Assembly (NCBI GenBank): GCA_026982315.1
Contig: JALSHI010000005.1
Location: 1 to 64,000, forward strand
Source: Lysobacterales bacterium
Lineage (GTDB): Bacteria; Pseudomonadota; Gammaproteobacteria; Xanthomonadales; Marinicellaceae
DNA length: 64,000 nucleotides
Direction of reading: 5' to 3'
Shown here: one piece after another, positions 1 through 64,000 of the stretch
Layout of the letters: each line of letters starts with the position of its first letter
Numbering within the stretch: position 1 is the first letter of the stretch
The notes under the pieces: generated by a model
What the model saw: the letters and a program-made list of their open reading frames with translations, nothing else
Told to the model about the DNA's origin: nothing
Database searches by the model: none
Program-made: the position numbers and the translations under genes

Positions 1-968
1 CCAAGGTTGTTGCGGTTGATGAAACATCGCCCAACAGCGCCCGCATTGTGCTGGAGCCTTTGGAAAGAGGTTTTGGCCACACACTGGGTAATGCATTTCG
101 CCGCATTCTGCTGTCCTCCGTGCCAGGTGCCGCAATCACGGAAGTGGAAATTGATGGTGTTCAGCACGAATTTTCCGTTCTGGAAGGCGTCCAGGAAGAT
201 GTTTTGGAAATCTTGCTCAACCTCAAAGGGGTTGCGATTCGCCTGGATGACCGGGAAGAAGCTGAGCTGACGCTGAAAAAAACCGATGGTGTGGTTACCG
301 CCGGAGATATTCAGGCACCTGAAGGAGTGACCATTGCTAATCCCGAGCATGTCATTTGCCACCTGTCTGACAATGCCACCATCAGCATGAAAATGCAGGC
401 GCGTGAGGGCATTGGCTATGAATCTGCGGTTTCTCGTAAAAGCAGTGAAGACGAAGACCGGGCCATTGGTCGTTTGCTGCTGGATGCCAGCTATTGCCCG
501 GTCAAGCGTGTGGCTTATGATGTCGAAAACGCCCGGGTGGAGCAGCGAACCAACCTCGACAAGCTGATTCTTGATATTGATACGGACGGCTCTGTCACAG
601 CCGAGGAAGCCATTCGTACTGCGGCGCGGATTCTGGTTGAGCAAATGGCGGTCTTTATTGACTTTACGGTTACAGCGCCGACTGAAGAAAACAAGGAAGA
701 GGAAAAGCTGAACCCGATTCTGCTCAAACCCATTGATGAGCTGGAACTGACAGTGCGTTCAGCGAATTGTCTGAAAGCCGAAAACATTCAGTATATCGGT
801 GATTTGATTCAGCGCACAGAAGTCGAGCTGCTGAAAACCCCCAATTTAGGTAAAAAGTCGCTGAATGAAATCAAGTCGGTACTGGCCGACCTGGGGCTGA
901 CTCTGGGCGTGCGCCTTGATAATTGGCCACCGGCTGCCATTCGTACCACTGAACGCCTTTTGGGCTAA
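1..968 (+). CDS. rpoA: RNA polymerase alpha subunit, 5' end outside the window
   Basis: Alpha subunit of RNA polymerase. Its N-terminal domain dimerises and nucleates core assembly; its C-terminal domain contacts UP elements and activators. The reading frame is open from base 3, and the residues before the first in-frame GTG (position 48) already match the family, so the gene begins upstream and lacks only about 20 codons here. The conserved [23 protein letters not shown] block is visible at the start. A helix-hairpin-helix alpha-CTD follows an acidic linker ([11 protein letters not shown]), with the LRSANCLK-like stretch and the [13 protein letters not shown] segment. rplQ follows after 35 bases, the standard order at the end of the ribosomal protein alpha operon. 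Confidence 0.98.
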
Positions 969-1003
969 CAACAACAAATAATTTTAGGAATTGGTGATTT
1001 AAA

Positions 1004-1393
1004 ATGCGTCATCGTAAATCAGGTCGTAAACTTAATCGCAATAGTGCCCATCGCAAGGCGATGTTCCGCAACATGGCGGTTTCCCTGTTTGATCATGAGT
1101 TGATCAAAACCACCTTGCCCAAGGCAAAAGAGCTTCGCCGTGTGGCCGAACCGTTGATTACTCTGGCCAAAAACGACACGGTCGCCAACCGTCGTCTGGC
1201 TTTTTCCCGCCTGCGTGACAAGGATGTGGTCAAGAAGCTTTTTGAAGAGCTCGGCGAGCGTTATCAAGAGCGCCCGGGTGGGTATTTGCGTATTCTCAAG
1301 TGCGGCTTCCGCAAGGGTGACAATGCGCCGATGGCTTATGTTGAGCTGGTGGATCGTCCCCGCAAAGCAGAAGAGCCTGAAGCGGCTGAATAA
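1004..1393 (+). CDS. rplQ: 50S ribosomal protein L17
   Basis: Large-subunit ribosomal protein bL17, last gene of the rpoA operon. The N-terminus [20 protein letters not shown] is the family hallmark, and the 129 residues match the usual bacterial length of about 127. The C-terminal tail is acidic (EEPEAAE), common in gammaproteobacteria. It lies 35 bases after rpoA, and a strong terminator follows 26 bases after the stop, closing the operon. Confidence 0.98.
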
Positions 1394-1418
1394 GCGTTTT
1401 CGTCAACGCATAATAGAA

Positions 1419-1445
1419 GCCCGGTTATCCACACCGGGTTTTTTT
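1419..1445 (+). terminator. Rho-independent terminator after rplQ
   Basis: A hairpin with stem CCCGGT (1420-1425) and ACCGGG (1433-1438) is followed at once by seven T residues (1439-1445). It lies 26 bases after the rplQ stop and ends the rpoA-rplQ transcript. Confidence 0.85.
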
Positions 1446-1596
1446 ATGCCCGGATGAAGCCTGGTGTATGGTTTGACCGTTTTGATAAAAACGGCTTTTC
1501 AACCTTTCTGCTTTTGGCCGGTTTTGGGGAGGAAAGGCTGGATTCTGTCCTGAAACAAGGTATGATATTTTGCCTGATTCAAGTGGTTATTTCCCC

Positions 1597-2112
1597 ATGC
1601 AGTTAAAACATTATCGACTAATGACTGCGTTACCGGTTTTCGGCAGCGTTGCGCTTTTGGCTTTTGCCTATTACCAGGAATACGTCAATTATCTGGATCC
1701 TTGCCCGCTGTGCATGTTGCAAAGGGTGATTGTGGCCATTCTTGGCGGTCTTTTTTTGTTGGCGTTGTTAACCCCGGTCTATCGAAAGCTTTGGCGAGGC
1801 TTTTTGGGTGTGCTGTTAATCCTGTTTTCCCTGTTTGGCGTAGGCGTGGCTCTGCGCCATGTATGGCTACAATCCTTACCGCCGGAGCAGGTGCCTGATT
1901 GTGGTCCGGGATTAGGCTTTATGTTCGATCATTACCCTTTTCAGGATTTTATTACCCAGGTGTTAAGCGGGTCTGGCGAGTGCGCGGAGGTTTCCTGGCG
2001 GTTTCTTGGTTTGTCCATGCCAGCCTGGATGGTGGTCGTTTTTGGGATTTATCTGCTATACAGTTTATGGTGGATGACACGTTCGATAGACACTCACTGC
2101 TTGCGGAGATAA
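1597..2112 (+). CDS. dsbB: Disulfide bond formation protein B
   Basis: Inner-membrane quinone reductase that reoxidises the periplasmic thiol oxidase DsbA and passes the electrons to ubiquinone or menaquinone. About 171 residues with four hydrophobic segments. The first periplasmic cysteine pair is Cys36-Pro-Leu-Cys39; the second is Cys102 (PDCGPG) and Cys129 (SGECAE), both as expected. I chose the ATG at 1597; the longer frame from 1570 would need a TTG start and adds nine residues before the usual N-terminus. The DAHP synthase gene starts three bases after the stop, so the two are probably co-transcribed, though no functional link is evident. No dsbA is in the window. Confidence 0.93.
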   Translation: MQLKHYRLMTALPVFGSVALLAFAYYQEYVNYLDPCPLCMLQRVIVAILGGLFLLALLTPVYRKLWRGFLGVLLILFSLFGVGVALRHVWLQSLPPEQVPDCGPGLGFMFDHYPFQDFITQVLSGSGECAEVSWRFLGLSMPAWMVVVFGIYLLYSLWWMTRSIDTHCLRR

Positions 2113-2115
2113 TAG

Positions 2116-3471
2116 ATGCAACCCATTTCCCTACCCAAAAACTGGACCCCGTCAAGCTGGCAAAGTTTTCCGGCCAAGCAACAGGCGCATTATGATGACC
2201 CAGAAGCGCTGCAAAGCGCTCTGGATACCCTGGCGTCTTTGCCTCCACTGGTCACTTCCTGGGAAGTGATGTCCCTGAAAGGGTTGCTGGCTGAAGTCCA
2301 GGCCGGCAAACGGTTTTTATTGCAAGGCGGTGATTGTGCCGAAAGTTTTGCTGACTGCAACCCATCCATCATTTCCAACCGGCTTAAAGTATTGTTACAA
2401 ATGAGCCTGGTGCTGATTCATGGTTTGCATATGCCGGTGGTACGGGTGGGCCGTTTTGCTGGCCAGTTTGCCAAGCCGCGTTCCATTGACACTGAAACGC
2501 GTGACGGCGTGACTCTGCCGTCGTATCGGGGCGACCTGGTGAACGATCAGAGCTTTACCGCAGAGGCCCGCCGTCCCGATCCGCAGCGGCTTTTGCAAGG
2601 CCATGCCAATTCGGCCATCACCATGAATTTTGTTCGCGCCCTGATTGAAGGCGGCTTCGCGGACTTGCACCACCCTGAGTATTGGGATCTTGACTGGATG
2701 GCGCATTCTGAACAGTATCGGGAGTATCAGGAATTGGTTAAATCCATCTCCGATTCTGTCCACTTTTCTGAAATCCTGGCTGGGCGAAAGCTCAATAACC
2801 TCTCACGGGTGGATTTTTTTTCCTCCCACGAGGCCTTGCACTTGCCTTATGAGCAGGCATTGACCCGGCAGGTGCCGCGGCAATGGGGCTGGTTTAATTT
2901 GTCCACGCATTTTCCCTGGATAGGTTTGCGGACCAACGATGTGGATGGGGCGCATGTGGAATTCCTGCGTGGTATCCGCAACCCGGTGGGGGTCAAGGTT
3001 GGCGCGGATACGTCTTCGGCGGATTTGGTGCGTTTAGCCTCTTTACTGAACCCGCAACGAGAAGCTGGCAAACTGCTCTTTATCCATCGCCTGGGCGCCG
3101 AGCATGTGGAGGACGCCTTGCCGCGCATGATTCAGGCCATGCAAAAATCCGGCCATGAAGTCATCTGGAGCTGCGACCCCATGCATGGCAATACAGAAAG
3201 CACGCAGAATGGCTTTAAAACCCGGCGTTTTGAGAATATCCGTAATGAACTGGAGTTGTCTTTCCAGATCCACAAGAAAATGGGCTCGCATTTGGGCGGT
3301 GTGCACCTGGAGCTAACCGGGGAAAATGTCACCGAGTGCCTGGGTGGTGCCCGCGAGCTGGTGGAAGCAGACCTGCACAAGGCCTATAAGTCCCAGGTGG
3401 ACCCTCGATTGAACTATGAGCAATCACTGGAGCTGGCCATGGCCATCGTCGGGCAATTCCAACGGCTGTAA
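2116..3471 (+). CDS. Class II (plant-type) 3-deoxy-7-phosphoheptulonate synthase
   Basis: DAHP synthase condenses phosphoenolpyruvate and erythrose 4-phosphate in the first step of the shikimate pathway to aromatic amino acids. The 451-residue protein belongs to the class II (AroA-II) family, not the AroF/G/H type of Escherichia coli. Diagnostic blocks are LLQGGDCAESF near residue 75, MPVVRVGRFAGQFAKPRS near 105, PVGVKVGADTSS, WSCDPMHGNT and GGVHLELTGENVTEC. Length and motif order are complete, so a full enzyme is expected in the cytoplasm. Class II enzymes are regulated differently from AroFGH, but nothing in this sequence shows how. It is separated from dsbB by three bases. Confidence 0.95.
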   Translation: MQPISLPKNWTPSSWQSFPAKQQAHYDDPEALQSALDTLASLPPLVTSWEVMSLKGLLAEVQAGKRFLLQGGDCAESFADCNPSIISNRLKVLLQMSLVLIHGLHMPVVRVGRFAGQFAKPRSIDTETRDGVTLPSYRGDLVNDQSFTAEARRPDPQRLLQGHANSAITMNFVRALIEGGFADLHHPEYWDLDWMAHSEQYREYQELVKSISDSVHFSEILAGRKLNNLSRVDFFSSHEALHLPYEQALTRQVPRQWGWFNLSTHFPWIGLRTNDVDGAHVEFLRGIRNPVGVKVGADTSSADLVRLASLLNPQREAGKLLFIHRLGAEHVEDALPRMIQAMQKSGHEVIWSCDPMHGNTESTQNGFKTRRFENIRNELELSFQIHKKMGSHLGGVHLELTGENVTECLGGARELVEADLHKAYKSQVDPRLNYEQSLELAMAIVGQFQRL

Positions 3472-3612
3472 GCATACGCTGACACCCGTTGGTTGAGGTG
3501 TCCGCCTCTTCCGCAATTGGGGCAGGCAATTCGCTTCTGACCGGTGGTCATTTGACCGCTTGGTTAGCGTGCTTTGGTGTAAAATGCTCGCTCTTCAAGC
3601 GGGAGAATCCCT

Positions 3613-4860
3613 GTGTCCAAGCGTATTTGCGTTTATTCTGAAATTGGCCGGCTGAATACCGTACTGATTCATCAGCCAGGCCCTGAAATGGAAAACATGA
3701 CACCCGCCACGGCGGCTGATGTCTTGTTTGATGACATACTCAATCTGGATTTGGCCCTGGCCGAACACCGGCAGTTAACCGGTGTTTTACGGCGTGTGGC
3801 GGACGTGCTCGAATTCGCCGAATTGTTGGAAGATATTCTTGCCGATGAAAAAGTCAAACTGGGATTGTTGCAACAAGTTTGCCAGTTGCACCATTGTCAG
3901 GAGCTGGTGGATGACCTGATGGCGCTACCGGCGCCTCAGTTGGCGCGCCAGCTTTTTGAAGGTACCTTGCAGCGCAAGGACAGCCTGGAAAAGTTCCTCA
4001 ACCCGTCGCCGCATGCCATTCCCCCTTTACCCAACGCCTTTTTTACCCGGGATGCCAGTATGTGTGTCTATGACCATGTGGTGATAGGCTCCATGGCACA
4101 TAAAATCCGGTTGACTGAGTCATTACTGCTACGGGCGATTTTCAAGCATCATCCGCGGTTAAAGGGGCATGGCTTTTTACTGGATGGCACTCAGGCCGGA
4201 TCGGACCAGTTGACGGTGGAAGGGGGCGATGTGCTGGTTATCCGAGACGATTTGGTGGTGCTGGGCTATAGTGAACGCACCTCGCCCCAGGCCATTGACT
4301 TCCTCGCCCGTCAGCTATCCCAGGGCAAGTCGCGTTTCAGTGTTGTGGCTGTTGAGTTGCCAAAGCAGCGGGCCACCATTCATCTGGACATGATTTTTAC
4401 CATGCTTGATGTCGATACCTTCATGATTTTTCCGCCACTGATTACCGGGGCCGGCAAATGCAAGGCGTATCACATGCAATTGTCCGATGGTCAGGTGCGT
4501 CGTATTGACAAGTACTCAGGGCTACCCAAGGCCTTGCGCAGCCTGGGCATGGAAATCAATATGGTGCCGTGTGGTGGTGATGATCCGTTCCGTCAGGAGC
4601 GGGAGCAATGGACCAGCGGGGCTAATTTCTTTGCCTTTGCTCCGGGGCAGGTGTTGGGCTTTGCCCATAACACCGGCACGCTGGATGCGCTCAACCGGGC
4701 CGGTTATGAGGTGGTGCATGCCAATGAAATTATCACCGGTAAAAAAGAAATTGGCAGTGGGAAAATCGCTGTGGCCATGGATGGCGCGGAGCTGTCCCGG
4801 GGTGGCGGTGGTTGCCGTTGTATGACCATGCCCATTTGCCGTCAACCGGTGGAGTGGTAA
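3613..4860 (+). CDS. arcA: Arginine deiminase
   Basis: Hydrolyses L-arginine to citrulline and ammonia, the first step of the arginine deiminase pathway. The 415-residue guanidino-modifying enzyme keeps the family sites: an FTRD block near residue 146, EGGDVL near 205, HLDMIFTMLD near 256, and a C-terminal GGGGCRCMTMP block whose Cys403 aligns with the catalytic cysteine. The start is a GTG at 3613 preceded by GGGAGAA. Ornithine carbamoyltransferase (arcB), carbamate kinase (arcC) and the antiporter (arcD) are all absent nearby. The gene is instead coupled to uup by a TAATG overlap. The enzyme assignment is firm; the pathway role is uncertain. Confidence 0.9.
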   Translation: MSKRICVYSEIGRLNTVLIHQPGPEMENMTPATAADVLFDDILNLDLALAEHRQLTGVLRRVADVLEFAELLEDILADEKVKLGLLQQVCQLHHCQELVDDLMALPAPQLARQLFEGTLQRKDSLEKFLNPSPHAIPPLPNAFFTRDASMCVYDHVVIGSMAHKIRLTESLLLRAIFKHHPRLKGHGFLLDGTQAGSDQLTVEGGDVLVIRDDLVVLGYSERTSPQAIDFLARQLSQGKSRFSVVAVELPKQRATIHLDMIFTMLDVDTFMIFPPLITGAGKCKAYHMQLSDGQVRRIDKYSGLPKALRSLGMEINMVPCGGDDPFRQEREQWTSGANFFAFAPGQVLGFAHNTGTLDALNRAGYEVVHANEIITGKKEIGSGKIAVAMDGAELSRGGGGCRCMTMPICRQPVEW

Positions 4861-6761
4861 TGCCGCTGATAACACTGCGGGATGTGCGGGTGGACTTTGG
4901 CGCAGCCCCTGTGCTGGATGGTGTCAGTTTATCCATCCACAAAGGGCAAAAACTGAGCTTGATCGGCCGCAATGGCGAGGGCAAATCGACTTTGCTGAAG
5001 CTGCTTAATCAGGAGATTGAGCCTGAAAGTGGTGAAATACTGCGCCGTGATGGTGTGCGCGTGGCGATGATGGCGCAACAGGTGCCTGAAAGCTGGCAGG
5101 GGACTGTTTTTGACGTGGTGGCCCGGGCATTGGCAGAAGATGGTCAACGCCTGATTCGCTATCATCAGTTATTGCAGGATGCGCCGGACAGTCAGGAACT
5201 GGCGGATATTCAGCAAGCGCTCACGGAAGCCGATGCCTGGCCTTTTCTCAACCGCATTGAAACGGTGATTAGTCAACTGGGTCTGGGCGCTGAAGCAGAT
5301 TTTTCGGCATTGTCCGGGGGAGTTAAACGGCGGGTGGTGCTGGCACGCGCTTTGGTGTGCCAGCCGGATATTCTTTTGTTGGATGAGCCCACCAATCATC
5401 TCGACATTGAGTCCATTCAGTGGCTGGAAAAATATATTCGCAATCTGAACATTGCTGTGGTGTTTGTGACTCATGACCGGGCCTTTTTGCGTGCCGTGGC
5501 CACAGGCATACTGGAACTGGATCGGGGCAAAATTTTTGCCTATGACTGCGATTACGACACCTATGTGCGCCGACGCGAAGAACGGCTGCATGCTGAAGCC
5601 CGGCAATGGCAGCGCTTTGACAAAAAACTGCAAGCCGAGGAGGCGTGGATTCGTCAGGGAATCAAGGCCCGCCGCACCCGCAATGAAGGCCGGGTGCGGC
5701 AATTGCAGGCCATGCGGCAGGCGCGTCTGGCCAGGAGGCAAATGGGTGCACAGGCCCGGGCATCAGTCAACGTGGCCGAGGCCTCGGGAAAAAAGGTCAT
5801 TGTGGCTCACAAAATCTCCAAATCCTATCAGGACAAGCCCCTGATTGATCGTTTTAGCACCCGTATCTGGCGGGGGGACAAGGTAGGCATTATTGGCCCC
5901 AATGGCGTGGGCAAAACCACATTGGTCAAGATTTTGCTCAAGCAGTTGGCGCCGGATAGCGGCAGTGTCAAGCACGGCACCAGTCTGGAAATTGCCTATT
6001 TTGACCAGCTGCGCGAAAGTATCAATGACGATGACACCGTGCGCAACAACCTGAATTTGGGCACGGATGAGGTGATGGTCAATGGCAAGCCCAGGCATGT
6101 CATGGCCTATTTGCAGGATTTTCTGTTTTCTCCGGATAAAATCATGGGTCCGGCCAAGGTACTCTCCGGCGGTGAGCGCAACCGCTTGTTGCTGGCGCGG
6201 CTATTTGCCAGGCCATCCAATGTGCTGGTGCTGGATGAACCCACCAATGACCTTGATATGGAAACCCTGGATTTGCTTCAGGAGCAATTGCTGGAATACC
6301 CTGGCACGGTGCTGTTGATATCCCATGATCGGGATTTCATTGATCAGGTGGCCACGCAAACATTTGTCTTTGAGGGTGATGGACGCATTCAGGAATATGT
6401 GGGCGGTTACAGCGACTACTTGCGTCAACGGCCGGCCGTCGCGAGTGACAGCACGCCAGCGACAAAACGGGGCGAGGATTCAGCAAAAAACAGCAAGGCT
6501 ACGGCCTCGGCAAAAGAAAACCCGCAAGGCAGCGGTAAGCTGACATACAAACTGCAGCGGGAACTGGCCAGTTTGCCCGGAGAGATTGAAAAGCTGGAAA
6601 AAAGGCTTGCGCATCTGGAGGAAGAAATGGCCGCACCGGATTTTTACACCGGCCCGCCGCACCGTATCAAGCAAGCCACCGCCAAGCAGAAGGAGCTCCG
6701 CCAGCAATTGGACGCTAAATATCAGCGTTGGGACGAACTGGAGTCGATGTCCTCCACATAG
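4860..6761 (+). CDS. uup: ABC-F family ATPase Uup
   Basis: Soluble ABC-F protein with two ATPase cassettes and no membrane domain. Uup proteins act on ribosomes and have been linked to suppression of transposon excision. First cassette: Walker A GRNGEGKST, signature LSGGVKRRV, Walker B ILLLDEPTNHLD. Second: GPNGVGKTT, LSGGERNRLLLA, VLVLDEPTNDLD. An arginine-rich linker lies between them. The last 70 or so residues form the charged coiled-coil extension that distinguishes Uup from shorter relatives. The start is the ATG at 4860, which shares its A with the arcA stop codon; the frame upstream lies inside arcA and is not used. About 633 residues, normal for the family. Confidence 0.93.
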   Translation: MPLITLRDVRVDFGAAPVLDGVSLSIHKGQKLSLIGRNGEGKSTLLKLLNQEIEPESGEILRRDGVRVAMMAQQVPESWQGTVFDVVARALAEDGQRLIRYHQLLQDAPDSQELADIQQALTEADAWPFLNRIETVISQLGLGAEADFSALSGGVKRRVVLARALVCQPDILLLDEPTNHLDIESIQWLEKYIRNLNIAVVFVTHDRAFLRAVATGILELDRGKIFAYDCDYDTYVRRREERLHAEARQWQRFDKKLQAEEAWIRQGIKARRTRNEGRVRQLQAMRQARLARRQMGAQARASVNVAEASGKKVIVAHKISKSYQDKPLIDRFSTRIWRGDKVGIIGPNGVGKTTLVKILLKQLAPDSGSVKHGTSLEIAYFDQLRESINDDDTVRNNLNLGTDEVMVNGKPRHVMAYLQDFLFSPDKIMGPAKVLSGGERNRLLLARLFARPSNVLVLDEPTNDLDMETLDLLQEQLLEYPGTVLLISHDRDFIDQVATQTFVFEGDGRIQEYVGGYSDYLRQRPAVASDSTPATKRGEDSAKNSKATASAKENPQGSGKLTYKLQRELASLPGEIEKLEKRLAHLEEEMAAPDFYTGPPHRIKQATAKQKELRQQLDAKYQRWDELESMSST

Positions 6762-6843
6762 ACGCAAACAGCCGTTGGCTTTACGGGGCGCGGCTGGATG
6801 TGAGTCTTTTTTGTTGTACAGAATAGCGAGTTTGTGTGATGGG

Positions 6844-7335
6844 CTACTCCAACGGATTATCTGGCTGCTCATCGGGAATGGAACCGTCAGGGCAGGGGCG
6901 AAACCGGCAGTGGTTGTCCGGATCGCGGCCAACCCAGCTTCCGTCTGGGCATTGGCGGACGTCCTGGGGGCAGAATACCTGACTTTTGGATTCGGGCGCC
7001 GTTTTCTTTTCCCCGGCGGCTGCCTGTTTGGTTTTTTCGGTCATGGCTGTCTCCGGCTGCGGGCAGGGAAAGAACTGGCATTGATTGTTGGGGTCGCGGC
7101 CGACGCTGGTGACGCCGTCGGGGCAGAGTCGGGCATCCTTGGGGCAAGCCGCTGGCGGGGATTGTTTAATGGATGTTTCCGGTTTTGATGTGGATGGCTG
7201 GGGCAGAGCGGATGCAGACGACGTGCGCTCGCCCTCGCAGGCTGACACGAGCAAGGCACTCAGCACGAGCAGACCCCAGTGGATTGTTCTGCTTAACTTC
7301 AGGGAAGAAACATGGTGACTGCCGAGTGATTTCAT
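6844..7335 (-). CDS. Lipoprotein with two copies of a Cys-rich CPDG-GRDPxN motif
   Basis: Probable lipoprotein of 163 residues, function unknown. A basic N-terminus and hydrophobic stretch lead to the lipobox LVSAC with Cys33. The mature part is a low-complexity Ser/Pro/Thr-rich linker carrying two copies of a motif of about 28 residues, near 64-92 and 122-149. The pattern is CPxDxxxCPDG, then VGRDPxNxC, then two to three residues and FxPCP or RPCP. Each copy has four or five cysteines at matching spacing, suggesting a small disulfide- or metal-stabilised module. The start at 7335 overlaps the stop of the acetyltransferase gene by four bases and has GGGAGAA upstream. It reads convergently with uup. 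Confidence 0.75.
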   Translation of the reverse strand: MKSLGSHHVSSLKLSRTIHWGLLVLSALLVSACEGERTSSASALPQPSTSKPETSIKQSPPAACPKDARLCPDGVTSVGRDPNNQCQFFPCPQPETAMTEKTKQAAAGEKKTAPESKSQVFCPQDVRQCPDGSWVGRDPDNHCRFRPCPDGSIPDEQPDNPLE

Positions 7336-7850
7336 GAGATTTTTTTCTCCCAAAACAGGGCGTGGCCCATGGCCGGGTCAAGCTCGTAAGGGGCAAAGCC
7401 AAATTTTTCATAGCTTTTTTTGGCCGGGGTATTGCCTTCCACCACTTCCAGAGTCAGTTTGCAGGCTCCGCGGTTTTTGGCCAGCTCTTCCACTTTCTCC
7501 AATAACCGGTGGCTGATTTTTAGCCCTCTGAATTCTGGCCGAACCACCACGTCATGAATGTTGACCAGTGGTTTGCAGGCAAAAGTGGAAAAGCCCTCGA
7601 AGCAATTCACAAGCCCGGCGGGACGGTCATCCACATAGGCAATGACGCTGAACGCATCGGGGCGCTTTGCCAGGGCCTGCGGCAGATGTTGCTTGACCGC
7701 TTCATCCAGGGGCTGTCCGCCACCGGCTGGGTCGCGGGCATAGCTGTCAAGTAAGTCCACCAGGTCCTGCGCCTGGCGCGGGTGGTGATAATCCACCAGC
7801 ACCAGACGCAATGCAGGGGCTTGCTGATTTGATATGGGATTATTCATCAC
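7332..7850 (-). CDS. GNAT family N-acetyltransferase
   Basis: Predicted acetyl-CoA-dependent acetyltransferase of 172 residues; substrate unknown. The GNAT core is visible: VNIHDVVVRPEFRGLKISHRLL corresponds to beta-4 and the acetyl-CoA pyrophosphate loop (the canonical Q/RxxGxG/A is present as RGLKIS), and EVVEGNTPAKKSYEKFGF is the usual motif B tail. The first 11 bases overlap the end of the BI-1 family gene upstream, and its stop overlaps the lipoprotein start. The three genes are therefore translationally linked. Confidence 0.8.
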   Translation of the reverse strand: MMNNPISNQQAPALRLVLVDYHHPRQAQDLVDLLDSYARDPAGGGQPLDEAVKQHLPQALAKRPDAFSVIAYVDDRPAGLVNCFEGFSTFACKPLVNIHDVVVRPEFRGLKISHRLLEKVEELAKNRGACKLTLEVVEGNTPAKKSYEKFGFAPYELDPAMGHALFWEKKIS

Positions 7851-8616
7851 GCAACTTGGCCAGTAAGCGCAGCATTTCCAGATACAGCCACACCAGCGTC
7901 ATCAACAAGGTGAACGCGCCAAACCACTCCATGTATTTGGGCGCACCCTGGGCACTGGCTTTTTCAATAAAATCAAAGTCCAGCGCCAGATTCATGGCCG
8001 CAATCACCACTACAAATAAACTGAAAGCGATGCCCAAGGGGCCGGATTCGTGAATCAATGGCACTTGCACGCCAAAAAAGCCCAGCACCATGGCCAGCAA
8101 GTAATACAGCATGATTCCGCCGGTGGCATAGAAGATGACTTTGCGGAAGGTGTCGTTGACTTTAATCAGGCCGGTTTTATAGGCCAGCAGCATGGCGCCC
8201 AAGGTGGCGAAGGTGGCGCCCACAGCGGATACCACAATACCCGGGAATTTTAATTCGAACATGGCCGAGATGGCACCCATGGCCAATCCTTCAAGCGCAG
8301 CATAAAGTGGTGCGGTGATAGGTGACCACTCGGGTTTGAAAATGGTGGCCAGTGCGACGATAAACCCACCAATCAGACCGACCCAGATTAACGGCGTGGT
8401 TGCCGCAGCGTCACCCATGGCAAAACCTGTCATGGCTTTTTGCCATGTCCAGGCGGCCGTGGCGATAGCGATAAGCAACAGCAGGCCGGTTTTGTTGACG
8501 GTGCCGTCAATGGTCATGACCTGGGAGCGGTCTACTACTAGCTCATCGCGCGGTCCCAAGCTGATTTGCGCGGTTTGCTCCAGGGTTTTCAAAGCAGGAT
8601 TGGATGAGCGAAACAT
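7840..8616 (-). CDS. BI-1/YccA family integral membrane protein
   Basis: Member of the Bax inhibitor-1/YccA (TMBIM) family, 258 residues with seven hydrophobic segments after a soluble N-terminus of about 50 residues. The family includes E. coli YccA, an inhibitor of the FtsH protease, and calcium-leak channels such as BsYetJ; I cannot tell which role applies. The MFRSSNPAL start and the IEKASAQGAPKYMEWFGAFTLLMTLVWLYLEMLRLL end are typical of the 12-segment-free bacterial subgroup with actinobacterial and proteobacterial members. I chose the ATG at 8616, which has a perfect AAGGAG seven bases upstream, over the longer frame from 8703. Confidence 0.88.
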   Translation of the reverse strand: MFRSSNPALKTLEQTAQISLGPRDELVVDRSQVMTIDGTVNKTGLLLLIAIATAAWTWQKAMTGFAMGDAAATTPLIWVGLIGGFIVALATIFKPEWSPITAPLYAALEGLAMGAISAMFELKFPGIVVSAVGATFATLGAMLLAYKTGLIKVNDTFRKVIFYATGGIMLYYLLAMVLGFFGVQVPLIHESGPLGIAFSLFVVVIAAMNLALDFDFIEKASAQGAPKYMEWFGAFTLLMTLVWLYLEMLRLLAKLRDE

Positions 8617-8718
8617 GTCATTCTCCTTAAAGTGTTTCGTTACTGTTGAGGTTAGGTTTATGGGGTTTGTGAGAAGCTCAATCAAGTATAACAGTTTTGG
8701 CAATAATCGTTATCGCCC

Positions 8719-11649
8719 TTAGTCAACAGGCGTCACTTTCAGTGCAGCCTGGGGCGGTTTTGTCTCGCTGAGCTGTGCTTTCGCCACAACAAGTCGGTTG
8801 GTGGGCAATTTTTCAGCCTCATGCAGATAGTCGCGAACTTGTTGGGCGCGTTTTTGCGCCAGTTGATAGAGAGTTTCGTCATTAATGACCACCGTCTGAA
8901 GCAAATGCCGCCAGGCTTGCATGGTGAGTTTGACCCGGTCAGCACCATATTGTTCCTGCAGATTTGCCCAGCGTGCGAACCCCAGACGAGAGATGTATAA
9001 GCGTTGCACACGGTCCTGAATGGTGTTTTTGACAAGCCATTTTTTCAGATTTTCTGCTGTCAGGTCGTGGGGCAGGTTCAAGTCGATTAACAGTTGCCTA
9101 AAGCGCAGCGCCTGACCATCCTGGGGGCGATTGGCCCAGCCGGTAATGTGCAAGCCAATAGTGGGGCGTAGGCGCAAGGCCGTGGCCAGCTTTTGTAATT
9201 TGGCCGCTTCTGTAGCGCGCAAGGCATCGCTGCCGGGTTCAAACAGAATGCGTTGCAGATTTTCCTTTCCCAGACCGACAAGGTCAGCCAGTATTCTGAA
9301 TGGCGAGGTGCCCACGCGGGAGATGGTTTTGACAAAGGCAGTCAGCAGCAGATGGCTAATACTGAAACGGGGGTCCTCAAGGTCGCCTGTCAGGGGAATG
9401 TGCAAGTGGACGATACCCTGGCTGTCTGCGAGCAGAGCCAGGGCCGTTTTTAACGGCAGGCTAAAGGCTGCCTTGGGGTTGTCGATTTTTTCCAGCTTTG
9501 GCTGAACAATGGTCAGGTCCAACTGGCCTTTGAGCCGCTGATGCCGGATGCGGTATTCCAGATCAATGTCGGCTCTGCCGCTGCGGGCCTCATAGCCAAA
9601 AAAATGGCGAATATAGGGATTCAGCTTGACCAGATCCAGATTGCGTAGATGACTTTTTGACTGAGGCACGGGTGGCTTGTTGTTCCAGGACAACAAGCCC
9701 TTGGCCAGCACATGGGTAAATTGTCCCAGCTGGGTTTCCAGCATAAATGCCGGAATACCATCCCGGGCTTTGGCTGCTGCCGGCGTCAGGTTGGCTGTCA
9801 GGTTTGTGACAGGCCAGTGAACAGGGGGAGTGACACGGGCATCGGTCAGGTTGATATGCGATTTTTCTACCTGCATCTGATTCCACTCCACGTTCCATGG
9901 GTGATGCGTGGCAGAAGGTTTGTCCCCCGGCGGGTTTTTGTTATCGAGATGCAGAATCCCGCTTTCCGGCCGCAACAGGTTTTTGAGGTTGTGGCTCATG
10001 GCATCCAACTGGATATCACCGCGCAAGCCGCGAATCAGCATGGAGCCCATGTGAATGCGACGCTGCGGGCTATCGATGCGGGAGGGATTGAGCTGCCACA
10101 TTTTCCAGCCGAGGATTTGGCGCCGGCTTTCATCATACAGGGAGAAATCGGCCAGGTCAGCTGCAAACGTTCCTTGGAAGCCGTCAGGTTGCCACTGCCA
10201 TTGTCCCTGACTGTTGAGCAGACCGGTCACTGCGCTGATTTTCAGTAAGCGGTTGAGCACAGGCAACCACGGCTGTAGCGCCATGTTCTGGATCTGGTAG
10301 GAAAGATTCCCCGAGCCCTTTGCCAGGCTGAGCTGTCCTGTTAGCCGGGTTTGACCGCCGGGCGTGGAATCGGACTCTCCCGGCAACTTCAAGTCGGCTG
10401 AAAAAGTCGCCGCCTTATCATTATTGGACAAGTTTTCCAGTTGTAGTTGCCTGATGCCGACCACTGGCTGGCCGAGATTTTTGGCAGTGGTGAGACGCAG
10501 CTGGCTGTTGTTCACGTGGAAACGGGCGATGCGCCAGGATAACTCAGGCTTCTGCTGCATATTTTGTGGCGCATTAGACACTTGAGCGGGTGCCGCAGTC
10601 GTGTTTTCCGGTTGAAAGATACTATCAATCGGAAGCTGAATGGTGGCGCGCTCAAGGGACACATCCCCGACTGCCAGCTGTTTGGTTGGCAGAGCGAAAG
10701 ACAAGTCACTGGCCTCCAGGCTCGGGGCGACAAGCGAGGGGCCGCCTTCATCCTCGCTGGCCTGAAAGGATGCAGCGGAAGGCCGGGCAATATGTAAGGG
10801 GCTCATGCGTATTTTCTTTGCCGTGAGTTGCAACTGGCGATTACTTGCGGCCCAGCGCACCGTGCCAGAGCCGGTCAGTCCGGCTTGCTTGATAGACACC
10901 CCTGGCATGGCCACTGACAGTTTTTTTAGCCACTCCGGCAGGTTTGCAATGCGGGTTTTCCAATGGGCATCCAGCACACTGTCTTGGTGAACATACTGCC
11001 CCTCTAATTGCAGGGAGTCCCCCTGCTGGGTCGTGATACTGGCGGTGAACTGCGATGGCTTCTGGCCTGTATTCAGGTTTTTGTGTTGATAGTCTATCTG
11101 CTGCAAGCTGAGCGAGAGTGGCTGTTCGCCATGGCTTTCCCAATCCAGCCGGCCGTCAGTGATATTGAACTGGCGAATGTGGAAATCCACCGGGTTTTCC
11201 AAAGCTGCGGATGTTTTGGGGGACGCTTGTACCTGGGGATAGACCCAGTCACCGTTTTTTTTGCTGAGCAGATGGACTTGGGGTTTGTTTATGGTCAGTT
11301 CATCCAGTGTCAGTCGTTGATGCCACAGTGAAGCAATGGCATTGAGATTGATGTGGATGTTATCGGCCTGAAACCACTGGTATCGGCTGGTGTTATCGGC
11401 GAGAATCGGTTTCTCAACATGCAGGCTGAAATCAAAGGGATTAAAACGAACGCTCTGTGCCGAAAAATGACTGGTGAGTGTATCGCCGGCCAGTGTTTCG
11501 ATATGTTGTTCAAGCAGCCGGGGAATCGCAAAATAGGCCACAACAGCATAGAGGGCGTAGAGGCCCAAAAGGCTGAAAAGCATGACTCTTAGCCGGGAGC
11601 GGCGAACGTGTCTGGTTGTGGCAGAGGGGCCAGGCATGGTGTGATTCAT
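8719..11649 (-). CDS. DUF748 / AsmA-like protein
   Basis: Large (976 residues) envelope protein anchored by one N-terminal membrane helix (about residues 20-45, VMLFSLLGLYALYAVVAYF) with the rest expected in the periplasm. It has the beta-rich repeats of AsmA/DUF748 proteins: LTLDELTINKPQVHL near residue 110, later DUF748 blocks, and LKGQLDLTIVQPKLEKI. The C-terminal part contains the RILFEPGSDALRATEAAKLQKLA segment, an OmpA-like stretch common in this family. Relatives in the AsmA clan are thought to bridge the two membranes and move lipids; this role is inferred from family knowledge. Normal length, no breaks. Confidence 0.85.
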   Translation of the reverse strand: MNHTMPGPSATTRHVRRSRLRVMLFSLLGLYALYAVVAYFAIPRLLEQHIETLAGDTLTSHFSAQSVRFNPFDFSLHVEKPILADNTSRYQWFQADNIHINLNAIASLWHQRLTLDELTINKPQVHLLSKKNGDWVYPQVQASPKTSAALENPVDFHIRQFNITDGRLDWESHGEQPLSLSLQQIDYQHKNLNTGQKPSQFTASITTQQGDSLQLEGQYVHQDSVLDAHWKTRIANLPEWLKKLSVAMPGVSIKQAGLTGSGTVRWAASNRQLQLTAKKIRMSPLHIARPSAASFQASEDEGGPSLVAPSLEASDLSFALPTKQLAVGDVSLERATIQLPIDSIFQPENTTAAPAQVSNAPQNMQQKPELSWRIARFHVNNSQLRLTTAKNLGQPVVGIRQLQLENLSNNDKAATFSADLKLPGESDSTPGGQTRLTGQLSLAKGSGNLSYQIQNMALQPWLPVLNRLLKISAVTGLLNSQGQWQWQPDGFQGTFAADLADFSLYDESRRQILGWKMWQLNPSRIDSPQRRIHMGSMLIRGLRGDIQLDAMSHNLKNLLRPESGILHLDNKNPPGDKPSATHHPWNVEWNQMQVEKSHINLTDARVTPPVHWPVTNLTANLTPAAAKARDGIPAFMLETQLGQFTHVLAKGLLSWNNKPPVPQSKSHLRNLDLVKLNPYIRHFFGYEARSGRADIDLEYRIRHQRLKGQLDLTIVQPKLEKIDNPKAAFSLPLKTALALLADSQGIVHLHIPLTGDLEDPRFSISHLLLTAFVKTISRVGTSPFRILADLVGLGKENLQRILFEPGSDALRATEAAKLQKLATALRLRPTIGLHITGWANRPQDGQALRFRQLLIDLNLPHDLTAENLKKWLVKNTIQDRVQRLYISRLGFARWANLQEQYGADRVKLTMQAWRHLLQTVVINDETLYQLAQKRAQQVRDYLHEAEKLPTNRLVVAKAQLSETKPPQAALKVTPVD

Positions 11650-11676
11650 GTCGCCATTATGGGGCTTGTGAAGGCG

Positions 11677-11703
11677 AAAAAAAAGGCCGGTCAGAGACCG
11701 GCC
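11677..11703 (-). terminator. Rho-independent terminator of the nuclease gene
   Basis: Read on the minus strand, the stem GGCCGGT-loop-ACCGGCC (11685-11703) is followed by a run of eight T residues. It lies 20 bases past the nuclease stop and before the DUF748 start, so the two minus-strand genes are probably separate transcripts. Confidence 0.88.
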
Positions 11704-11723
11704 TGTTATTTAAGAATATGCTG

Positions 11724-14700
11724 TCAGTTTTTGACGTGTGACTGCTTCCTGTACCAGCCTGCCAGGCCAATAACCAATAGCGCCAGCATGGCCAATAAAG
11801 CCGGCTTCAGTGTCGGAATGGCCACCACCGGCGCATGACCCAGGCCAGCCGGGTCTGTAAAGTTGCCGTCAACCAGGCCATCGCTGTCACCAGCACCGCC
11901 ATCGGTAATGGTGTAAGTGACGATATTGGCGTTAACCATGGCCGGATACTGGCTCCAGTTGCCATCATACTTGAAGAAAGCGCGGCCAGGCGGTATCTCG
12001 GCCGGATAGGTAATGGTCACGTTCAGGCTGCTGCCGGGTGCGCATTGACTGGCAGTAAAATCGACCAGGCCGTAAGGAAACTGGTAATTTCCCGGTGGCT
12101 GAGAAGGTATGCTGGCCGCATCAATATATTGCACATTGGCAAAGCCGCACAGTGGGCCACCACCGGAGATGTCAACCGTGACGCTACCACTGCCATTGGG
12201 AGCAGGCGCAGTGTAAGATGTCACTGGCGCTTCGTTATCCAGGATGGTCACCGTATGGGTCAGGGTTGTTCCTGCATCGGCGTTAACCGGGTTGGACAAA
12301 GTCAGGCTAAAGGTTTCATCGCCCTCAAGCACGTTGTCATCCAGGATGGTCACGCTCACCGTCTGGCTGGTCGTGTTGGCGGGGATGGTGATAACCTGGT
12401 TAATGGCGGTATAGTCGCTGCCGGCTGTGGCGCTGCCATTGCTGGAGACCACTTGTACACTCACTGGTTGGTTAATGGGATTGCTCAAAGTCAGGGTGAT
12501 ATCGAGCGAACCGGCGGTTTCCAGAACGCTGGAGGCAGCCTGGGCGAATGTCACGGTGGGGATGGCCGTTGGGTTGAAGCCGGCAACCAGCGGGTCATGG
12601 TCTGAGGCCCGGTAAGCATCCGGCGAGTAAAAATCCGCAGGTTTGGCCGGGCCGCCATTGGGCAGATTTTCCTCGTTGTAATCGAAAAACGGCAGCTCAT
12701 CGGCATTGATATGCCACTCGGCCACAGAAGTGGCCTGAGGCAATGCGGTGGTGTTGGCGAGAATGTAATCGAGATAACCACGTTGACCGGCATACTGGTA
12801 AGACCAGGCCATGCCGGGGCCGATTTCCTGCGCTACCAGGTCGGTAAATCCGCCTGCGGCCAGCGCGGTAATCGGGTCTTCCATGGCGTAGGCATTGAGG
12901 TCGCCGACCACGACAGCGCCCACGGCGGGACCTGCGCCAGTGGGATCGCTGTTCAGCCAGTTGGCCATGGCCGTGGCTGCCTTGGTGCGGGTGTCATTGA
13001 ATGCGCCCTGGCCATCGCCCTGATCGGCATCAGCACCGGTGCCGGTACCGCCTTTGGATTTCAGATGAGCCACAGCCACAGTGATTTTCTGATTATTGGC
13101 ATTGCGGAAGGTTTGCGCCAGTACCGGTCGGTTCAACGAGTCATTGAACAGGGGATCCACCGATGAGTCGAGAATGGCGAAGCTGCCCTGCGGGCTAACC
13201 TGCGCGGGTTGATAAATCAGCGCAACCTTGATGACATCGCTGCCAATGGTGTCGGTATTGATGTAGTCCCAGGTACCGGCTCCGGCAGCGTTGTTGAGCG
13301 CATTGACCAGCATGTCCAGACTGGCGCTGGCATTATTTTCAATTTCCACCAGGCCCACAATATCGGCGCCCAGGGCATTAATGGCCGCCGTCAGTTTGTT
13401 TAACTGCCGGGTTTGCTCGCTAACTGAATCAGCACCCCGGCAACCGGCGTTGCCTGCCGGGCCACAAATGGGGACGCCGGTATCAATGGTACTGAAGAAA
13501 TTCAGCACGTTCATGGCAGCCACATGGATATCGCCAGCCGGTAGGGCCGGTGCAGCGCTTCGCGGGTTAGCGGTTTCGTCCCAGACCAGCGGGGCGGTGG
13601 GCTCAATTTTGTAGTCGCCAAAGGAGTAATGCATCACCCCTTCCAGGGCATTGATGACATAGCCTGTGCGAACCGGATTGTTGGCATTCAAAGGCGTGCT
13701 GTCATCGCGCCCGACGATAAAAGGCGTGCGGTAGGCGCCGTTACGGGCATCATCCACGATGAATTTGTTGTCGTCATTGGCCGCTTGCTGGGCGATGGCG
13801 GCGGGCCCGGGAGCGACAATGGCCGTTGGTGTGTACAAGGGGCCGTTGGAGACCACAAATTGACCATATTGGAGAATTTCGGTGGTATCTGTCACTGTGG
13901 CCGGGTGGGTCAGTACCACGCGCATGCCTTCAATGGTTTCCGGGTCAAAACCATTCAGGGGCAAAGTCAGCTGGGCCGGTGTAATGTCGGTGGATGAGCC
14001 ACTGCCGCACACCAGAATCTGGTTGATGTTCATCTCGGTCAGGCCGTTGAATTCGCTGACCTCACCCCGGATGCGTACCCGGTCAAATTCATTGACGTTG
14101 ACGGTGTTGCCGCCTTCAAACACAAAAATGCCTTCAGAGGTTTGCGGATTGCCGTCCTCGGTGGCGGTTCCCTCCTGCAGATAAAAGCCATTCAGGCTGG
14201 CATTGTTCTGAAAATCGCCCACCACATAGGCTTCCACGTCCACGGTGCTGCCCACCATAGGACTGCTTGCGCCGCTGCCTTGAATCTGGTTAATGGGTGT
14301 GGCTGACGCGCCGCAGGCAAACGGGATTTCTGTGGTAAAGCTGAATACATAGTCAGCCGGCAGGGTGATGCCCGGGTTGCCGCTGTCTGTCACCTGGTTT
14401 TGTTTAACAGTGACGGTGCATACAGTGCCAGCCGGCAAGGCGCTGGTGGGCGTCAGGGAGACGCTGGCGGTGTTATTGGCTGGCAGGCCTGTGAAGCTGA
14501 TGGGGGTGCCCGCCGGGCACTCGATGTCAACAGCCGAAGCGCTCCAGTTGGCCGGGCTGCTCACGGTGATATTCACGGGGCTGGTGACAGGCACGTTGAC
14601 CGCTCCGGCGGCCGGGTTGGTGGTGGTCACTGTCAGGCTGCCGGTGACATCGCCATTGACGCGCAAGAAATCAAAAGCCATTTCTTCGCTGGCGGCGTCC

Positions 14701-15302
14701 GCATAGACCAGTACCCGGATATCCAGCTGGTTGCCGGTGCCGGGGATGGCGGCACTGAAGTTCTGGAAAGTGGCCGTGAGCTGGGCGCCATCGGCCTCAT
14801 CGTTGCAGTCGGCATCAAAGCCCAGGGGTTCATTGAAGTCGTCGCCATTGTTAAAATAGGAAAAGCACAGGATTTTGCTCCAGCTACCGCCGTCAATGCG
14901 GGCTTCCACCTGCATATGGTCAGGCCGGTCATACTTGTTGGTGCGGGTGGCGGCGAATAGCCCTTCAAACTGCAGATTGCTGTAGCCGTTGATATTGATG
15001 CCGGAAATCATGACCCATTGTTCCTTGTTGCCATTGCCGCCGTTGTCGTCCGTGTCTTCCGCGGCCCAAAGCCATGTGTTATTTTGGCCGTTGTAAGCCG
15101 GTGATGTGGAAATATTGCTGCCATCGGTGCGGGTGAAATAGTCATTGGCCGAGGCATTGGGGTCAGATGGGGAAAATTCCACCGATACGGTATAGCGGCT
15201 GCCATTGCCATCGGTTTCAAAATCTTCCGTATGGATATTGACCGCGTAAGCAGAAAGGGGTAACAAAACAAGATTGGTGATGGCAAACAGACGATACAGC
15301 AT
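11724..15302 (-). CDS. ExeM/NucH-type extracellular endonuclease with IPTL-CTERM tail
   Basis: Secreted multi-domain nuclease of 1192 residues. Signal peptide 1-20 ending AYA; an unassigned beta-rich region about 21-220; an Ig-like Big_5 domain about 225-325; an OB-fold-like region about 330-435; an endonuclease/exonuclease/phosphatase domain about 590-910 with the motifs AMNVLNFF, LVEIEN (Glu653), GDLNAY (Asp801) and SDHDPL (His902); a Calx-beta domain about 915-1025; a choice-of-anchor-type domain 1028-1160; then IPTL (1162-1165), a hydrophobic helix and a basic end, the IPTL-CTERM sorting signal. It probably degrades extracellular DNA from an anchored or processed surface position. ATG at 15302 with GGAG upstream. 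The matching exosortase is not in the window. Confidence 0.92.
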   Translation of the reverse strand: MLYRLFAITNLVLLPLSAYAVNIHTEDFETDGNGSRYTVSVEFSPSDPNASANDYFTRTDGSNISTSPAYNGQNNTWLWAAEDTDDNGGNGNKEQWVMISGININGYSNLQFEGLFAATRTNKYDRPDHMQVEARIDGGSWSKILCFSYFNNGDDFNEPLGFDADCNDEADGAQLTATFQNFSAAIPGTGNQLDIRVLVYADAASEEMAFDFLRVNGDVTGSLTVTTTNPAAGAVNVPVTSPVNITVSSPANWSASAVDIECPAGTPISFTGLPANNTASVSLTPTSALPAGTVCTVTVKQNQVTDSGNPGITLPADYVFSFTTEIPFACGASATPINQIQGSGASSPMVGSTVDVEAYVVGDFQNNASLNGFYLQEGTATEDGNPQTSEGIFVFEGGNTVNVNEFDRVRIRGEVSEFNGLTEMNINQILVCGSGSSTDITPAQLTLPLNGFDPETIEGMRVVLTHPATVTDTTEILQYGQFVVSNGPLYTPTAIVAPGPAAIAQQAANDDNKFIVDDARNGAYRTPFIVGRDDSTPLNANNPVRTGYVINALEGVMHYSFGDYKIEPTAPLVWDETANPRSAAPALPAGDIHVAAMNVLNFFSTIDTGVPICGPAGNAGCRGADSVSEQTRQLNKLTAAINALGADIVGLVEIENNASASLDMLVNALNNAAGAGTWDYINTDTIGSDVIKVALIYQPAQVSPQGSFAILDSSVDPLFNDSLNRPVLAQTFRNANNQKITVAVAHLKSKGGTGTGADADQGDGQGAFNDTRTKAATAMANWLNSDPTGAGPAVGAVVVGDLNAYAMEDPITALAAGGFTDLVAQEIGPGMAWSYQYAGQRGYLDYILANTTALPQATSVAEWHINADELPFFDYNEENLPNGGPAKPADFYSPDAYRASDHDPLVAGFNPTAIPTVTFAQAASSVLETAGSLDITLTLSNPINQPVSVQVVSSNGSATAGSDYTAINQVITIPANTTSQTVSVTILDDNVLEGDETFSLTLSNPVNADAGTTLTHTVTILDNEAPVTSYTAPAPNGSGSVTVDISGGGPLCGFANVQYIDAASIPSQPPGNYQFPYGLVDFTASQCAPGSSLNVTITYPAEIPPGRAFFKYDGNWSQYPAMVNANIVTYTITDGGAGDSDGLVDGNFTDPAGLGHAPVVAIPTLKPALLAMLALLVIGLAGWYRKQSHVKN

Positions 15303-15427
15303 GGCTGGTCAGCTCCAATGAAAATGAGAACAAAAAAGCAAAAGGTATGCGGTGAAAAAGCCAATAGTGCTTTTAGCGGTATATTTTAACTTAAGTCCGG
15401 CGATGGTGCCGTGTACAATAGGCGGTT

Positions 15428-15955
15428 ATGATTAAAAAGCTGAAAAACTGGTATAAAAGTCATCGCTGGGCCTCATTGTTTTTTGAGGTGTTGCTGTTGA
15501 TCGCTGTCATGTTGGCGATTTCCTGGTGGCAAAATCGTGGCGAAATGCCGGGTGAAAACGGCATGGCGCCGGATTTTACCCTGCAATCCCTGGACGGTGG
15601 CTCTTACCGGCTATCTGATTATCGGGGCAAGAAGGTGGTGCTGTACTTTTTTGCCCCTTGGTGTTCGGTGTGCCACCTGAGTGCGCCTAACCTGAAAGCA
15701 CTGCGAGCCAGCCGATCACCGGATGATCTACAAATTTTGCTGGTTGGCTTGAGTTATAACAATATCGGCGAGCTCAAAAAGTTTGCTGAGGATTTACAGC
15801 TTGAAGGCATCCCTGTTTTGATCGGGAATGAGCAAATGATGCAGGACTATCGCATCAAGGCCTTCCCCACTTATTTTGTGATTGATGAGAATGGGCGCAT
15901 TTCATCCCGATCCATCGGTTACAGTACGGAGCTGGGCCTGCGTTTGCGAACCTGA
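15428..15955 (+). CDS. Membrane-anchored thioredoxin-like (TlpA/redoxin family) protein
   Basis: Predicted periplasmic thiol-disulfide oxidoreductase of 175 residues. One uncleaved membrane helix (about 15-35) precedes a redoxin fold that begins with the APDFTLQSLDGG signature. The active site is Trp78-Cys79-Ser-Val-Cys82 in FFAPWCSVC, and the cis-proline loop is KAFPTYFVIDENG. It could reduce or oxidise envelope substrates; the direction is not deducible. A TACAAT -10-like element at 15414-15419 lies only eight bases before the ATG, so the transcript would have almost no leader if this promoter is used. It is divergent from the nuclease gene and 94 bases before leuS. Confidence 0.85.
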   Translation: MIKKLKNWYKSHRWASLFFEVLLLIAVMLAISWWQNRGEMPGENGMAPDFTLQSLDGGSYRLSDYRGKKVVLYFFAPWCSVCHLSAPNLKALRASRSPDDLQILLVGLSYNNIGELKKFAEDLQLEGIPVLIGNEQMMQDYRIKAFPTYFVIDENGRISSRSIGYSTELGLRLRT

Positions 15956-16034
15956 TTTTGTGGTTTGACCACGCCGCAATCTGTCATTTTCTATGAATCA
16001 CAGTCACCAACCCCAAATGCATTCGGACAATTAA

Positions 16035-18523
<2,489 letters not shown>

Positions 18524-18524
<1 letters not shown>

Positions 18525-19090
18525 TGTTTCGTCCGCCATATTTCGTGTTGGTTTTACTGGCTGTGCTTTTGAACGGCTGTGGCTATCATTTGCGCCAAAA
18601 GGTCAGTATTCCACCCGACTATCAGCGTATGGCTGTGGAAATCAGTGGCGAAAACGACCTCAAGCCTGTCCTGGTTTCTACATTATTGGCCAATGGCATC
18701 GTCGTCATGGAAGACACAAAACAGGCCCGTGCTCTTGTGCAGGTCAGCAAAAACCGCATTCGCCGTGTGGTGCAGTCGGTAGGGGCCAACAATCGGGTGC
18801 AAGAGTTTCGACTCGAATATGACCTGTCTTTCCGGGTTGTGGATACCCATAGCGGTGAGGTTGTTATTCCGCTGCAAGAACTGCACCTGGAGCGGGACTA
18901 CGCCTTTGACATTACACAAATTACAGCGGCCAGACAAGAAGAGGAGCTGCTTCGGCAAAGATTGCTGGAAGACATGGCCTGGCAGATGATTCGCCGGATG
19001 GAAGCCCAGTTTCGTGTGCGGCTGCATGCGGGCGAACCGGCAGCCGATCAGGTACCGGCTGTTAGTGAAAAACATCCCTCAGACCGATAG
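18524..19090 (+). CDS. lptE: LPS-assembly lipoprotein LptE
   Basis: Outer-membrane lipoprotein that plugs the LptD barrel and helps insert lipopolysaccharide into the outer leaflet. 188 residues with lipobox LLNGC (Cys19) followed by GYHLR, the family signature. It overlaps leuS by one base and is followed one base later by holA. The C-terminal 20 residues are basic and disordered-looking. The protein is divergent, as LptE usually is, but position and lipobox are convincing. Confidence 0.93.
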
Positions 19091-19091
19091 G

Positions 19092-20117
19092 ATGGCCAAG
19101 CTGACCACGCAACAACTGCAAGTGCAGCTGGCCGAAGGGCTGGCGCCTTGTTATCTGGTGGCCGGTGATGAGCCTTTGCAATTACAGGAGTGCGCTGACG
19201 CCATTCGCCGGCAGGCAAAAGCCGCCGGTTATGGTGAGCGTGAAGTATTGCATGCGGATGGCCGTTTTGACTGGACTCGCCTGTTTGCCAGTGCGGGTAC
19301 TTTGTCCCTGTTTGCCGATAAACGTCTGATTGAAGTCCACCTGCCTGATGGCAAGCCCGGCGCCAAGGGCGCCCGGGCGTTGAGTGAGTTTGTCTCCGCC
19401 TTGCCGCAGGATGTGTTATTGCTGGTCATGGCGCATCAGTGGCAGGGCAGCAGTGACAAAAGCAAATGGGTTCAGGCCTTTCAAGACTGTGGTCATTTTA
19501 TCCGCGTTTACGCCCCGCGCAGAGAAGAAATGCCAGCCTGGATCCGGAATCGCTGTGAACAGGTAGGGTTACAGGTGAGCAACGACGCCTTGATGCAGCT
19601 GGCCGCGCGCCTGGAAGGCAATTTGCTGGCGGCCGCCCAGGAAATTGAAAAACTGAAGATGCGCTTTGGCGATCAGACCGTTACCGTTCAGGATGTGGCC
19701 GACCAGGTGGCGGATAACGCCCGTTTCGACGTGTTTCGTTTGACCGATGCCCTGTTGGCAGGGCATTTGTTCCGCGCTTTGCGTGTGCTGCGGGGGTTAC
19801 GCGCCAATGATTTGTCACCGGTGGTGGTGCACTGGGCATTGGAACGGGAAAGTCGAACCTTGTTAAAGCTGGCGGCCATGCGCCGCCCACGTCCGGCCGA
19901 CTACCGGCAGTTGGGCATCTGGCCACAACGTCAGGCGCTGATCAATCAGGCGCTTGCCCGGCTGGATTATTCCCGGCTGGTTCAGCTTCATGCCGGGCTG
20001 GCCGAGCTGGATCGCGTTATCAAAGGCCAGAGCCGTGGCCAGGACAGCGCCCTTGGCCAGCCGTGGCTGGCCATTGAGCGTTGGTTGGTTGCATTTATTT
20101 CTCCACGCCAGATATAA
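19092..20117 (+). CDS. holA: DNA polymerase III delta subunit
   Basis: Delta subunit of the clamp loader; it opens the beta sliding clamp during loading. 341 residues. It shows the N-terminal LAPCYLVAGDEPLQLQECADAIR segment, typical of delta, and the ELDRVIKGQSRGQDSALGQPWLAIERWLV C-terminus. The ATG at 19092 lies one base after the lptE stop, with GGATAG-like sequence upstream; the longer frame from 19014 is inside lptE and was rejected. Confidence 0.95.
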   Translation: MAKLTTQQLQVQLAEGLAPCYLVAGDEPLQLQECADAIRRQAKAAGYGEREVLHADGRFDWTRLFASAGTLSLFADKRLIEVHLPDGKPGAKGARALSEFVSALPQDVLLLVMAHQWQGSSDKSKWVQAFQDCGHFIRVYAPRREEMPAWIRNRCEQVGLQVSNDALMQLAARLEGNLLAAAQEIEKLKMRFGDQTVTVQDVADQVADNARFDVFRLTDALLAGHLFRALRVLRGLRANDLSPVVVHWALERESRTLLKLAAMRRPRPADYRQLGIWPQRQALINQALARLDYSRLVQLHAGLAELDRVIKGQSRGQDSALGQPWLAIERWLVAFISPRQI

Positions 20118-20151
20118 ACCACATTTTTTGGCAGGCGACCTTTGTGCCGCT

Positions 20152-21219
20152 TTAGTGGCCTTTCCAGGTTTTTTCGCTGCCCTTGTCATACAGGCCGATC
20201 AATGGCGCGGCGTCTTTGGCGGTGCGCCACCCACGGTACATGCCCTTGGAGTTGAAGACCATGACTGGTTGGGCATTGTGGTCCAGAGCGATAATGCCGC
20301 CTTCACCCCCGGCAGAAAACAGCACATCCATGATAACGCTTTCGGCGGCCTGTTGTAGCGGCTGCTTCAGGTAACGGCTACGGGCACAAATATCATGGGC
20401 CACCGCATAGCGGATAAAATACTCGCCATGGCCGGTGGCGGAAATGGCGCAACTGCGATTGTCGGCATAGGTGCCTGCGCCAATAATGGGTGAATCGCCA
20501 ATGCGACCATGGGACTTGTTGGTCATGCCGCCGGTGGATGTACCAGCAGCCAGGTTGCCGTGGATATCAATGGCGACAGCCCCGACCGTGCCAAATTTGA
20601 AGTCATCGGCGCTGCCAGGCTTTGTTAACTCATCCTCTGACAAGGCCGTGGTTTTTTCAGCCCTGGCTTTTTGCCATTGTTGACGGCGATAGTCGGTATC
20701 AAACCAGCTGTTTTCGACCCATGGCAGCCCTTGTTCCTTGGCAAACTGATCGGCGCCGTCGCCAGCCAGCAGGACATGGGGAGATTTTTCCAGCACCGCC
20801 ATGGCCGCGCGGATGGGGTTTTTGACATGCTTGACCGCGGCCACCGCGCCGGCTTGCAGGTCGCTGCCCCGCATAATGGAAGCATCCAGTTCGTGAGTGC
20901 CTTCGGCGGTAAAAACCGCACCCTGGCCAGCATTGAATAAAGGCGAATCCTCCATGACCTCAATGGCCGCAATCACGGCATCCGTGGCGGCTCCGCCCCG
21001 TTGCAGTACAGCATAGCCGGCATTGGTGGCCTTGGCCAGGGTGGCGCGGATGGCCTTTTCCTTTGCCGGGGTCAGATTTTCCTTGAGGATGGTTCCGGCA
21101 CCGCCGTGGATAACAATGGCAATGGGTTTTTTGGCAGTAGCGTTCATGGCGGCTCCAAGGTTAATAATCGTGCCGAAAACAAGAAGTGCAATGAGTGGAG
21201 GACGTAAAGGTACTTTCAT
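20152..21219 (-). CDS. Isoaspartyl peptidase / type III L-asparaginase, Ntn hydrolase
   Basis: N-terminal nucleophile hydrolase that removes beta-aspartyl residues from isoaspartyl dipeptides and can hydrolyse asparagine. 355 residues in precursor form. The autocleavage site is before Thr211 in GTVGAVAID, and IVIHGGAGTI marks the start of the alpha subunit. The GTSTGGMTNKSHGRIGDSPIIGAGTYADN block forms the substrate pocket. An N-terminal hydrophobic stretch (about 8-24) looks like a signal peptide, suggesting a periplasmic form, unlike cytoplasmic E. coli IaaA. The ATG at 21219 has GGAAGG upstream; the longer frame to 21321 overlaps the next gene and was rejected. Confidence 0.9.
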   Translation of the reverse strand: MKVPLRPPLIALLVFGTIINLGAAMNATAKKPIAIVIHGGAGTILKENLTPAKEKAIRATLAKATNAGYAVLQRGGAATDAVIAAIEVMEDSPLFNAGQGAVFTAEGTHELDASIMRGSDLQAGAVAAVKHVKNPIRAAMAVLEKSPHVLLAGDGADQFAKEQGLPWVENSWFDTDYRRQQWQKARAEKTTALSEDELTKPGSADDFKFGTVGAVAIDIHGNLAAGTSTGGMTNKSHGRIGDSPIIGAGTYADNRSCAISATGHGEYFIRYAVAHDICARSRYLKQPLQQAAESVIMDVLFSAGGEGGIIALDHNAQPVMVFNSKGMYRGWRTAKDAAPLIGLYDKGSEKTWKGH

Positions 21220-21278
21220 GGTCACAAGCCTTCCGTGATTGTGTTTGTGAGTGGTTGACCGTATCAAATTTCGCCGGT

Positions 21279-23258
21279 TCAATCCACTAAAAAAAGCCGT
21301 GAATGATGCACGGGTTGCCACTGACCATTTTCTGTTTGCTCCCGCATCAGTATTTGATAGGCCCGGGTGCCACTCGGTAGGTGGGTTTTAAAGCCTACCT
21401 CGGGCATAAACGGGTCATTCAATGTGGGAAATAACCGGGCCACGCCGATATTGATTTCCTTGGGATTCGCCATGGCTTTTTTTTGCCATTTTCCATGTGC
21501 GCCCTGATAGCGGATAAACAATTGACGAGCAGTAGGGTGAGTGCCGGGCATATGATGTCGAACCACCCATCCGCTGACATCAACACCATTGGCTGTGGAT
21601 TGGTGCTCGGCATAAAAAATGGCGGGTAACTGGCATTCGGCACCACCAGGACTCCATTTAAAGAGCGCAAATTTCTTAAAGCCCTGGGCGGTGATAACAT
21701 CCTTTAGCCAACGAATGCTGCCAGGCATGTGGCATAAACTTTGGTAATAGGCATTCTTATCCTGGAGTTTAAGCGTCGAATCTTCCACCACCAGCAAGGT
21801 CGGACCAGGTGGCGGGCTGTCGGGGCTGTGGAGCAAGTCCATGAGCTGTAATTGCGCTTGTCGGCCATGTTTGACATTTTTGACATGGGGCAGGGCCAGA
21901 ATATCATCCCGGTTCAGTTCAAACCCCAGTTCGGCGGCGGTCATGAAATAGTCCGCCATCAAATGGGTTAGTCCCTGTGATTCAGCGGTGGATTGCGCTT
22001 CCATGGCCATGGTGCGCCAGCCGCTGGAATTGTCCAGTATGCGGGCACTGCGCCAATCGTGGGCTGTCATGGGTTTGGATAACCACAGCACAGTGGCCAG
22101 GCTTAATGTCAATCCGGAAATCAGGGCGGTCGGTATCAGTCGGGATTTTCTTCTTGTCTGCCGTGCTTGCAGGCATGTATGGCACCACCATACTGGTGCC
22201 AGCGCAAGAACGGGTGGATAAGAGGCCAGCATCCAGTGTACGGTGGTGCGGAGACCGTCGGCAAACAAGCCGGTTATGGCGTAAAAAAGCCAGTGAAAAA
22301 GGGCAGTCAGACCAACCCAGCGCCATAATCGACGGCACCACAAGGGGGGTAAGGACGTTTTTGGCAGGTTTTTTTGTCGTTGTATCAGGGGGCGCAAATA
22401 AAGCGCCCATAACCCAAAAACAAGGGGAGAAATCAGCACTATCTGAGCCACAATCAACGCCATGTTTTCCGGCTGGAAACGCCATGGATGACGGCGGCCA
22501 AATTGAAAGGTGAATAAGGCCCAATCGTTGTTCGCATTAAATACCAGCACGGGTAACAACCCGAACAGGGCCGCAGGCGCCAGCCAACGCAGTAATGGTC
22601 TCCAGAATGACCAACGGGGCCAGACAATCAACAGTGACAAGGCGGCAAAAAACAGCCAGATCCACATGCGCACATGAACATTAACGGCTACGGCTAGGGT
22701 CACGGCCAACAGTATCCACCAGCGCCGTTGTCCGGTTCGGATTGCGGCAAACAGCCCGTTGATAAGTAACAACGTAAAAAACAGCAGCCACACATCCGGC
22801 AACATGAGAATGCCAATTAACTGCAACAGCGGAATGGCCATAATCAGCAGCCCGGCCAGGCTGGCCATACCAAGCCGGGAGCAGTATGCCGTCGATGAAC
22901 AGGCAGACTGGTCAGGCGGGTTTGTGCCGGTGGGTATGCAATCACTGCTTTGCCAGGCCAGCCAGAAACCCAGCCAGGGTACGCACAAACCGGCCAGCCA
23001 CGATAACCAGCGCAGCCCCAAGTAACTGTGGCCGCCTATTGTTTCAGCCAGCGCAGCTTGCCAGGCGGTCCACCCTGGTACATCTGTATAGGACCAGGCC
23101 AGGTGGCGGCTTTCCAGCCAGTAAAAGGCCTCATCGCCAAACAGAGATATGTGGCTGATGGCCATGCCGCTTAATGTGGCAAAAGTGATAAATACCGCCA
23201 GAAAAGCCAGAAACAGTCCACGGCCACCGGCAGTACGAAAGGCGGTGGACTCAGGCAT
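21279..23258 (-). CDS. ArnT/PMT-like membrane glycosyltransferase (GT39/GT83 type)
   Basis: Polytopic membrane protein of 659 residues with about 11 hydrophobic segments followed by a periplasmic C-terminal domain of about 260 residues. The first loop contains GDEAFYWLESRHLAWSYTDVPG, the acidic catalytic motif of dolichyl- or undecaprenyl-phosphate-sugar transferases of the PMT/ArnT fold. These enzymes move a sugar from a polyprenyl phosphate to lipid A, protein or glycan on the periplasmic face. The acceptor is unknown. It lies 20 bases downstream of the lytic transglycosylase gene and could be in one transcript with it. Confidence 0.85.
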   Translation of the reverse strand: MPESTAFRTAGGRGLFLAFLAVFITFATLSGMAISHISLFGDEAFYWLESRHLAWSYTDVPGWTAWQAALAETIGGHSYLGLRWLSWLAGLCVPWLGFWLAWQSSDCIPTGTNPPDQSACSSTAYCSRLGMASLAGLLIMAIPLLQLIGILMLPDVWLLFFTLLLINGLFAAIRTGQRRWWILLAVTLAVAVNVHVRMWIWLFFAALSLLIVWPRWSFWRPLLRWLAPAALFGLLPVLVFNANNDWALFTFQFGRRHPWRFQPENMALIVAQIVLISPLVFGLWALYLRPLIQRQKNLPKTSLPPLWCRRLWRWVGLTALFHWLFYAITGLFADGLRTTVHWMLASYPPVLALAPVWWCHTCLQARQTRRKSRLIPTALISGLTLSLATVLWLSKPMTAHDWRSARILDNSSGWRTMAMEAQSTAESQGLTHLMADYFMTAAELGFELNRDDILALPHVKNVKHGRQAQLQLMDLLHSPDSPPPGPTLLVVEDSTLKLQDKNAYYQSLCHMPGSIRWLKDVITAQGFKKFALFKWSPGGAECQLPAIFYAEHQSTANGVDVSGWVVRHHMPGTHPTARQLFIRYQGAHGKWQKKAMANPKEINIGVARLFPTLNDPFMPEVGFKTHLPSGTRAYQILMREQTENGQWQPVHHSRLFLVD

Positions 23259-23276
23259 TCTTGGCCCCGGACGACA

Positions 23277-24611
23277 TCAGCATTGGGGTATTTTCAGTTT
23301 TTGCCCCACGCGAATCAGGTAGCGCGGGCCTTTGAGATTATTCAGCCGCGCCACTTCGCGGCGGGAGGTGCAGGAAAAACGGCGCGCGATGGTGCTTAGC
23401 GCATCGCCGGAACGCACCACATAGGTCACCATTGGGGGTTTTTCAGGGAAATCGGCTTGATGCAATTGGTGGGCCAGGGCCATCAAATCTGAATTTTGAC
23501 ACTGTTGTAGCCAGGCATTGTGAGCAGCGGCGGGAATCCACAAGCGGGTACCGGCAGGCAAGTCCCGGTTGGCGCGAATGCCATGATTAAGATTGCGCAA
23601 GTCGCGGTACCAGCCCATGGGATTGTTCTCCTGTCCCAGGCATACAGCCAATTGGCTCAGGGAGGCCGGTTGGGTCAGAGTCACTTGCATGGCTGTGGTT
23701 GCATGGCCTGGGGGCAATGCTGGCAGACTCAGGTTGAATGCCTGTGGATACTTGTACAGTAACATGGCCGCCAGTACGGCAGGCACATAGCCCCGGGTTT
23801 CCGCTGGCAGATCATAGTAAAAAGAGGGATCCCAGAAGTCCTGGTTTTTATGCTGGCGGTTGAGGCGCCTGAAGCGGTTCTCTCCACTGTTATAAGCTGC
23901 CAGTACCTTGGCCAGATCATTGTCATACAGGCGCATTTGTTCGCGCAAAAATCGCGCGGCGGCAGCGGCGGCATGGGCAGGCGAATAGCGCAAATCGTAA
24001 TCCCCTTGTGTGCCGCGCAGTCCCAGACGACGGGCTGTCGCGGGCATGAGTTGGAACAGACCTGCGGCACCGGCGCGGGAGCTGGAATGTACCCGTCCAC
24101 CGCTTTCCTGGGCCATAATGGCCACAAACAGGGGTTCTTCGATGCTGGCGCGGGTGAAAGCCGGCTTGATCTGGTTTTTGAGCATCAGATAGTGCCGCCA
24201 GGTTTGCAGCAACTGGGGACGTTTCCAGGTGAGCCACTCATTGGCGGCGGCCTGAATGGCCCGGTTGTTTTGAAACAAGTCAAACCAGGGGTCGTGAATA
24301 TGACTGGCTGGCAGGATCTTCGGCATATCCAGTGGTGCGGTTGGTGGCACAAGAACGTTGTCACTGGCATGGTCGCGCAAGGCTTCCTCGCTTTCTGCCA
24401 TGGTATCGTTGTCACTGCTTTCAGCGGTTTCTCCGCTCCGTGCGGCAGGCGCAGAAACATTGGCTGTGGACTGATCAGGGGAGGTGGTTGTGGATTGTGG
24501 TTTGGGTGTCCCCATGCTCTGGCAGCCAGTCAGCAGGCTGGCAAGCATCAATGCCAGACAAAGGTGTGTGCGTTTGCCATGAGGGTTTGGGGTAAACAGC
24601 GGTGGTATCAT
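23277..24611 (-). CDS. Lytic transglycosylase lipoprotein with LysM (MltD-like)
   Basis: Envelope enzyme that cleaves the MurNAc-GlcNAc bond of peptidoglycan. 444 residues: lipobox LLTGC (Cys30), a long acidic Ser/Thr/Pro-rich linker, then an SLT domain with the catalytic Glu169 in AIMAQESGG and the RAGAAGLFQLMPATA motif. A single C-terminal LysM domain (YVVRSGDALSTIARRFSCTSRREV, about 395-441) would bind glycan. E. coli MltD has two or three LysM repeats, so this is a shorter version. Start ATG at 24611 was chosen because it places the lipobox at a normal distance; the longer frame to 24812 overlaps the opposite-strand gene start. Confidence 0.88.
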   Translation of the reverse strand: MIPPLFTPNPHGKRTHLCLALMLASLLTGCQSMGTPKPQSTTTSPDQSTANVSAPAARSGETAESSDNDTMAESEEALRDHASDNVLVPPTAPLDMPKILPASHIHDPWFDLFQNNRAIQAAANEWLTWKRPQLLQTWRHYLMLKNQIKPAFTRASIEEPLFVAIMAQESGGRVHSSSRAGAAGLFQLMPATARRLGLRGTQGDYDLRYSPAHAAAAAARFLREQMRLYDNDLAKVLAAYNSGENRFRRLNRQHKNQDFWDPSFYYDLPAETRGYVPAVLAAMLLYKYPQAFNLSLPALPPGHATTAMQVTLTQPASLSQLAVCLGQENNPMGWYRDLRNLNHGIRANRDLPAGTRLWIPAAAHNAWLQQCQNSDLMALAHQLHQADFPEKPPMVTYVVRSGDALSTIARRFSCTSRREVARLNNLKGPRYLIRVGQKLKIPQC

Positions 24612-24824
24612 AAATGTCAATTCGCTTGGGCCTGTATTGTATTTTTTGTGTGAGCGGGTATGCTGATGGACCATGGGTCCGGGCAATGGAAGACAATCAA
24701 AAGGCGATAAAATTCCACGGAAATATGGTTGTTGGTTCAGCCAGTTTGGGACGCACAGATGTATTATAAACCCATCCAAACCACTGGCGCAGAAGCCGGT
24801 TGTGACAATCACGGAGCAAAAGCC

Positions 24825-25283
24825 ATGCTGGATGAGTGGATCAGACGGGTAGCATCAGTGATTCTGGAGCCGGTTTCGCCGGTTTCTCTAAGCGCGCTGG
24901 ATCTGGCCCAGCTCAAACAGGCCGTATCAGCGCTGCTGCTGGAAATGGTCTATGCCGACTTTGAAGCCGCACCGGCAGAACGCGTTATGGTGGTCGCCAG
25001 TTTGCGCCGCTATTTTGATTTGGCTGATGAGGAGTTGGACAAGCTGCTCAGGAATGCGGAGGATACCGCCCGCAGCGGTCTGGGCTGGCAGGCGCATGTG
25101 ATGCCTGTCAACGAGTTGATGACCCATGCACAAAAATACCGTTTGCTGGAATGTTTGTGGCAGCTGGCGCAGGTTGACTCTGCTGTCCATGTCATGGAAA
25201 ATGCCATGCTCGAGCAGCTGGCTCGCGACATGCACATCAGCCCCGGGGAATTGGCGCGCATTCGCCGTCAACAGCCTGACTAG
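24825..25283 (+). CDS. TerB family (tellurite resistance-like) protein
   Basis: Small soluble helical protein of 152 residues resembling TerB/DjlA-type domains, with the typical VSALLLEMVYADFEAAPAERVMVVASLRRYF block and LMTHAQKYRLLECLWQLAQVDSAVHVMENAMLEQLARDMHIS, where acidic residues often bind metal. Cellular role unknown; TerB domains are seen in stress and membrane-associated assemblies. Start chosen at 24825 because ACGGAG sits eight bases upstream. It precedes pilU by about 110 bases, but no link to pili is shown by the sequence. Confidence 0.75.
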   Translation: MLDEWIRRVASVILEPVSPVSLSALDLAQLKQAVSALLLEMVYADFEAAPAERVMVVASLRRYFDLADEELDKLLRNAEDTARSGLGWQAHVMPVNELMTHAQKYRLLECLWQLAQVDSAVHVMENAMLEQLARDMHISPGELARIRRQQPD

Positions 25284-25395
25284 ATTGCCGGGAAGTGTCT
25301 TTTGCGGGCGTGGAGTTGTCAGGCCTTATCCCCTGGGTTAGTGTTTGACTTCTCATTATTTCGTTACATTTTTGACCAACCACAAGGCCACACGC

Positions 25396-26499
25396 ATGGA
25401 TCTCACCCATTTTCTGAAAATCATGAAAGAGCGCAATGCTTCGGATATGTTTCTGAGCACAGGCGCGCCCATCAATATCAAGGTTGAAGGGATTCTGGAA
25501 CCGCTGGGCCGTACTGGCTTGCCACCGGGGCTGATTAAAAAAATCGCTTATTCCATTATGGATGAAGGGCAGGTACCGGAGTTTGAAAAGAATCTGGAGC
25601 TGAACTTGGCCATTTCCCTGCCTAAGGTGGGGCGTTTCCGGGTGAATGTCTTCAAACAGCGCGGCGAAGTGGGTATGGTGATTCGATCCATCAGCAGCAC
25701 CATCCCTTCCATTGAGGAGTTGAATCTGCCTGTGAACTTGAAGGACCTTATTCTGGAAAAACGGGGGTTGATTCTGGTGGTGGGCGGTACAGGTTCCGGC
25801 AAGTCCACCACGATGGCATCGATGATCGATCACCGCAATGCCACCATGAGCGGGCACATTTTGACCATTGAAGACCCGCTGGAATATATTCACAATCACA
25901 AAAAATCCATTGTCAATCAACGCGAAATCGGCATTGATACCCATGATTATCACAAGGCGTTGAAAAGCGCCTTGCGCGAGGCGCCGGATGTGATTCTGAT
26001 TGGCGAGGTGAATGATCGGGAGACCATGGAGTCGGCGATTTCTTTTGCTGAGACCGGCCATTTGTGTCTGGCCACCTTGCACTCCAACAATGCCGACCAG
26101 GCCATTGAGCGGGTGTTGAACTTTTTTCCCAGCGATTCCCATAAGAATGTGTTGATGAATCTGGCGTTGAATACCAAGGCCATTATTTCTCAAAGACTGG
26201 TTCGGGATGTCAATGGCAAACGCCGGCCGGCGGTGGAGATTCTGATTAATACGCCCATGATTCGCGAATTGATCCGCCGGGGAGAGATCAATGAGCTCAA
26301 AGAGGCCATGGACAAAAGTCTGGACGATGGTATGCAAACATTCGACCAGGCGTTATACGACATGTACAAGAACGGCATTATCACCCTGGAAGAAGCCCTG
26401 GAGAACTCCGATTCCCCGCAAGGCTTGCAGGTAAAAATCAACTTGTCGCAAGGGGCTGGCGGCAGGGAAAATGCTTTTGACGAAGGCGGTTTTTTCTGA
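25396..26499 (+). CDS. pilU: PilT/PilU family type IV pilus retraction ATPase
   Basis: Hexameric ATPase that powers type IV pilus retraction for twitching, uptake or attachment. 367 residues. Walker A GGTGSGKST at 130-138, the Asp-box IEDPLEYIHNHKKSIVNQREIGIDT about 158-182, Walker B LIGEVND (201-207) and the His-box FAETGHLCLATLHSNNADQ from 217. The RET that follows Walker B and the extended C-terminus are PilU-like; PilT is usually about 345 residues. Where PilT and PilU normally read GEIRD or GEIRT, this protein has an Asn (206). No pilT is in the window although the two are commonly adjacent. Start ATG 25396 preferred over the longer frame from 25345. Confidence 0.85.
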   Translation: MDLTHFLKIMKERNASDMFLSTGAPINIKVEGILEPLGRTGLPPGLIKKIAYSIMDEGQVPEFEKNLELNLAISLPKVGRFRVNVFKQRGEVGMVIRSISSTIPSIEELNLPVNLKDLILEKRGLILVVGGTGSGKSTTMASMIDHRNATMSGHILTIEDPLEYIHNHKKSIVNQREIGIDTHDYHKALKSALREAPDVILIGEVNDRETMESAISFAETGHLCLATLHSNNADQAIERVLNFFPSDSHKNVLMNLALNTKAIISQRLVRDVNGKRRPAVEILINTPMIRELIRRGEINELKEAMDKSLDDGMQTFDQALYDMYKNGIITLEEALENSDSPQGLQVKINLSQGAGGRENAFDEGGFF

Positions 26500-26544
26500 C
26501 AGGCAGAAAAGGCTGAAAACAGGTCGGGATTCAGAGTGATGGAA

Positions 26545-26573
26545 CACGGGATGAGGCGTTGCCTCGCCCTACA
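26545..26573. repeat. Imperfect palindrome, REP-like
   Basis: GGGATGAGGC, a GTT loop, then GCCTCGCCCT gives a stem of about nine pairs including two GU/GT wobbles and one A/C mismatch. It sits in the short convergent gap between pilU and the sulfotransferase, and its right arm contains the sulfotransferase stop codon. Size and placement resemble intergenic REP-type repeats; whether it recurs in the genome cannot be judged from one window, where I saw no second copy. Confidence 0.4.
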
Positions 26574-27498
26574 TTTCATCCAGCAAGCGCTGCCAGCGGC
26601 GGTTGTTTTTCCGGAACCGTTCTAGTGAGTGAGGAGGCAGATACTTGTCAATCAAAGCCGACAGCCGCTGGCAGGCCCATTCGTGCAAGGCGATATCCGC
26701 TTGATTCATGTTCAAGATACACTGACGCTGCGATTGGTTGAGCGCTTCGGGAGTAGCGATTTTCTTCGATGTGTTTAACGGCTGGTAGAAAATATCGGTA
26801 AGTCCCAGTTGTTTTTTTACCACCAATAGCGACTCATCAAACCGTTCAGTGGTGCCCACAAAAGAAAAGGCTGTATCCAGCACCTGTTTGGCTTGCTGGA
26901 ACAAAGTGGCATCCTCAGGGGTGGTTTGCTGGTGTAAATGGCCCGTCAGGCGTCGGCACTGGCCATTGCGTATTTCCACCAGATCTGGTTGCTGCAGAAA
27001 CTCGTCCAAATCCATGGATTGAATCCGGGCGTGCAAAAGATGCTCGGGGCGGGTTTTCAGGTAATTAAACCAGGACACCACGCGGGCCAGGGGGTGACGA
27101 ATGAAAGTCATGTGGAACAAAGGGGCGTCAGCCAACAGCTGATAAACCAGACCATGCAGCGGATGATGCCCCATGACCAGACGCGGATGCCGGCCGGTGG
27201 CTCCGTAGCTGCATGGGCAGTGGTTAAGTACAGGAGCATTAATGCGCAGAATATCCTTGAGCGGCACGTTGCGGGCCAAAATGTTTTCCAGGGTGGTGCC
27301 GCCGGTTTTTGGCACGTGACAAAATACCCACTGTGCTGCCTGGGTAAAGGCGTAGCCGCTCGTACTGGTTATGACATTTTTTTGCAAGAAAGCCAGGTTA
27401 CGCGTAAAGTTTTCAGCATCGTCGCGCTGCTGCCAGCGTTGGTAGACGTTAAAAGCATCCGGAACCGGCGCGCAGGAAGGGGCTGGAAATTGTTTCAT
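26569..27498 (-). CDS. Sulfotransferase family protein (Sulfotransfer_2-like)
   Basis: Predicted carbohydrate sulfotransferase, 309 residues. It has the PAPS phosphosulfate-binding loop CHVPKTGGTTLENIL (63-69 core) and the 3'-phosphate-binding segment FIRHPLARVVSWFNYL (134-142), both in the order of heparan-sulfate 2-O-sulfotransferase-like proteins. No signal peptide or membrane helix is evident, so it may work on a cytoplasmic lipid-linked or nucleotide-linked intermediate. The start is uncertain: ATG 27498 is used here, while a GTG at 27537 would add 13 residues, and neither has a clear ribosome-binding site. It is convergent with pilU and divergent from the GT4 gene. Confidence 0.82.
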   Translation of the reverse strand: MKQFPAPSCAPVPDAFNVYQRWQQRDDAENFTRNLAFLQKNVITSTSGYAFTQAAQWVFCHVPKTGGTTLENILARNVPLKDILRINAPVLNHCPCSYGATGRHPRLVMGHHPLHGLVYQLLADAPLFHMTFIRHPLARVVSWFNYLKTRPEHLLHARIQSMDLDEFLQQPDLVEIRNGQCRRLTGHLHQQTTPEDATLFQQAKQVLDTAFSFVGTTERFDESLLVVKKQLGLTDIFYQPLNTSKKIATPEALNQSQRQCILNMNQADIALHEWACQRLSALIDKYLPPHSLERFRKNNRRWQRLLDEM

Positions 27499-27644
27499 AA
27501 AGACGTACAGCGGTGAGAATTGCCGATAAAATAGCACAGCTTATCTGGCCATTGGCTGATTATTTCTTCTTCCTGCGTCAATGGCTTCAATATGCCCATC
27601 GTTATTGCTCGACCACCCATGACAAACAGTGCGGTAGCTGCCAT

Positions 27645-28997
27645 ATGACACAATCTGAGCGTTCTTCGCCGAATTCATCCGGGGATGTTTCACGGCGCAT
27701 TCTCGTGGATGCATTTAATCTGGCCTTACAGAAAGGCTCCGGTATCAAAACCTACGGGATGACTTTGCTGGAGGCTTATCATCGTCTGGGGTATTCGGTT
27801 GATGTGCTGACCGCCAACCCCTATGTGAGCGGGAAATCGCCGCTGCTGGATGAGGTGAAATTGTTTGAACAGTATCATAAATCCACAGGTTGGCTGAACA
27901 GGCCGCTGCTGCGCGCCGTTCGGGATAATATACGGATAGGCGTAAGACTGCTGAAAAAACCGCCTGCGGTGACAGTGACCCCCCACGTGACAGTACCGAA
28001 TCCCGGTGATTTTCTATCTCGCAAAAAAGGCGTACTGTATGAAAGTCTGGTCAATGTGCCTGATGTGTTTCACTCGGCCAATCGCTTGTTTGCCTTGACG
28101 GGTCAAGCGGTGCGGCTCAAACTGCCCACGCCGCCGGATATCTGGCACCGAACCACCTTGTTACCGGTGCACGTGGCCGGGGCGAAAAACATTACCACCA
28201 TTCATGATCTGATTCCCCTGCGCGTGCCTTTTGCCACCCTGGATGACAAAAAAGTGTTTCATCATCTTGTCCAGTGGAATATCAGGCACTCAGATGCCAT
28301 CTTGACGGTTTCTGAGCACACCAAAAAGGATTTGATGGCGCTTTACCAGGTGCCGGAGGATAAAATCCACGTTACCTACCAAACCTGCCGTTTCAATGGG
28401 AATCTGGACAGGATGAGCGCCGAAGAGGATGACCAGATTTTTTTGCAAGCCAAGCGCCTGCAAAAAGATCGTTACGTTCTTTTTCTGGGTAATATCGAGC
28501 CGAAAAAAAACATCAAGGCACTGATTCGGGCCATGGCCTTCATTGACTCAGGCTACAAACTGGCCATCGTTGGCCGTAAAGCCTGGTTGTGGCAGGATCA
28601 GCTCAAGGAACTGGATGCCTACCTGGGGAAATACCGTTACGAGTTTCTGGACTATCTGCCCCAAGAAGAACTTTCCATTTTATTGCGTAATGCCACCTGC
28701 CTGGTTTTTCCCTCCATTTATGAGGGATTTGGTTTGCCGGTGCTGGAAGCCATGAATCATGGTTGCCCGGTGATCTGCTCATCGGTTTCTTCCTTGCCAG
28801 AGGTGGGGGGGAACGCCGTGGAGTATGTTGACCCGTATCAGCCGCAGGAAATCCGGCAGGCTTTGGAGAGCCTGATTCGCTCGCCAGAAAAACGCGCCAC
28901 CTTGCGGGCATTGGGATATAAGCAGGCTCAGCTTTTTTCGCCGGAAAACTATGATCGCCGGTTGCAGGCGGCCTATGAAAAGATTCTTTCCGGTTGA
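27645..28997 (+). CDS. GT4 family glycosyltransferase
   Basis: Retaining nucleotide-sugar-dependent transferase of GT-B fold, about 450 residues. The N-terminal half carries RRILVDAFNLALQKGSGIKTYGMTLLEAY; the C-terminal half has FLGNIEPKKNIKALIRAM and SIYEGFGLPVLEAMNHGCPVICSSVSSLPEVGG, the EX7E motif of the GT4 family that binds the nucleotide sugar. No membrane segment. I used the ATG at 27645 because it fits the family N-terminus, though no good Shine-Dalgarno is visible; the frame is open from 27513. It is followed 13 bases later by a second sulfotransferase, so glycan synthesis and sulfation are likely coupled. Confidence 0.88.
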   Translation: MTQSERSSPNSSGDVSRRILVDAFNLALQKGSGIKTYGMTLLEAYHRLGYSVDVLTANPYVSGKSPLLDEVKLFEQYHKSTGWLNRPLLRAVRDNIRIGVRLLKKPPAVTVTPHVTVPNPGDFLSRKKGVLYESLVNVPDVFHSANRLFALTGQAVRLKLPTPPDIWHRTTLLPVHVAGAKNITTIHDLIPLRVPFATLDDKKVFHHLVQWNIRHSDAILTVSEHTKKDLMALYQVPEDKIHVTYQTCRFNGNLDRMSAEEDDQIFLQAKRLQKDRYVLFLGNIEPKKNIKALIRAMAFIDSGYKLAIVGRKAWLWQDQLKELDAYLGKYRYEFLDYLPQEELSILLRNATCLVFPSIYEGFGLPVLEAMNHGCPVICSSVSSLPEVGGNAVEYVDPYQPQEIRQALESLIRSPEKRATLRALGYKQAQLFSPENYDRRLQAAYEKILSG

Positions 28998-29010
28998 CCA
29001 TTGAATCATT

Positions 29011-30477
29011 ATGCAGATACGGTCATTCCTCGCTGAGATCAGACACTGGTTGGACACGGGGCGTCCATCACGCAACAGGCAGACCGAGCCAGTTCAGAGC
29101 GCACATGCCCTGGCCATGTTGTTGCCAGACAATACCAGGGCCTGGCCGGATATGGCAAGGGATGCGTCTCGGCCCTTTTACTTTATTCACATTCCCAAAA
29201 CAGCCGGTACCAGTCTGATTGCCATTCTGGATCGCCTGTTCCATCAGACACACATTTTTCCGGCGCAACTGTGGCGTGAATTAAGACCTGAAATCGTGCA
29301 ACAGGCCAGCCGGTTTTCCTTTTTTCGAGGGCATTTTGGCGGCGGTGGCCTCAAGGTTTTTTCTGGCTCTTCGCCCCAGTTATTGACCATGTTGCGTGAC
29401 CCGCTGCCCTTGTCTGTATCTACCTACCACTTTATTCGACGGGAAAAAAATACCCGGGTCCATCAACTGGTTAAGGATTTGGGCATGACGCTTGAGGCGT
29501 TTGCCGCTCACCCTCGCACCAGGATTTTGCTGAATGATCGGCAAGTGCGCTACCTGTCTTTTGATATTCATGATGATCCCGATGCCCAGGATATTTTTCT
29601 GTCTTCAACCAGTGAGCAGGTGGTGCGCCAGTGGTTGCCGGACAAGGCGCCAGAGTTGACTGCCGAACAGCGTTACCAGCGCGCCTTGTCAACCCTGAAA
29701 ACCTGCGAGTGGTTCGGTATCCAGGAGCGATTTGATGACTCCCTGCGTCTGTTCGCCTGGCAATTTGGCTTGCCGCCTGTGGGTGTGAGCGAGCGCCTTA
29801 ATGCCCGACGGAAAGCCAGCAGGGTCAGTGAACAGGCGCGGTTGTCCATTGAACGCGCTAACAGTTGGGATCGCCGGTTGTATGCCTGGGCCGTTGATGA
29901 GTTTGAGCGCCGTTTTGATCGCATGAAAACAGCGCTGGAAAATGTTCGCCAGCGTAAAACCGACACAATCGATGATTTGTTGCGTCATGCTTACAGGCAG
30001 CGCGTCGAGCAATACCTGCGGCGATTGCCGGAGTCAGCGCTGCCTGATCGTTGGCGTTACCACTTTGACCAACCATTGATTGGCTGTCACTGGCATCGGC
30101 GTGAGCTGGCCTTGCCGGAAAAACACTGGTTTCGCTGGACGGGGCCGCAAAAAACAGCGGATCTCTGGCTGGTGTTGAAACCGGGCCGGTATCAACTGAG
30201 CCTGGAGGTGATTAATGCCATTAGCCCAGCTGATATTGAGCAGTTGCGGCTCCAGGCTAATGAAGTGGAGTTATCCACCAGGGTGCAAGGTGATGCCGGC
30301 TCGGTGGTCAGAACAATACAGGCGCAGCTTTCTGCCAGGGTTTTTGACGGCAGTGCAGTATTGCGCTTGCAAATTCGGGTGCCACGGGTGCCAACACATG
30401 CCGAGGCCTTTGGCAGTGATGATCAGCGGCGGGTAGGCGTGGCGGTGCGTTCCATCACCATCGAGCCGATAGAGTAA
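29011..30477 (+). CDS. Sulfotransferase with C-terminal beta-rich extension
   Basis: Protein of 488 residues. The N-terminal two thirds is a sulfotransferase: PAPS loop FIHIPKTAGTSL (62-68 core) and 3'-phosphate region MLRDPLPLSVSTYHFIRR (128-145). Residues from about 365 to 488 are a separate, mostly beta domain (FRWTGPQKTADLWLVLKPGRYQL and RVFDGSAVLRLQIRVPR) resembling glycan-cluster accessory or carbohydrate-binding domains; I do not recognise its family. A helical region about 290-345 joins the two. It lies 13 bases after the GT4 gene, on the same strand. The two sulfotransferases in this cluster share only the core motifs and are not recent duplicates. Confidence 0.82.
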   Translation: MQIRSFLAEIRHWLDTGRPSRNRQTEPVQSAHALAMLLPDNTRAWPDMARDASRPFYFIHIPKTAGTSLIAILDRLFHQTHIFPAQLWRELRPEIVQQASRFSFFRGHFGGGGLKVFSGSSPQLLTMLRDPLPLSVSTYHFIRREKNTRVHQLVKDLGMTLEAFAAHPRTRILLNDRQVRYLSFDIHDDPDAQDIFLSSTSEQVVRQWLPDKAPELTAEQRYQRALSTLKTCEWFGIQERFDDSLRLFAWQFGLPPVGVSERLNARRKASRVSEQARLSIERANSWDRRLYAWAVDEFERRFDRMKTALENVRQRKTDTIDDLLRHAYRQRVEQYLRRLPESALPDRWRYHFDQPLIGCHWHRRELALPEKHWFRWTGPQKTADLWLVLKPGRYQLSLEVINAISPADIEQLRLQANEVELSTRVQGDAGSVVRTIQAQLSARVFDGSAVLRLQIRVPRVPTHAEAFGSDDQRRVGVAVRSITIEPIE

Positions 30478-30486
30478 TGCTATAAT
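30478..30486 (+). promoter_or_regulatory. Extended -10 promoter before the 2OG oxygenase
   Basis: TGC followed directly by a perfect TATAAT (30481-30486), 40 bases before the start codon of the oxygenase gene. This is an extended -10 element and needs no good -35; none is visible. The oxygenase may thus be transcribed separately as well as with the genes before it. Confidence 0.5.
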
Positions 30487-30525
30487 TATCTGTCATTTCG
30501 ACGCCATTAACCGCCAAACAAAGCC

Positions 30526-31587
30526 ATGGATCTTACCAAATACCTTTCTCCCCACGTTATTCAATCTGCAGATGCCATTGGTCGTCAGTTTGAGCAGGCC
30601 AAGCCGTTCCGTCATGTGGTGATTGATGACTTTTTTCAACCGGAATTTTGCGAGTCCTTGTTGCAGGAGTTTCCGGCCTTTGATGAAAAGCTGGCCACCG
30701 ATGAAAACGGTAATATTGGCCGCAAGGCGGTTCATCAGGGCGTGGCGCATCTGGGCGAACATTACCGTCGCCTCGATGCCTTGGTAAAGAGCCAGTCCTT
30801 CCGGGACATGGTTACACGGCTGACCGGAATCGAAGATTTGCATTACGACCCGCATTATTTTGGCGGCGGCACCCATAATAATCTCGATGGGCAGGATCTG
30901 GACCCGCATGTGGATTTTACCCATCACCCCATCACCGGATTGCATCGACGCATGAATTTGATCGTGTATTTAAACAAGGAATGGGAGAAAGAATGGGGCG
31001 GCAATATCGAGCTGCACAAGGACCCTTACCGGCCGCCGGAAGAAGATGAGATTGTGAGTGTCGAGCCCCTGTTTAATCGCGCGGTTATTTTTGAGACCAA
31101 TGATATTTCCTGGCATGGCTTCCCCCGCATTAATTTGCCGGAAGACAAGAAACACCTCAGCCGTAAATCCTTTGCGTTGTATTACTACACCCCCACACGG
31201 CCTGAAAAAATCAGGCCGCATTCCACGATTTATGTGGAGCGCCATTTGCCAGCCCATATTCGCGAGGGGCATACACTCACAAGCGAGGATGAGGCATTGA
31301 TTAAAACCCTGCTGGCACGGCGCGACCAACACCTGAAACGGCTGTATGCCACCATTACTGATTTAACGGATGAAAACCAGCGTCTGCGGGCTGAAGCCCA
31401 GATAAGGCAATTGTCCCAGCGACACACAGGTAAAGCGCCGGCGGTACATGAGACGCAGATACAAGCGGCTCTGGCGCAGATGGGTCAAGACAAACAGGCA
31501 TTGTTGGCACGAATTCAAGCCCTTGAAAACTCCACCTCCTGGAGAGTGACCGCACCCTTGCGCGCCTTGCGCCGGTGGTTTCAGTAG
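30526..31587 (+). CDS. 2-oxoglutarate/Fe(II)-dependent oxygenase, glycan-cluster type
   Basis: Non-heme iron oxygenase of 353 residues. The double-stranded beta-helix contains the iron ligands His128-x-Asp130 (DPHVDF) and His197 (SWHGFP), with Arg213 in the SRKSFALYYY strand as the likely 2-oxoglutarate anchor. After a charged coiled coil (about 270-330) the protein ends with a NSTSWRVTAPLRALRRWF tail, a motif seen at the ends of proteins in polysaccharide biosynthesis clusters. It probably hydroxylates a sugar or lipid-linked intermediate made by its neighbours; substrate unknown. It has its own candidate promoter. Confidence 0.85.
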   Translation: MDLTKYLSPHVIQSADAIGRQFEQAKPFRHVVIDDFFQPEFCESLLQEFPAFDEKLATDENGNIGRKAVHQGVAHLGEHYRRLDALVKSQSFRDMVTRLTGIEDLHYDPHYFGGGTHNNLDGQDLDPHVDFTHHPITGLHRRMNLIVYLNKEWEKEWGGNIELHKDPYRPPEEDEIVSVEPLFNRAVIFETNDISWHGFPRINLPEDKKHLSRKSFALYYYTPTRPEKIRPHSTIYVERHLPAHIREGHTLTSEDEALIKTLLARRDQHLKRLYATITDLTDENQRLRAEAQIRQLSQRHTGKAPAVHETQIQAALAQMGQDKQALLARIQALENSTSWRVTAPLRALRRWFQ

Positions 31588-31606
31588 CCAGGTTTAAGCG
31601 TAATGC

Positions 31607-32404
31607 CTAGACATCCTCCAGAGAATCTGCCAGACGCACAAGCAAGTGGCGCAGCATATGGCGACTTTCGCTGAAGCCATGGTGGAGTTTTAAGCGGTTT
31701 TCGTCCAGATAGACCCGCTGGCTGATTTCCATTTGCAAGGCATGGACGCCGCGATCCGGGTGACCATAGTGGCGGGTAATGTGGCCGCCGACAAAACGGC
31801 CATTGACAGCCACCGAACGCGGCCGATATTGCCGCAATGACTGTTCCGCCAGTTTTTGTAATGGCTCGGCACACGCGTGGCCATGGTGGCTGCCCAGATT
31901 GAAATCCGGCAGGCGGCCGCTGAACAACGCCGGTACGCGGGAGCGAATGCTGTGAGCATCCCATAACAGCACCTGTTGGTGCCGTTGGCGCAGCCGTTGT
32001 AGCTCGCTTTCCAGCGCTTGGTGATAAGGACGCCAGTAGCGCGCCAGCCTTTGGTTCAGAGATTGGGTATCTGGCTTCTGCCCGGGCAAATAGAGCGGCT
32101 GACCCGAAAAATCGGTCAGCGGGCATACCCCGGGCGTGCGTACACCCGGATAAAGCGGGCTATTGTCTGCTGGCCGGTTCAAGTCCACGACATAACGGGA
32201 AACAGTGGCGCGGATCACGCTGAAACCCATATCGACAGCCCAATCGTATAGTCGGGTGACATGCCAGTCGCGGTCGGGGGTATGGTGAAACTCTGGCCGT
32301 AAGCGGGCAAGAATATCCCCGGGTATCCAGCCTCCATCGTGGGGGATGCTAATTAGCACCGGCCGGCGCCCATGATGAAGGTGAAATAATGGCCGGCCAG
32401 TCAT
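31607..32404 (-). CDS. hutG: N-formylglutamate deformylase
   Basis: Hydrolyses N-formylglutamate to glutamate and formate, last step of the five-step histidine pathway. 265 residues with the family pattern: VLISIPHDGGWIP near the N-terminus, DRDWHVTRLYDWA, VVDLNRPADN, LLWDAHSIRSRVPALFSGRLPDFNLG with the metal-binding region, and LQMEISQRVYLDE. Its start overlaps the hutH stop by four bases, so the genes are coupled. This variant implies a HutF-type formiminoglutamate deiminase elsewhere. It is convergent with the oxygenase gene. Confidence 0.92.
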   Translation of the reverse strand: MTGRPLFHLHHGRRPVLISIPHDGGWIPGDILARLRPEFHHTPDRDWHVTRLYDWAVDMGFSVIRATVSRYVVDLNRPADNSPLYPGVRTPGVCPLTDFSGQPLYLPGQKPDTQSLNQRLARYWRPYHQALESELQRLRQRHQQVLLWDAHSIRSRVPALFSGRLPDFNLGSHHGHACAEPLQKLAEQSLRQYRPRSVAVNGRFVGGHITRHYGHPDRGVHALQMEISQRVYLDENRLKLHHGFSESRHMLRHLLVRLADSLEDV

Positions 32405-33945
32405 TTTATGCCATGCAGACTGGGCGTGATAGCGGGCAAATGGGCATTGAAATCTCCTGCCAGCACTCTCTGCCGAAGGCTGTGAATATCCTGAGTCAGT
32501 AAACGGTCTTTGTCGAGAAAAGGCACGGTCTGCCGGACGCGTTGATAGACCGCGTACAGGGGTTCGGAGGTCTTTAACCCCTGATGAAAGTCGATGCTTT
32601 GACAGGCGGCCATGATTTCAATGCCGATGATGGTGGCGGCATTCTCGGCCATGTCTGTCAGCCTGCGGGCGGCAAAGGTGGCCATGCTGACGTGGTCTTC
32701 CTGATTGGCAGATGTGGGAATGGTATCGACAGAGGCCGGGTGGGCCAGCGTTTTGTTTTCACTGGCCAGGGCCGCGGCGGTCACATGAGCGATCATAAAG
32801 CCGGAATTGACTCCGGAATCCGGCACCAGAAAAGCCGGCAGGCGGCTCATTACCGGGTCGATGAGCATGGCAATGCGGCGCTCGCTCATGTTGGCCATGT
32901 CTGTCAGGGCGATGGCCAGAAAATCGGCGGCGAAGGCCACCGGTTCGGCATGAAAGTTGCCGCCAGACAGCACATCGCCGCTGGCGGGAAAGACCAGCGG
33001 GTTATCCGTGGCGGCATTGGCTTCAATGTGCAAACGTGTGGCGCAGTGGCTGATGGTGTCCAATACCGCGCCCATCACCTGTGGCTGACAGCGCAGGCAA
33101 TAAGGGTCCTGCACGCGATCACAATTTTCGTGGGAGTGCAGAATTTCGCTGCCAGCCAGTAGTTGGCGGTAGACAGCGGCCACCGCAATCTGGCCGTGTT
33201 GTCCGCGCACGCAATGAATCCGTTCGTCGAAAGGTTGTAAGCTGCCTTTGGCCGCATCCACAGAGAGTGCTCCGGCAATCACTGCGGCATTGAAACAGTT
33301 TTCCATGAGAAACAGGCCCTTGAGTCCCAGGGCTGTGGACATTTGTGTGCCATTGAGCAAAGCCAGCCCTTCTTTGGGGCCAAGTTGAATGGGCGTCAGC
33401 CCGGCGGCGGTCAGCGCTTGTGTGGCGGCCATGGTCTGGTTCTGGTATATGACGTCGCCCAGGCCGATCATGGTGCAGCTCAGATGCGCCAGTGGCGCCA
33501 GGTCGCCTGAGGCGCCCACGGAACCTTTTTCCGGAATCAGCGGATAAATACCGTGGTTGAACATGGCCAGCAACAGTTCCAGAGTACGAGGGTGAACCCC
33601 GGAATGGCCCTGGGCCAGACTGGCGATTTTCAGGGCCATGCACAGGCGGGTGGTGTCAGCATCCACCGGGTTACCGACGCCAGTGGCATGGGACGTCACC
33701 AGGTTGCGTTGCAGGGTGTCCAGTTCTTCGGAAGGAATTTTTTTGCGCGCCAGCAGACCAAATCCGGTGTTGACGCCATAGATGGTTTGTCCGGATTGAG
33801 TGATGTCTTCAATGGCTTGCCGGGCCTGCCGCACACGCTGCCACAAAGCCTTGTCGATATCCAGTTTAACGGGTTGTTGCCAGATGCGACGCAAGTCCGC
33901 CAGAGAAAAACCCGCCTCGGTGAGTGTCAAAGTGATGCTGTTCAT
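32401..33945 (-). CDS. hutH: Histidine ammonia-lyase
   Basis: Deaminates histidine to urocanate. 514 residues. The MIO cofactor forms from the Ala145-Ser146-Gly147 triad in [23 protein letters not shown] (residues 56-63) and the QEDHVSMA block (about 415) complete the active site. The start ATG at 33945 overlaps the hutU stop by four bases; the upstream extension to 34014 lies inside hutU and is not used. Confidence 0.97.
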
Positions 33946-35642
33946 TTCGTTGTTGTCCCGGAAGTATTGTCCTGGGCGATCATGGGCAGGTTCAGGCCGT
34001 GTTGGCGGGCGCACTGGCGGGCCTCCTGGTAGCCGGCGTCAGCATGCCGCATGACACCGGTGGCCGGATCGTTCCACAGCACCCGGCGGATGCGTTTGTC
34101 GGCCGCTTCGCTGCCGTCGCAACAAATCACCACGCCGGCGTGCTGGGCGTATCCCATGCCCACGCCGCCACCATGGTGGAAGGATACCCAGGTGGCGCCG
34201 CTGGCGGTATTCAGCAAGGCATTGAGAATGGGCCAGTCAGACACCGCATCAGAGCCATCGGCCATGGCTTCGGTTTCCCGGTTGGGGCTGGCCACAGAGC
34301 CGGAATCCAGGTGATCCCGGCCAATGACGACGGGCGCTTTCAGCTCGCCGCTGCGCACCATTTCGTTGAAAGCCAGCCCCAGCTTGTGCCGTTGTCCCAG
34401 GCCGACCCAGCAAATTCGCGCCGGAAGGCCCTGAAACTGGATGCGTTCGCGGGCCATATCCAGCCAGTGGTGCAAGTGTGGGTCATCAGGAATCAGTTCC
34501 TTGACCTTGGCGTCGGTTTTATAAATGTCCTCCGGGTCGCCGGATAAGGCCGCCCAGCGAAACGGGCCAATGCCCCGGCAAAATAGCGGCCGCACATAAG
34601 CCGGCACAAAACCAGGGAAGTCAAACGCATTGTGAAGCCCTTCGTCGAAGGCCATCTGGCGAATATTATTGCCGTAATCAAAAGTGGGAACGCCCATTTT
34701 CTGGAAATCCAGCATGGCCTGGACATGCACTTTCATGGAGGCTCTGGCCGCGCTGGCCACCAGTTCCGGCTGGGTTTCCCGCTTTTCAAACCATTCCTCT
34801 ACACGCCAGCCTGCGGGCAGATAGCCATTCACCGGGTCGTGGGCCGATGTCTGGTCTGTGACCGCATCCGGGCGGATGCCGCGGGCCACCATGTCTGGCA
34901 GAATTTCCGCGGCATTCCCCAGCAGGCCGACAGACACCGGCGTGCCTTTGGCGTGGGCGGCGTCAATGATGGCGAGTGCTTCTTCCAGTGTATTGGCCTG
35001 GCGGTCCAGATAGCCGGTTTGCAGGCGTTTTTCGATACGCGACGCCTGGCATTCAATGGCCAGCATGGAAGCGCCAGCCATGGTGGCGGCCAGGGGTTGG
35101 GCACCGCCCATTCCGCCCAGCCCGGCAGTGAGTATCCATTTTCCCGACAAATCGCCGCCGTAATGTTGGCGCCCCATTTCCACAAAGGTTTCATAGGTGC
35201 CCTGAACAATGCCTTGAGAGCCGATATAGATCCACGATCCGGCGGTCATCTGGCCAAACATCATCAAGCCTTTTTTGTCCAGTTCATTGAAATGTTCCCA
35301 GTTGGCCCAGGCCGGCACCAGGTTGGAATTGGCGATAAGCACTCGGGGGGCATCGGCATGGGTGGGGAATACTCCCACCGGCTTTCCGGACTGGATCAGC
35401 AGGGTTTCATCTTCCGAGAGATTTTTCAGGGCCTCAACAATGGCGTCATAGCTGGGCCAGTTGCGGGCGGCGCGGCCAATACCGCCATACACCACCAGAT
35501 CCTCAGGCCGTTCGGCCACCTCCGGGTCGAGATTGTTCATTAACATGCGCAAGGGGGCTTCAGTCAGCCAGGATTTGGCGCTTAGACGGGTGCCGCGCGG
35601 GGCGCGGATATGGCGGTTTGGGTCGTGACGATGGTTGTTCAT
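33942..35642 (-). CDS. hutU: Urocanate hydratase
   Basis: NAD-dependent enzyme adding water to urocanate to give imidazolone propionate. 566 residues with the characteristic [35 protein letters not shown]-terminus, the [10 protein letters not shown] block, and the [16 protein letters not shown] region. First gene of the operon, coupled to hutH by a four-base overlap. No hutI (imidazolonepropionase) or hutC-type regulator is next to it in this window. Confidence 0.97.
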
Positions 35643-35733
35643 GTTTTCCCCTGGGCTAATGGCGTGATTTCGGGTGCTGAAACAGGCTGGCAGGCTCCGC
35701 GATATGCGGCTTAATCCAGTCGTAACCAGGCGC

Positions 35734-35760
35734 GATTATAGCTGATTCAGGCGGTATTCA
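35734..35760 (-). promoter_or_regulatory. Candidate hut operon promoter
   Basis: Read on the minus strand, TTGAAT (35755-35760) is followed by 15 bases and a perfect TATAAT (35734-35739). The spacer is short for sigma70, but the -10 is ideal. It lies about 90 bases before the hutU start. Confidence 0.4.
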
Positions 35761-35925
35761 AGCGCTTTGGCGGTTATTGAATCAAGACTGCTTTTGGCGC
35801 TTCTGCTCATTTTTACCCCACTGCTTTGTCAGTCTTTTCTTGTTAAATCAAATACATAGCAGATATTCTTTCCGTTGTTGATTAACTAACTTATTGATTT
35901 GAAACGTTTTTTGTGAAGTCGCGCC

Positions 35926-35954
35926 TTGACAGGTCAAACCGAAAGGAATAAGGT
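35926..35954 (+). promoter_or_regulatory. mraZ (dcw) promoter
   Basis: TTGACA (35926-35931), a 17-base spacer, then TAAGGT (35949-35954) as the -10. The expected start near 35961 falls immediately upstream of the MraZ operator boxes. Confidence 0.6.
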
Positions 35955-35963
35955 GCAACATTA

Positions 35964-35988
35964 TGGGAAAAAGTGGGTAAAAGTGGGT
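35964..35988 (+). promoter_or_regulatory. MraZ operator (three TGGG boxes, 10-bp period)
   Basis: TGGGA, TGGGT and TGGGT at 35964, 35974 and 35984 are spaced by exactly ten bases with AAAAG between. Such direct TGGGN repeats near the mraZ start are the known binding site of the MraZ repressor. The last box is only 8 bases before the start codon, so repressor binding could also occlude the ribosome-binding region, which is itself weak (only a short AGG). Confidence 0.8.
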
Positions 35989-35995
35989 TATCAGG

Positions 35996-36445
35996 ATGTT
36001 TTACGGTGAAACCGCACTCAATTTGGACGCCAAGGGCCGTCTTGCCATACCGGTCAGGTATCGCGAGCAGATTGCGGCTGAGTGCGAAAACCGGTTGGTC
36101 TTGACCTACAACGCCTATGAAAACGATTCGCTGTGGCTGTATCCGCAACAGGAATGGGAGCGCATCCGCGATGAAGTCATGTCCCTGAGCACTTTTGACC
36201 CCAAGCACAGGGCGCTGCAACGCCGGTTGGTGGGCAGCGCCTGCCATGTGACGCCGGACAAGGGTTCGCGTATTTTACTGCCTGTGACCTTGCGTCAGGT
36301 GGCGGCCATGGAAAAAAGGGTGGTGATTCTCGGACTGGGGAACAAATTTGAAATATGGAATGAAGACGCCTTGCAGAAAGCCCGTCACCAGCTTCCTGAT
36401 GTGGGTGAAGGCGTATCTGAAGCCATGCAACAACTGGTGCTGTAA
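35996..36445 (+). CDS. mraZ: Transcriptional regulator MraZ
   Basis: DNA-binding protein that represses its own operon. 149 residues with two SpoVT-AbrB-type halves: NLDAKGRLAIPVRYR (about 9-23) and GSRILLPVTLRQVA in the second half. ATG at 35996 directly follows the three TGGG boxes. Its stop overlaps the rsmH start (TAATG). Confidence 0.95.
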   Translation: MFYGETALNLDAKGRLAIPVRYREQIAAECENRLVLTYNAYENDSLWLYPQQEWERIRDEVMSLSTFDPKHRALQRRLVGSACHVTPDKGSRILLPVTLRQVAAMEKRVVILGLGNKFEIWNEDALQKARHQLPDVGEGVSEAMQQLVL

Positions 36446-37404
36446 TGACTTCGGAGTTGACACATCAGGCGGTGTTGCTGGACGAAGCGGTGGCAGCCTT
36501 GAATATCCGTCCGGATGGCGTTTATGTGGATGCCACTTTTGGCCGTGGTGGCCACAGCCGTCGAATTTTGCAATCGTTGTCGGCGGCAGGACGCCTGGTG
36601 GTGATTGACCGTGATCCACAGGCACTGACCGCCGCGCAGGCATTGGCCAATGAAGACCCGCGCGTGCGGGTGTGTTCCGGCGCTTTTGAGAATCTGGACC
36701 AGCTGGTTGCCGAGGCATTAAATGCGAACAGCAACCAGCAAGAAGGCGAGGGAGGCATGACGGTGGATGGGATTTTGTTTGATTTGGGGGTTTCTTCCCC
36801 GCAACTGGACGATGCCCGTCGCGGTTTCAGCTTTATGCAATCGGGCCCTTTGGACATGCGTATGGATAATCGCAGTGGGGAAAGCGCCGCGCAATGGTTG
36901 GCCCATGCGGACGAAAAGGAAATGGCCCGGGTTTTCTGGCGTTATGGCGAAGAAAAAAATGCTCGCAGAATGGCGCGCGCCATTGCGGAATTCCGCCAGC
37001 AACAACCCATTGAACGCACAGAGCAACTGGCTGAAATTGCCGCTTCGGTGAATCGCAAGCATGAAAAAAAACACCCGGCCACGCGCATATTTCAGGCCAT
37101 TCGCATTCACGTCAACCGGGAGCTGGAACAAGTGGAAAGGGCTTTGCCCAGGGCGGTGGATTTATTGAAGAAAGGGGGGCGTTTGGTGGTTATCAGCTTT
37201 CATTCCCTGGAAGACCGGCTGGTCAAACGGTTTTTGCGCCAACAGGCATCCACAGGGCCGGTGAATCGCCGCATGCCACTGCCGGTTAACCAGAAAGCGC
37301 CGCGGTTGCGCGTTATCGGCAAGCCGGTCAAGGCGAGTGAGGAAGAGCTGACGCGTAACCTGCGCGCGCGCAGTGCGATTATGCGGGTGGCGGAAAAAGT
37401 ATGA
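36445..37404 (+). CDS. rsmH: 16S rRNA (cytosine-N4) methyltransferase RsmH
   Basis: Adds the N4 methyl of m4Cm at position 1402 of 16S rRNA. 319 residues, SAM-binding DATFGRGGHSRRIL (about 30-43), and the family block DGILFDLGVSSPQLDDARRGFSF. The conserved ISFHSLEDRLVKRF lies near 250-265. An acidic, Gln-rich spacer (NSNQQEGEGG) near 95 appears longer than usual. Overlaps mraZ by one base and ftsL by four. Confidence 0.97.
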   Translation: MTSELTHQAVLLDEAVAALNIRPDGVYVDATFGRGGHSRRILQSLSAAGRLVVIDRDPQALTAAQALANEDPRVRVCSGAFENLDQLVAEALNANSNQQEGEGGMTVDGILFDLGVSSPQLDDARRGFSFMQSGPLDMRMDNRSGESAAQWLAHADEKEMARVFWRYGEEKNARRMARAIAEFRQQQPIERTEQLAEIAASVNRKHEKKHPATRIFQAIRIHVNRELEQVERALPRAVDLLKKGGRLVVISFHSLEDRLVKRFLRQQASTGPVNRRMPLPVNQKAPRLRVIGKPVKASEEELTRNLRARSAIMRVAEKV

Positions 37405-37676
37405 AAAAACTGACGCCCTGGTTTTTTGCCATCGCAGTACTGGCCGTAACGTTGCTGGTGGTGGTGGAGTCGGTGTATCGCCAGCACAAAACCCGACAAA
37501 AGTTTGCCAGCCTGCAAGTCTTGCTGAAAACGGAACAAGCGCTCAATCAGGAGTGGGGACGGTTACAAAGTGAATATTCCACCAAGGTGGACAACGGATT
37601 GATAGAGCGGTTTGCACGGGAACAACTGGGCATGGTACAGCCGCAGGAAGACCAGGTTATCACCATAAAACGATGA
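37401..37676 (+). CDS. ftsL: Cell division protein FtsL
   Basis: Bitopic divisome protein that binds FtsB and FtsQ and activates FtsI-FtsW. 91 residues: short cytoplasmic part, one membrane helix (about 7-26), then a coiled coil and RFAREQLGMVQPQEDQVI at the end, the conserved tail. Identified by position between rsmH and ftsI and by this layout, since the family is poorly conserved. Confidence 0.92.
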   Translation: MKKLTPWFFAIAVLAVTLLVVVESVYRQHKTRQKFASLQVLLKTEQALNQEWGRLQSEYSTKVDNGLIERFAREQLGMVQPQEDQVITIKR

Positions 37677-39406
37677 AAGCAAACAACACAAAAATCAACG
37701 CTCAAAGCATTAGTCGCCGTATGGGTGTGTTACTGGCGATTCTGTTTTGTCTGTTTGCGGCGGTGGTGGTTAAGGCTTTCAAGGTGCAAATCAAGCAGAC
37801 CCGTTTTTTTCAGCACGAAGCCAACAAGCGGCAAATTCGCACAGAGACGATTCCGGTATCCCGTGGGGTGATTTATGACCGCAACAACGAACCGCTGGCA
37901 ATTTCCGTGGCCATGGAATCGGTGTGGGTGGATCCTGTCCGGTTGATGGAAAACTTTGATCGTATCGACCAGTTGGCAGATAAGCTGGACTTGGATGCAG
38001 ACAAACTCAAGGCTCTGGTGTCATCGCGGCAACAACGGCGTTTTTTGTACATAAAACGCTTGATTGAGCCGGAATTGGCGGATGAAATCCGGGCGCTGAA
38101 CATTCAGGGCGTGAATTTCCAAACCGAATTCAAGCGGTTTTATCCGGCTGGCGAAACCATTGCCCAGCTCATCGGCATTACCAATATCGAAGACCAGGGG
38201 CAGGAAGGACTGGAGCGCTTTTTTGATGAAGATTTGTCCGGCGAGCCTGGGCTTAAGCGCGTGGTGAAAGATTCCCGCGGCAATGTGATTCGTGAAGTCG
38301 AGGAAATCCGGCCAGTGGTGCCAGCGCGGGATTTACATATCAGCATTGACCGGCGACTACAGTACGCTGCTTACCGGAGCTTGAAAAAAGCCATGTATCG
38401 CTATGGGGCCAAGTCCGCCTCGGCCGTGGCGCTGGATGTGGCTACCGGCGAAGTGCTGGCCATGGCCAACCAGCCATCTTTTAACCCCAACAAGCGTGAC
38501 CGGCAAGCCCTTAAGAAGGGTCTTTTGAACCGGGCCATGATGGATGTGTATGAACCCGGTTCGGTGATGAAACCCTTTACCATGATCGCCGCTTTGGAAA
38601 GTGGCACATATACGCCGCAAACGGTGATTGATACTTCGCCGGGGCGCTGGGAAATTGATGGTACGGTGGTGAATGATTTTCGGGACTATGGTCCGTTAAG
38701 TCTGACTCAGGTCCTGGCCAAATCCAGCAATGTCGGCATGGCGAAAATTGCCCTGGATTTGGACAAGGAGCACATGTGGGATGTTTTCCGACGTTTTGGA
38801 TTTGGCACGCCAACGCAAAACCTGATTCGCAGTGAATCCTCCGGCTATTTTCCCCATTACCGTAAGTGGCGCAAGGTGGATCAGGCCGCGCTATCCAGGG
38901 GCTATGGTTTGTCCGTCACAGTGTTACAGCTGGCAGCGGCCTATGGCGCCATTGCCAATAATGGCCGTTGGCGCTCTCCATCGTTTATCAAGGGTTTGAT
39001 TCACCCTGACAAGGCGGTGCTGGATCCGGCCATCGCCCGCCAGGTTCGCACAATGCTCAAAGCGGTGGTCAGCGAGCAGGGCACCGGACACCGGGCGCGC
39101 ATCCGTGGCTATGAGGTGGCGGGCAAGACGGGCACGGCGCGTAAGAATGAACGCGGCCAGTATGTGGACAGGTATGTGGCCACGTTTGCCGGTTTTGCAC
39201 CAGCGGACCATCCTCGGCTGGTGGTGGTGGTCAGTATCAATGATCCGGCTGGCGATGAATTTGGCGGCGGCCAGGTGGCCGCACCAGTGTTTGCGGAAAT
39301 CATGCAGACCGCTTTGCGCATGTTGAATGTTCCGCCGGATCACTTACCCCAGCCGGCGAAAAAGCCAGAAACAGCCCGGATAAAAATGACAGGGGGCGAG
39401 CAATGA
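37673..39406 (+). CDS. ftsI: Peptidoglycan D,D-transpeptidase FtsI (PBP3)
   Basis: Septal penicillin-binding protein. 577 residues: N-terminal membrane anchor (about 18-38), class B pedestal domain, then transpeptidase motifs: SVMK with the active serine in EPGSVMKPF, AKSSNVGM for the SxN motif and GKTGTA for KTG. The C-terminus ends with a short Pro/Lys tail. Overlaps ftsL and murE by four bases each. Confidence 0.97.
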   Translation: MKANNTKINAQSISRRMGVLLAILFCLFAAVVVKAFKVQIKQTRFFQHEANKRQIRTETIPVSRGVIYDRNNEPLAISVAMESVWVDPVRLMENFDRIDQLADKLDLDADKLKALVSSRQQRRFLYIKRLIEPELADEIRALNIQGVNFQTEFKRFYPAGETIAQLIGITNIEDQGQEGLERFFDEDLSGEPGLKRVVKDSRGNVIREVEEIRPVVPARDLHISIDRRLQYAAYRSLKKAMYRYGAKSASAVALDVATGEVLAMANQPSFNPNKRDRQALKKGLLNRAMMDVYEPGSVMKPFTMIAALESGTYTPQTVIDTSPGRWEIDGTVVNDFRDYGPLSLTQVLAKSSNVGMAKIALDLDKEHMWDVFRRFGFGTPTQNLIRSESSGYFPHYRKWRKVDQAALSRGYGLSVTVLQLAAAYGAIANNGRWRSPSFIKGLIHPDKAVLDPAIARQVRTMLKAVVSEQGTGHRARIRGYEVAGKTGTARKNERGQYVDRYVATFAGFAPADHPRLVVVVSINDPAGDEFGGGQVAAPVFAEIMQTALRMLNVPPDHLPQPAKKPETARIKMTGGEQ

Positions 39407-40950
39407 GTCAACCTGTCACACAAAAACAGCAGTATCGACTGAATGACCTGCTAGCATGGATGGGTCAGCCACCGGTGGGGGAAAACCCGGTGGTTAGTGG
39501 ATTATGCCTGGATTCACGCCGTCTGCGTGCCGGCGAGGTGTTTCTGGCCCTTTCAGGCCATCAGATTCATGGCCTTGATTTTGCCTATCAGGCGCAGCGG
39601 GCCGGGGCCGTTTCCATTCTGGCAGAAGCGCCCAAAGCGGGCCGGCCATCCCCCAAATCCCGGCGGGAAAGCATAAAAGTTCCGATAATTGAAGTGGGCG
39701 ATTTGTCTGAAAAGCTGGGGCATGTGGCGGCCACCTGGTATGGTCACCCTTCTGAGGATATGGCAATCACTGCCATTACCGGCACCAATGGCAAGACATC
39801 AGTGGCCTGGCTGCTGTTACAGGCATGGACCGCCTTGGGTCACCGCGCCGCTTACATTGGCACTCTGGGTTATGGCGATTTGAATGGTCTTTCGCCCCTG
39901 AAAAACACCACGCCATCGGCGCTGGAAATGCAGGCGTTATTGGCTGACTTTCGTCATGCGGGTTATTCCCGGGTCAGTATTGAGGTCTCTTCCCACGCCT
40001 TGAGCCAGGGCCGGGACAAAGGTTTGAACCTTGACCAGGCGGTGTTTACCAACCTGAGCCGGGATCATCTGGACTATCACAATACCATGGCCGAGTATTT
40101 TCAGGCCAAAGCCCGTCTGTTTGCCCATCAGGAACTGCGTTGCGCCATTGTCAATCAGGATGACCCGGCTGGCGGGGACATTATCAGGCAGCTATCGCCA
40201 TCGGTCCAATGCTGGCCGTATGCGGCCAGTGGCCGTTTGCCTGAAGCCAGCGCAGCCCCCGCCGCCTTGCTGGCTGAAAACATCCGCCTGCATCCGGCGG
40301 GTCTGGATTTTACTTTGTGCCTGCTGGATAAAAACCGGCAAATCTGCCACCAAATGCCGGTGACAAGCCGGTTGTTTGGGCATTTCAATGTGGATAATTT
40401 GCTGGCGGTGGCGAGCGCCTTGCTGGCTGCCGGAGAAGATTTTTCGGCGGTTGGTCGAGTTCTTCCCACCCTTCAACCGGTTCCTGGCCGCATGAATCTG
40501 GTTTCAAGCGTGGGCGAAAGCCCGTTGATTGTGGTGGACTATGCCCATACGCCCGACGCATTGGAGCAGGTGCTCAGGGCGCTTAAACAACACAATGCCC
40601 GCAAGATTTGGTGTGTTTTTGGCTGTGGGGGCAATCGCGATAAAGGCAAACGCCCGCAAATGGGGCATATTGCGGAGAAACTGGCCGACGAGGTGGTGCT
40701 GACCGATGACAACCCCCGGTTTGAGAATGGCGATGCCATTATCGAAGATATCAAGTTTGGCATGTTGAGCCAGCCGCAGGTCATCCGTAATCGGCAACAG
40801 GCCATTGAATATGTCATTCGTCACGCCAATCCCGATGATTTGGTGCTGATTGCCGGAAAGGGGCACGAAGTTTGGCAGGAAATTCAGGGAGAGTACCTGC
40901 CTTTTGACGACTGTCATGTCGCCCGCGCGGCGCTGGAGGCGTGTGCATGA
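39403..40950 (+). CDS. murE: UDP-MurNAc-tripeptide synthetase MurE
   Basis: Adds meso-diaminopimelate to UDP-MurNAc-L-Ala-D-Glu. 515 residues. ATP loop GTNGKTS at 127-133, and DDNPRFEN at 435-442, the DNPR motif that marks meso-DAP specificity over lysine. A short basic insertion (APKAGRPSPKSRRESIK about 76-92) interrupts the N-terminal domain. Overlaps ftsI and murF by a few bases. Confidence 0.97.
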   Translation: MSQPVTQKQQYRLNDLLAWMGQPPVGENPVVSGLCLDSRRLRAGEVFLALSGHQIHGLDFAYQAQRAGAVSILAEAPKAGRPSPKSRRESIKVPIIEVGDLSEKLGHVAATWYGHPSEDMAITAITGTNGKTSVAWLLLQAWTALGHRAAYIGTLGYGDLNGLSPLKNTTPSALEMQALLADFRHAGYSRVSIEVSSHALSQGRDKGLNLDQAVFTNLSRDHLDYHNTMAEYFQAKARLFAHQELRCAIVNQDDPAGGDIIRQLSPSVQCWPYAASGRLPEASAAPAALLAENIRLHPAGLDFTLCLLDKNRQICHQMPVTSRLFGHFNVDNLLAVASALLAAGEDFSAVGRVLPTLQPVPGRMNLVSSVGESPLIVVDYAHTPDALEQVLRALKQHNARKIWCVFGCGGNRDKGKRPQMGHIAEKLADEVVLTDDNPRFENGDAIIEDIKFGMLSQPQVIRNRQQAIEYVIRHANPDDLVLIAGKGHEVWQEIQGEYLPFDDCHVARAALEACA

Positions 40951-42287
40951 TTCAGGGGAACTTGCAACAGGCCGCCGCCATCACCGGCGCGACACTGGTG
41001 GGCCAACCGTTGCGGTTTAGCGGTGTTGCCACTGACAGCCGCCAGAATTGCGCTGGCCGCCTGTTTATGGCGCTTCGAGGTGAGCGCACTGATGGTGAAA
41101 AATATGTGCGCCAGGCCATTGAAAACGGGGCGGTGGCCACTATGGTGACAAGCGCACAGGATGTGCCGGTGCCGCAACTGCTGGTGGCCGATACGCACCA
41201 GGCTTTATGCGCTTTGGCCCGGGCCTGGCAGCGGCAGGTGAATCCGTTGACGGTGGCCGTAACAGGCTCCAACGGTAAGACCACGGTCAAAAACATGCTT
41301 GCCGCCATCCTTTCCCGCAACGGTAAAACCCACGCCACCGCGGGTAATTTCAACAATGAAATTGGTGTGCCACTCACCATACTGGAAATGCCGGCGGCCA
41401 CCCAAATGGCCGTAATCGAAATGGGAGCGGCCCAACGCGGGGATATCGCCGCACTGACACAATTGGCGCCACCGCATGTGGCGGTGGTGACCAACGTATC
41501 GAACGCACATGCTGGCCGCTTTGGTTCTCTGGAGGAGATTGCCGCCGGGAAAAGCGAAATCTACCACAGTCTGGGAGCCGAGGGAACGGCGGTGATCAAT
41601 CGTGATGATGGTTTCTACGAGTTTATGCGGCAGCAAGCAGGCAAAGCATATTGCCTAACTTTTGGGGAGCATGCAGACAGTGATGTGTGCATACTGGACC
41701 GCCGTCACTGTGTATTGCGCCTGCCCGGTGGCGATATTCTGGAATGCCACTTGCCGGCGCCTGGTTATCACAACATTATGAATGCGGCCGCGGCAGTGGC
41801 AGCCGCATGGCCGCTGTCTGTTTCATTGGAGGACATGCAAGCGGGGCTGGAAGCCTTTGAAGCGCCTGCAGGCCGGCTCCAGAACCGTGGACAGGTGCGC
41901 GGGGTAACACTGCTGGACGATAGTTATAACGCCAACCCGGCCTCGGTCAGGGCGGCGATTGATGTGCTGGCTGAAAGCTCGCGGCCGGCCTGGCTGGTCC
42001 TGGGCGATATGGCTGAGTTGGGGAATGCCAGCGAAGCCATGCACAGGGAAGTGGGGGAATACGCCCGTCAACAAGGCATTGATGCGCTTTGGACTGTCGG
42101 GCCTCAAGCGGCCCGGGCCGCGGCGGCCATGGGAGACAAGGGCCATGCTTTTCAGGATAAACAGACATTGATAACAGCGGTGCAAAAAGCCTGGCCAGCA
42201 CAGGGCACGGTGCTGGTCAAGGCCTCGCGCAGCGCGCACATGGAAGACGTGGTAAACGCTTTGCTAAAACAGGAGCAACCAGCATGA
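40947..42287 (+). CDS. murF: UDP-MurNAc-tripeptide:D-Ala-D-Ala ligase MurF
   Basis: Attaches D-Ala-D-Ala to give the UDP-MurNAc-pentapeptide. 446 residues with the ATP loop [12 protein letters not shown], the [11 protein letters not shown] region and [20 protein letters not shown] at 40947 overlaps the murE stop (ATGA) and was preferred to a GTG at 40941. Overlaps mraY by four bases. Confidence 0.97.
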
Positions 42288-43366
42288 TTCTTTGGTTGGC
42301 AGAACAATTCCGTCATGAATACAGCTGGATGAACCTGTTCAGCTATCTGACTTTTCGAGCCATTATGGCCGCGTTGACATCGCTGGCTTTGTCCTTGCTG
42401 CTGGGGCCGTGGTTTATTCGTCATCTGCAAGGCCGGCAGATTGGCCAGCAAGTGCGTAACGATGGTCCCCAAACCCATCTTAGCAAGCAGGGCACGCCGA
42501 CTATGGGAGGGGCCATGATCGTTTCTGTCATTGTTCTTTCCACGCTTTTATGGGCGGATTTAAGAAATTTTTATGTCTGGCTGGTGCTTTATGTGCTCAT
42601 TGGTTTTGCAGTCATTGGCTGGCTGGATGACTATCTGAAAATTTCCCGCGGCAACTCCGCCGGTCTGCCGGGCCGCTGGAAATACCTGTTGCAGTCACTG
42701 GTGGGCTTAAGTGCGGTACTGCTTTTGTACTTCTATGGGCATGACAGTTTTCGTAACGAACTGGTTATGCCATTTGTGCAAGACACCCACTGGTCTTTGG
42801 GCTGGTGGATGATCCCGCTGGGATATTTTGTCATTGTTGGCGCCAGTAATGCGGTCAATCTGACCGACGGGCTGGACGGGCTGGCCATTATGCCTACGGT
42901 CATGATCGCTGCGGCTTTGGGTCTGTTTGCTTATCTGGCTGGTCATGCTGTGTTTTCCCAGTATCTGTATATCGCTAAGGTGCCAGGTGCCGGTGAACTG
43001 GCGGTTTTTTGCGCCGCCATGGTGGGCGCGGGACTGGGTTTTCTCTGGTTCAACACCTATCCGGCACAGGTTTTTATGGGCGATGTGGGTGCACTGGCGC
43101 TGGGTGCTGCCCTGGGTATTGGGGCGCTGATTGTTCGTCAGGAGCTGGTGTTTTTTATTATGGCTGGCGTTTTTGTCATGGAAACGGTTTCGGTGATCTT
43201 GCAAGTGGCCTCGTTCAAATTGCGTGGCAAGCGCATTTTTCGCATGGCGCCGATTCACCACCATTTTGAGCTCAAGGGCTGGGCCGAACCCAAAGTGATC
43301 GTGCGCTTTTGGATTATTTCTTTGGTGCTGGTGCTGGTGGGCCTGGCAACGTTAAAAATCCGCTAG
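42284..43366 (+). CDS. mraY: Phospho-MurNAc-pentapeptide transferase MraY
   Basis: Integral membrane enzyme that makes lipid I from UDP-MurNAc-pentapeptide and undecaprenyl phosphate. 360 residues, about ten hydrophobic segments, with the catalytic DDYLK near residue 114 and [10 protein letters not shown] near 193, and the HHHFELKGW block at the C-terminal side. Overlaps murF by four bases. The next gene is ftsW, not murD. Confidence 0.97.
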
Positions 43367-43400
43367 CACAACAGTTGTTTAAAGCAATAACAGGGACAAT

Positions 43401-44582
43401 ATGAAAAAACAAGCCAACAAATTATCCCCGGGCAGCTTGCTGGCTGTGGGCGTTGATTTTTGGCTGGCCGTGGCCGCCGTGGCTTTGTTGAGTATCGGTA
43501 TTGTCATGGTGGCGTCCTCATCGGTGGCCATTGCCGACCACTACAATCATGATGCTTTTTACTACCTGAAGAAACATGTGGTGTTTGTTGTTGCCGGGCT
43601 GTTTTTGTCGGCTGTCTTGATGGCGATTTCCAGTGAAAATTTGAGCAAAATGGCGTGGTTTCTGCTGTTTTTGGCTTTTGCCTTGCTGATATTGGTACTG
43701 ATTCCGTACTTGGGCGTCAAAGTGAACGGCGCCCGTCGTTGGTTAAATCTTGGTTTTGCCCGGTTTCAGGTTGTCGAGGCGGTTAAGCTGGCATTGATTG
43801 TGTATTTGGCCAGCTATCTGGTGCGTCATCAAGCGGCTGTGCAGAAACAGCTGATGGGTGCGGTTAAACCGTTGGGCATTGTGGCCGCCGCCGCCTTTTT
43901 GCTGCTGATGCAACCGGATTTCGGCTCCGTGGTGTTATTGTTTGCCATTAGCCTGATGATGATTTTTATGGCCGGTGTGCGGTTGCGTTATGTGGTGCTG
44001 TTCGGTTTAGTCTCGGTGGCAAGCATGGCCATGGTGGCTGTGGCGCAACCTTACCGGGTCCGGCGGTTGACGAATTTTATGGATCCTTTCGAGCATAAAT
44101 ATGACTCGGGTTTCCAGTTGGTACAGGCGCTGATTGCCATTGGCCGGGGTGAGTGGTCTGGCGTTGGTTTGGGCGCCAGCGTGCAAAAACTGTTTTATCT
44201 TCCGGAGATGCATACAGATTTCATTTTTTCGGTATATGCCGAAGAGTTGGGCTATTTGGGCGTCTTGCTGTTGGTGGGACTTTATGGGCTCCTGACCTGG
44301 CGCATTTTCGCCATAGCGCGAGAAGCGCTGGGCAACGGCAACCTGTTCGGCGCCTATACCGCCGCTGGCATTGGCTCATGGCTGGCGCTGCAAGCTTTTT
44401 TAAGTATGGCGGTCAATCTGGGCTTGGTGCCCACCAAAGGCCTGACCCTGCCATTGATAAGCTCTGGCGGCTCAGCCATTTTGATGAATATGCTGGCTTT
44501 GGCCGTGGTATTACGCATTTCCTATGAAAATCGCCGCGTACAACAAGCCACTGTGCGCAGGCGCAAGGAGAAACACTCATGA
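43401..44582 (+). CDS. ftsW: Lipid II polymerase FtsW
   Basis: SEDS-family septal peptidoglycan glycosyltransferase. 393 residues, about ten hydrophobic segments. The typical VNGARRWLNLGFARFQ segment (near 110) and YAEELGYLGVLLLVGLYGLL are present. Its start lies 34 bases after mraY, the only gap in the murein part of this cluster. Stop overlaps murG by four bases. Confidence 0.97.
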   Translation: MKKQANKLSPGSLLAVGVDFWLAVAAVALLSIGIVMVASSSVAIADHYNHDAFYYLKKHVVFVVAGLFLSAVLMAISSENLSKMAWFLLFLAFALLILVLIPYLGVKVNGARRWLNLGFARFQVVEAVKLALIVYLASYLVRHQAAVQKQLMGAVKPLGIVAAAAFLLLMQPDFGSVVLLFAISLMMIFMAGVRLRYVVLFGLVSVASMAMVAVAQPYRVRRLTNFMDPFEHKYDSGFQLVQALIAIGRGEWSGVGLGASVQKLFYLPEMHTDFIFSVYAEELGYLGVLLLVGLYGLLTWRIFAIAREALGNGNLFGAYTAAGIGSWLALQAFLSMAVNLGLVPTKGLTLPLISSGGSAILMNMLALAVVLRISYENRRVQQATVRRRKEKHS

Positions 44583-45721
44583 GCCGGGTAACCATTATGG
44601 CCGGGGGCACAGGCGGGCATATCTTCCCCGGACTGGCGGTGGCGGATGCCTTGAAGAAGCGCGGCGTGACCGTGGACTGGCTCGGTGCGAGCGGCGGTAT
44701 GGAGCTATCGCTGGTGGCCAAACAGGGAATTCCGGTGACGGCCATTGATATCCGTGCTTTACGGGGAAAAGGCTTGTTGACCGCCCTGGGCATGCCCTGG
44801 AGGCTGGGCAAAGCGGTGTGGCAGGCGGCGAAGGCTCTGAGAAATCCGCCGCCGGGCAGCGGTCATGTGGTGTTGAGTCTGGGGGGGTATGTCGCCGCAC
44901 CCGGTGGTGTGGCGGCCCGGCTGCTTAACCGGCCTCTGGTGGTACATGAGCAAAACAGTGTCCTGGGTCTGACCAACCGGACCCTGGCGCGTTGGGCGAA
45001 TCAAGTGCTGACGGGGTTTGATCTGGCGGACATACCCGGAACCCGCTGCGTGGGCAACCCCGTCCGGCAAAGCATTATCGCGGTGGGGGTTGAGCGCGCC
45101 AGACATGGATACGGACCGATTCCCGGGGCAATTGGACATGGTGGTGACAGCACTCAAACGCACAGCGCGCAAAGGCGAATCCGCTTGCTGGCGCTTGGTG
45201 GCAGTCAGGGCGCTCAGTCGTTGAACACGCGCCTGCCCCGGCAATTGGCCCGGTGGGTCGAAACCGGAGCGATTGAGATATGGCACCAGAGCGGCAAAAA
45301 CAAACAAGCTGCGACTGAACGGGCTTATGCCCAGGCGGGGCTGGAAAGTCATTCCAATATTAAAGTGGAACCATTTATTGAAGATATGGCGTCGGCTTAT
45401 CGCTGGGCGGACATGGTTGTGGCAAGAGCTGGCGCTTTGAGCCTGGCCGAGATTCAGGCAGCTGCTCTGCCGGCTGTGCTGGTGCCTTTCCCGCAAGCGG
45501 TGGACGACCATCAGCGGCACAATGCTGAACATGCGGTCAGCCGTCAGGCGGCCTTGATGTGGCTGGAGAACCAGCCGGAATCCTTGTTGCATGCCGCCTT
45601 GGCACGGTTGATTGAGTCACCGGACAAGCGCCGGGCGATGGCGGAAAGATCCCATGCCTTGTCTGTCCCTGATGCAGCGGACAAGGTGGCGCAAGCCTGT
45701 CTGGAGGTCATGGCGGCATGA
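44579..45721 (+). CDS. murG: UDP-GlcNAc:lipid I GlcNAc transferase MurG
   Basis: Peripheral membrane GT-B enzyme that makes lipid II. 380 residues: GGTGGHIFPGLAVAD at the N-terminus, VVHEQNSVLGLTNR near 120, and LGGSQGAQSLN and AGALSLAEI in the C-terminal half. The inter-domain linker before LGGSQGA carries about 20 extra residues, glycine- and histidine-rich, compared with E. coli. Overlaps ftsW and murC by four bases. Confidence 0.97.
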   Translation: MSRVTIMAGGTGGHIFPGLAVADALKKRGVTVDWLGASGGMELSLVAKQGIPVTAIDIRALRGKGLLTALGMPWRLGKAVWQAAKALRNPPPGSGHVVLSLGGYVAAPGGVAARLLNRPLVVHEQNSVLGLTNRTLARWANQVLTGFDLADIPGTRCVGNPVRQSIIAVGVERARHGYGPIPGAIGHGGDSTQTHSAQRRIRLLALGGSQGAQSLNTRLPRQLARWVETGAIEIWHQSGKNKQAATERAYAQAGLESHSNIKVEPFIEDMASAYRWADMVVARAGALSLAEIQAAALPAVLVPFPQAVDDHQRHNAEHAVSRQAALMWLENQPESLLHAALARLIESPDKRRAMAERSHALSVPDAADKVAQACLEVMAA

Positions 45722-47172
45722 ATTACATGAGCCCGAAAAACCGATTTGTCAATCGCATGCAACGGGTGCACATGATTGGCATTGGCGGCTCTGGCATGAG
45801 CGGCATTGCAGAAGTATTGCATAACCTGGGGTTTGTGGTGACAGGTTCCGACCAGAAGGCCACGGCGACGACACAGCGCCTGTCAGATATGGGAGTTCAG
45901 GTGTACCTGGAGCACCATCCCCAATGGGTCGAGCAGGCGGATGTGGTGGTGTATTCGTCGGCAATCCCGGCGGAAAATCCTGAATTGCTGGCAGCGCGCC
46001 ATTTGCGGCGTCCAATTCTGTCGCGGGCGGAAATGCTGGCTGAATTGATGCGTTTTAAGGTCGGCATCGCGGTGGCGGGCACCCACGGCAAAACCACCAC
46101 CACCAGCCTGATTGCCAGTGTCATGGCAGCCGGTAAGCTGGATCCGACCTTTGTTATTGGCGGTTTGTTGAATTCCGCCGGCAGTCATGCGGCGCTGGGC
46201 AATAGCGAGTATCTGGTGGCCGAAGCGGATGAATCCGATGGCTCGTTTCAGTTATTGCAGCCGGTGTTGGCGGTGGTCACCAATATTGATGCGGATCATA
46301 TGGGTACTTTTGGGGGTGATTTTTCCCAGTTGCGTCAGGCCTTCGATAATTTTTTGCATCATTTGCCGTTTTATGGCGTTGCGGCCTTGTGTGTGGATGA
46401 TCCGGCAGTGGCTGAATTGGCCAGTCAGTTGCCGCGCCACAGCATCACTTATGGGCTCAGTGAACAAGCCAGTTTGCAGGCTGTGAATGTGGTTCCAGTC
46501 GGCCACCGCATGCGGTTTGATGTCCTGCGTGATGGCCAGGTGCTGGCTCGCCATGTGGAGTTGAATTTACCAGGCAGGCACAACGTCCAGAATGCCTTGG
46601 CGGCATTGGCGATTGGTCTGGAACTACATGTTGATATGGAAGCCATGGCACAGGCGCTCAGCGAGTTTGCCGGGATCGGCCGGCGCTTTAATCGGTATTC
46701 CGGTTTGCAGGCCAGTGCTGGTCAGTTTACGCTGGTTGATGATTACGCTCATCATCCCACTGAACTCAAATCAGTCATCGAAGCCATCCGTGAAGGGTGG
46801 CCGGGCCAACGGCTGGTGGTGGTGTTTCAACCGCATCGATACAGCCGAACCCGGGACTTGTTTGATGAATTTTCCCAAGTGCTGGACTATGCGGATGCCC
46901 TGATAGTGACAGACGTGTATGCGGCCGGTGAACCCCCGATCAGCGGTGCGTCGGCACCGGATTTGTGCCGCAGTATTCGTTCACGGGGACACCTGGAACC
47001 GGTTTATGTGCCAGCGCTTGAGACCGTTCCGGAGGTACTGGATCGCATTATCCAGGCCGATGACATCGTGTTGTTGGCAGGAGCCGGTGATATTGCCGGT
47101 CAGGTTCGCAATATCGTGCATCATGGAGGCACGGAAGCCTTTTCCCAGATGGATGCAGGAGGAACGGCATGA
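45718..47172 (+). CDS. murC: UDP-MurNAc:L-alanine ligase MurC
   Basis: First ATP-dependent amino acid ligase of the cytoplasmic precursor pathway. 484 residues. HMIGIGGSGMSGIAEVL N-terminal Rossmann loop, ATP loop AGTHGKTTTTS near 120, VDDYAHHPTELKS and VVFQPHRYSRTRDL in the C-terminal half. Overlaps murG and ddl by four bases each. Confidence 0.97.
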   Translation: MNYMSPKNRFVNRMQRVHMIGIGGSGMSGIAEVLHNLGFVVTGSDQKATATTQRLSDMGVQVYLEHHPQWVEQADVVVYSSAIPAENPELLAARHLRRPILSRAEMLAELMRFKVGIAVAGTHGKTTTTSLIASVMAAGKLDPTFVIGGLLNSAGSHAALGNSEYLVAEADESDGSFQLLQPVLAVVTNIDADHMGTFGGDFSQLRQAFDNFLHHLPFYGVAALCVDDPAVAELASQLPRHSITYGLSEQASLQAVNVVPVGHRMRFDVLRDGQVLARHVELNLPGRHNVQNALAALAIGLELHVDMEAMAQALSEFAGIGRRFNRYSGLQASAGQFTLVDDYAHHPTELKSVIEAIREGWPGQRLVVVFQPHRYSRTRDLFDEFSQVLDYADALIVTDVYAAGEPPISGASAPDLCRSIRSRGHLEPVYVPALETVPEVLDRIIQADDIVLLAGAGDIAGQVRNIVHHGGTEAFSQMDAGGTA

Positions 47173-48110
47173 CGATTCCAGCAGCACAATTCGGACGAGT
47201 GGCTGTGGTGTTTGGCGGTGTAAGCCGTGAACGCGACGTGTCTTTGCGTAGCGGTCATGCCGTGCTTGAGGCCTTGCTTGATCAGGGCATTAACGCCTTT
47301 GCCGTAGACGGTGGACAGGCCCTGATATCAGCAGTGAAAGACGGTATGGTGGACAGGGTATTCAATATTCTCCATGGCGGCGAAGGTGAAAATGGCGCGC
47401 TGGCTGGTGCCATGGAAGTGTTGGGCATCTCCATGACAGGTTGCGGGGTTGCAGGCGCGGCCATCAGCATGGATAAGGTGCGCAGCAAGGTGCTGGTGGC
47501 AGCAGCCGGTGTGCAGGTACCGCCTGGCTGGGCAGTCAATGCCCGGAATCGGGCTGAAAAACTGGAAGAAATCGCCCGATCTGGCACAGGCCCGTGGATT
47601 GTCAAGCCCAGTTGCGAAGGTTCCAGCGTGGGCTTGTATCAGGCGGATAATCGGGATGCCCTGCAGGCAGCCATTGATGCGGTTTTGGAAATATCGCCGG
47701 TGGCGTTGGTGGAAAAATACATTGCCGGGCAGGAAGCGACGGTGGCCATTGTCAATGGCACGGTGTTACCGGTGGTGCGCATACAACCGGCGGCCGGTTT
47801 ATATGACTATGCAGCCAAGTATCACAGTCAGACCACCATTTATCACTGCCCCAGTGGTTTTGATGCGCTCACAGACGCGGCACTGCAGACAGATGCACAG
47901 GTGGCTTTCGGCGCGCTGGGTTTACGCGGTTGGGCGCGGATTGACTTTATTGTGGATGCGCAGGGCCGGCGCTGGTTTCTCGAGGCCAATACCACGCCGG
48001 GTATGACGGAAACCTCCCTGGTTCCCAAAGCGGCGAAGGCACATGGCTGGAGCTTCCGGCGCCTGGTTCGGGAAATTCTGGCAACCAGCCTGGAGGAAGA
48101 TGATGAGTAA
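47169..48110 (+). CDS. ddl: D-alanine:D-alanine ligase
   Basis: ATP-grasp ligase that makes the D-Ala-D-Ala dipeptide used by MurF. 313 residues, N-terminal VAVVFGGVSRERDVSLRSG, PWIVKPSCEGSSVGLY, and WFLEANTTPGMTETSLVP at the end. The dcw-linked copy corresponds to DdlB of E. coli. The last bases overlap ftsQ. Confidence 0.96.
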   Translation: MTIPAAQFGRVAVVFGGVSRERDVSLRSGHAVLEALLDQGINAFAVDGGQALISAVKDGMVDRVFNILHGGEGENGALAGAMEVLGISMTGCGVAGAAISMDKVRSKVLVAAAGVQVPPGWAVNARNRAEKLEEIARSGTGPWIVKPSCEGSSVGLYQADNRDALQAAIDAVLEISPVALVEKYIAGQEATVAIVNGTVLPVVRIQPAAGLYDYAAKYHSQTTIYHCPSGFDALTDAALQTDAQVAFGALGLRGWARIDFIVDAQGRRWFLEANTTPGMTETSLVPKAAKAHGWSFRRLVREILATSLEEDDE

Positions 48111-48915
48111 AACAGCCCAGGGAATTCTGGTGTTGTTTCTCGTGCTGTCCCTGCTGGTGGCCGGTTTGCTGGCGGGGGTTATCAATTCCGATCACTGGAG
48201 AATACAACGCCTTGACGTGGAAGCGCCCTTCAAGCGGGTGAGCGCGGAGCAGATTCGCCGGGTCCTGGCGGCGTCGCCGGAGCGGTCTTTTTTCCGCCTG
48301 GATGTAAATGCATTGCGTTTGCGGCTACAAAACCTTGACTGGGTACAGCGCGTAAGCGTGGTGAAGAAATGGCCAGATACGATTCAGATACGTTTGCTTG
48401 AACACGAGCCGGTGGCCATCTGGAATGGCGATCATTTGCTGAATCAGAGCGGGCAGATATTTGCGGTGGCGGATGTGGAGGCGCTGGATGCCTTGCCCCG
48501 TCTGTATGGGCGGGACGTGACTGCGCCACAGGTGTGGGATCAGTATCGGCGCTTTAACAATCTACTGCAGGCCACCGGCACGGAAATTCAAACCGCCCAT
48601 GTCAGCGACCGGGGCGCTTGGGAAATGGCCTTGCGTAATGGTTTGCGCATTCGTGCTGGCAGTCAGCGGCTGGACGCCCGCTTGGCTCGTCTGGCTGATA
48701 GTTGGGATAGTCTGATGAGATTGGGATTCGGTTTGCCCGAATACGTGGATTTGCGGTATCCCAATGGTTTCGCCAGCAAATGGGCGGGCAACCCCGGTTC
48801 GTCGCGCCCGCCAACGGAAACTCCAGCGAACAAAATGCAGCAAGCGGCGGGCAAGCGCACTGGATTTAATCACCACAACGACGAACAGAGACACAATCAA
48901 CGGCAATACGGGTAA
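48103..48915 (+). CDS. ftsQ: Cell division protein FtsQ
   Basis: Bitopic divisome protein that recruits FtsB-FtsL. 270 residues: short cytoplasmic N-terminus, membrane helix (about 5-25), POTRA domain (about 33-105, RIQRLDVEAPFKRVSAEQIRRVL), then the FtsQ beta domain. Two ATGs are adjacent; the second (48103) sits six bases after a GGAGG and is preferred. The C-terminal 45 residues or so are polar and low-complexity. Overlaps ddl by eight bases. Confidence 0.93.
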   Translation: MSKTAQGILVLFLVLSLLVAGLLAGVINSDHWRIQRLDVEAPFKRVSAEQIRRVLAASPERSFFRLDVNALRLRLQNLDWVQRVSVVKKWPDTIQIRLLEHEPVAIWNGDHLLNQSGQIFAVADVEALDALPRLYGRDVTAPQVWDQYRRFNNLLQATGTEIQTAHVSDRGAWEMALRNGLRIRAGSQRLDARLARLADSWDSLMRLGFGLPEYVDLRYPNGFASKWAGNPGSSRPPTETPANKMQQAAGKRTGFNHHNDEQRHNQRQYG

Positions 48916-48924
48916 CGGCAAATC

Positions 48925-50148
48925 ATGGTCAGGAAAAGTGATTCAGAATTATTGGTTGGGCTCGATATTGGCACCTCGAAGGTGGTGGCGGTGGTTGGTG
49001 AGCAGCATAAGGATGGCAGCATCGAAGTGGTTGGCGTGGGAATGGCACCCTCACGCGGTTTGAAGCGGGGGGTGGTGGTGGATATCGAATCTACGGTGCA
49101 ATCCATTCGGCGCGCGGTGGAAGAGGTTGAAATGCTGGTAGGCTGTGAAGTGCAGTCGGTTTTTGCCGGTATCGCCGGCAGTCATATCCGTGGCATGAAC
49201 TCCCATGGCATTGTGGCTATCAAGGACAGGGAGGTGACACGTGGTGATGTGGAAAAAGTGATGGACGCAGCCCGGGCCATGGCGATTCCGGCAGATCAAC
49301 GATTGTTGCATGTTCTGCCCCAGGAGTATGTGATCGATGGCCAGGACGGTATCCGCCATCCGGTGGGCATGTCGGGAGTGCGCCTGGAAGCGCAGGTGTA
49401 CCTTATCACCGGATCGGACAGTGCGGCCCAGAATGTCAGTAAATGTGTGGTGCGCTGCGGCTTGCATGTGGACCAGCTGATTGTGGAACAGTTGGCATCG
49501 GCCCACGCGGTGCTGACAGACGATGAAAAGGAACTGGGCGTATGCCTGGTGGATATTGGGGCTGGAACCACCGACATTGCGGTGTTCAGTGGCGGCGCAA
49601 TTCGCCATGCATCGGTGATACCCATCGCTGGTGACCAAGTCACCAACGACATTGCGGTGGCCATGCGTACGCCCACCCAGCATGCAGAAGAAATCAAGCT
49701 GAAATACGCCTGCGCCCTGCGCCAGCTGGCCAGTGCCGACGAGACCATTTCGGTGCCGGGTGTGGGTGATCGCTCGACACGTACACTGGCGCGGCAAACA
49801 CTGGCTGAAGTGGTCCAGCCGCGTTACGAGGAAATTTACCAGTTGGTGCAAGCGGATTTGCATCGCAGCGGATTTGCCGACCAGGTGGCCGCAGGTATCG
49901 TCTTGACCGGTGGTGCGGCGCGTATGGAAGGCGTTACAGAATTGGCTGAAGAATTTTTTCACCTTCCAGTCCGGGTAGGTACGCCGCAAAACATTACCGG
50001 GCTAAAGGAGGTCGTGAGTAACCCCATGTTTGCCACAGGGGTTGGTTTGTTGCTGTATGGATCGCAACAAACCGGAATGGCAGACAGCTATCTGGAAACA
50101 GGTGGCTGGTTTGAAAGGTTCAAAAAGTGGTTTATGGGCGAATTTTAA
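48925..50148 (+). CDS. ftsA: Cell division protein FtsA
   Basis: Actin-like ATPase that tethers FtsZ to the membrane. 407 residues: LLVGLDIGTSKVVAVVGE near the start, VDIGAGTTDIAVF near 210, GIVLTGGAARMEG near 320, and a C-terminal amphipathic tail (FERFKKWFMGEF) that inserts in the membrane. Lies 9 bases after ftsQ. Confidence 0.97.
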   Translation: MVRKSDSELLVGLDIGTSKVVAVVGEQHKDGSIEVVGVGMAPSRGLKRGVVVDIESTVQSIRRAVEEVEMLVGCEVQSVFAGIAGSHIRGMNSHGIVAIKDREVTRGDVEKVMDAARAMAIPADQRLLHVLPQEYVIDGQDGIRHPVGMSGVRLEAQVYLITGSDSAAQNVSKCVVRCGLHVDQLIVEQLASAHAVLTDDEKELGVCLVDIGAGTTDIAVFSGGAIRHASVIPIAGDQVTNDIAVAMRTPTQHAEEIKLKYACALRQLASADETISVPGVGDRSTRTLARQTLAEVVQPRYEEIYQLVQADLHRSGFADQVAAGIVLTGGAARMEGVTELAEEFFHLPVRVGTPQNITGLKEVVSNPMFATGVGLLLYGSQQTGMADSYLETGGWFERFKKWFMGEF

Positions 50149-50225
50149 ACGAGCCATTGTGAACCAGTAGGAACAGGGCTGGTACAAAGCAGGCCCACAG
50201 GTATTAACTTCGGAGGAAAAACAAC

Positions 50226-51380
50226 ATGTTTCAGATGATTGATAACGATGCAACAGGGGCCATCATCAAGGTGGTGGGTATAGGCGGGGGCGGCGGTAAC
50301 GCCGTGCAACAAATGCTTGAGGCCAACATCAACGGGGTGGAATTCATTTGTGCCAATACCGATGCACAGGCTTTGGAGAAAACCCATTGCAAAAATGTGA
50401 TTCGCATTGGTCAGAATGTGACCAAGGGTTTGGGTGCTGGCGCCAACCCGGAAGTGGGTCGTCAGGCCGCGCTGGAAGACCGGGAGCGCATCAAAGAGGT
50501 CCTGACAGGTGCCGACATGGTCTTTTTGACAGCCGGCATGGGTGGCGGCACCGGCACAGGAGCGGCCCCGGTGGTCGCGCAAATCGCCAAGGAAATGGGG
50601 ATTCTGACAGTGGCGGTAGTGACCAAGCCGTTCCGCTTTGAAGGCAAGCGCCGGATGGAGGTGGCTGAACATGGCATTGCCGAGCTGGAACAGCATGTGG
50701 ATTCATTAATTACCATTCCCAACGATAAACTGATTGAGGAGTTGGGCCGGGATATGACCTTGTTGAATGCCTTCAAGGCAGCCAATGATGTGCTGCATGG
50801 CGCAGTTCAGGGTATCGCCGAACTGATTACCTGCCCGGGGTTGGTGAATGTGGACTTTGCTGATGTCCGCACCGTCATGAGTGAAATGGGCATGGCCATG
50901 ATGGGCTCTGGTGTGGCTCGAGGCGATGACCGGGCGGCGGTGGCCACCGAACATGCCATCAACAGTCCTCTGCTTGAGGATATTGATCTCAATGGCGCGA
51001 AAGGCATTCTAGTCAATATTACTGCCGGTATGAATCTGACCATGGGTGAATTTGATGAAATTGGCCGCATGGTCGGGGAATATGCGGCGGATGACGCCAA
51101 TGTCGTGATTGGCACTTCGATTGATCCGGAACTGGAAGAAGAAATTCGGGTGACTGTGGTGGCGACCGGTTTGAATAATGCGGCCAAGGTCTCAAAGCCA
51201 AAAGCGGTCCATGTTGCTCGGACAGGAACCGATGACAAAATCGAATTGCCCCGGAAGTACACTGCGGGAAAGACCGGAGTGGGCCCTCGGCTGGATGAGC
51301 CGCTCAAGGCGGACAAGGACCCGATGATGTCTGAAGACTACCTGGACATTCCGGCCTTTTTGCGCAATCAGGCCGACTAG
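50226..51380 (+). CDS. ftsZ: Cell division protein FtsZ
   Basis: Tubulin-like GTPase that forms the division ring. 384 residues. Tubulin signature GGGTGTG at 106-112, T7 loop NVDFADVRTVM, and the conserved C-terminal peptide DYLDIPAFLRNQAD that binds FtsA and ZipA. A strong GGAGGA lies about ten bases before the ATG, and the 77-base gap after ftsA leaves room for extra transcription control. Confidence 0.98.
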   Translation: MFQMIDNDATGAIIKVVGIGGGGGNAVQQMLEANINGVEFICANTDAQALEKTHCKNVIRIGQNVTKGLGAGANPEVGRQAALEDRERIKEVLTGADMVFLTAGMGGGTGTGAAPVVAQIAKEMGILTVAVVTKPFRFEGKRRMEVAEHGIAELEQHVDSLITIPNDKLIEELGRDMTLLNAFKAANDVLHGAVQGIAELITCPGLVNVDFADVRTVMSEMGMAMMGSGVARGDDRAAVATEHAINSPLLEDIDLNGAKGILVNITAGMNLTMGEFDEIGRMVGEYAADDANVVIGTSIDPELEEEIRVTVVATGLNNAAKVSKPKAVHVARTGTDDKIELPRKYTAGKTGVGPRLDEPLKADKDPMMSEDYLDIPAFLRNQAD

Positions 51381-51409
51381 GGCAAGCGGGTATTCGCCCT
51401 GTGGCTGGT

Positions 51410-51438
51410 GCAGGCGATTTTCCTCCGAGATCGCCTGC
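51410..51438. repeat. Perfect 9-bp inverted repeat between ftsZ and lpxC
   Basis: GCAGGCGAT (51410-51418) and ATCGCCTGC (51430-51438) are perfect inverted repeats with an 11-base loop, 30 bases after the ftsZ stop. No T-run follows, so it is not a plain intrinsic terminator; it may be a transcript-end or attenuation hairpin or a binding site. Confidence 0.6.
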
Positions 51439-51518
51439 GCTGCCATGGCTGTGGCGTGCGAGGGTCATTGTGTGTGGCAGAAAAGCAACAAGCTGTGGCC
51501 TGGAAGAGACAAACGGCT

Positions 51519-51547
51519 TTGTGTGCGGCCAGGCTCTGTGGTAAACT
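51519..51547 (+). promoter_or_regulatory. Candidate lpxC promoter
   Basis: TTGTGT (51519-51524), 17 bases, TAAACT (51542-51547) gives a fair sigma70 match about 110 bases before the lpxC start. In many gammaproteobacteria lpxC has its own promoter downstream of ftsZ. Confidence 0.4.
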
Positions 51548-51657
51548 CTCGCCCTAAAACCCGAATCAACCTGGCCAGTCAGCGTCTGGTACTGATGTGC
51601 TGGTTGGATATATGACCGATTGGCGCAGTGCATGTGCGACCAATTGAGGTGATTATA

Positions 51658-52563
51658 ATGATCAAACAATGCACCCTGAAAAATCCTGTCCGCGCCACCG
51701 GCATTGGCATTCATACCGGCCAAAAAGTTTTCATCACATTGAATCCGGCTCCGGTTGATACCGGCATTGTTTTTCGCCGCACGGACTTTTCCCCGCCGAT
51801 TTGTATACAGGCGGACGCGCATCATGTGGGCGACACCAGCATGTCGACGACCCTGGTAAAAGATGGCGTTCGGGTGGCGACTGTCGAACATCTTCTGGCT
51901 GCATTTGCCGGACTGGGGATTGATAATTGCATTGTCGATTTAAGCGCCTCGGAAGTGCCTATTATGGATGGCTCGGCCGGGCCGTTTGTCTTTCTGATTC
52001 AGTCCGCCGGTATCGCTGAACAGGCCAAAGCGCGTCAGTATATCCGGATTCGCAAAAAGATCGAAGTGACACACGAGGACAAGGTCGCCCGCTTTGAGCC
52101 TTACAATGGGTTTAAGGTTGCCTTTGAAATCGACTTCAACCACCCCGCCTTTAGTCCCTACACCAATTTTGTTGAAATTGACTTTGGTAAAACCTCGTTT
52201 GCGCGCGAAATCGCCCGGGCGCGGACTTTTGGGTTTATGCGGGACATCGAAATGTTGCGGGAAAAAAATCTTGCCATGGGTGGCAGTATGGATAATGCCA
52301 TCGTGCTGGATGATTACCGCGTATTGAACCCTGATGGCTTGCGCTACGAGGATGAGTTTGTCAAACACAAAATCCTCGATGCCATCGGGGATATTTATCA
52401 ACTGGGTCATCCGGTTATTGGCGCGTTTTTTGGGTACAAATCCGGTCACGCGCTTAACAACCAACTGGTTCGGGCCCTCAAAGAGCAGCCTGAGGCCTAC
52501 GAAATCGTCACCTTTGACAGTGAGCAACAAGCCACAGGCATGTTGACCCCGGCTTTGGCATAA
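51658..52563 (+). CDS. lpxC: UDP-3-O-acyl-N-acetylglucosamine deacetylase
   Basis: Zinc amidase, the committed step of lipid A synthesis. 301 residues. Zinc ligands His78 ([15 protein letters not shown]), His237 and Asp241 (HKILDAIGD); catalytic His264 in [12 protein letters not shown] at 51658 with GAGGTGA upstream. A terminator follows about 80 bases after the stop and ends the dcw transcript. Confidence 0.97.
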
Positions 52564-52639
52564 GTTCAACGCTGATCCGCTATTGTTACTGCATTCTTGC
52601 CTGGCGTTATCGCGCCATATCGTTCCCGGTTTGTCATAA

Positions 52640-52674
52640 AAAAAGCCACCTCAACAGTGCCGAGATGGCTTTTT
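52640..52674 (+). terminator. Rho-independent terminator after lpxC
   Basis: AAAAAGCCACCTC pairs with GAGATGGCTTTTT around a nine-base loop (one C/A mismatch), ending in a T-run about 80 bases after the lpxC stop. The A-rich left side makes it likely bidirectional. Confidence 0.8.
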
Positions 52675-52686
52675 ACCCCCCTGGGC

Positions 52687-52723
52687 ATTCTTTTGATGTG
52701 ACTCACTAACACATCAAAAGAAT
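52687..52723. repeat. Perfect 14-bp inverted repeat
   Basis: ATTCTTTTGATGTG (52687-52700) and CACATCAAAAGAAT (52710-52723) are exact inverted repeats around a nine-base spacer, ACTCACTAA. It is 13 bases past the lpxC terminator. It could fold as a strong hairpin or be a dimeric protein site upstream of the kinase gene. Confidence 0.75.
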
Positions 52724-52777
52724 TCTCTTTTCATCCTGCACGATTATATTAACCACTTGGTGTGCGAAATGTAATCC

Positions 52778-52838
52778 GCACGAATACTCAAAATTGCGAT
52801 GAGTATTTGTACTCACACTAGCGGGTTCCTATTCGTGC
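52778..52838 (+). repeat. Nested inverted repeats in the kinase leader
   Basis: GCACGAATA (52778-52786) pairs with TATTCGTGC (52830-52838), and within it AATACTC (52783-52789) pairs with GAGTATT (52801-52807). The two share bases on the left arm, so the two foldings are mutually exclusive. Both are perfect. Confidence 0.55.
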
Positions 52839-53050
52839 TACCCTTAGTTTTATCTGGCGACTGCCATCGGGCAGGCTCAAGGGCGCAAGCTAAAACAACA
52901 GGTACTCCTTTAAAAAAAACCAAAGGCGGAGCCCCCGTTGGCGGGGCAGGCCAGAGGCTGAAAAGAACGATGAAGTTAACATGGAGTTTTATTCCAGAGA
53001 GCAGGCGCCTTGCCATTTTTTCTGACAATAGCGGGTGCAGGGAGGGAACC

Positions 53051-54946
53051 ATGCTGAAAGACACATTCTTGATCACAGGCTTTCCCGGAAAGCTGGCCCA
53101 ACAATGTATTTACGCTACAAGTATTGTTTTACTATTGATCAGCCTTTACCCGGGTTTGGTCGTGGCGATGACAGCGGAACCCTATGAGGCGTCCTTGCAA
53201 TCGGCGGATACGCCCCGCAGTTCGGAGTCTTTCAGCGTTCAGGAAGCTTTTGATAAGGCGGGAGAGTTGTTATGGCGCAGGCCGGCACAAGTGACGGGCT
53301 TTCTCAAACCAGATCAGGTGCGCTGGTACTCCTTGCGCCTGGATTCGAGCACAGGCAGTAATCAGGTGTTGGAAATCCCTCATCCTTTGCTGGGTGTGGT
53401 GGACATATGGGCCCGGGACAGCCAGGGAAAATCAATGCAGGACCGCTTCGGTATGCGGGTGCCGTTTTCTCACCACAAGCACCCGGGAAATATGGCGGCC
53501 TTTATCATACCGGGGGATTTCGTAGCGCCAGTCGATGTGTTGATACGCGTTGATAATCAGGGACTTATGGAGTTTTCTACCACAGTGCGTTCCGTGGATG
53601 AGTGGTTAAGGCATGAACAGGGGCTCAACCTCTTTTATGGCGCTTTTTACGGCGCTATGCTGGTATTGCTGTTTTACAACCTTTTTCTGGCGTGGGGGCT
53701 CAAAGATGCCAGTTACCTGCTGTATGTGCTGTTTGTGGCTTGTTTATTGGTGTCTACTTCATTGCTTTCAGGGTTTGGCAAGCAATTTCTCTGGCCAGAC
53801 CAGGTTGGTATAGAAAGTCGTTATCTGTTCCTGGTTAGCGCCTGTAATACAGTGGCGGGCCTGAGTTTTTTGAATGTTTTTCTTGGCATCCGGAAAATTT
53901 CCCGGCCCCTCTGGCTGATTTCGTTGGGGATTATTGGCGCAGCCCTGGGATTGGCGCTGCTCTATACGCTGGGTTATCAACCGGACTGGTTGGCCGGATT
54001 GATTTATCTGAATATCTTCTTTTCCCTGATTTACTACATGGTGGTGCCTGTGGTGGCTTACTTGCGGGGGGTTCGCTATGCCCGTTTCGCCATATTGGCG
54101 CTGTGGGTTTATCCCATATCAGTATTGCTTTATTTCTGGCAGCTTTTTTCTGGGGAATACTGGTTACGGCCATTGCATTTATGGATGGCCGGTGGCATGT
54201 TGCTGGAAGGCATCTTATTGTCTCTGGCCCTAGCGGATAAAATCAACTTGTTGCGTCAGGACAAGCAGCGTATTGAACGCCAAGCGGCCAGCCAGCGCCG
54301 GCAATTTGCCCGTGGTCTCATCCATACCCAGGAGCGTGAGCGCGAAAAGTTTGCCGCGGTTTTGCATGACTCGATTGGACATGACTTGTTGATTCTCAAG
54401 CATGGGCTGAAAAATCTTGCCGGCTGGAGCGACAACTCTCAAGTGACAAATCGCGAGATTCTCCACCGGCTGCAGGAACAATGCGAGAATGCGCTGGTGA
54501 ATGTCCGTCAATTGTCCCAGCAAATGCATCCGCATATGTTGAAACGGCTGGGTCTGAGTGCGGCCATTGAAACCATGCTGGAAAACGCAGCGAATGCAGG
54601 AGGGCTCGAGTGGGCGGCTGATCTGGATGATGTGGATGACAAACTCGATATGGAGCAGGCCAGTACGGTTTACCGGGTGATTCAGGAAGCGCTGAATAAT
54701 ATTCTGAAACATGCCCAGGCCAGTGAAGTGCTTGTGAGCATGCGTGATCGAGGCCCGCAAGTGGTGGTCAGTATCAAGGATGATGGCACTGGATTGCCGC
54801 CTCATGCGAAGAATAAAAACTGGCCTTCCAGTGGTTTTGGCACCAGTAACATGAAAGGCCGGGTTGAACTGCTGTCAGGCTGGTTTCGGCTGATTCGCAC
54901 ACCCGGTGAAGGCACGGAAGTGCGGTTTGGTTTGCCTTATCGTTAG
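53051..54946 (+). CDS. 7TMR-DISM sensor histidine kinase
   Basis: Membrane kinase of 631 residues: N-terminal signal/anchor about 17-41, periplasmic 7TMR-DISMED2 ligand domain about 55-185 (often a carbohydrate-binding-like fold), seven-helix 7TMR-DISM_7TM region about 190-400, a short coiled coil, HisKA_3 dimerisation domain with the phospho-acceptor His439 in LHDSIGHDLL, and a HATPase with IQEALNNILKHAQAS and DDGTGLPP and GFGTSNMKGR. It pairs with the response regulator 60 bases downstream. Start ATG 53051 has GGGAGGGA a few bases upstream; the frame open from 52799 is unlikely. The ligand is unknown. Confidence 0.88.
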   Translation: MLKDTFLITGFPGKLAQQCIYATSIVLLLISLYPGLVVAMTAEPYEASLQSADTPRSSESFSVQEAFDKAGELLWRRPAQVTGFLKPDQVRWYSLRLDSSTGSNQVLEIPHPLLGVVDIWARDSQGKSMQDRFGMRVPFSHHKHPGNMAAFIIPGDFVAPVDVLIRVDNQGLMEFSTTVRSVDEWLRHEQGLNLFYGAFYGAMLVLLFYNLFLAWGLKDASYLLYVLFVACLLVSTSLLSGFGKQFLWPDQVGIESRYLFLVSACNTVAGLSFLNVFLGIRKISRPLWLISLGIIGAALGLALLYTLGYQPDWLAGLIYLNIFFSLIYYMVVPVVAYLRGVRYARFAILALWVYPISVLLYFWQLFSGEYWLRPLHLWMAGGMLLEGILLSLALADKINLLRQDKQRIERQAASQRRQFARGLIHTQEREREKFAAVLHDSIGHDLLILKHGLKNLAGWSDNSQVTNREILHRLQEQCENALVNVRQLSQQMHPHMLKRLGLSAAIETMLENAANAGGLEWAADLDDVDDKLDMEQASTVYRVIQEALNNILKHAQASEVLVSMRDRGPQVVVSIKDDGTGLPPHAKNKNWPSSGFGTSNMKGRVELLSGWFRLIRTPGEGTEVRFGLPYR

Positions 54947-55006
54947 CTACGGCAGAATCGGCTTTGGGGCATGTGATGGGTTTTATTGAAAATTTGAGGG
55001 GGAGTG

Positions 55007-55702
55007 ATGACTCAGTTTCATAGCAGTTCTCCGGCGCGGGTACTGATTGCGGATGACCATCCTGTTTTTCGGCAGGGCCTGCGCCTGGTGATTGAAGCGC
55101 ATCCGCTCGTCGAAGTGGTGGCTGAAGCGGAAAATGGCGAATCGGCCCTGGTTCAGATTCGTTACTTGAATCCTGATCTGGTTTTTCTGGATATTGCCAT
55201 GCCGGATCGGGATGGCCTTTCTGTCCTGGAGCATGTACGCGAAAGCGATAACGCCACGCGTGTGATTATGATGACGTCCTACCATGAACAAGCCTATTTA
55301 AACCGTGCGATGGAGCTGAAAGTGAATGGCTATTTGCTCAAGGATGATTCGCGGGATGAGATTATCCAGTGTCTTGAACAGGTATTACAGGGTGGGACGT
55401 ATATCAGCCCCTCGTTTTCCCAGAGCAGTTTGTGTATCCCCCGGGATTTTTCCGACATTCGCGAGCTCAAGAGCTTGTTAACAGAAAAAGAACTGAAAGT
55501 GCTTTCACTGGTGGCCCGCTTTATGACCAGCAAGGAAATCGCTCGTGAATTGAATATTTCCTACCGGACCGTGCAGAATCACCGCTTGCACATCTCCCGA
55601 AAGCTGGGGTTGCGCGGCATCCATCAATTATCCCGTTTTGCCCGGCGGAACCTGCAGGCTTTGCAGCAACTTGAGGCAAACGAAACTGGCTCAGGGGGCT
55701 GA
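55007..55702 (+). CDS. NarL/LuxR-type response regulator
   Basis: Two-component regulator of 231 residues. Receiver domain with acidic pocket (ADDHP, residues 15-19) and phospho-acceptor Asp62 in VFLDIAMPD; LuxR-type helix-turn-helix in the last 70 residues (LLTEKELKVLSLVARFMTSKEIARELNISYRTVQNHR). ATG at 55007 after a GGGGGAG, preferred to GTG at 55004. Sixty bases downstream of its kinase partner. Confidence 0.92.
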   Translation: MTQFHSSSPARVLIADDHPVFRQGLRLVIEAHPLVEVVAEAENGESALVQIRYLNPDLVFLDIAMPDRDGLSVLEHVRESDNATRVIMMTSYHEQAYLNRAMELKVNGYLLKDDSRDEIIQCLEQVLQGGTYISPSFSQSSLCIPRDFSDIRELKSLLTEKELKVLSLVARFMTSKEIARELNISYRTVQNHRLHISRKLGLRGIHQLSRFARRNLQALQQLEANETGSGG

Positions 55703-55783
55703 TTGGTCTGAGAATCGTGCCATTTTGAGTCCTTTCATGGTTGGTGGTAGACTGGGATGGCCTTAACAACATGGGGAATGATT

Positions 55784-56551
55784 ATGCGGAAAGCTCACAG
55801 ACTTGTCTTGGTGGCTCTGGCGCTGGTATTGAGCGCCTGTGCCGGAACGGGGCAGAAAAAAAATGCAGTCAAACCGGCGGCCAGTAAAACCGCTCAGGAG
55901 GAGGCGGTGGTTAAAAAAAGCCCCTTTGACTGGAAACCGGAGGAAATGAAGGTATGGATCACGCGGGATATTCCCTTTGTGGATATCACCACGCCAGAAG
56001 GGCAACGATACCGCATTATGCGCATACAGGATACCAGTCATCAAATCTCGGGGGATTATGCGCGGACGTCACGCCCGTGTCCGCCGTTTTGTATACACAG
56101 CATGGTGGTTGATCCGCGTGTAAAAACCATTGGTGAGGCCGAGTTGGTGGATTTTTTGCGGCATGAATACAGTGACCGCACAGGCTTGCTGGTGGATGCC
56201 CGGACGCCATCATGGTTTAACAAAAGCACCATACCCGGCTCCATTAATGTGCCACACCCGATTTTTAGTGATGATAATGTTGAAGCGGAGCATCCGGATA
56301 TCTTCGAGGCATTATGGCGCTTTGGCGTGAAACCACAGGATCCCTCACAGCCGGAAGGTTATGACAATCTGGATTTTTCCGGGGCCAAAACCCTGGCCCT
56401 GTTTTGTAACGGCCCCTGGTGCGGACAGTCGCCAAGGGAAATCCGCGGGCTGTTGAAGATCGGTTATCCGCCTGAAAAACTCTTGTATTATCGCGGTGGC
56501 ATGCAGATCTGGAATGTTTTGGGGCTAACCACGATTAAGCCCGCTCAATAA
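55784..56551 (+). CDS. Rhodanese-domain lipoprotein
   Basis: Envelope protein of 255 residues with lipobox LVLSAC (Cys19). A rhodanese-like domain follows; the active-site loop reads Cys208-Asn-Gly-Pro-Trp-Cys213, so the catalytic Cys208 has a second cysteine five residues on. Before it is the CPPFC pair (Cys99, Cys103) in a conserved MRIQDTSHQISGDYARTSRPCPPFCIHSM block. It may move sulfane sulfur or act on thiols in the periplasm, but substrate and partner are unknown. ATG at 55784 with GGGG upstream. Its transcript ends at the shared terminator. Confidence 0.78.
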   Translation: MRKAHRLVLVALALVLSACAGTGQKKNAVKPAASKTAQEEAVVKKSPFDWKPEEMKVWITRDIPFVDITTPEGQRYRIMRIQDTSHQISGDYARTSRPCPPFCIHSMVVDPRVKTIGEAELVDFLRHEYSDRTGLLVDARTPSWFNKSTIPGSINVPHPIFSDDNVEAEHPDIFEALWRFGVKPQDPSQPEGYDNLDFSGAKTLALFCNGPWCGQSPREIRGLLKIGYPPEKLLYYRGGMQIWNVLGLTTIKPAQ

Positions 56552-56575
56552 TGCCATTTGGTATGGCGCCAATTC

Positions 56576-56607
56576 AAAAAACCGCCGGGATTCCCGGCGG
56601 TTTTTTT
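56576..56607. terminator. Bidirectional terminator, rhodanese/Slp
   Basis: CCGCCGGGA and TTCCCGGCGG form a strong stem (56582-56600) flanked by an A-run on the left and a T-run on the right, so it works for both convergent genes. Confidence 0.9.
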
Positions 56608-56634
56608 ATGAGACAAGAAAAATCCACGCAAGTC

Positions 56635-57339
56635 CTATTTTTCGCGTCGTATTCTGTTGGGTGAGGCGCCACGGGTGGCTTCCCGGCTCATAGGCACTCG
56701 CCGTTGCACATGGGGCAATGGACGGCTACGGGAGCGTTCCAGGCGTGGGCTTCTGATGGGGTGGTTGCGGTGCCCATGGTGCCGATAATACAGGGGTGGA
56801 AACGGGTCATACCAACCCCACCAGATACCCGGGCCGCTGTAATAGAAGCCTGAATAGGGGTAATACCATATCCACCCGCTATAAATGGGCGGCCGGTAGT
56901 AGCGGTCGGTATAATCAAAGTCATACCAAAGATAAAACGTATCGGCGTCCACTTTCGGGTATTTGTAAGGATGCTCGCCGACTTTCCCGTCAATCAAGCC
57001 ATTTGCCACGCCTTTGACAGTAATTCTGCGATCAGGCTTGTAAATGGCCGGGTCGTAAAAGCCGGGTTTGCAGGCAATAAACCGCCCGGTGGTGTATTTG
57101 TCTTGTAGACGTGGGCGACCGGATTTGTCGGTTTTCTTGCCCAGTATTTCGATGCAGGTTTCTTCTTGTTTTGGGGTTGTCTTGATAATGATTCCGCCCC
57201 AACGCACAGGTGTGTTAGGTATGGGGTTGTGCTGGTAGGTCAGTGGGTCAATATCGCTGAATTCCCCGCGTAATTGTTTGGGGGTATTGACACAGGCTGC
57301 CAATGGCAGGGCCAGCAGGCTGATAAAAAGTTTTCTCAT
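56635..57339 (-). CDS. Slp family outer-membrane lipoprotein
   Basis: Starvation-inducible Slp family. 234 residues with lipobox LPLAAC (Cys16), then PKQLRGEFSDIDPLTYQHNPIPNTPVRWGGIII, the typical N-terminal domain. The C-terminal third is unusual: a Tyr/Trp/Gly-rich stretch (YYPYSGFYYSGPGIWWGWYDPF about 158-182) followed by about 45 residues very rich in Arg and Ser. The function of Slp proteins is not well known; they are linked to stationary-phase and acid stress. The tail could bind surface polymers. Confidence 0.8.
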   Translation of the reverse strand: MRKLFISLLALPLAACVNTPKQLRGEFSDIDPLTYQHNPIPNTPVRWGGIIIKTTPKQEETCIEILGKKTDKSGRPRLQDKYTTGRFIACKPGFYDPAIYKPDRRITVKGVANGLIDGKVGEHPYKYPKVDADTFYLWYDFDYTDRYYRPPIYSGWIWYYPYSGFYYSGPGIWWGWYDPFPPLYYRHHGHRNHPIRSPRLERSRSRPLPHVQRRVPMSREATRGASPNRIRREK

Positions 57340-57435
57340 GGCTCAAATCTCTTGGGTTTTCAGGGGGATGAAGATCAGTATTATTATCTGGTTTTCACCT
57401 GAATCGTGACTGAATAAACCGCTTTCTCTTTCGAG

Positions 57436-57696
57436 TCAGGGTTCAAAAACCGGCATCAGCCACAGCACACTCAATATCAATAATAATAACCATAGTAACA
57501 CGAGAAAGTCAGCGGCTAAATGCAGAAAATCCGGTATACCCGGCCAGTGGCGGCGTAGCGCCAGAAAAAGCCATCGGGCACCCAAGAGGCCAGCCAGGCC
57601 AAGGGCGACAAGTAACAAGACTGGGGGTTTAAAGAGCACCAGCCCACAGCCAAAAGCCAGTCCAGTGTGTTTCCATGACGCGTGTTGCGGGGGCAT
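57436..57696 (-). CDS. Small hydrophobic protein, unknown
   Basis: 86 residues with two strong hydrophobic segments (about 12-45 and 60-82) joined by a basic loop. No recognised family. Start ATG with a GGAGACT-like sequence upstream. Fits a short inner-membrane protein; could also be a chance frame, but codon use and spacing look normal. Confidence 0.5.
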   Translation of the reverse strand: MPPQHASWKHTGLAFGCGLVLFKPPVLLLVALGLAGLLGARWLFLALRRHWPGIPDFLHLAADFLVLLWLLLLILSVLWLMPVFEP

Positions 57697-57793
57697 GATA
57701 AGTCTCCTGTCTGTGTGGTTTATTTGCTAAGCGACAGAAGAAGCCTATACCAGGGTGTTCCCAAAAACTGAGACATCCCTTTTGAGAATGTAT

Positions 57794-57829
57794 AAAAAAG
57801 CCACGGAGCGCAGAGAGACCCGTGGCTTT
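57794..57829 (-). terminator. Rho-independent terminator after the peroxiredoxin
   Basis: On the minus strand, AAAGCCACGG pairs with CCGTGGCTTT around a short loop and is followed by a T-run (57794-57799 as A on the plus strand). It is about 30 bases past the peroxiredoxin stop. Confidence 0.85.
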
Positions 57830-57861
57830 GATGGGTTGGTCCGTGCTGAGGGGCTGTTAGC

Positions 57862-58467
57862 TTACAGCTCCTCGGCGTGTTCAGCCAGATATTCGGCCAC
57901 GCCATTGGGGTCGGCTTTCATGCCTTCCTTGCCGGCTTCCCAGTTTGCCGGGCAAACTTCGCCATGTTGCTCATGGAAGATGAGCGCATCAATCATGCGC
58001 AGCATTTCATCGATGTTGCGGCCCAGTGGCAAATCATTGACCACCTGGTGGCGGACAATATTGTCCTTGTCGATCAAAAAAGAGCCACGGAAAGCCACTG
58101 CTCCGTCCGGGGTTTCTACATCATAGGACTTGCAGATGCCGTGGGTCAGGTCGGCCACCAGGGGATAGCCCACTGGGCCGATGCCACCTTTTTCCACGGG
58201 GGTGTTGCGCCAGGCGTTATGGGTGAACTGGCTGTCAATGGAACAACCCACCACTTCTACGCCGCGCTTTTTGAACTCATCCAGGCGATGATCAAAGGCA
58301 ATCAGCTCGGAAGGGCAGACAAAGGTAAAGTCCAGTGGATAGAAGAACAAGACCTTGTACTTGCCTTCGGTGGCATTATAGAAGTTGTAATCATCAACAA
58401 TGGTGCCGTCGCCCAGTACGGCTGGGGCGGTAAAATCCGGAGCCTGACGGCCAACGAGTACGCTCAT
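57862..58467 (-). CDS. Typical 2-Cys peroxiredoxin (AhpC/Prx1 type)
   Basis: Thiol peroxidase that reduces hydrogen peroxide and organic peroxides. 201 residues. Peroxidatic Cys51 in PLDFTFVCPSE and resolving Cys172 in HGEVCPANW, both with the Prx1-type context; the C-terminal YF motif of sensitive eukaryotic forms is absent. The AhpF or thioredoxin partner is not in the window. A candidate promoter and a 16-bp palindrome lie in its upstream region. Strong GGAGAAAA is next to the start. Confidence 0.95.
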   Translation of the reverse strand: MSVLVGRQAPDFTAPAVLGDGTIVDDYNFYNATEGKYKVLFFYPLDFTFVCPSELIAFDHRLDEFKKRGVEVVGCSIDSQFTHNAWRNTPVEKGGIGPVGYPLVADLTHGICKSYDVETPDGAVAFRGSFLIDKDNIVRHQVVNDLPLGRNIDEMLRMIDALIFHEQHGEVCPANWEAGKEGMKADPNGVAEYLAEHAEEL

Positions 58468-58494
58468 GGTTTTTCTCCTGTGATATTGGGGTTT

Positions 58495-58510
58495 AACAAC
58501 AATTGTTGTT
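58495..58510. promoter_or_regulatory. 16-bp perfect palindrome in the peroxiredoxin leader
   Basis: AACAACAATTGTTGTT reads identically on both strands. It is 28 bases before the peroxiredoxin start and about a dozen bases past the likely transcription start, a typical repressor position. It does not resemble an OxyR site; the shape is closer to MarR-type palindromes, but this is only an analogy. Confidence 0.55.
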
Positions 58511-58521
58511 TTCAGGCAGAG

Positions 58522-58551
58522 ATTTTACTGCCACGCGGTGTAAATGACCAA
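58522..58551 (-). promoter_or_regulatory. Candidate peroxiredoxin promoter
   Basis: On the minus strand, TTGGTC (58546-58551), 18 bases, then TAAAAT (58522-58527). It is 55 bases before the start codon, and the palindrome falls just downstream of the start point. Confidence 0.5.
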
Positions 58552-58619
58552 TGCATTTTTTATGCCTGCATATTCGCAGAAATAAAACACCATCATGTGC
58601 TGCCCCGCTTGTGATGAAT

Positions 58620-59573
58620 TTACGGTGGACTGGTGGCCGTGCACAGTTTTTGCCAAAAGGCTGCCGGATAGCTGGCAGGCACAGTATGCCCACCAGCAAA
58701 CAAGGTCAGCCAGTAATTTCTGTTTTCCGCCCAGCCGGCATTAAGAAAGCCCACCCGGTCGGCTTGAGCGTAAGCCACCGGCACAATGCTGTCAGCCGTG
58801 CCGTGCGCCTGATACACAGGGATGGTTCGGCTGGCATTTAAGGGTACGCTATCGCAATCGGGGTGTCCGGCGGGAGGATGCGGGCAGGTGAAGCCGCCAA
58901 GTACGCCTGCGGTGACCCCATAGGCGGCGAAATAAGCGCTGTTGGGTTTATCAGCCTGCATACGGTCGATGGCTGAGTGATCCAGTGCGATGGCGTGCAT
59001 GATGTGACCGCCGGCGGAAAAGCCGTAGCCAAGGATACGCCGGGTCTCAATGTTATAGTCAGCGCGCATGTCCAGCAAGATCTGCTTCAGATTCACGCTC
59101 AGGTTGGCAGGTAGCCAACTGCCGTTGCTGCCAGTGGCCACCGGCGCGGCCACCAGAAAACCATATTGTTCGGCACTGGCAGACCAAAAGTCTCGCATGT
59201 CTTGGGCATAATTTTTGGCTGTATCAGGGTCGCCTGCGGCGCCGTGCAAGGCAATGAGCAAGGGCCAGTCCAGTCCAGGCTGATAGTTGCTGGGAATATA
59301 CACATAGTAATTGATATAGGTGCCTGTTTGGGGAATGACCGCGGTGCGCAAATAAGGCCCCGGCGCGGGTCCGCCTGCGCCGCCGCTGGGTTGGCTGTCA
59401 TTTTGCCAGCCGTGATTGAAGATAATGTCCGGGCACAGGTTCAAGGCGGGAATGCCAGGCAGGGCGGCGGCCTTCGAGAGACAGAGCCCAATAGCAATGA
59501 TACAGACCAGCCCGCGTCTGACGCCGCAGGCGCGCCGGTTTGTTTTGGGGAATGTTTTATCGTATTTTTTCAA
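58620..59573 (-). CDS. Secreted esterase (PHB depolymerase/feruloyl esterase-like)
   Basis: Alpha/beta hydrolase of 317 residues with an N-terminal signal region (about 20-38). Nucleophile Ser186 in [10 protein letters not shown], oxyanion [16 protein letters not shown], and a GGHTVP histidine near residue 298; a [13 protein letters not shown] segment holds the acid. The family includes polyhydroxybutyrate depolymerase, feruloyl and acetylxylan esterases; substrate not known. The start is a TTG at 59573 inside the last codons of parC (17-base overlap). No ATG is available in the frame before the signal region, so a TTG start and coupling to parC are likely. Confidence 0.78.
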
Positions 59574-61794
59574 TCCGATCCACTTTGCGAAAACCTCGCG
59601 GCAAGACGTGGCCGCGTTTGGCCCGATATCCCAGGTAATTTTGCAGGTCTTTCCACTTCAGGTTCAAGTGACGCTTGCCTGACCATATGCGGAAATGGTC
59701 TTGAGGCCCTATGGTGACGATGCCGACCAGGACTTCCTCGCCGCTTTTCAGCAGTTTAGGCGGAATGGAGATGAGTTTATTGCCCTTGCCTTTGGCCAGT
59801 TCCGGTACTTCGGCCAGAGGAAACGCCAGCAAATGTCCTGCGGAGGTGACACAGACCAGATAGTCTTCCTCTTTCTGGCCAACAGTGGCTGGTGGCACTA
59901 CGGTAAAGCCGGCCGGCACGGTCAGTACCTGCTTGCCGGCCTTTTTACGGCTGTAGAGATTCTGCATCTGGGTGATAAAACCATAACCGGCGGAGCTGGC
60001 CAGCACAATATGGTCTTCGGGTTTTTCGCATATTGTGGCCATAAACTGGCTGCCGGGGGTGGGAGCAAAACGGGTGGTCAAAGGTTCGCCTTGTCCCCGG
60101 GCCGATGGCAGTTGATGTGCTGGCAGGGAAAAGGATTTGCCATCACTGCTAATGAAGGCCGCATTGAGATTGCTGCGCCCCAGGCAGTGGTGCTGGTAAC
60201 CATCGCCTGCCTTGTAGGTCAGCTCGCGGGGGTTGATGTCATGGCCCTTGGCGGCTCTGACCCAGCCGGCTTGCGAAAGGATAATGGTCACCGGTTCGCT
60301 GGGCACCAGGGCGCTTTCATCCAGAATCCGGGCGGCGGGGCGTTCCATCAGAGGGCTGCGTCTGGGGTCGCCGTATTTTTCCGTGTCCTCTATGAGTTCG
60401 GACTTAATGAGTTTTTTCAAGCGGGCGCGGGACAGTAAAATGCCTTGCAGCTCGTTTTGCTCGGCCATCAATTCGGCCTGCTCTGTCCGGATTTTCATTT
60501 CTTCCAGGCGTGCCAGATTGCGCAAGCGGGTATCGAGAATGGCGTCGGCCTGCAATTCGGTGAGGGAAAACCGTTCCATCAGGCGTTGTTTGGGGGATTC
60601 TTCTTCCCGAATAATGCGGATCACCTCATCCAGATTCAGGTAGACCAACAACAGGCCTTCCAGCAGATGCAGGCGGTCTTCCACTTTGCCCAGCCGGTGC
60701 TGCAAGCGGCGGCGTATGGTTTCGGTGCGGAAACGCAGCCATTCACTGAGCAGGCTTTTCAGGTCCATCACCCGGGGGCGGCGATTCAGGTCAATGACAT
60801 TCATGTTGACCCGGTAGGTGCGTTCCAGATCAGTGGTGGCGAACAGATGACTCATTAGCTGTTCATAGTCAATGCGGTTGGAACGCGGAGAAATTAGTAG
60901 CCGAACCGGATTTTCATGGTCTGACTCATCGCGTAAATCCTCGACCATGGGCAGTTTTTTGGCGCGCATCTGGCTGGCGATTTGTTCCAGCACTTTGGCC
61001 GGGCTGGTTTGGTGTGGCAGGGCGGTTACGACAATATCCTTGCCTTCGCGGGTATAGACGGCGCGCATGCGAATGCTGCCATGGCCACTGCGATACATGG
61101 CCAGAATGTCTTCCCGTGGTGTGATGATTTCCGCGGCGGTGGGGTAGTCCGGCCCTTGCAAATAGGCGCATAAGTCCTCGACTTCGGCATCGGGATGGTC
61201 CAGCAGATGCAGCAGGGCGCCGGTAACTTCACGCATGTTATGCGGCGGAATGTCCGTGGCCATGCCCACCGCAATGCCCGAAGCGCCGTTCAACAAGACA
61301 TTGGGCAAACGCGCAGGCAGCCACATGGGTTCTGTGAGGGTGCCATCGAAGTTAGGCTGCCACTCGACCGTGCCCATGGGGAGTTCTGCCAGCAAGGTTT
61401 TTGCATAGGGCGTCAACCGGCTTTCGGTGTAGCGCATGGCGGCAAAGGATTTGGGATCATCCGGTGAGCCAAAGTTGCCCTGGCCATCCACCAGCGGGTA
61501 ACGGTAGGAAAAAGGCTGTGCCATCAATACCATGGCTTCATAACAGGCAGAATCGCCATGGGGATGGAATTTGCCGATAACATCACCAATGGTGCGGGCT
61601 GACTTCTTGTGCTTGGAAGTGGCCGACAACCCCAGTTCGCTCATGGCGTAGATAATACGGCGTTGCACAGGCTTGAGCCCGTCACCCAGAAAAGGTAGGG
61701 CGCGGTCTAAAACCACGTACATGGAATAGTCCAGATACGCTTTTTCGGCATACTCGCCCATGGCGACGCGTTCGTAATCAAGAATCTCGGTCAT
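59557..61794 (-). CDS. parC: DNA topoisomerase IV subunit A
   Basis: Breakage-reunion subunit that decatenates daughter chromosomes together with ParE. 745 residues, matching ParC, not the longer GyrA. Active Tyr122 in [41 protein letters not shown] near 65-95, and a C-terminal domain lacking a clear GyrA box. parE is not adjacent. The gene is divergent from surE, with 115 bases between. Confidence 0.95.
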
Positions 61795-61875
61795 GAATTG
61801 AGGTCAGCGGAATAAAACGGGCTTCATTTTACACAACAGCCATGGAAACGCCATGAGAAAGCCGTCGTTTGTGAC

Positions 61876-61881
61876 TATAAT
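61876..61881 (+). promoter_or_regulatory. Candidate surE -10 element
   Basis: A perfect TATAAT at 61876-61881, 28 bases before the surE start. No good -35 is visible at 16-18 bases upstream, so strength is uncertain. Confidence 0.4.
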
Positions 61882-61909
61882 AAGCCGATTCTTGTGGGAC
61901 GAATCAACC

Positions 61910-62674
61910 ATGAAATTTTTGCTTTCCAATGACGATGGCGTCAATGCCAGAGGACTGAAAACCCTGAGAGAAGCGTTGGCGCAACTGGGCGAAGTGACTG
62001 TTTTTGCCCCAGATCGTGATCGCAGTGGCGCCAGCAACTCCCTGACCCTGGACCGTCCCTTGCGGATCTGGACAGTGGCTGACAACACCCATGCAGTCAA
62101 TGGAACCCCCACCGATTGCGTGCACCTGGCGTTAACCGGCTTGCTCAAGGACAAGCCGGACATGGTGGTTTCCGGGATTAACCATGCCGCCAATCTGGGG
62201 GATGATGTCTTGTACTCTGGCACGGTGGCCGCCGCCATCGAAGGGCGATTTCTGGGCTTGCCGGCAATGGCGGTGTCTCTGGCCTACAAGCATAATCAGC
62301 CGGTGAATGACACCTTGCATTTCGCCACGGCAGCTTATGCAGCCTGTAAAATCATCCAGCGGCTGAGCCAGGCGCCATTGCCGCAGGACACCATTTTGAA
62401 TGTCAATGTTCCCAATGTGCCAGTGGCGGCGCTGAAAGGCTTTGAAGTCACCCGACTGGGCTATCGCCACATGGCGGAAAATGTTGTTGAAGATACTGAC
62501 CCGCGTGGTAACCCGATTTACTGGATTGGTCCGGCGGGCCCTGAGGCTGACGCCGGGCCAGGAACGGACTTTCATGCGATCAAAAACCAAAAAATCTCCA
62601 TTACACCGTTGCAAACGGATATGACGCGCCATGGCATGATGGAGTACCTTGAAGGCTGGGTGAAAGCCATATGA
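61910..62674 (+). CDS. surE: 5'/3'-nucleotidase SurE
   Basis: Metal-dependent phosphatase of nucleoside monophosphates, stationary-phase related. 254 residues. The N-terminus [15 protein letters not shown] carries the metal-binding Asp8-Asp9, followed by [10 protein letters not shown] and [13 protein letters not shown] and [26 protein letters not shown] at 61910 fits the family; the longer frame from 61853 would add 19 residues before the invariant N-terminus. Overlaps pcm by four bases. Confidence 0.96.
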
Positions 62675-63327
62675 CGGTATTGACCGGTATTGGCATGACC
62701 TCTCAGCGCACACGTGACCGCATGGTGCGGCGGTTAGCGGAAAAGGGCATCCGTGATCCGCGTGTGCTGCAAGCCATGGCGGAAGTCCCCCGTCATTTGT
62801 TTGTGGATGAGGCCCTGGCGCATCGGGCTTATGAAGACACCGCCTTGCCCATCAGTCACGGGCAAACCATTTCCCAGCCATGGATTGTCGCCAAAATGAC
62901 AGAAGCCATTTTGCACGATGGCATGCCGGAAAAAGTCCTGGAACTGGGCACAGGGTCGGGCTATCAGGCGGCGGTATTGTCCCGTATTGTGCCGCAGGTA
63001 TTCAGCATTGAGCGCATTGATGCGCTCACCCAACGAGCCCGCAAACGGTTTCGCCAACTGGGTTACCGCAATATTCGCACCAAAACGGATGATGGCTATA
63101 AGGGCTGGCCATCCGAAGCGCCCTTTGATGTGATTTTTGTCACAGCGGCGCCAGAAAACATCCCCGAGGCGCTTTTTGACCAACTGGCCGAAGGCGGACG
63201 TATGATTGTTCCCGTTGGCAAAGGTCCCCAGGATTTGTTACGTCTGACCAAAACTGTCTCCGGCATTCAAAAAGAAAATCTGGGGCCGGTTTTGTTTGTG
63301 CCCTTGCTTGAGGGTGTGGTGCGCTGA
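62671..63327 (+). CDS. pcm: Protein-L-isoaspartate O-methyltransferase
   Basis: Repairs isoaspartyl damage in proteins using SAM. 218 residues. SAM site [18 protein letters not shown] (about 90-107), [19 protein letters not shown] before it, and [19 protein letters not shown] after. Coupled to surE (ATGA) and to nlpD (TGATG). The usual surE-pcm-nlpD order holds. Confidence 0.96.
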
Positions 63328-64000
63328 TGGCGCAGGGGGGGCTGCGCTGGTATGGTTCATGGTCTGTGCGGCGTCATGTTGGTCCGATGGCAATGGCGCT
63401 ACTGTTGCTGGCACTTTTTGCGGGTTGTTCCCGATCGCACCGACCCGCTCCGGTGGAAGACCGTTCCTGGAAAAACAGTCAACCTGATCGTATTCATCAT
63501 TCAGCCAAGCCCCGTCATCACGCCCGCGCGAAACGCTCACGAATTATTCCGGGGCCATCACATACGCATCAGCCGCCGGCTTATGTGACAGTCCGCAAGG
63601 GTGAAACCCTGTACTCTATCTGCTTTCGCTATCAACTGGACTTGAAACAGGTGGCGCGCTGGAATCGGATTCGCCCGCCTTACACCATTTATCCGGGACA
63701 AAAGCTGCGTTTGCGCGGGGATGTGAAGACAACAGCCCGGAAACCGGCAAAAAAAACAGCAAAAAAGGCGCAGACACAGCCCAAACAGGGAAAGCGCACG
63801 GCGGACGTCGTGGTGCAATCAGAACAGCCAAAAAAACAAAAACCGGCAGCACCGTCCAAAGCGAAAAAAGCCGGCCAGACGGGTGTCGCAGGCGCTTCTG
63901 CCAGGCCCGCGGTGGCCTTGAAAAATCCAAAACGCTGGATGTGGCCAGTCAAAGGGCCTGTGTTGAGCAGCTATGCCCCCAGTGATCCGGCGCGTAAGGG
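63327..64000 (+). CDS. nlpD: NlpD-type lipoprotein, 3' end outside the window
   Basis: Partial: 224 codons to the window edge. Lipobox LFAGC (Cys34), a His/Arg-rich linker, one LysM domain (about 86-130, YVTVRKGETLYSICFRYQLDLKQVARW), then a long Lys/Ala-rich linker and WMWPVKGPVLSSYAP, the start of the LytM (M23) domain. NlpD activates amidase AmiC at division, and its LytM domain usually lacks catalytic residues; that part is not seen here. Expected rpoS would follow. ATG at 63327 overlaps the pcm stop by one base; in-frame ATGs at codons 21 and 23 are alternative starts. Confidence 0.9.
   Translation, partial: MAQGGLRWYGSWSVRRHVGPMAMALLLLALFAGCSRSHRPAPVEDRSWKNSQPDRIHHSAKPRHHARAKRSRIIPGPSHTHQPPAYVTVRKGETLYSICFRYQLDLKQVARWNRIRPPYTIYPGQKLRLRGDVKTTARKPAKKTAKKAQTQPKQGKRTADVVVQSEQPKKQKPAAPSKAKKAGQTGVAGASARPAVALKNPKRWMWPVKGPVLSSYAPSDPARK

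Follow-up and report, generated by a model that had tools for sequence, protein, structure and literature searches.

We find that a glycosyltransferase gene and the two sulfotransferase genes that flank it (GT4, ST1 and ST2) probably belong to a Marinicellaceae pathway whose product is a sulfated polysaccharide of the cell surface, most likely the glycan moiety of the lipopolysaccharide (LPS). The window, by which we mean the whole 64,000-nt stretch of DNA analysed, comes from the genome of a member of this family, and all four open reading frames of the original prediction, which added a 2OG-Fe(II) oxygenase to these three, were found at positions 26569-31587. ST1 lies on the minus strand and is divergent from GT4, ST2 and the oxygenase, all on the plus strand. 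We placed the starts of ST1 and GT4 by orthologue alignments: ST1 probably begins at 27501 and GT4 at 27645. Starts at the first GTG codons would make the two genes overlap. The features of the locus are:

25345..26499, plus strand: pilU-like T2SSE ATPase, left boundary of the locus, conserved in the family (Pfam, locus comparison)
26569..27501, minus strand: ST1, predicted PAPS-type carbohydrate sulfotransferase (Sulfotransfer_2 / Gal-3-O-sulfotransferase type), about 310 aa (Pfam above cut-off, profile of relatives)
27166..27171, minus strand: GH of ST1 with the candidate catalytic base H124 (aligns with GH of heparan sulfate 2-O-sulfotransferase)
27292..27312, minus strand: 5'-phosphosulfate-binding loop PKTGGTT of ST1 (near-invariant in the ST1 alignment)
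27502..27644, no strand: intergenic stretch separating the divergent ST1 and GT4 genes, probable promoter region with putative promoter activity (starts from orthologue alignments)
27645..28997, plus strand: GT4-family glycosyltransferase, core of the module (Pfam, single-copy orthologue)
29011..30477, plus strand: ST2, two-domain sulfotransferase, 488 aa (AlphaFold model, fold matches, orthologues)
29161..29964, plus strand: sulfotransferase domain of ST2, residues about 51-318 (fold and profile matches)
29194-29214, plus strand: PKTAGTS loop of ST2
29326-29334, plus strand: RGH motif of ST2
30043..30474, plus strand: C-terminal jelly-roll domain of ST2, residues about 345-488, with a CBM35/CBM6/CBM27-like fold (fold match, conservation)
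30526..31587, plus strand: 2OG-Fe(II) oxygenase with an SWRVTAPLR tail, genus-specific neighbour rather than core (Pfam, invariant residues)
31537-31563, plus strand: SWRVTAPLR tail of the oxygenase (kept in its orthologues)
31607..32404, minus strand: hutG, which bounds the locus on the right in the window's genus (Pfam, locus comparison)

GT4 and ST2 are separated by 13 bp, and ST2 and the oxygenase by 48 bp. In most Marinicella genomes the right boundary is the endonuclease III gene nth, as opposed to hutG in the window's genus. Recent horizontal acquisition of the locus is disfavoured, since the GC and GC3 contents of the four genes are like those of neighbouring genes and the pilU boundary is conserved in the family. 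The remainder of the window is housekeeping (rpoA, leuS, hut, dcw, lpxC), and a Pfam scan of the window's proteins found no second surface-polysaccharide cluster.

Both sulfotransferases carry the marks of PAPS-dependent enzymes that the original prediction had read from their loops, and both group with the heparan sulfate (HS) O-sulfotransferases. ST1 matches the Gal-3-O sulfotransferase (7e-8) and Sulfotransfer_2 (1e-7) families of Pfam, both above the cut-off, and a profile built from its relatives (61% identity in G001, 64% in G002, and 41-44% in the Marinicella copies beside GT4) matches HS 6-O-sulfotransferase at 8e-14 and HS 2-O-sulfotransferase at 2e-12. ST2 matches no family in Pfam or NCBIfam, while the profile of its relatives matches HS 6-O-sulfotransferase at 8.6e-20, and its AlphaFold model (pLDDT 86.7, pTM 0.85) aligns with HS 6-O-sulfotransferase 5t03 (Z 18.0, 236 aligned residues, rmsd 4.3, 24% identity) and HS 2-O-sulfotransferase 4ndz (Z 16.4). 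The fold is thus assigned by a structural model for ST2 and by profile for ST1. The 5'-phosphosulfate loop PKTxxT/S is conserved in the alignments of both proteins, and the arginine and serine that bind the 3'-phosphate (R147 and S155 in ST1, R129 and S137 in ST2) are invariant and align with those of HS 6-O- and 2-O-sulfotransferase. Also invariant is the histidine of the GH motif (H124 in ST1, H108 in ST2), which aligns with GH of HS 2-O-sulfotransferase and is a candidate catalytic base. Judged by these profiles and the model, ST1 and ST2 are carbohydrate sulfotransferases of the HS 6-O/2-O type, with PAPS-dependent sulfate transfer as their predicted activity. The C-terminal jelly roll of ST2, which contains a conserved WHRRE...FRWTGP, resembles carbohydrate-binding modules (Z 8.6-9.9) and also the ligand-binding domains of Eph receptors (Z about 9); because of these latter matches we do not claim carbohydrate binding from the fold alone. 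The glycosyltransferase assignment held as well (Pfam Glycos_transf_1, 1e-31).

The three genes are inherited together. A single-copy GT4 orthologue (47-71% identity in relatives) is present in 26 of 61 related genomes, the window's own included, and ST2 orthologues occur in 25, all of them among those 26; the sole exception, G002, has a contig that ends inside GT4. Because the genomes compared are related, a p-value for this co-occurrence does not have the meaning that it would have for independent trials. GT4 and ST2 are adjacent in every examined locus whose contig reaches far enough, and the order ST1-GT4-ST2 is kept in relatives. A third sulfotransferase, found in 24 of the 26 GT4 genomes, usually follows GT4-ST2: it adjoins the locus in Marinicella and lies on another contig in the window's genome. 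Ten Marinicella genomes have an ABC2_membrane orthologue within their sulfotransferase clusters, and an ABC ATPase adjoins it in those examined. This Marinicella-type membrane protein was not found in the window's genus; a Wzm/Wzt-type pair on another contig of the window's genome (G000:C50) may serve a different glycan. Farther afield, five cyanobacterial loci have genes for an ABC membrane protein, an ABC ATPase and an ST2-like sulfotransferase in that order, four of them with a GT4-type gene close by, and plasmid sequences searched with ST1 and ST2 yielded distant sulfotransferases only and no synechan locus.

Sulfate activation, proposed earlier as a check on the prediction, is encoded elsewhere in the window's genome by a fused ATP sulfurylase-APS kinase (contig C31). 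A reductase of the PAPS_reduct family had no match in this genome (G000), G001 or G002, and PAPS is therefore probably made for sulfation only; if true, PAPS production for sulfation alone and without sulfate reduction is a pattern of metabolism that deserves to be established in bacteria. The window itself encodes LpxC, so lipid A is probably made.

In the scheme that we propose, whose acceptor, sulfation positions and order of steps we infer, the fused kinase would make PAPS in the cytosol, GT4, working at the cytosolic face, would extend a carrier-linked glycan by a sugar, and ST2 and ST1 would move sulfate from PAPS onto sugar hydroxyls, with the CBM-like domain perhaps holding ST2 on the chain. 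The third sulfotransferase would add further sulfate, and a Wzm/Wzt-type ABC exporter would then carry the sulfated product out. No transmembrane stretch was found in ST1, GT4, ST2 or the oxygenase, as expected if cytosolic PAPS is used. The link to export is indirect, because the Pfam scan of the window's proteins found no gene for an exporter, for a polymerase, or for sugar-nucleotide or PAPS synthesis. The putative tie to LPS draws on Marinicella litoralis KMM 3900T, from whose LPS sulfated and phosphorylated polysaccharides have been reported (Kokoulin et al. 2020, Carbohydr. Res. 490:107961, as cited in PMC8707391). ST1-type, GT4, ST2 and third sulfotransferase genes occur in this strain's genome (L060) together with the ABC pair, so that the module is a candidate genetic basis, kept across much of the Marinicellaceae, for that polysaccharide, and the strain is in culture, which makes the function directly testable.

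The original prediction went further and placed all four genes in one pathway, in which one and the same glycan gains a sugar and two sulfates and is hydroxylated by the oxygenase. The enzyme itself was identified correctly: it matches 2OG-FeII_Oxy_3 (2e-16), the HxD...H iron triad and the 2-oxoglutarate arginine (H128, D130, H197, R213) are invariant in ten sequences, and the SWRVTAPLR segment that had been called a glycan-cluster tail is conserved among orthologues. The tight spacing of GT4, ST2 and the oxygenase on one strand speaks for a shared pathway, as do the retention of ST2-oxygenase-hutG in G001 (where ST1-GT4 is on another contig) and two Nitrospira-type loci (L082 and L083) where 2OG-like genes neighbour sulfotransferases and an ABC exporter. 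Yet oxygenase orthologues (50-62% identity) occur in many genomes without the module, are absent from many with it, and do not track GT4 (p = 0.8). The oxygenase gene is at this locus only in the window's genus; where another genus has both, its orthologue and the module are carried by separate contigs or, as in G004, are some 720 kb from each other, and in Marinicella the orthologue adjoins upp and a GDSL lipase gene. Its profile search gave weak, partial matches only, to OGFOD1 and prolyl hydroxylases, a structural model based on three sequences was of low quality (pLDDT 54.8) and was not used, viral contigs searched with the protein contained no relative, and in the literature searched no sulfated-polysaccharide cluster is tied to a 2OG oxygenase. 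We regard the four-gene pathway as unlikely: the predicted glycan pathway and conserved neighbourhood stand for the sulfotransferases and GT4, and not for the oxygenase, which looks like a genus-specific neighbour outside the core and whose substrate may be this glycan or a different molecule.

Two other readings concern the acceptor. The module could sulfate a small glycolipid, or lipid A/core, instead of a polymer. Rhizobial Nod factors and mycobacterial sulfolipids are precedents for sulfated molecules of this kind, and the window's locus has a single glycosyltransferase with no polymerase nearby in the window, but the ABC exporter pair at the loci of relatives and cyanobacteria, the CBM-like fold on ST2 and the report of a sulfated polysaccharide from the LPS of M. 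litoralis make this quite improbable. Acceptors vary widely across the sulfotransferase clan, and ST1 and ST2 might thus modify proteins or small metabolites beside an incidental GT4; this we consider very improbable, given that their nearest folds and profiles are those of HS 6-O- and 2-O-sulfotransferases and that their co-inheritance with one specific GT4 is near-perfect. A bolder form of the polysaccharide pathway, in which a marine lineage with small genomes dropped sulfate reduction and keeps sulfate activation solely for surface-glycan sulfation, an enzyme resembling heparan sulfotransferases, with a carbohydrate-binding domain fused to it, works on the growing polymer, and the oxygenase added in the window's genus yields a sulfated and oxidised glycan unseen elsewhere, is offered with little confidence.

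The literature searched describes no locus with exactly this gene set and joins Marinicella to sulfotransferases in no paper, and to that extent the earlier statement that the cluster matches no named system holds; it does not extend to the kind of system, for which published clusters in marine gammaproteobacteria and cyanobacteria and the reported sulfated LPS of M. litoralis are precedents. The M. litoralis work concerns the same family and, judging by its title, is chemistry, with no gene assignment found in the literature searched; unlike that strain, the window's genus has neither a linked ABC pair nor a linked third sulfotransferase. Cobetia marina KMM 1449 (PMC11766843) and Vibrio sp. 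KMM 8419 (PMC11641403), likewise marine gammaproteobacteria, have clusters for sulfated capsules with glycosyltransferases, sulfotransferases, PAPS synthesis and ABC export, a likeness of gene content; these clusters unite kps, cysNDC and nucleotide-sugar genes in 70-80 genes, whereas here a module of three to four genes stands with the rest dispersed. The cyanobacterial synechan cluster (xss) has Wzx/Wzy, eight glycosyltransferases and sulfotransferases, and ABC-type sulfotransferase clusters were noted in the same study (PMC8205485). As in the Marinicella relatives, sulfotransferases sit beside glycosyltransferases and exporters in cyanobacteria, but the ST2 relatives there are only 25-31% identical to ST2, and the Pfam scan of the window's proteins showed no counterpart of the Wzx, Wzy and co-polymerase that mark xss. 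Compared with the Cobetia, Vibrio and cyanobacterial ABC-type clusters together, co-inheritance of sulfotransferase and glycosyltransferase is shared, an exporter in the same cluster is found in the Marinicella relatives and not in the window, and PAPS synthesis is on contig C31 rather than in the cluster. A Pontiella cluster for a sulfated glycosaminoglycan-like exopolymer (PMC7356697) also places a sulfotransferase among GT4 and GT2 genes in a marine bacterium, although phylum and gene set differ and the polymer is mostly N-sulfated. The HS 6-O- and 2-O-sulfotransferases (5t03, 4ndz) share fold, PAPS loop and GH motif with ST1 and ST2, but they are animal Golgi enzymes with 15-24% identity, and nothing in the matched structures corresponds to the ST2 jelly roll. 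Clusters for sulfated polysaccharides are thus already known, and what is unusual here is ST2, which points to a two-domain bacterial sulfotransferase family with the heparan 6-O-sulfotransferase fold, missed by Pfam in the tested Marinicellaceae members and useful for finding sulfated bacterial polysaccharides and the enzymes that sulfate them.

The four open reading frames of the original prediction are all present at the positions proposed for them:

26569-27501, minus strand: sulfotransferase ST1, confirmed by Pfam
27645-28997, plus strand: glycosyltransferase GT4, confirmed by Pfam
29011-30477, plus strand: sulfotransferase ST2, without a Pfam or NCBIfam family match
30526-31587, plus strand: 2OG-Fe(II) oxygenase, confirmed by Pfam

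While Pfam bore out the families proposed for ST1, GT4 and the oxygenase, family searches of Pfam and NCBIfam returned no match for ST2, so the name first given to it had stood on its loop alone. The three plus-strand genes are separated by 13 bases (GT4/ST2) and 48 bases (ST2/oxygenase). Orthologue alignments favor starts at 27501 for ST1 and 27645 for GT4 over the first in-frame GTG codons, with which these two genes would overlap. No membrane-spanning stretch was found in any of the four proteins, consistent with predicted action at the cytosolic face, where PAPS is synthesized.

A profile of 24 ST2 relatives matched heparan sulfate (HS) 6-O-sulfotransferase at 8.6e-20 and HS 2-O-sulfotransferase at 1e-8. 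In the predicted ST2 model (mean pLDDT 86.7, pTM 0.85), residues ~51-318 resemble the 6-O enzyme (Z 18.0, 236 aligned, rmsd 4.3, 24% identity) and the 2-O enzyme (Z 16.4), and residues ~345-488 form a jelly roll similar to CBM35, CBM6 and CBM27 (Z 8.6-9.9), for which Eph receptors score similarly. Alignment revealed that the PAPS loop, the 3′-phosphate-site Arg/Ser and the GH histidine are kept across ST2 relatives; ST1 carries an equivalent set, and the profile of its relatives also matched both heparan enzymes.

Comparison of 61 related genomes upheld the proposed four-gene group for GT4 and ST2, which are adjacent and inherited together, but not for the oxygenase. The GT4 orthologue occurs in 26 of the 61, always in single copy; ST2 is present in 25 of these and in none of the remaining genomes at E < 1e-20, the sole exception being G002, from the window's genus, whose contig stops inside GT4. 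A third sulfotransferase (Sulfotransfer_3 type) is found in 24 of the 26; Fisher p values against GT4, computed over genomes that are related, were 3e-16 for ST2 and 5e-15 for the third sulfotransferase. GT4 adjoins ST2 in all examined loci with a long enough contig, and three relatives (G012, G018 and G022) have ST1, GT4, ST2 and the third sulfotransferase in a single row; in the window's own genome (G000), the third lies on contig C32. The left edge, by pilU, terB and mltD, is common to the window's genus and several Marinicella, and nth forms the right edge in most Marinicella, as hutG does in the window. Adjoining mltD, a 659-aa protein (21279-23258, minus strand) has no Pfam match at E < 1e-5. 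The product of another minus-strand gene (11724-15302), 1192 aa long, unites Big_5, Exo_endo_phos and Calx-beta domains and is probably a nuclease or phosphodiesterase of large size that is secreted.

The oxygenase had been proposed as a fourth component hydroxylating the glycan, yet its distribution does not track GT4 (11 genomes with both, 15 with GT4 only, 17 with the oxygenase only, 18 with neither; p = 0.80). Its orthologue lies ~720 kb from the locus of the co-inherited module in relative G004 and on separate contigs from the module in the other relatives outside the genus that carry both; in Marinicella it adjoins upp and a GDSL lipase gene. Being neither correlated with GT4 nor linked to it outside the genus, the oxygenase is a genus-specific neighbor of the locus, although within that genus it may act on the glycan. 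Orthologues in many relatives (50-62% identity) retain the iron and 2-oxoglutarate residues and an SWRxTxPLR tail. 2OG oxygenases with this tail (window 30526-31587; comparison loci L161, L163 and L164) are kept across much of the order.

The organism belongs to the Marinicellaceae (order Lysobacterales), its named relatives being Marinicella species, and its draft genome (2.24 Mb, 99% complete), in which the window lies on contig C5, has eight Sulfotransfer_3 and two Sulfotransfer_2 matches above cut-off. It encodes a fused ATP sulfurylase-APS kinase (570 aa), a PAPS-synthesis gene of the kind the original prediction had suggested testing for. The PAPS_reduct family, which takes in both CysH and CysD, matched in all 14 control genomes and had no match in G000, in the remaining genomes of its genus (G001 and G002) or in several module-bearing Marinicella (G008, G012, G018, G022 and G031). 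Given this absence from drafts alongside the kinase fusion, the simplest reading is that PAPS in G000 would serve sulfotransfer only.

A second sulfation locus (L152, G000:C30:8000-19033) holds two Sulfotransfer_3 proteins, a sulfatase and two GT2-like proteins, of which one matches Pfam weakly and the other not at all; in Marinicella marina (L062), related genes adjoin an ST2 paralogue. Locus L153 (G000:C17, 1075-2760) encodes a 561-aa GT2-sulfotransferase fusion (Glycos_transf_2 and Sulfotransfer_1). At L151 (G000:C25:138000-157000), positions 5949-10044 encode three proteins: a metallophosphatase, a sulfotransferase of the ST1 type and one of 372 aa that has no Pfam match. Several Marinicella (e.g. 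L037) have a comparable trio close to GT4, so the pathway seems to be split up in the window's genus.

For export, an orthologous ABC-2 membrane protein occurs in 10 Marinicella genomes, adjoined by an ABC ATPase and sulfotransferases in the examined loci; this type was not found in the window's genus. Contig C50 of G000 carries a Wzm/Wzt-type pair, in which Wzt_C matches weakly, along with a methyltransferase gene and two GT2 genes. Next to their ABC/sulfotransferase genes, two Marinicella loci (L022 and L033) encode a Glyphos_transf protein together with a YidC-like protein, a nucleotidyltransferase and a class-I glutamine amidotransferase. This set resembles phosphoramidate-type glycan modification and may be tied to phosphorylated polysaccharide in the Marinicellaceae. 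Five cyanobacterial loci share this gene order, an ABC-2 membrane protein followed by an ABC ATPase and then an ST2-like protein; four of the five also have a GT4-type gene close by.

We found no description of this locus, its co-inheritance or the two-domain ST2 in the open-access literature searched; the kind of system is already known. Glycosyltransferases, sulfotransferases, PAPS synthesis and ABC export occur together in the sulfated capsule clusters of Cobetia marina KMM 1449 (PMC11766843) and Vibrio sp. KMM 8419 (PMC11641403). Synechan of Synechocystis depends on Wzx/Wzy, and ABC-type sulfotransferase clusters have been noted in other cyanobacteria (PMC8205485). Closest to the window, the LPS of Marinicella litoralis KMM 3900T contains phosphorylated and sulfated polysaccharides, according to the title of Kokoulin et al. 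(2020) as cited in PMC8707391, and the KMM 3900 genome (L060) has an ST1-type gene, the ABC pair, GT4, ST2 and the third sulfotransferase in one row. On this basis, we place the window genes as a reduced form of a locus that probably makes a sulfated LPS polysaccharide of the M. litoralis type.
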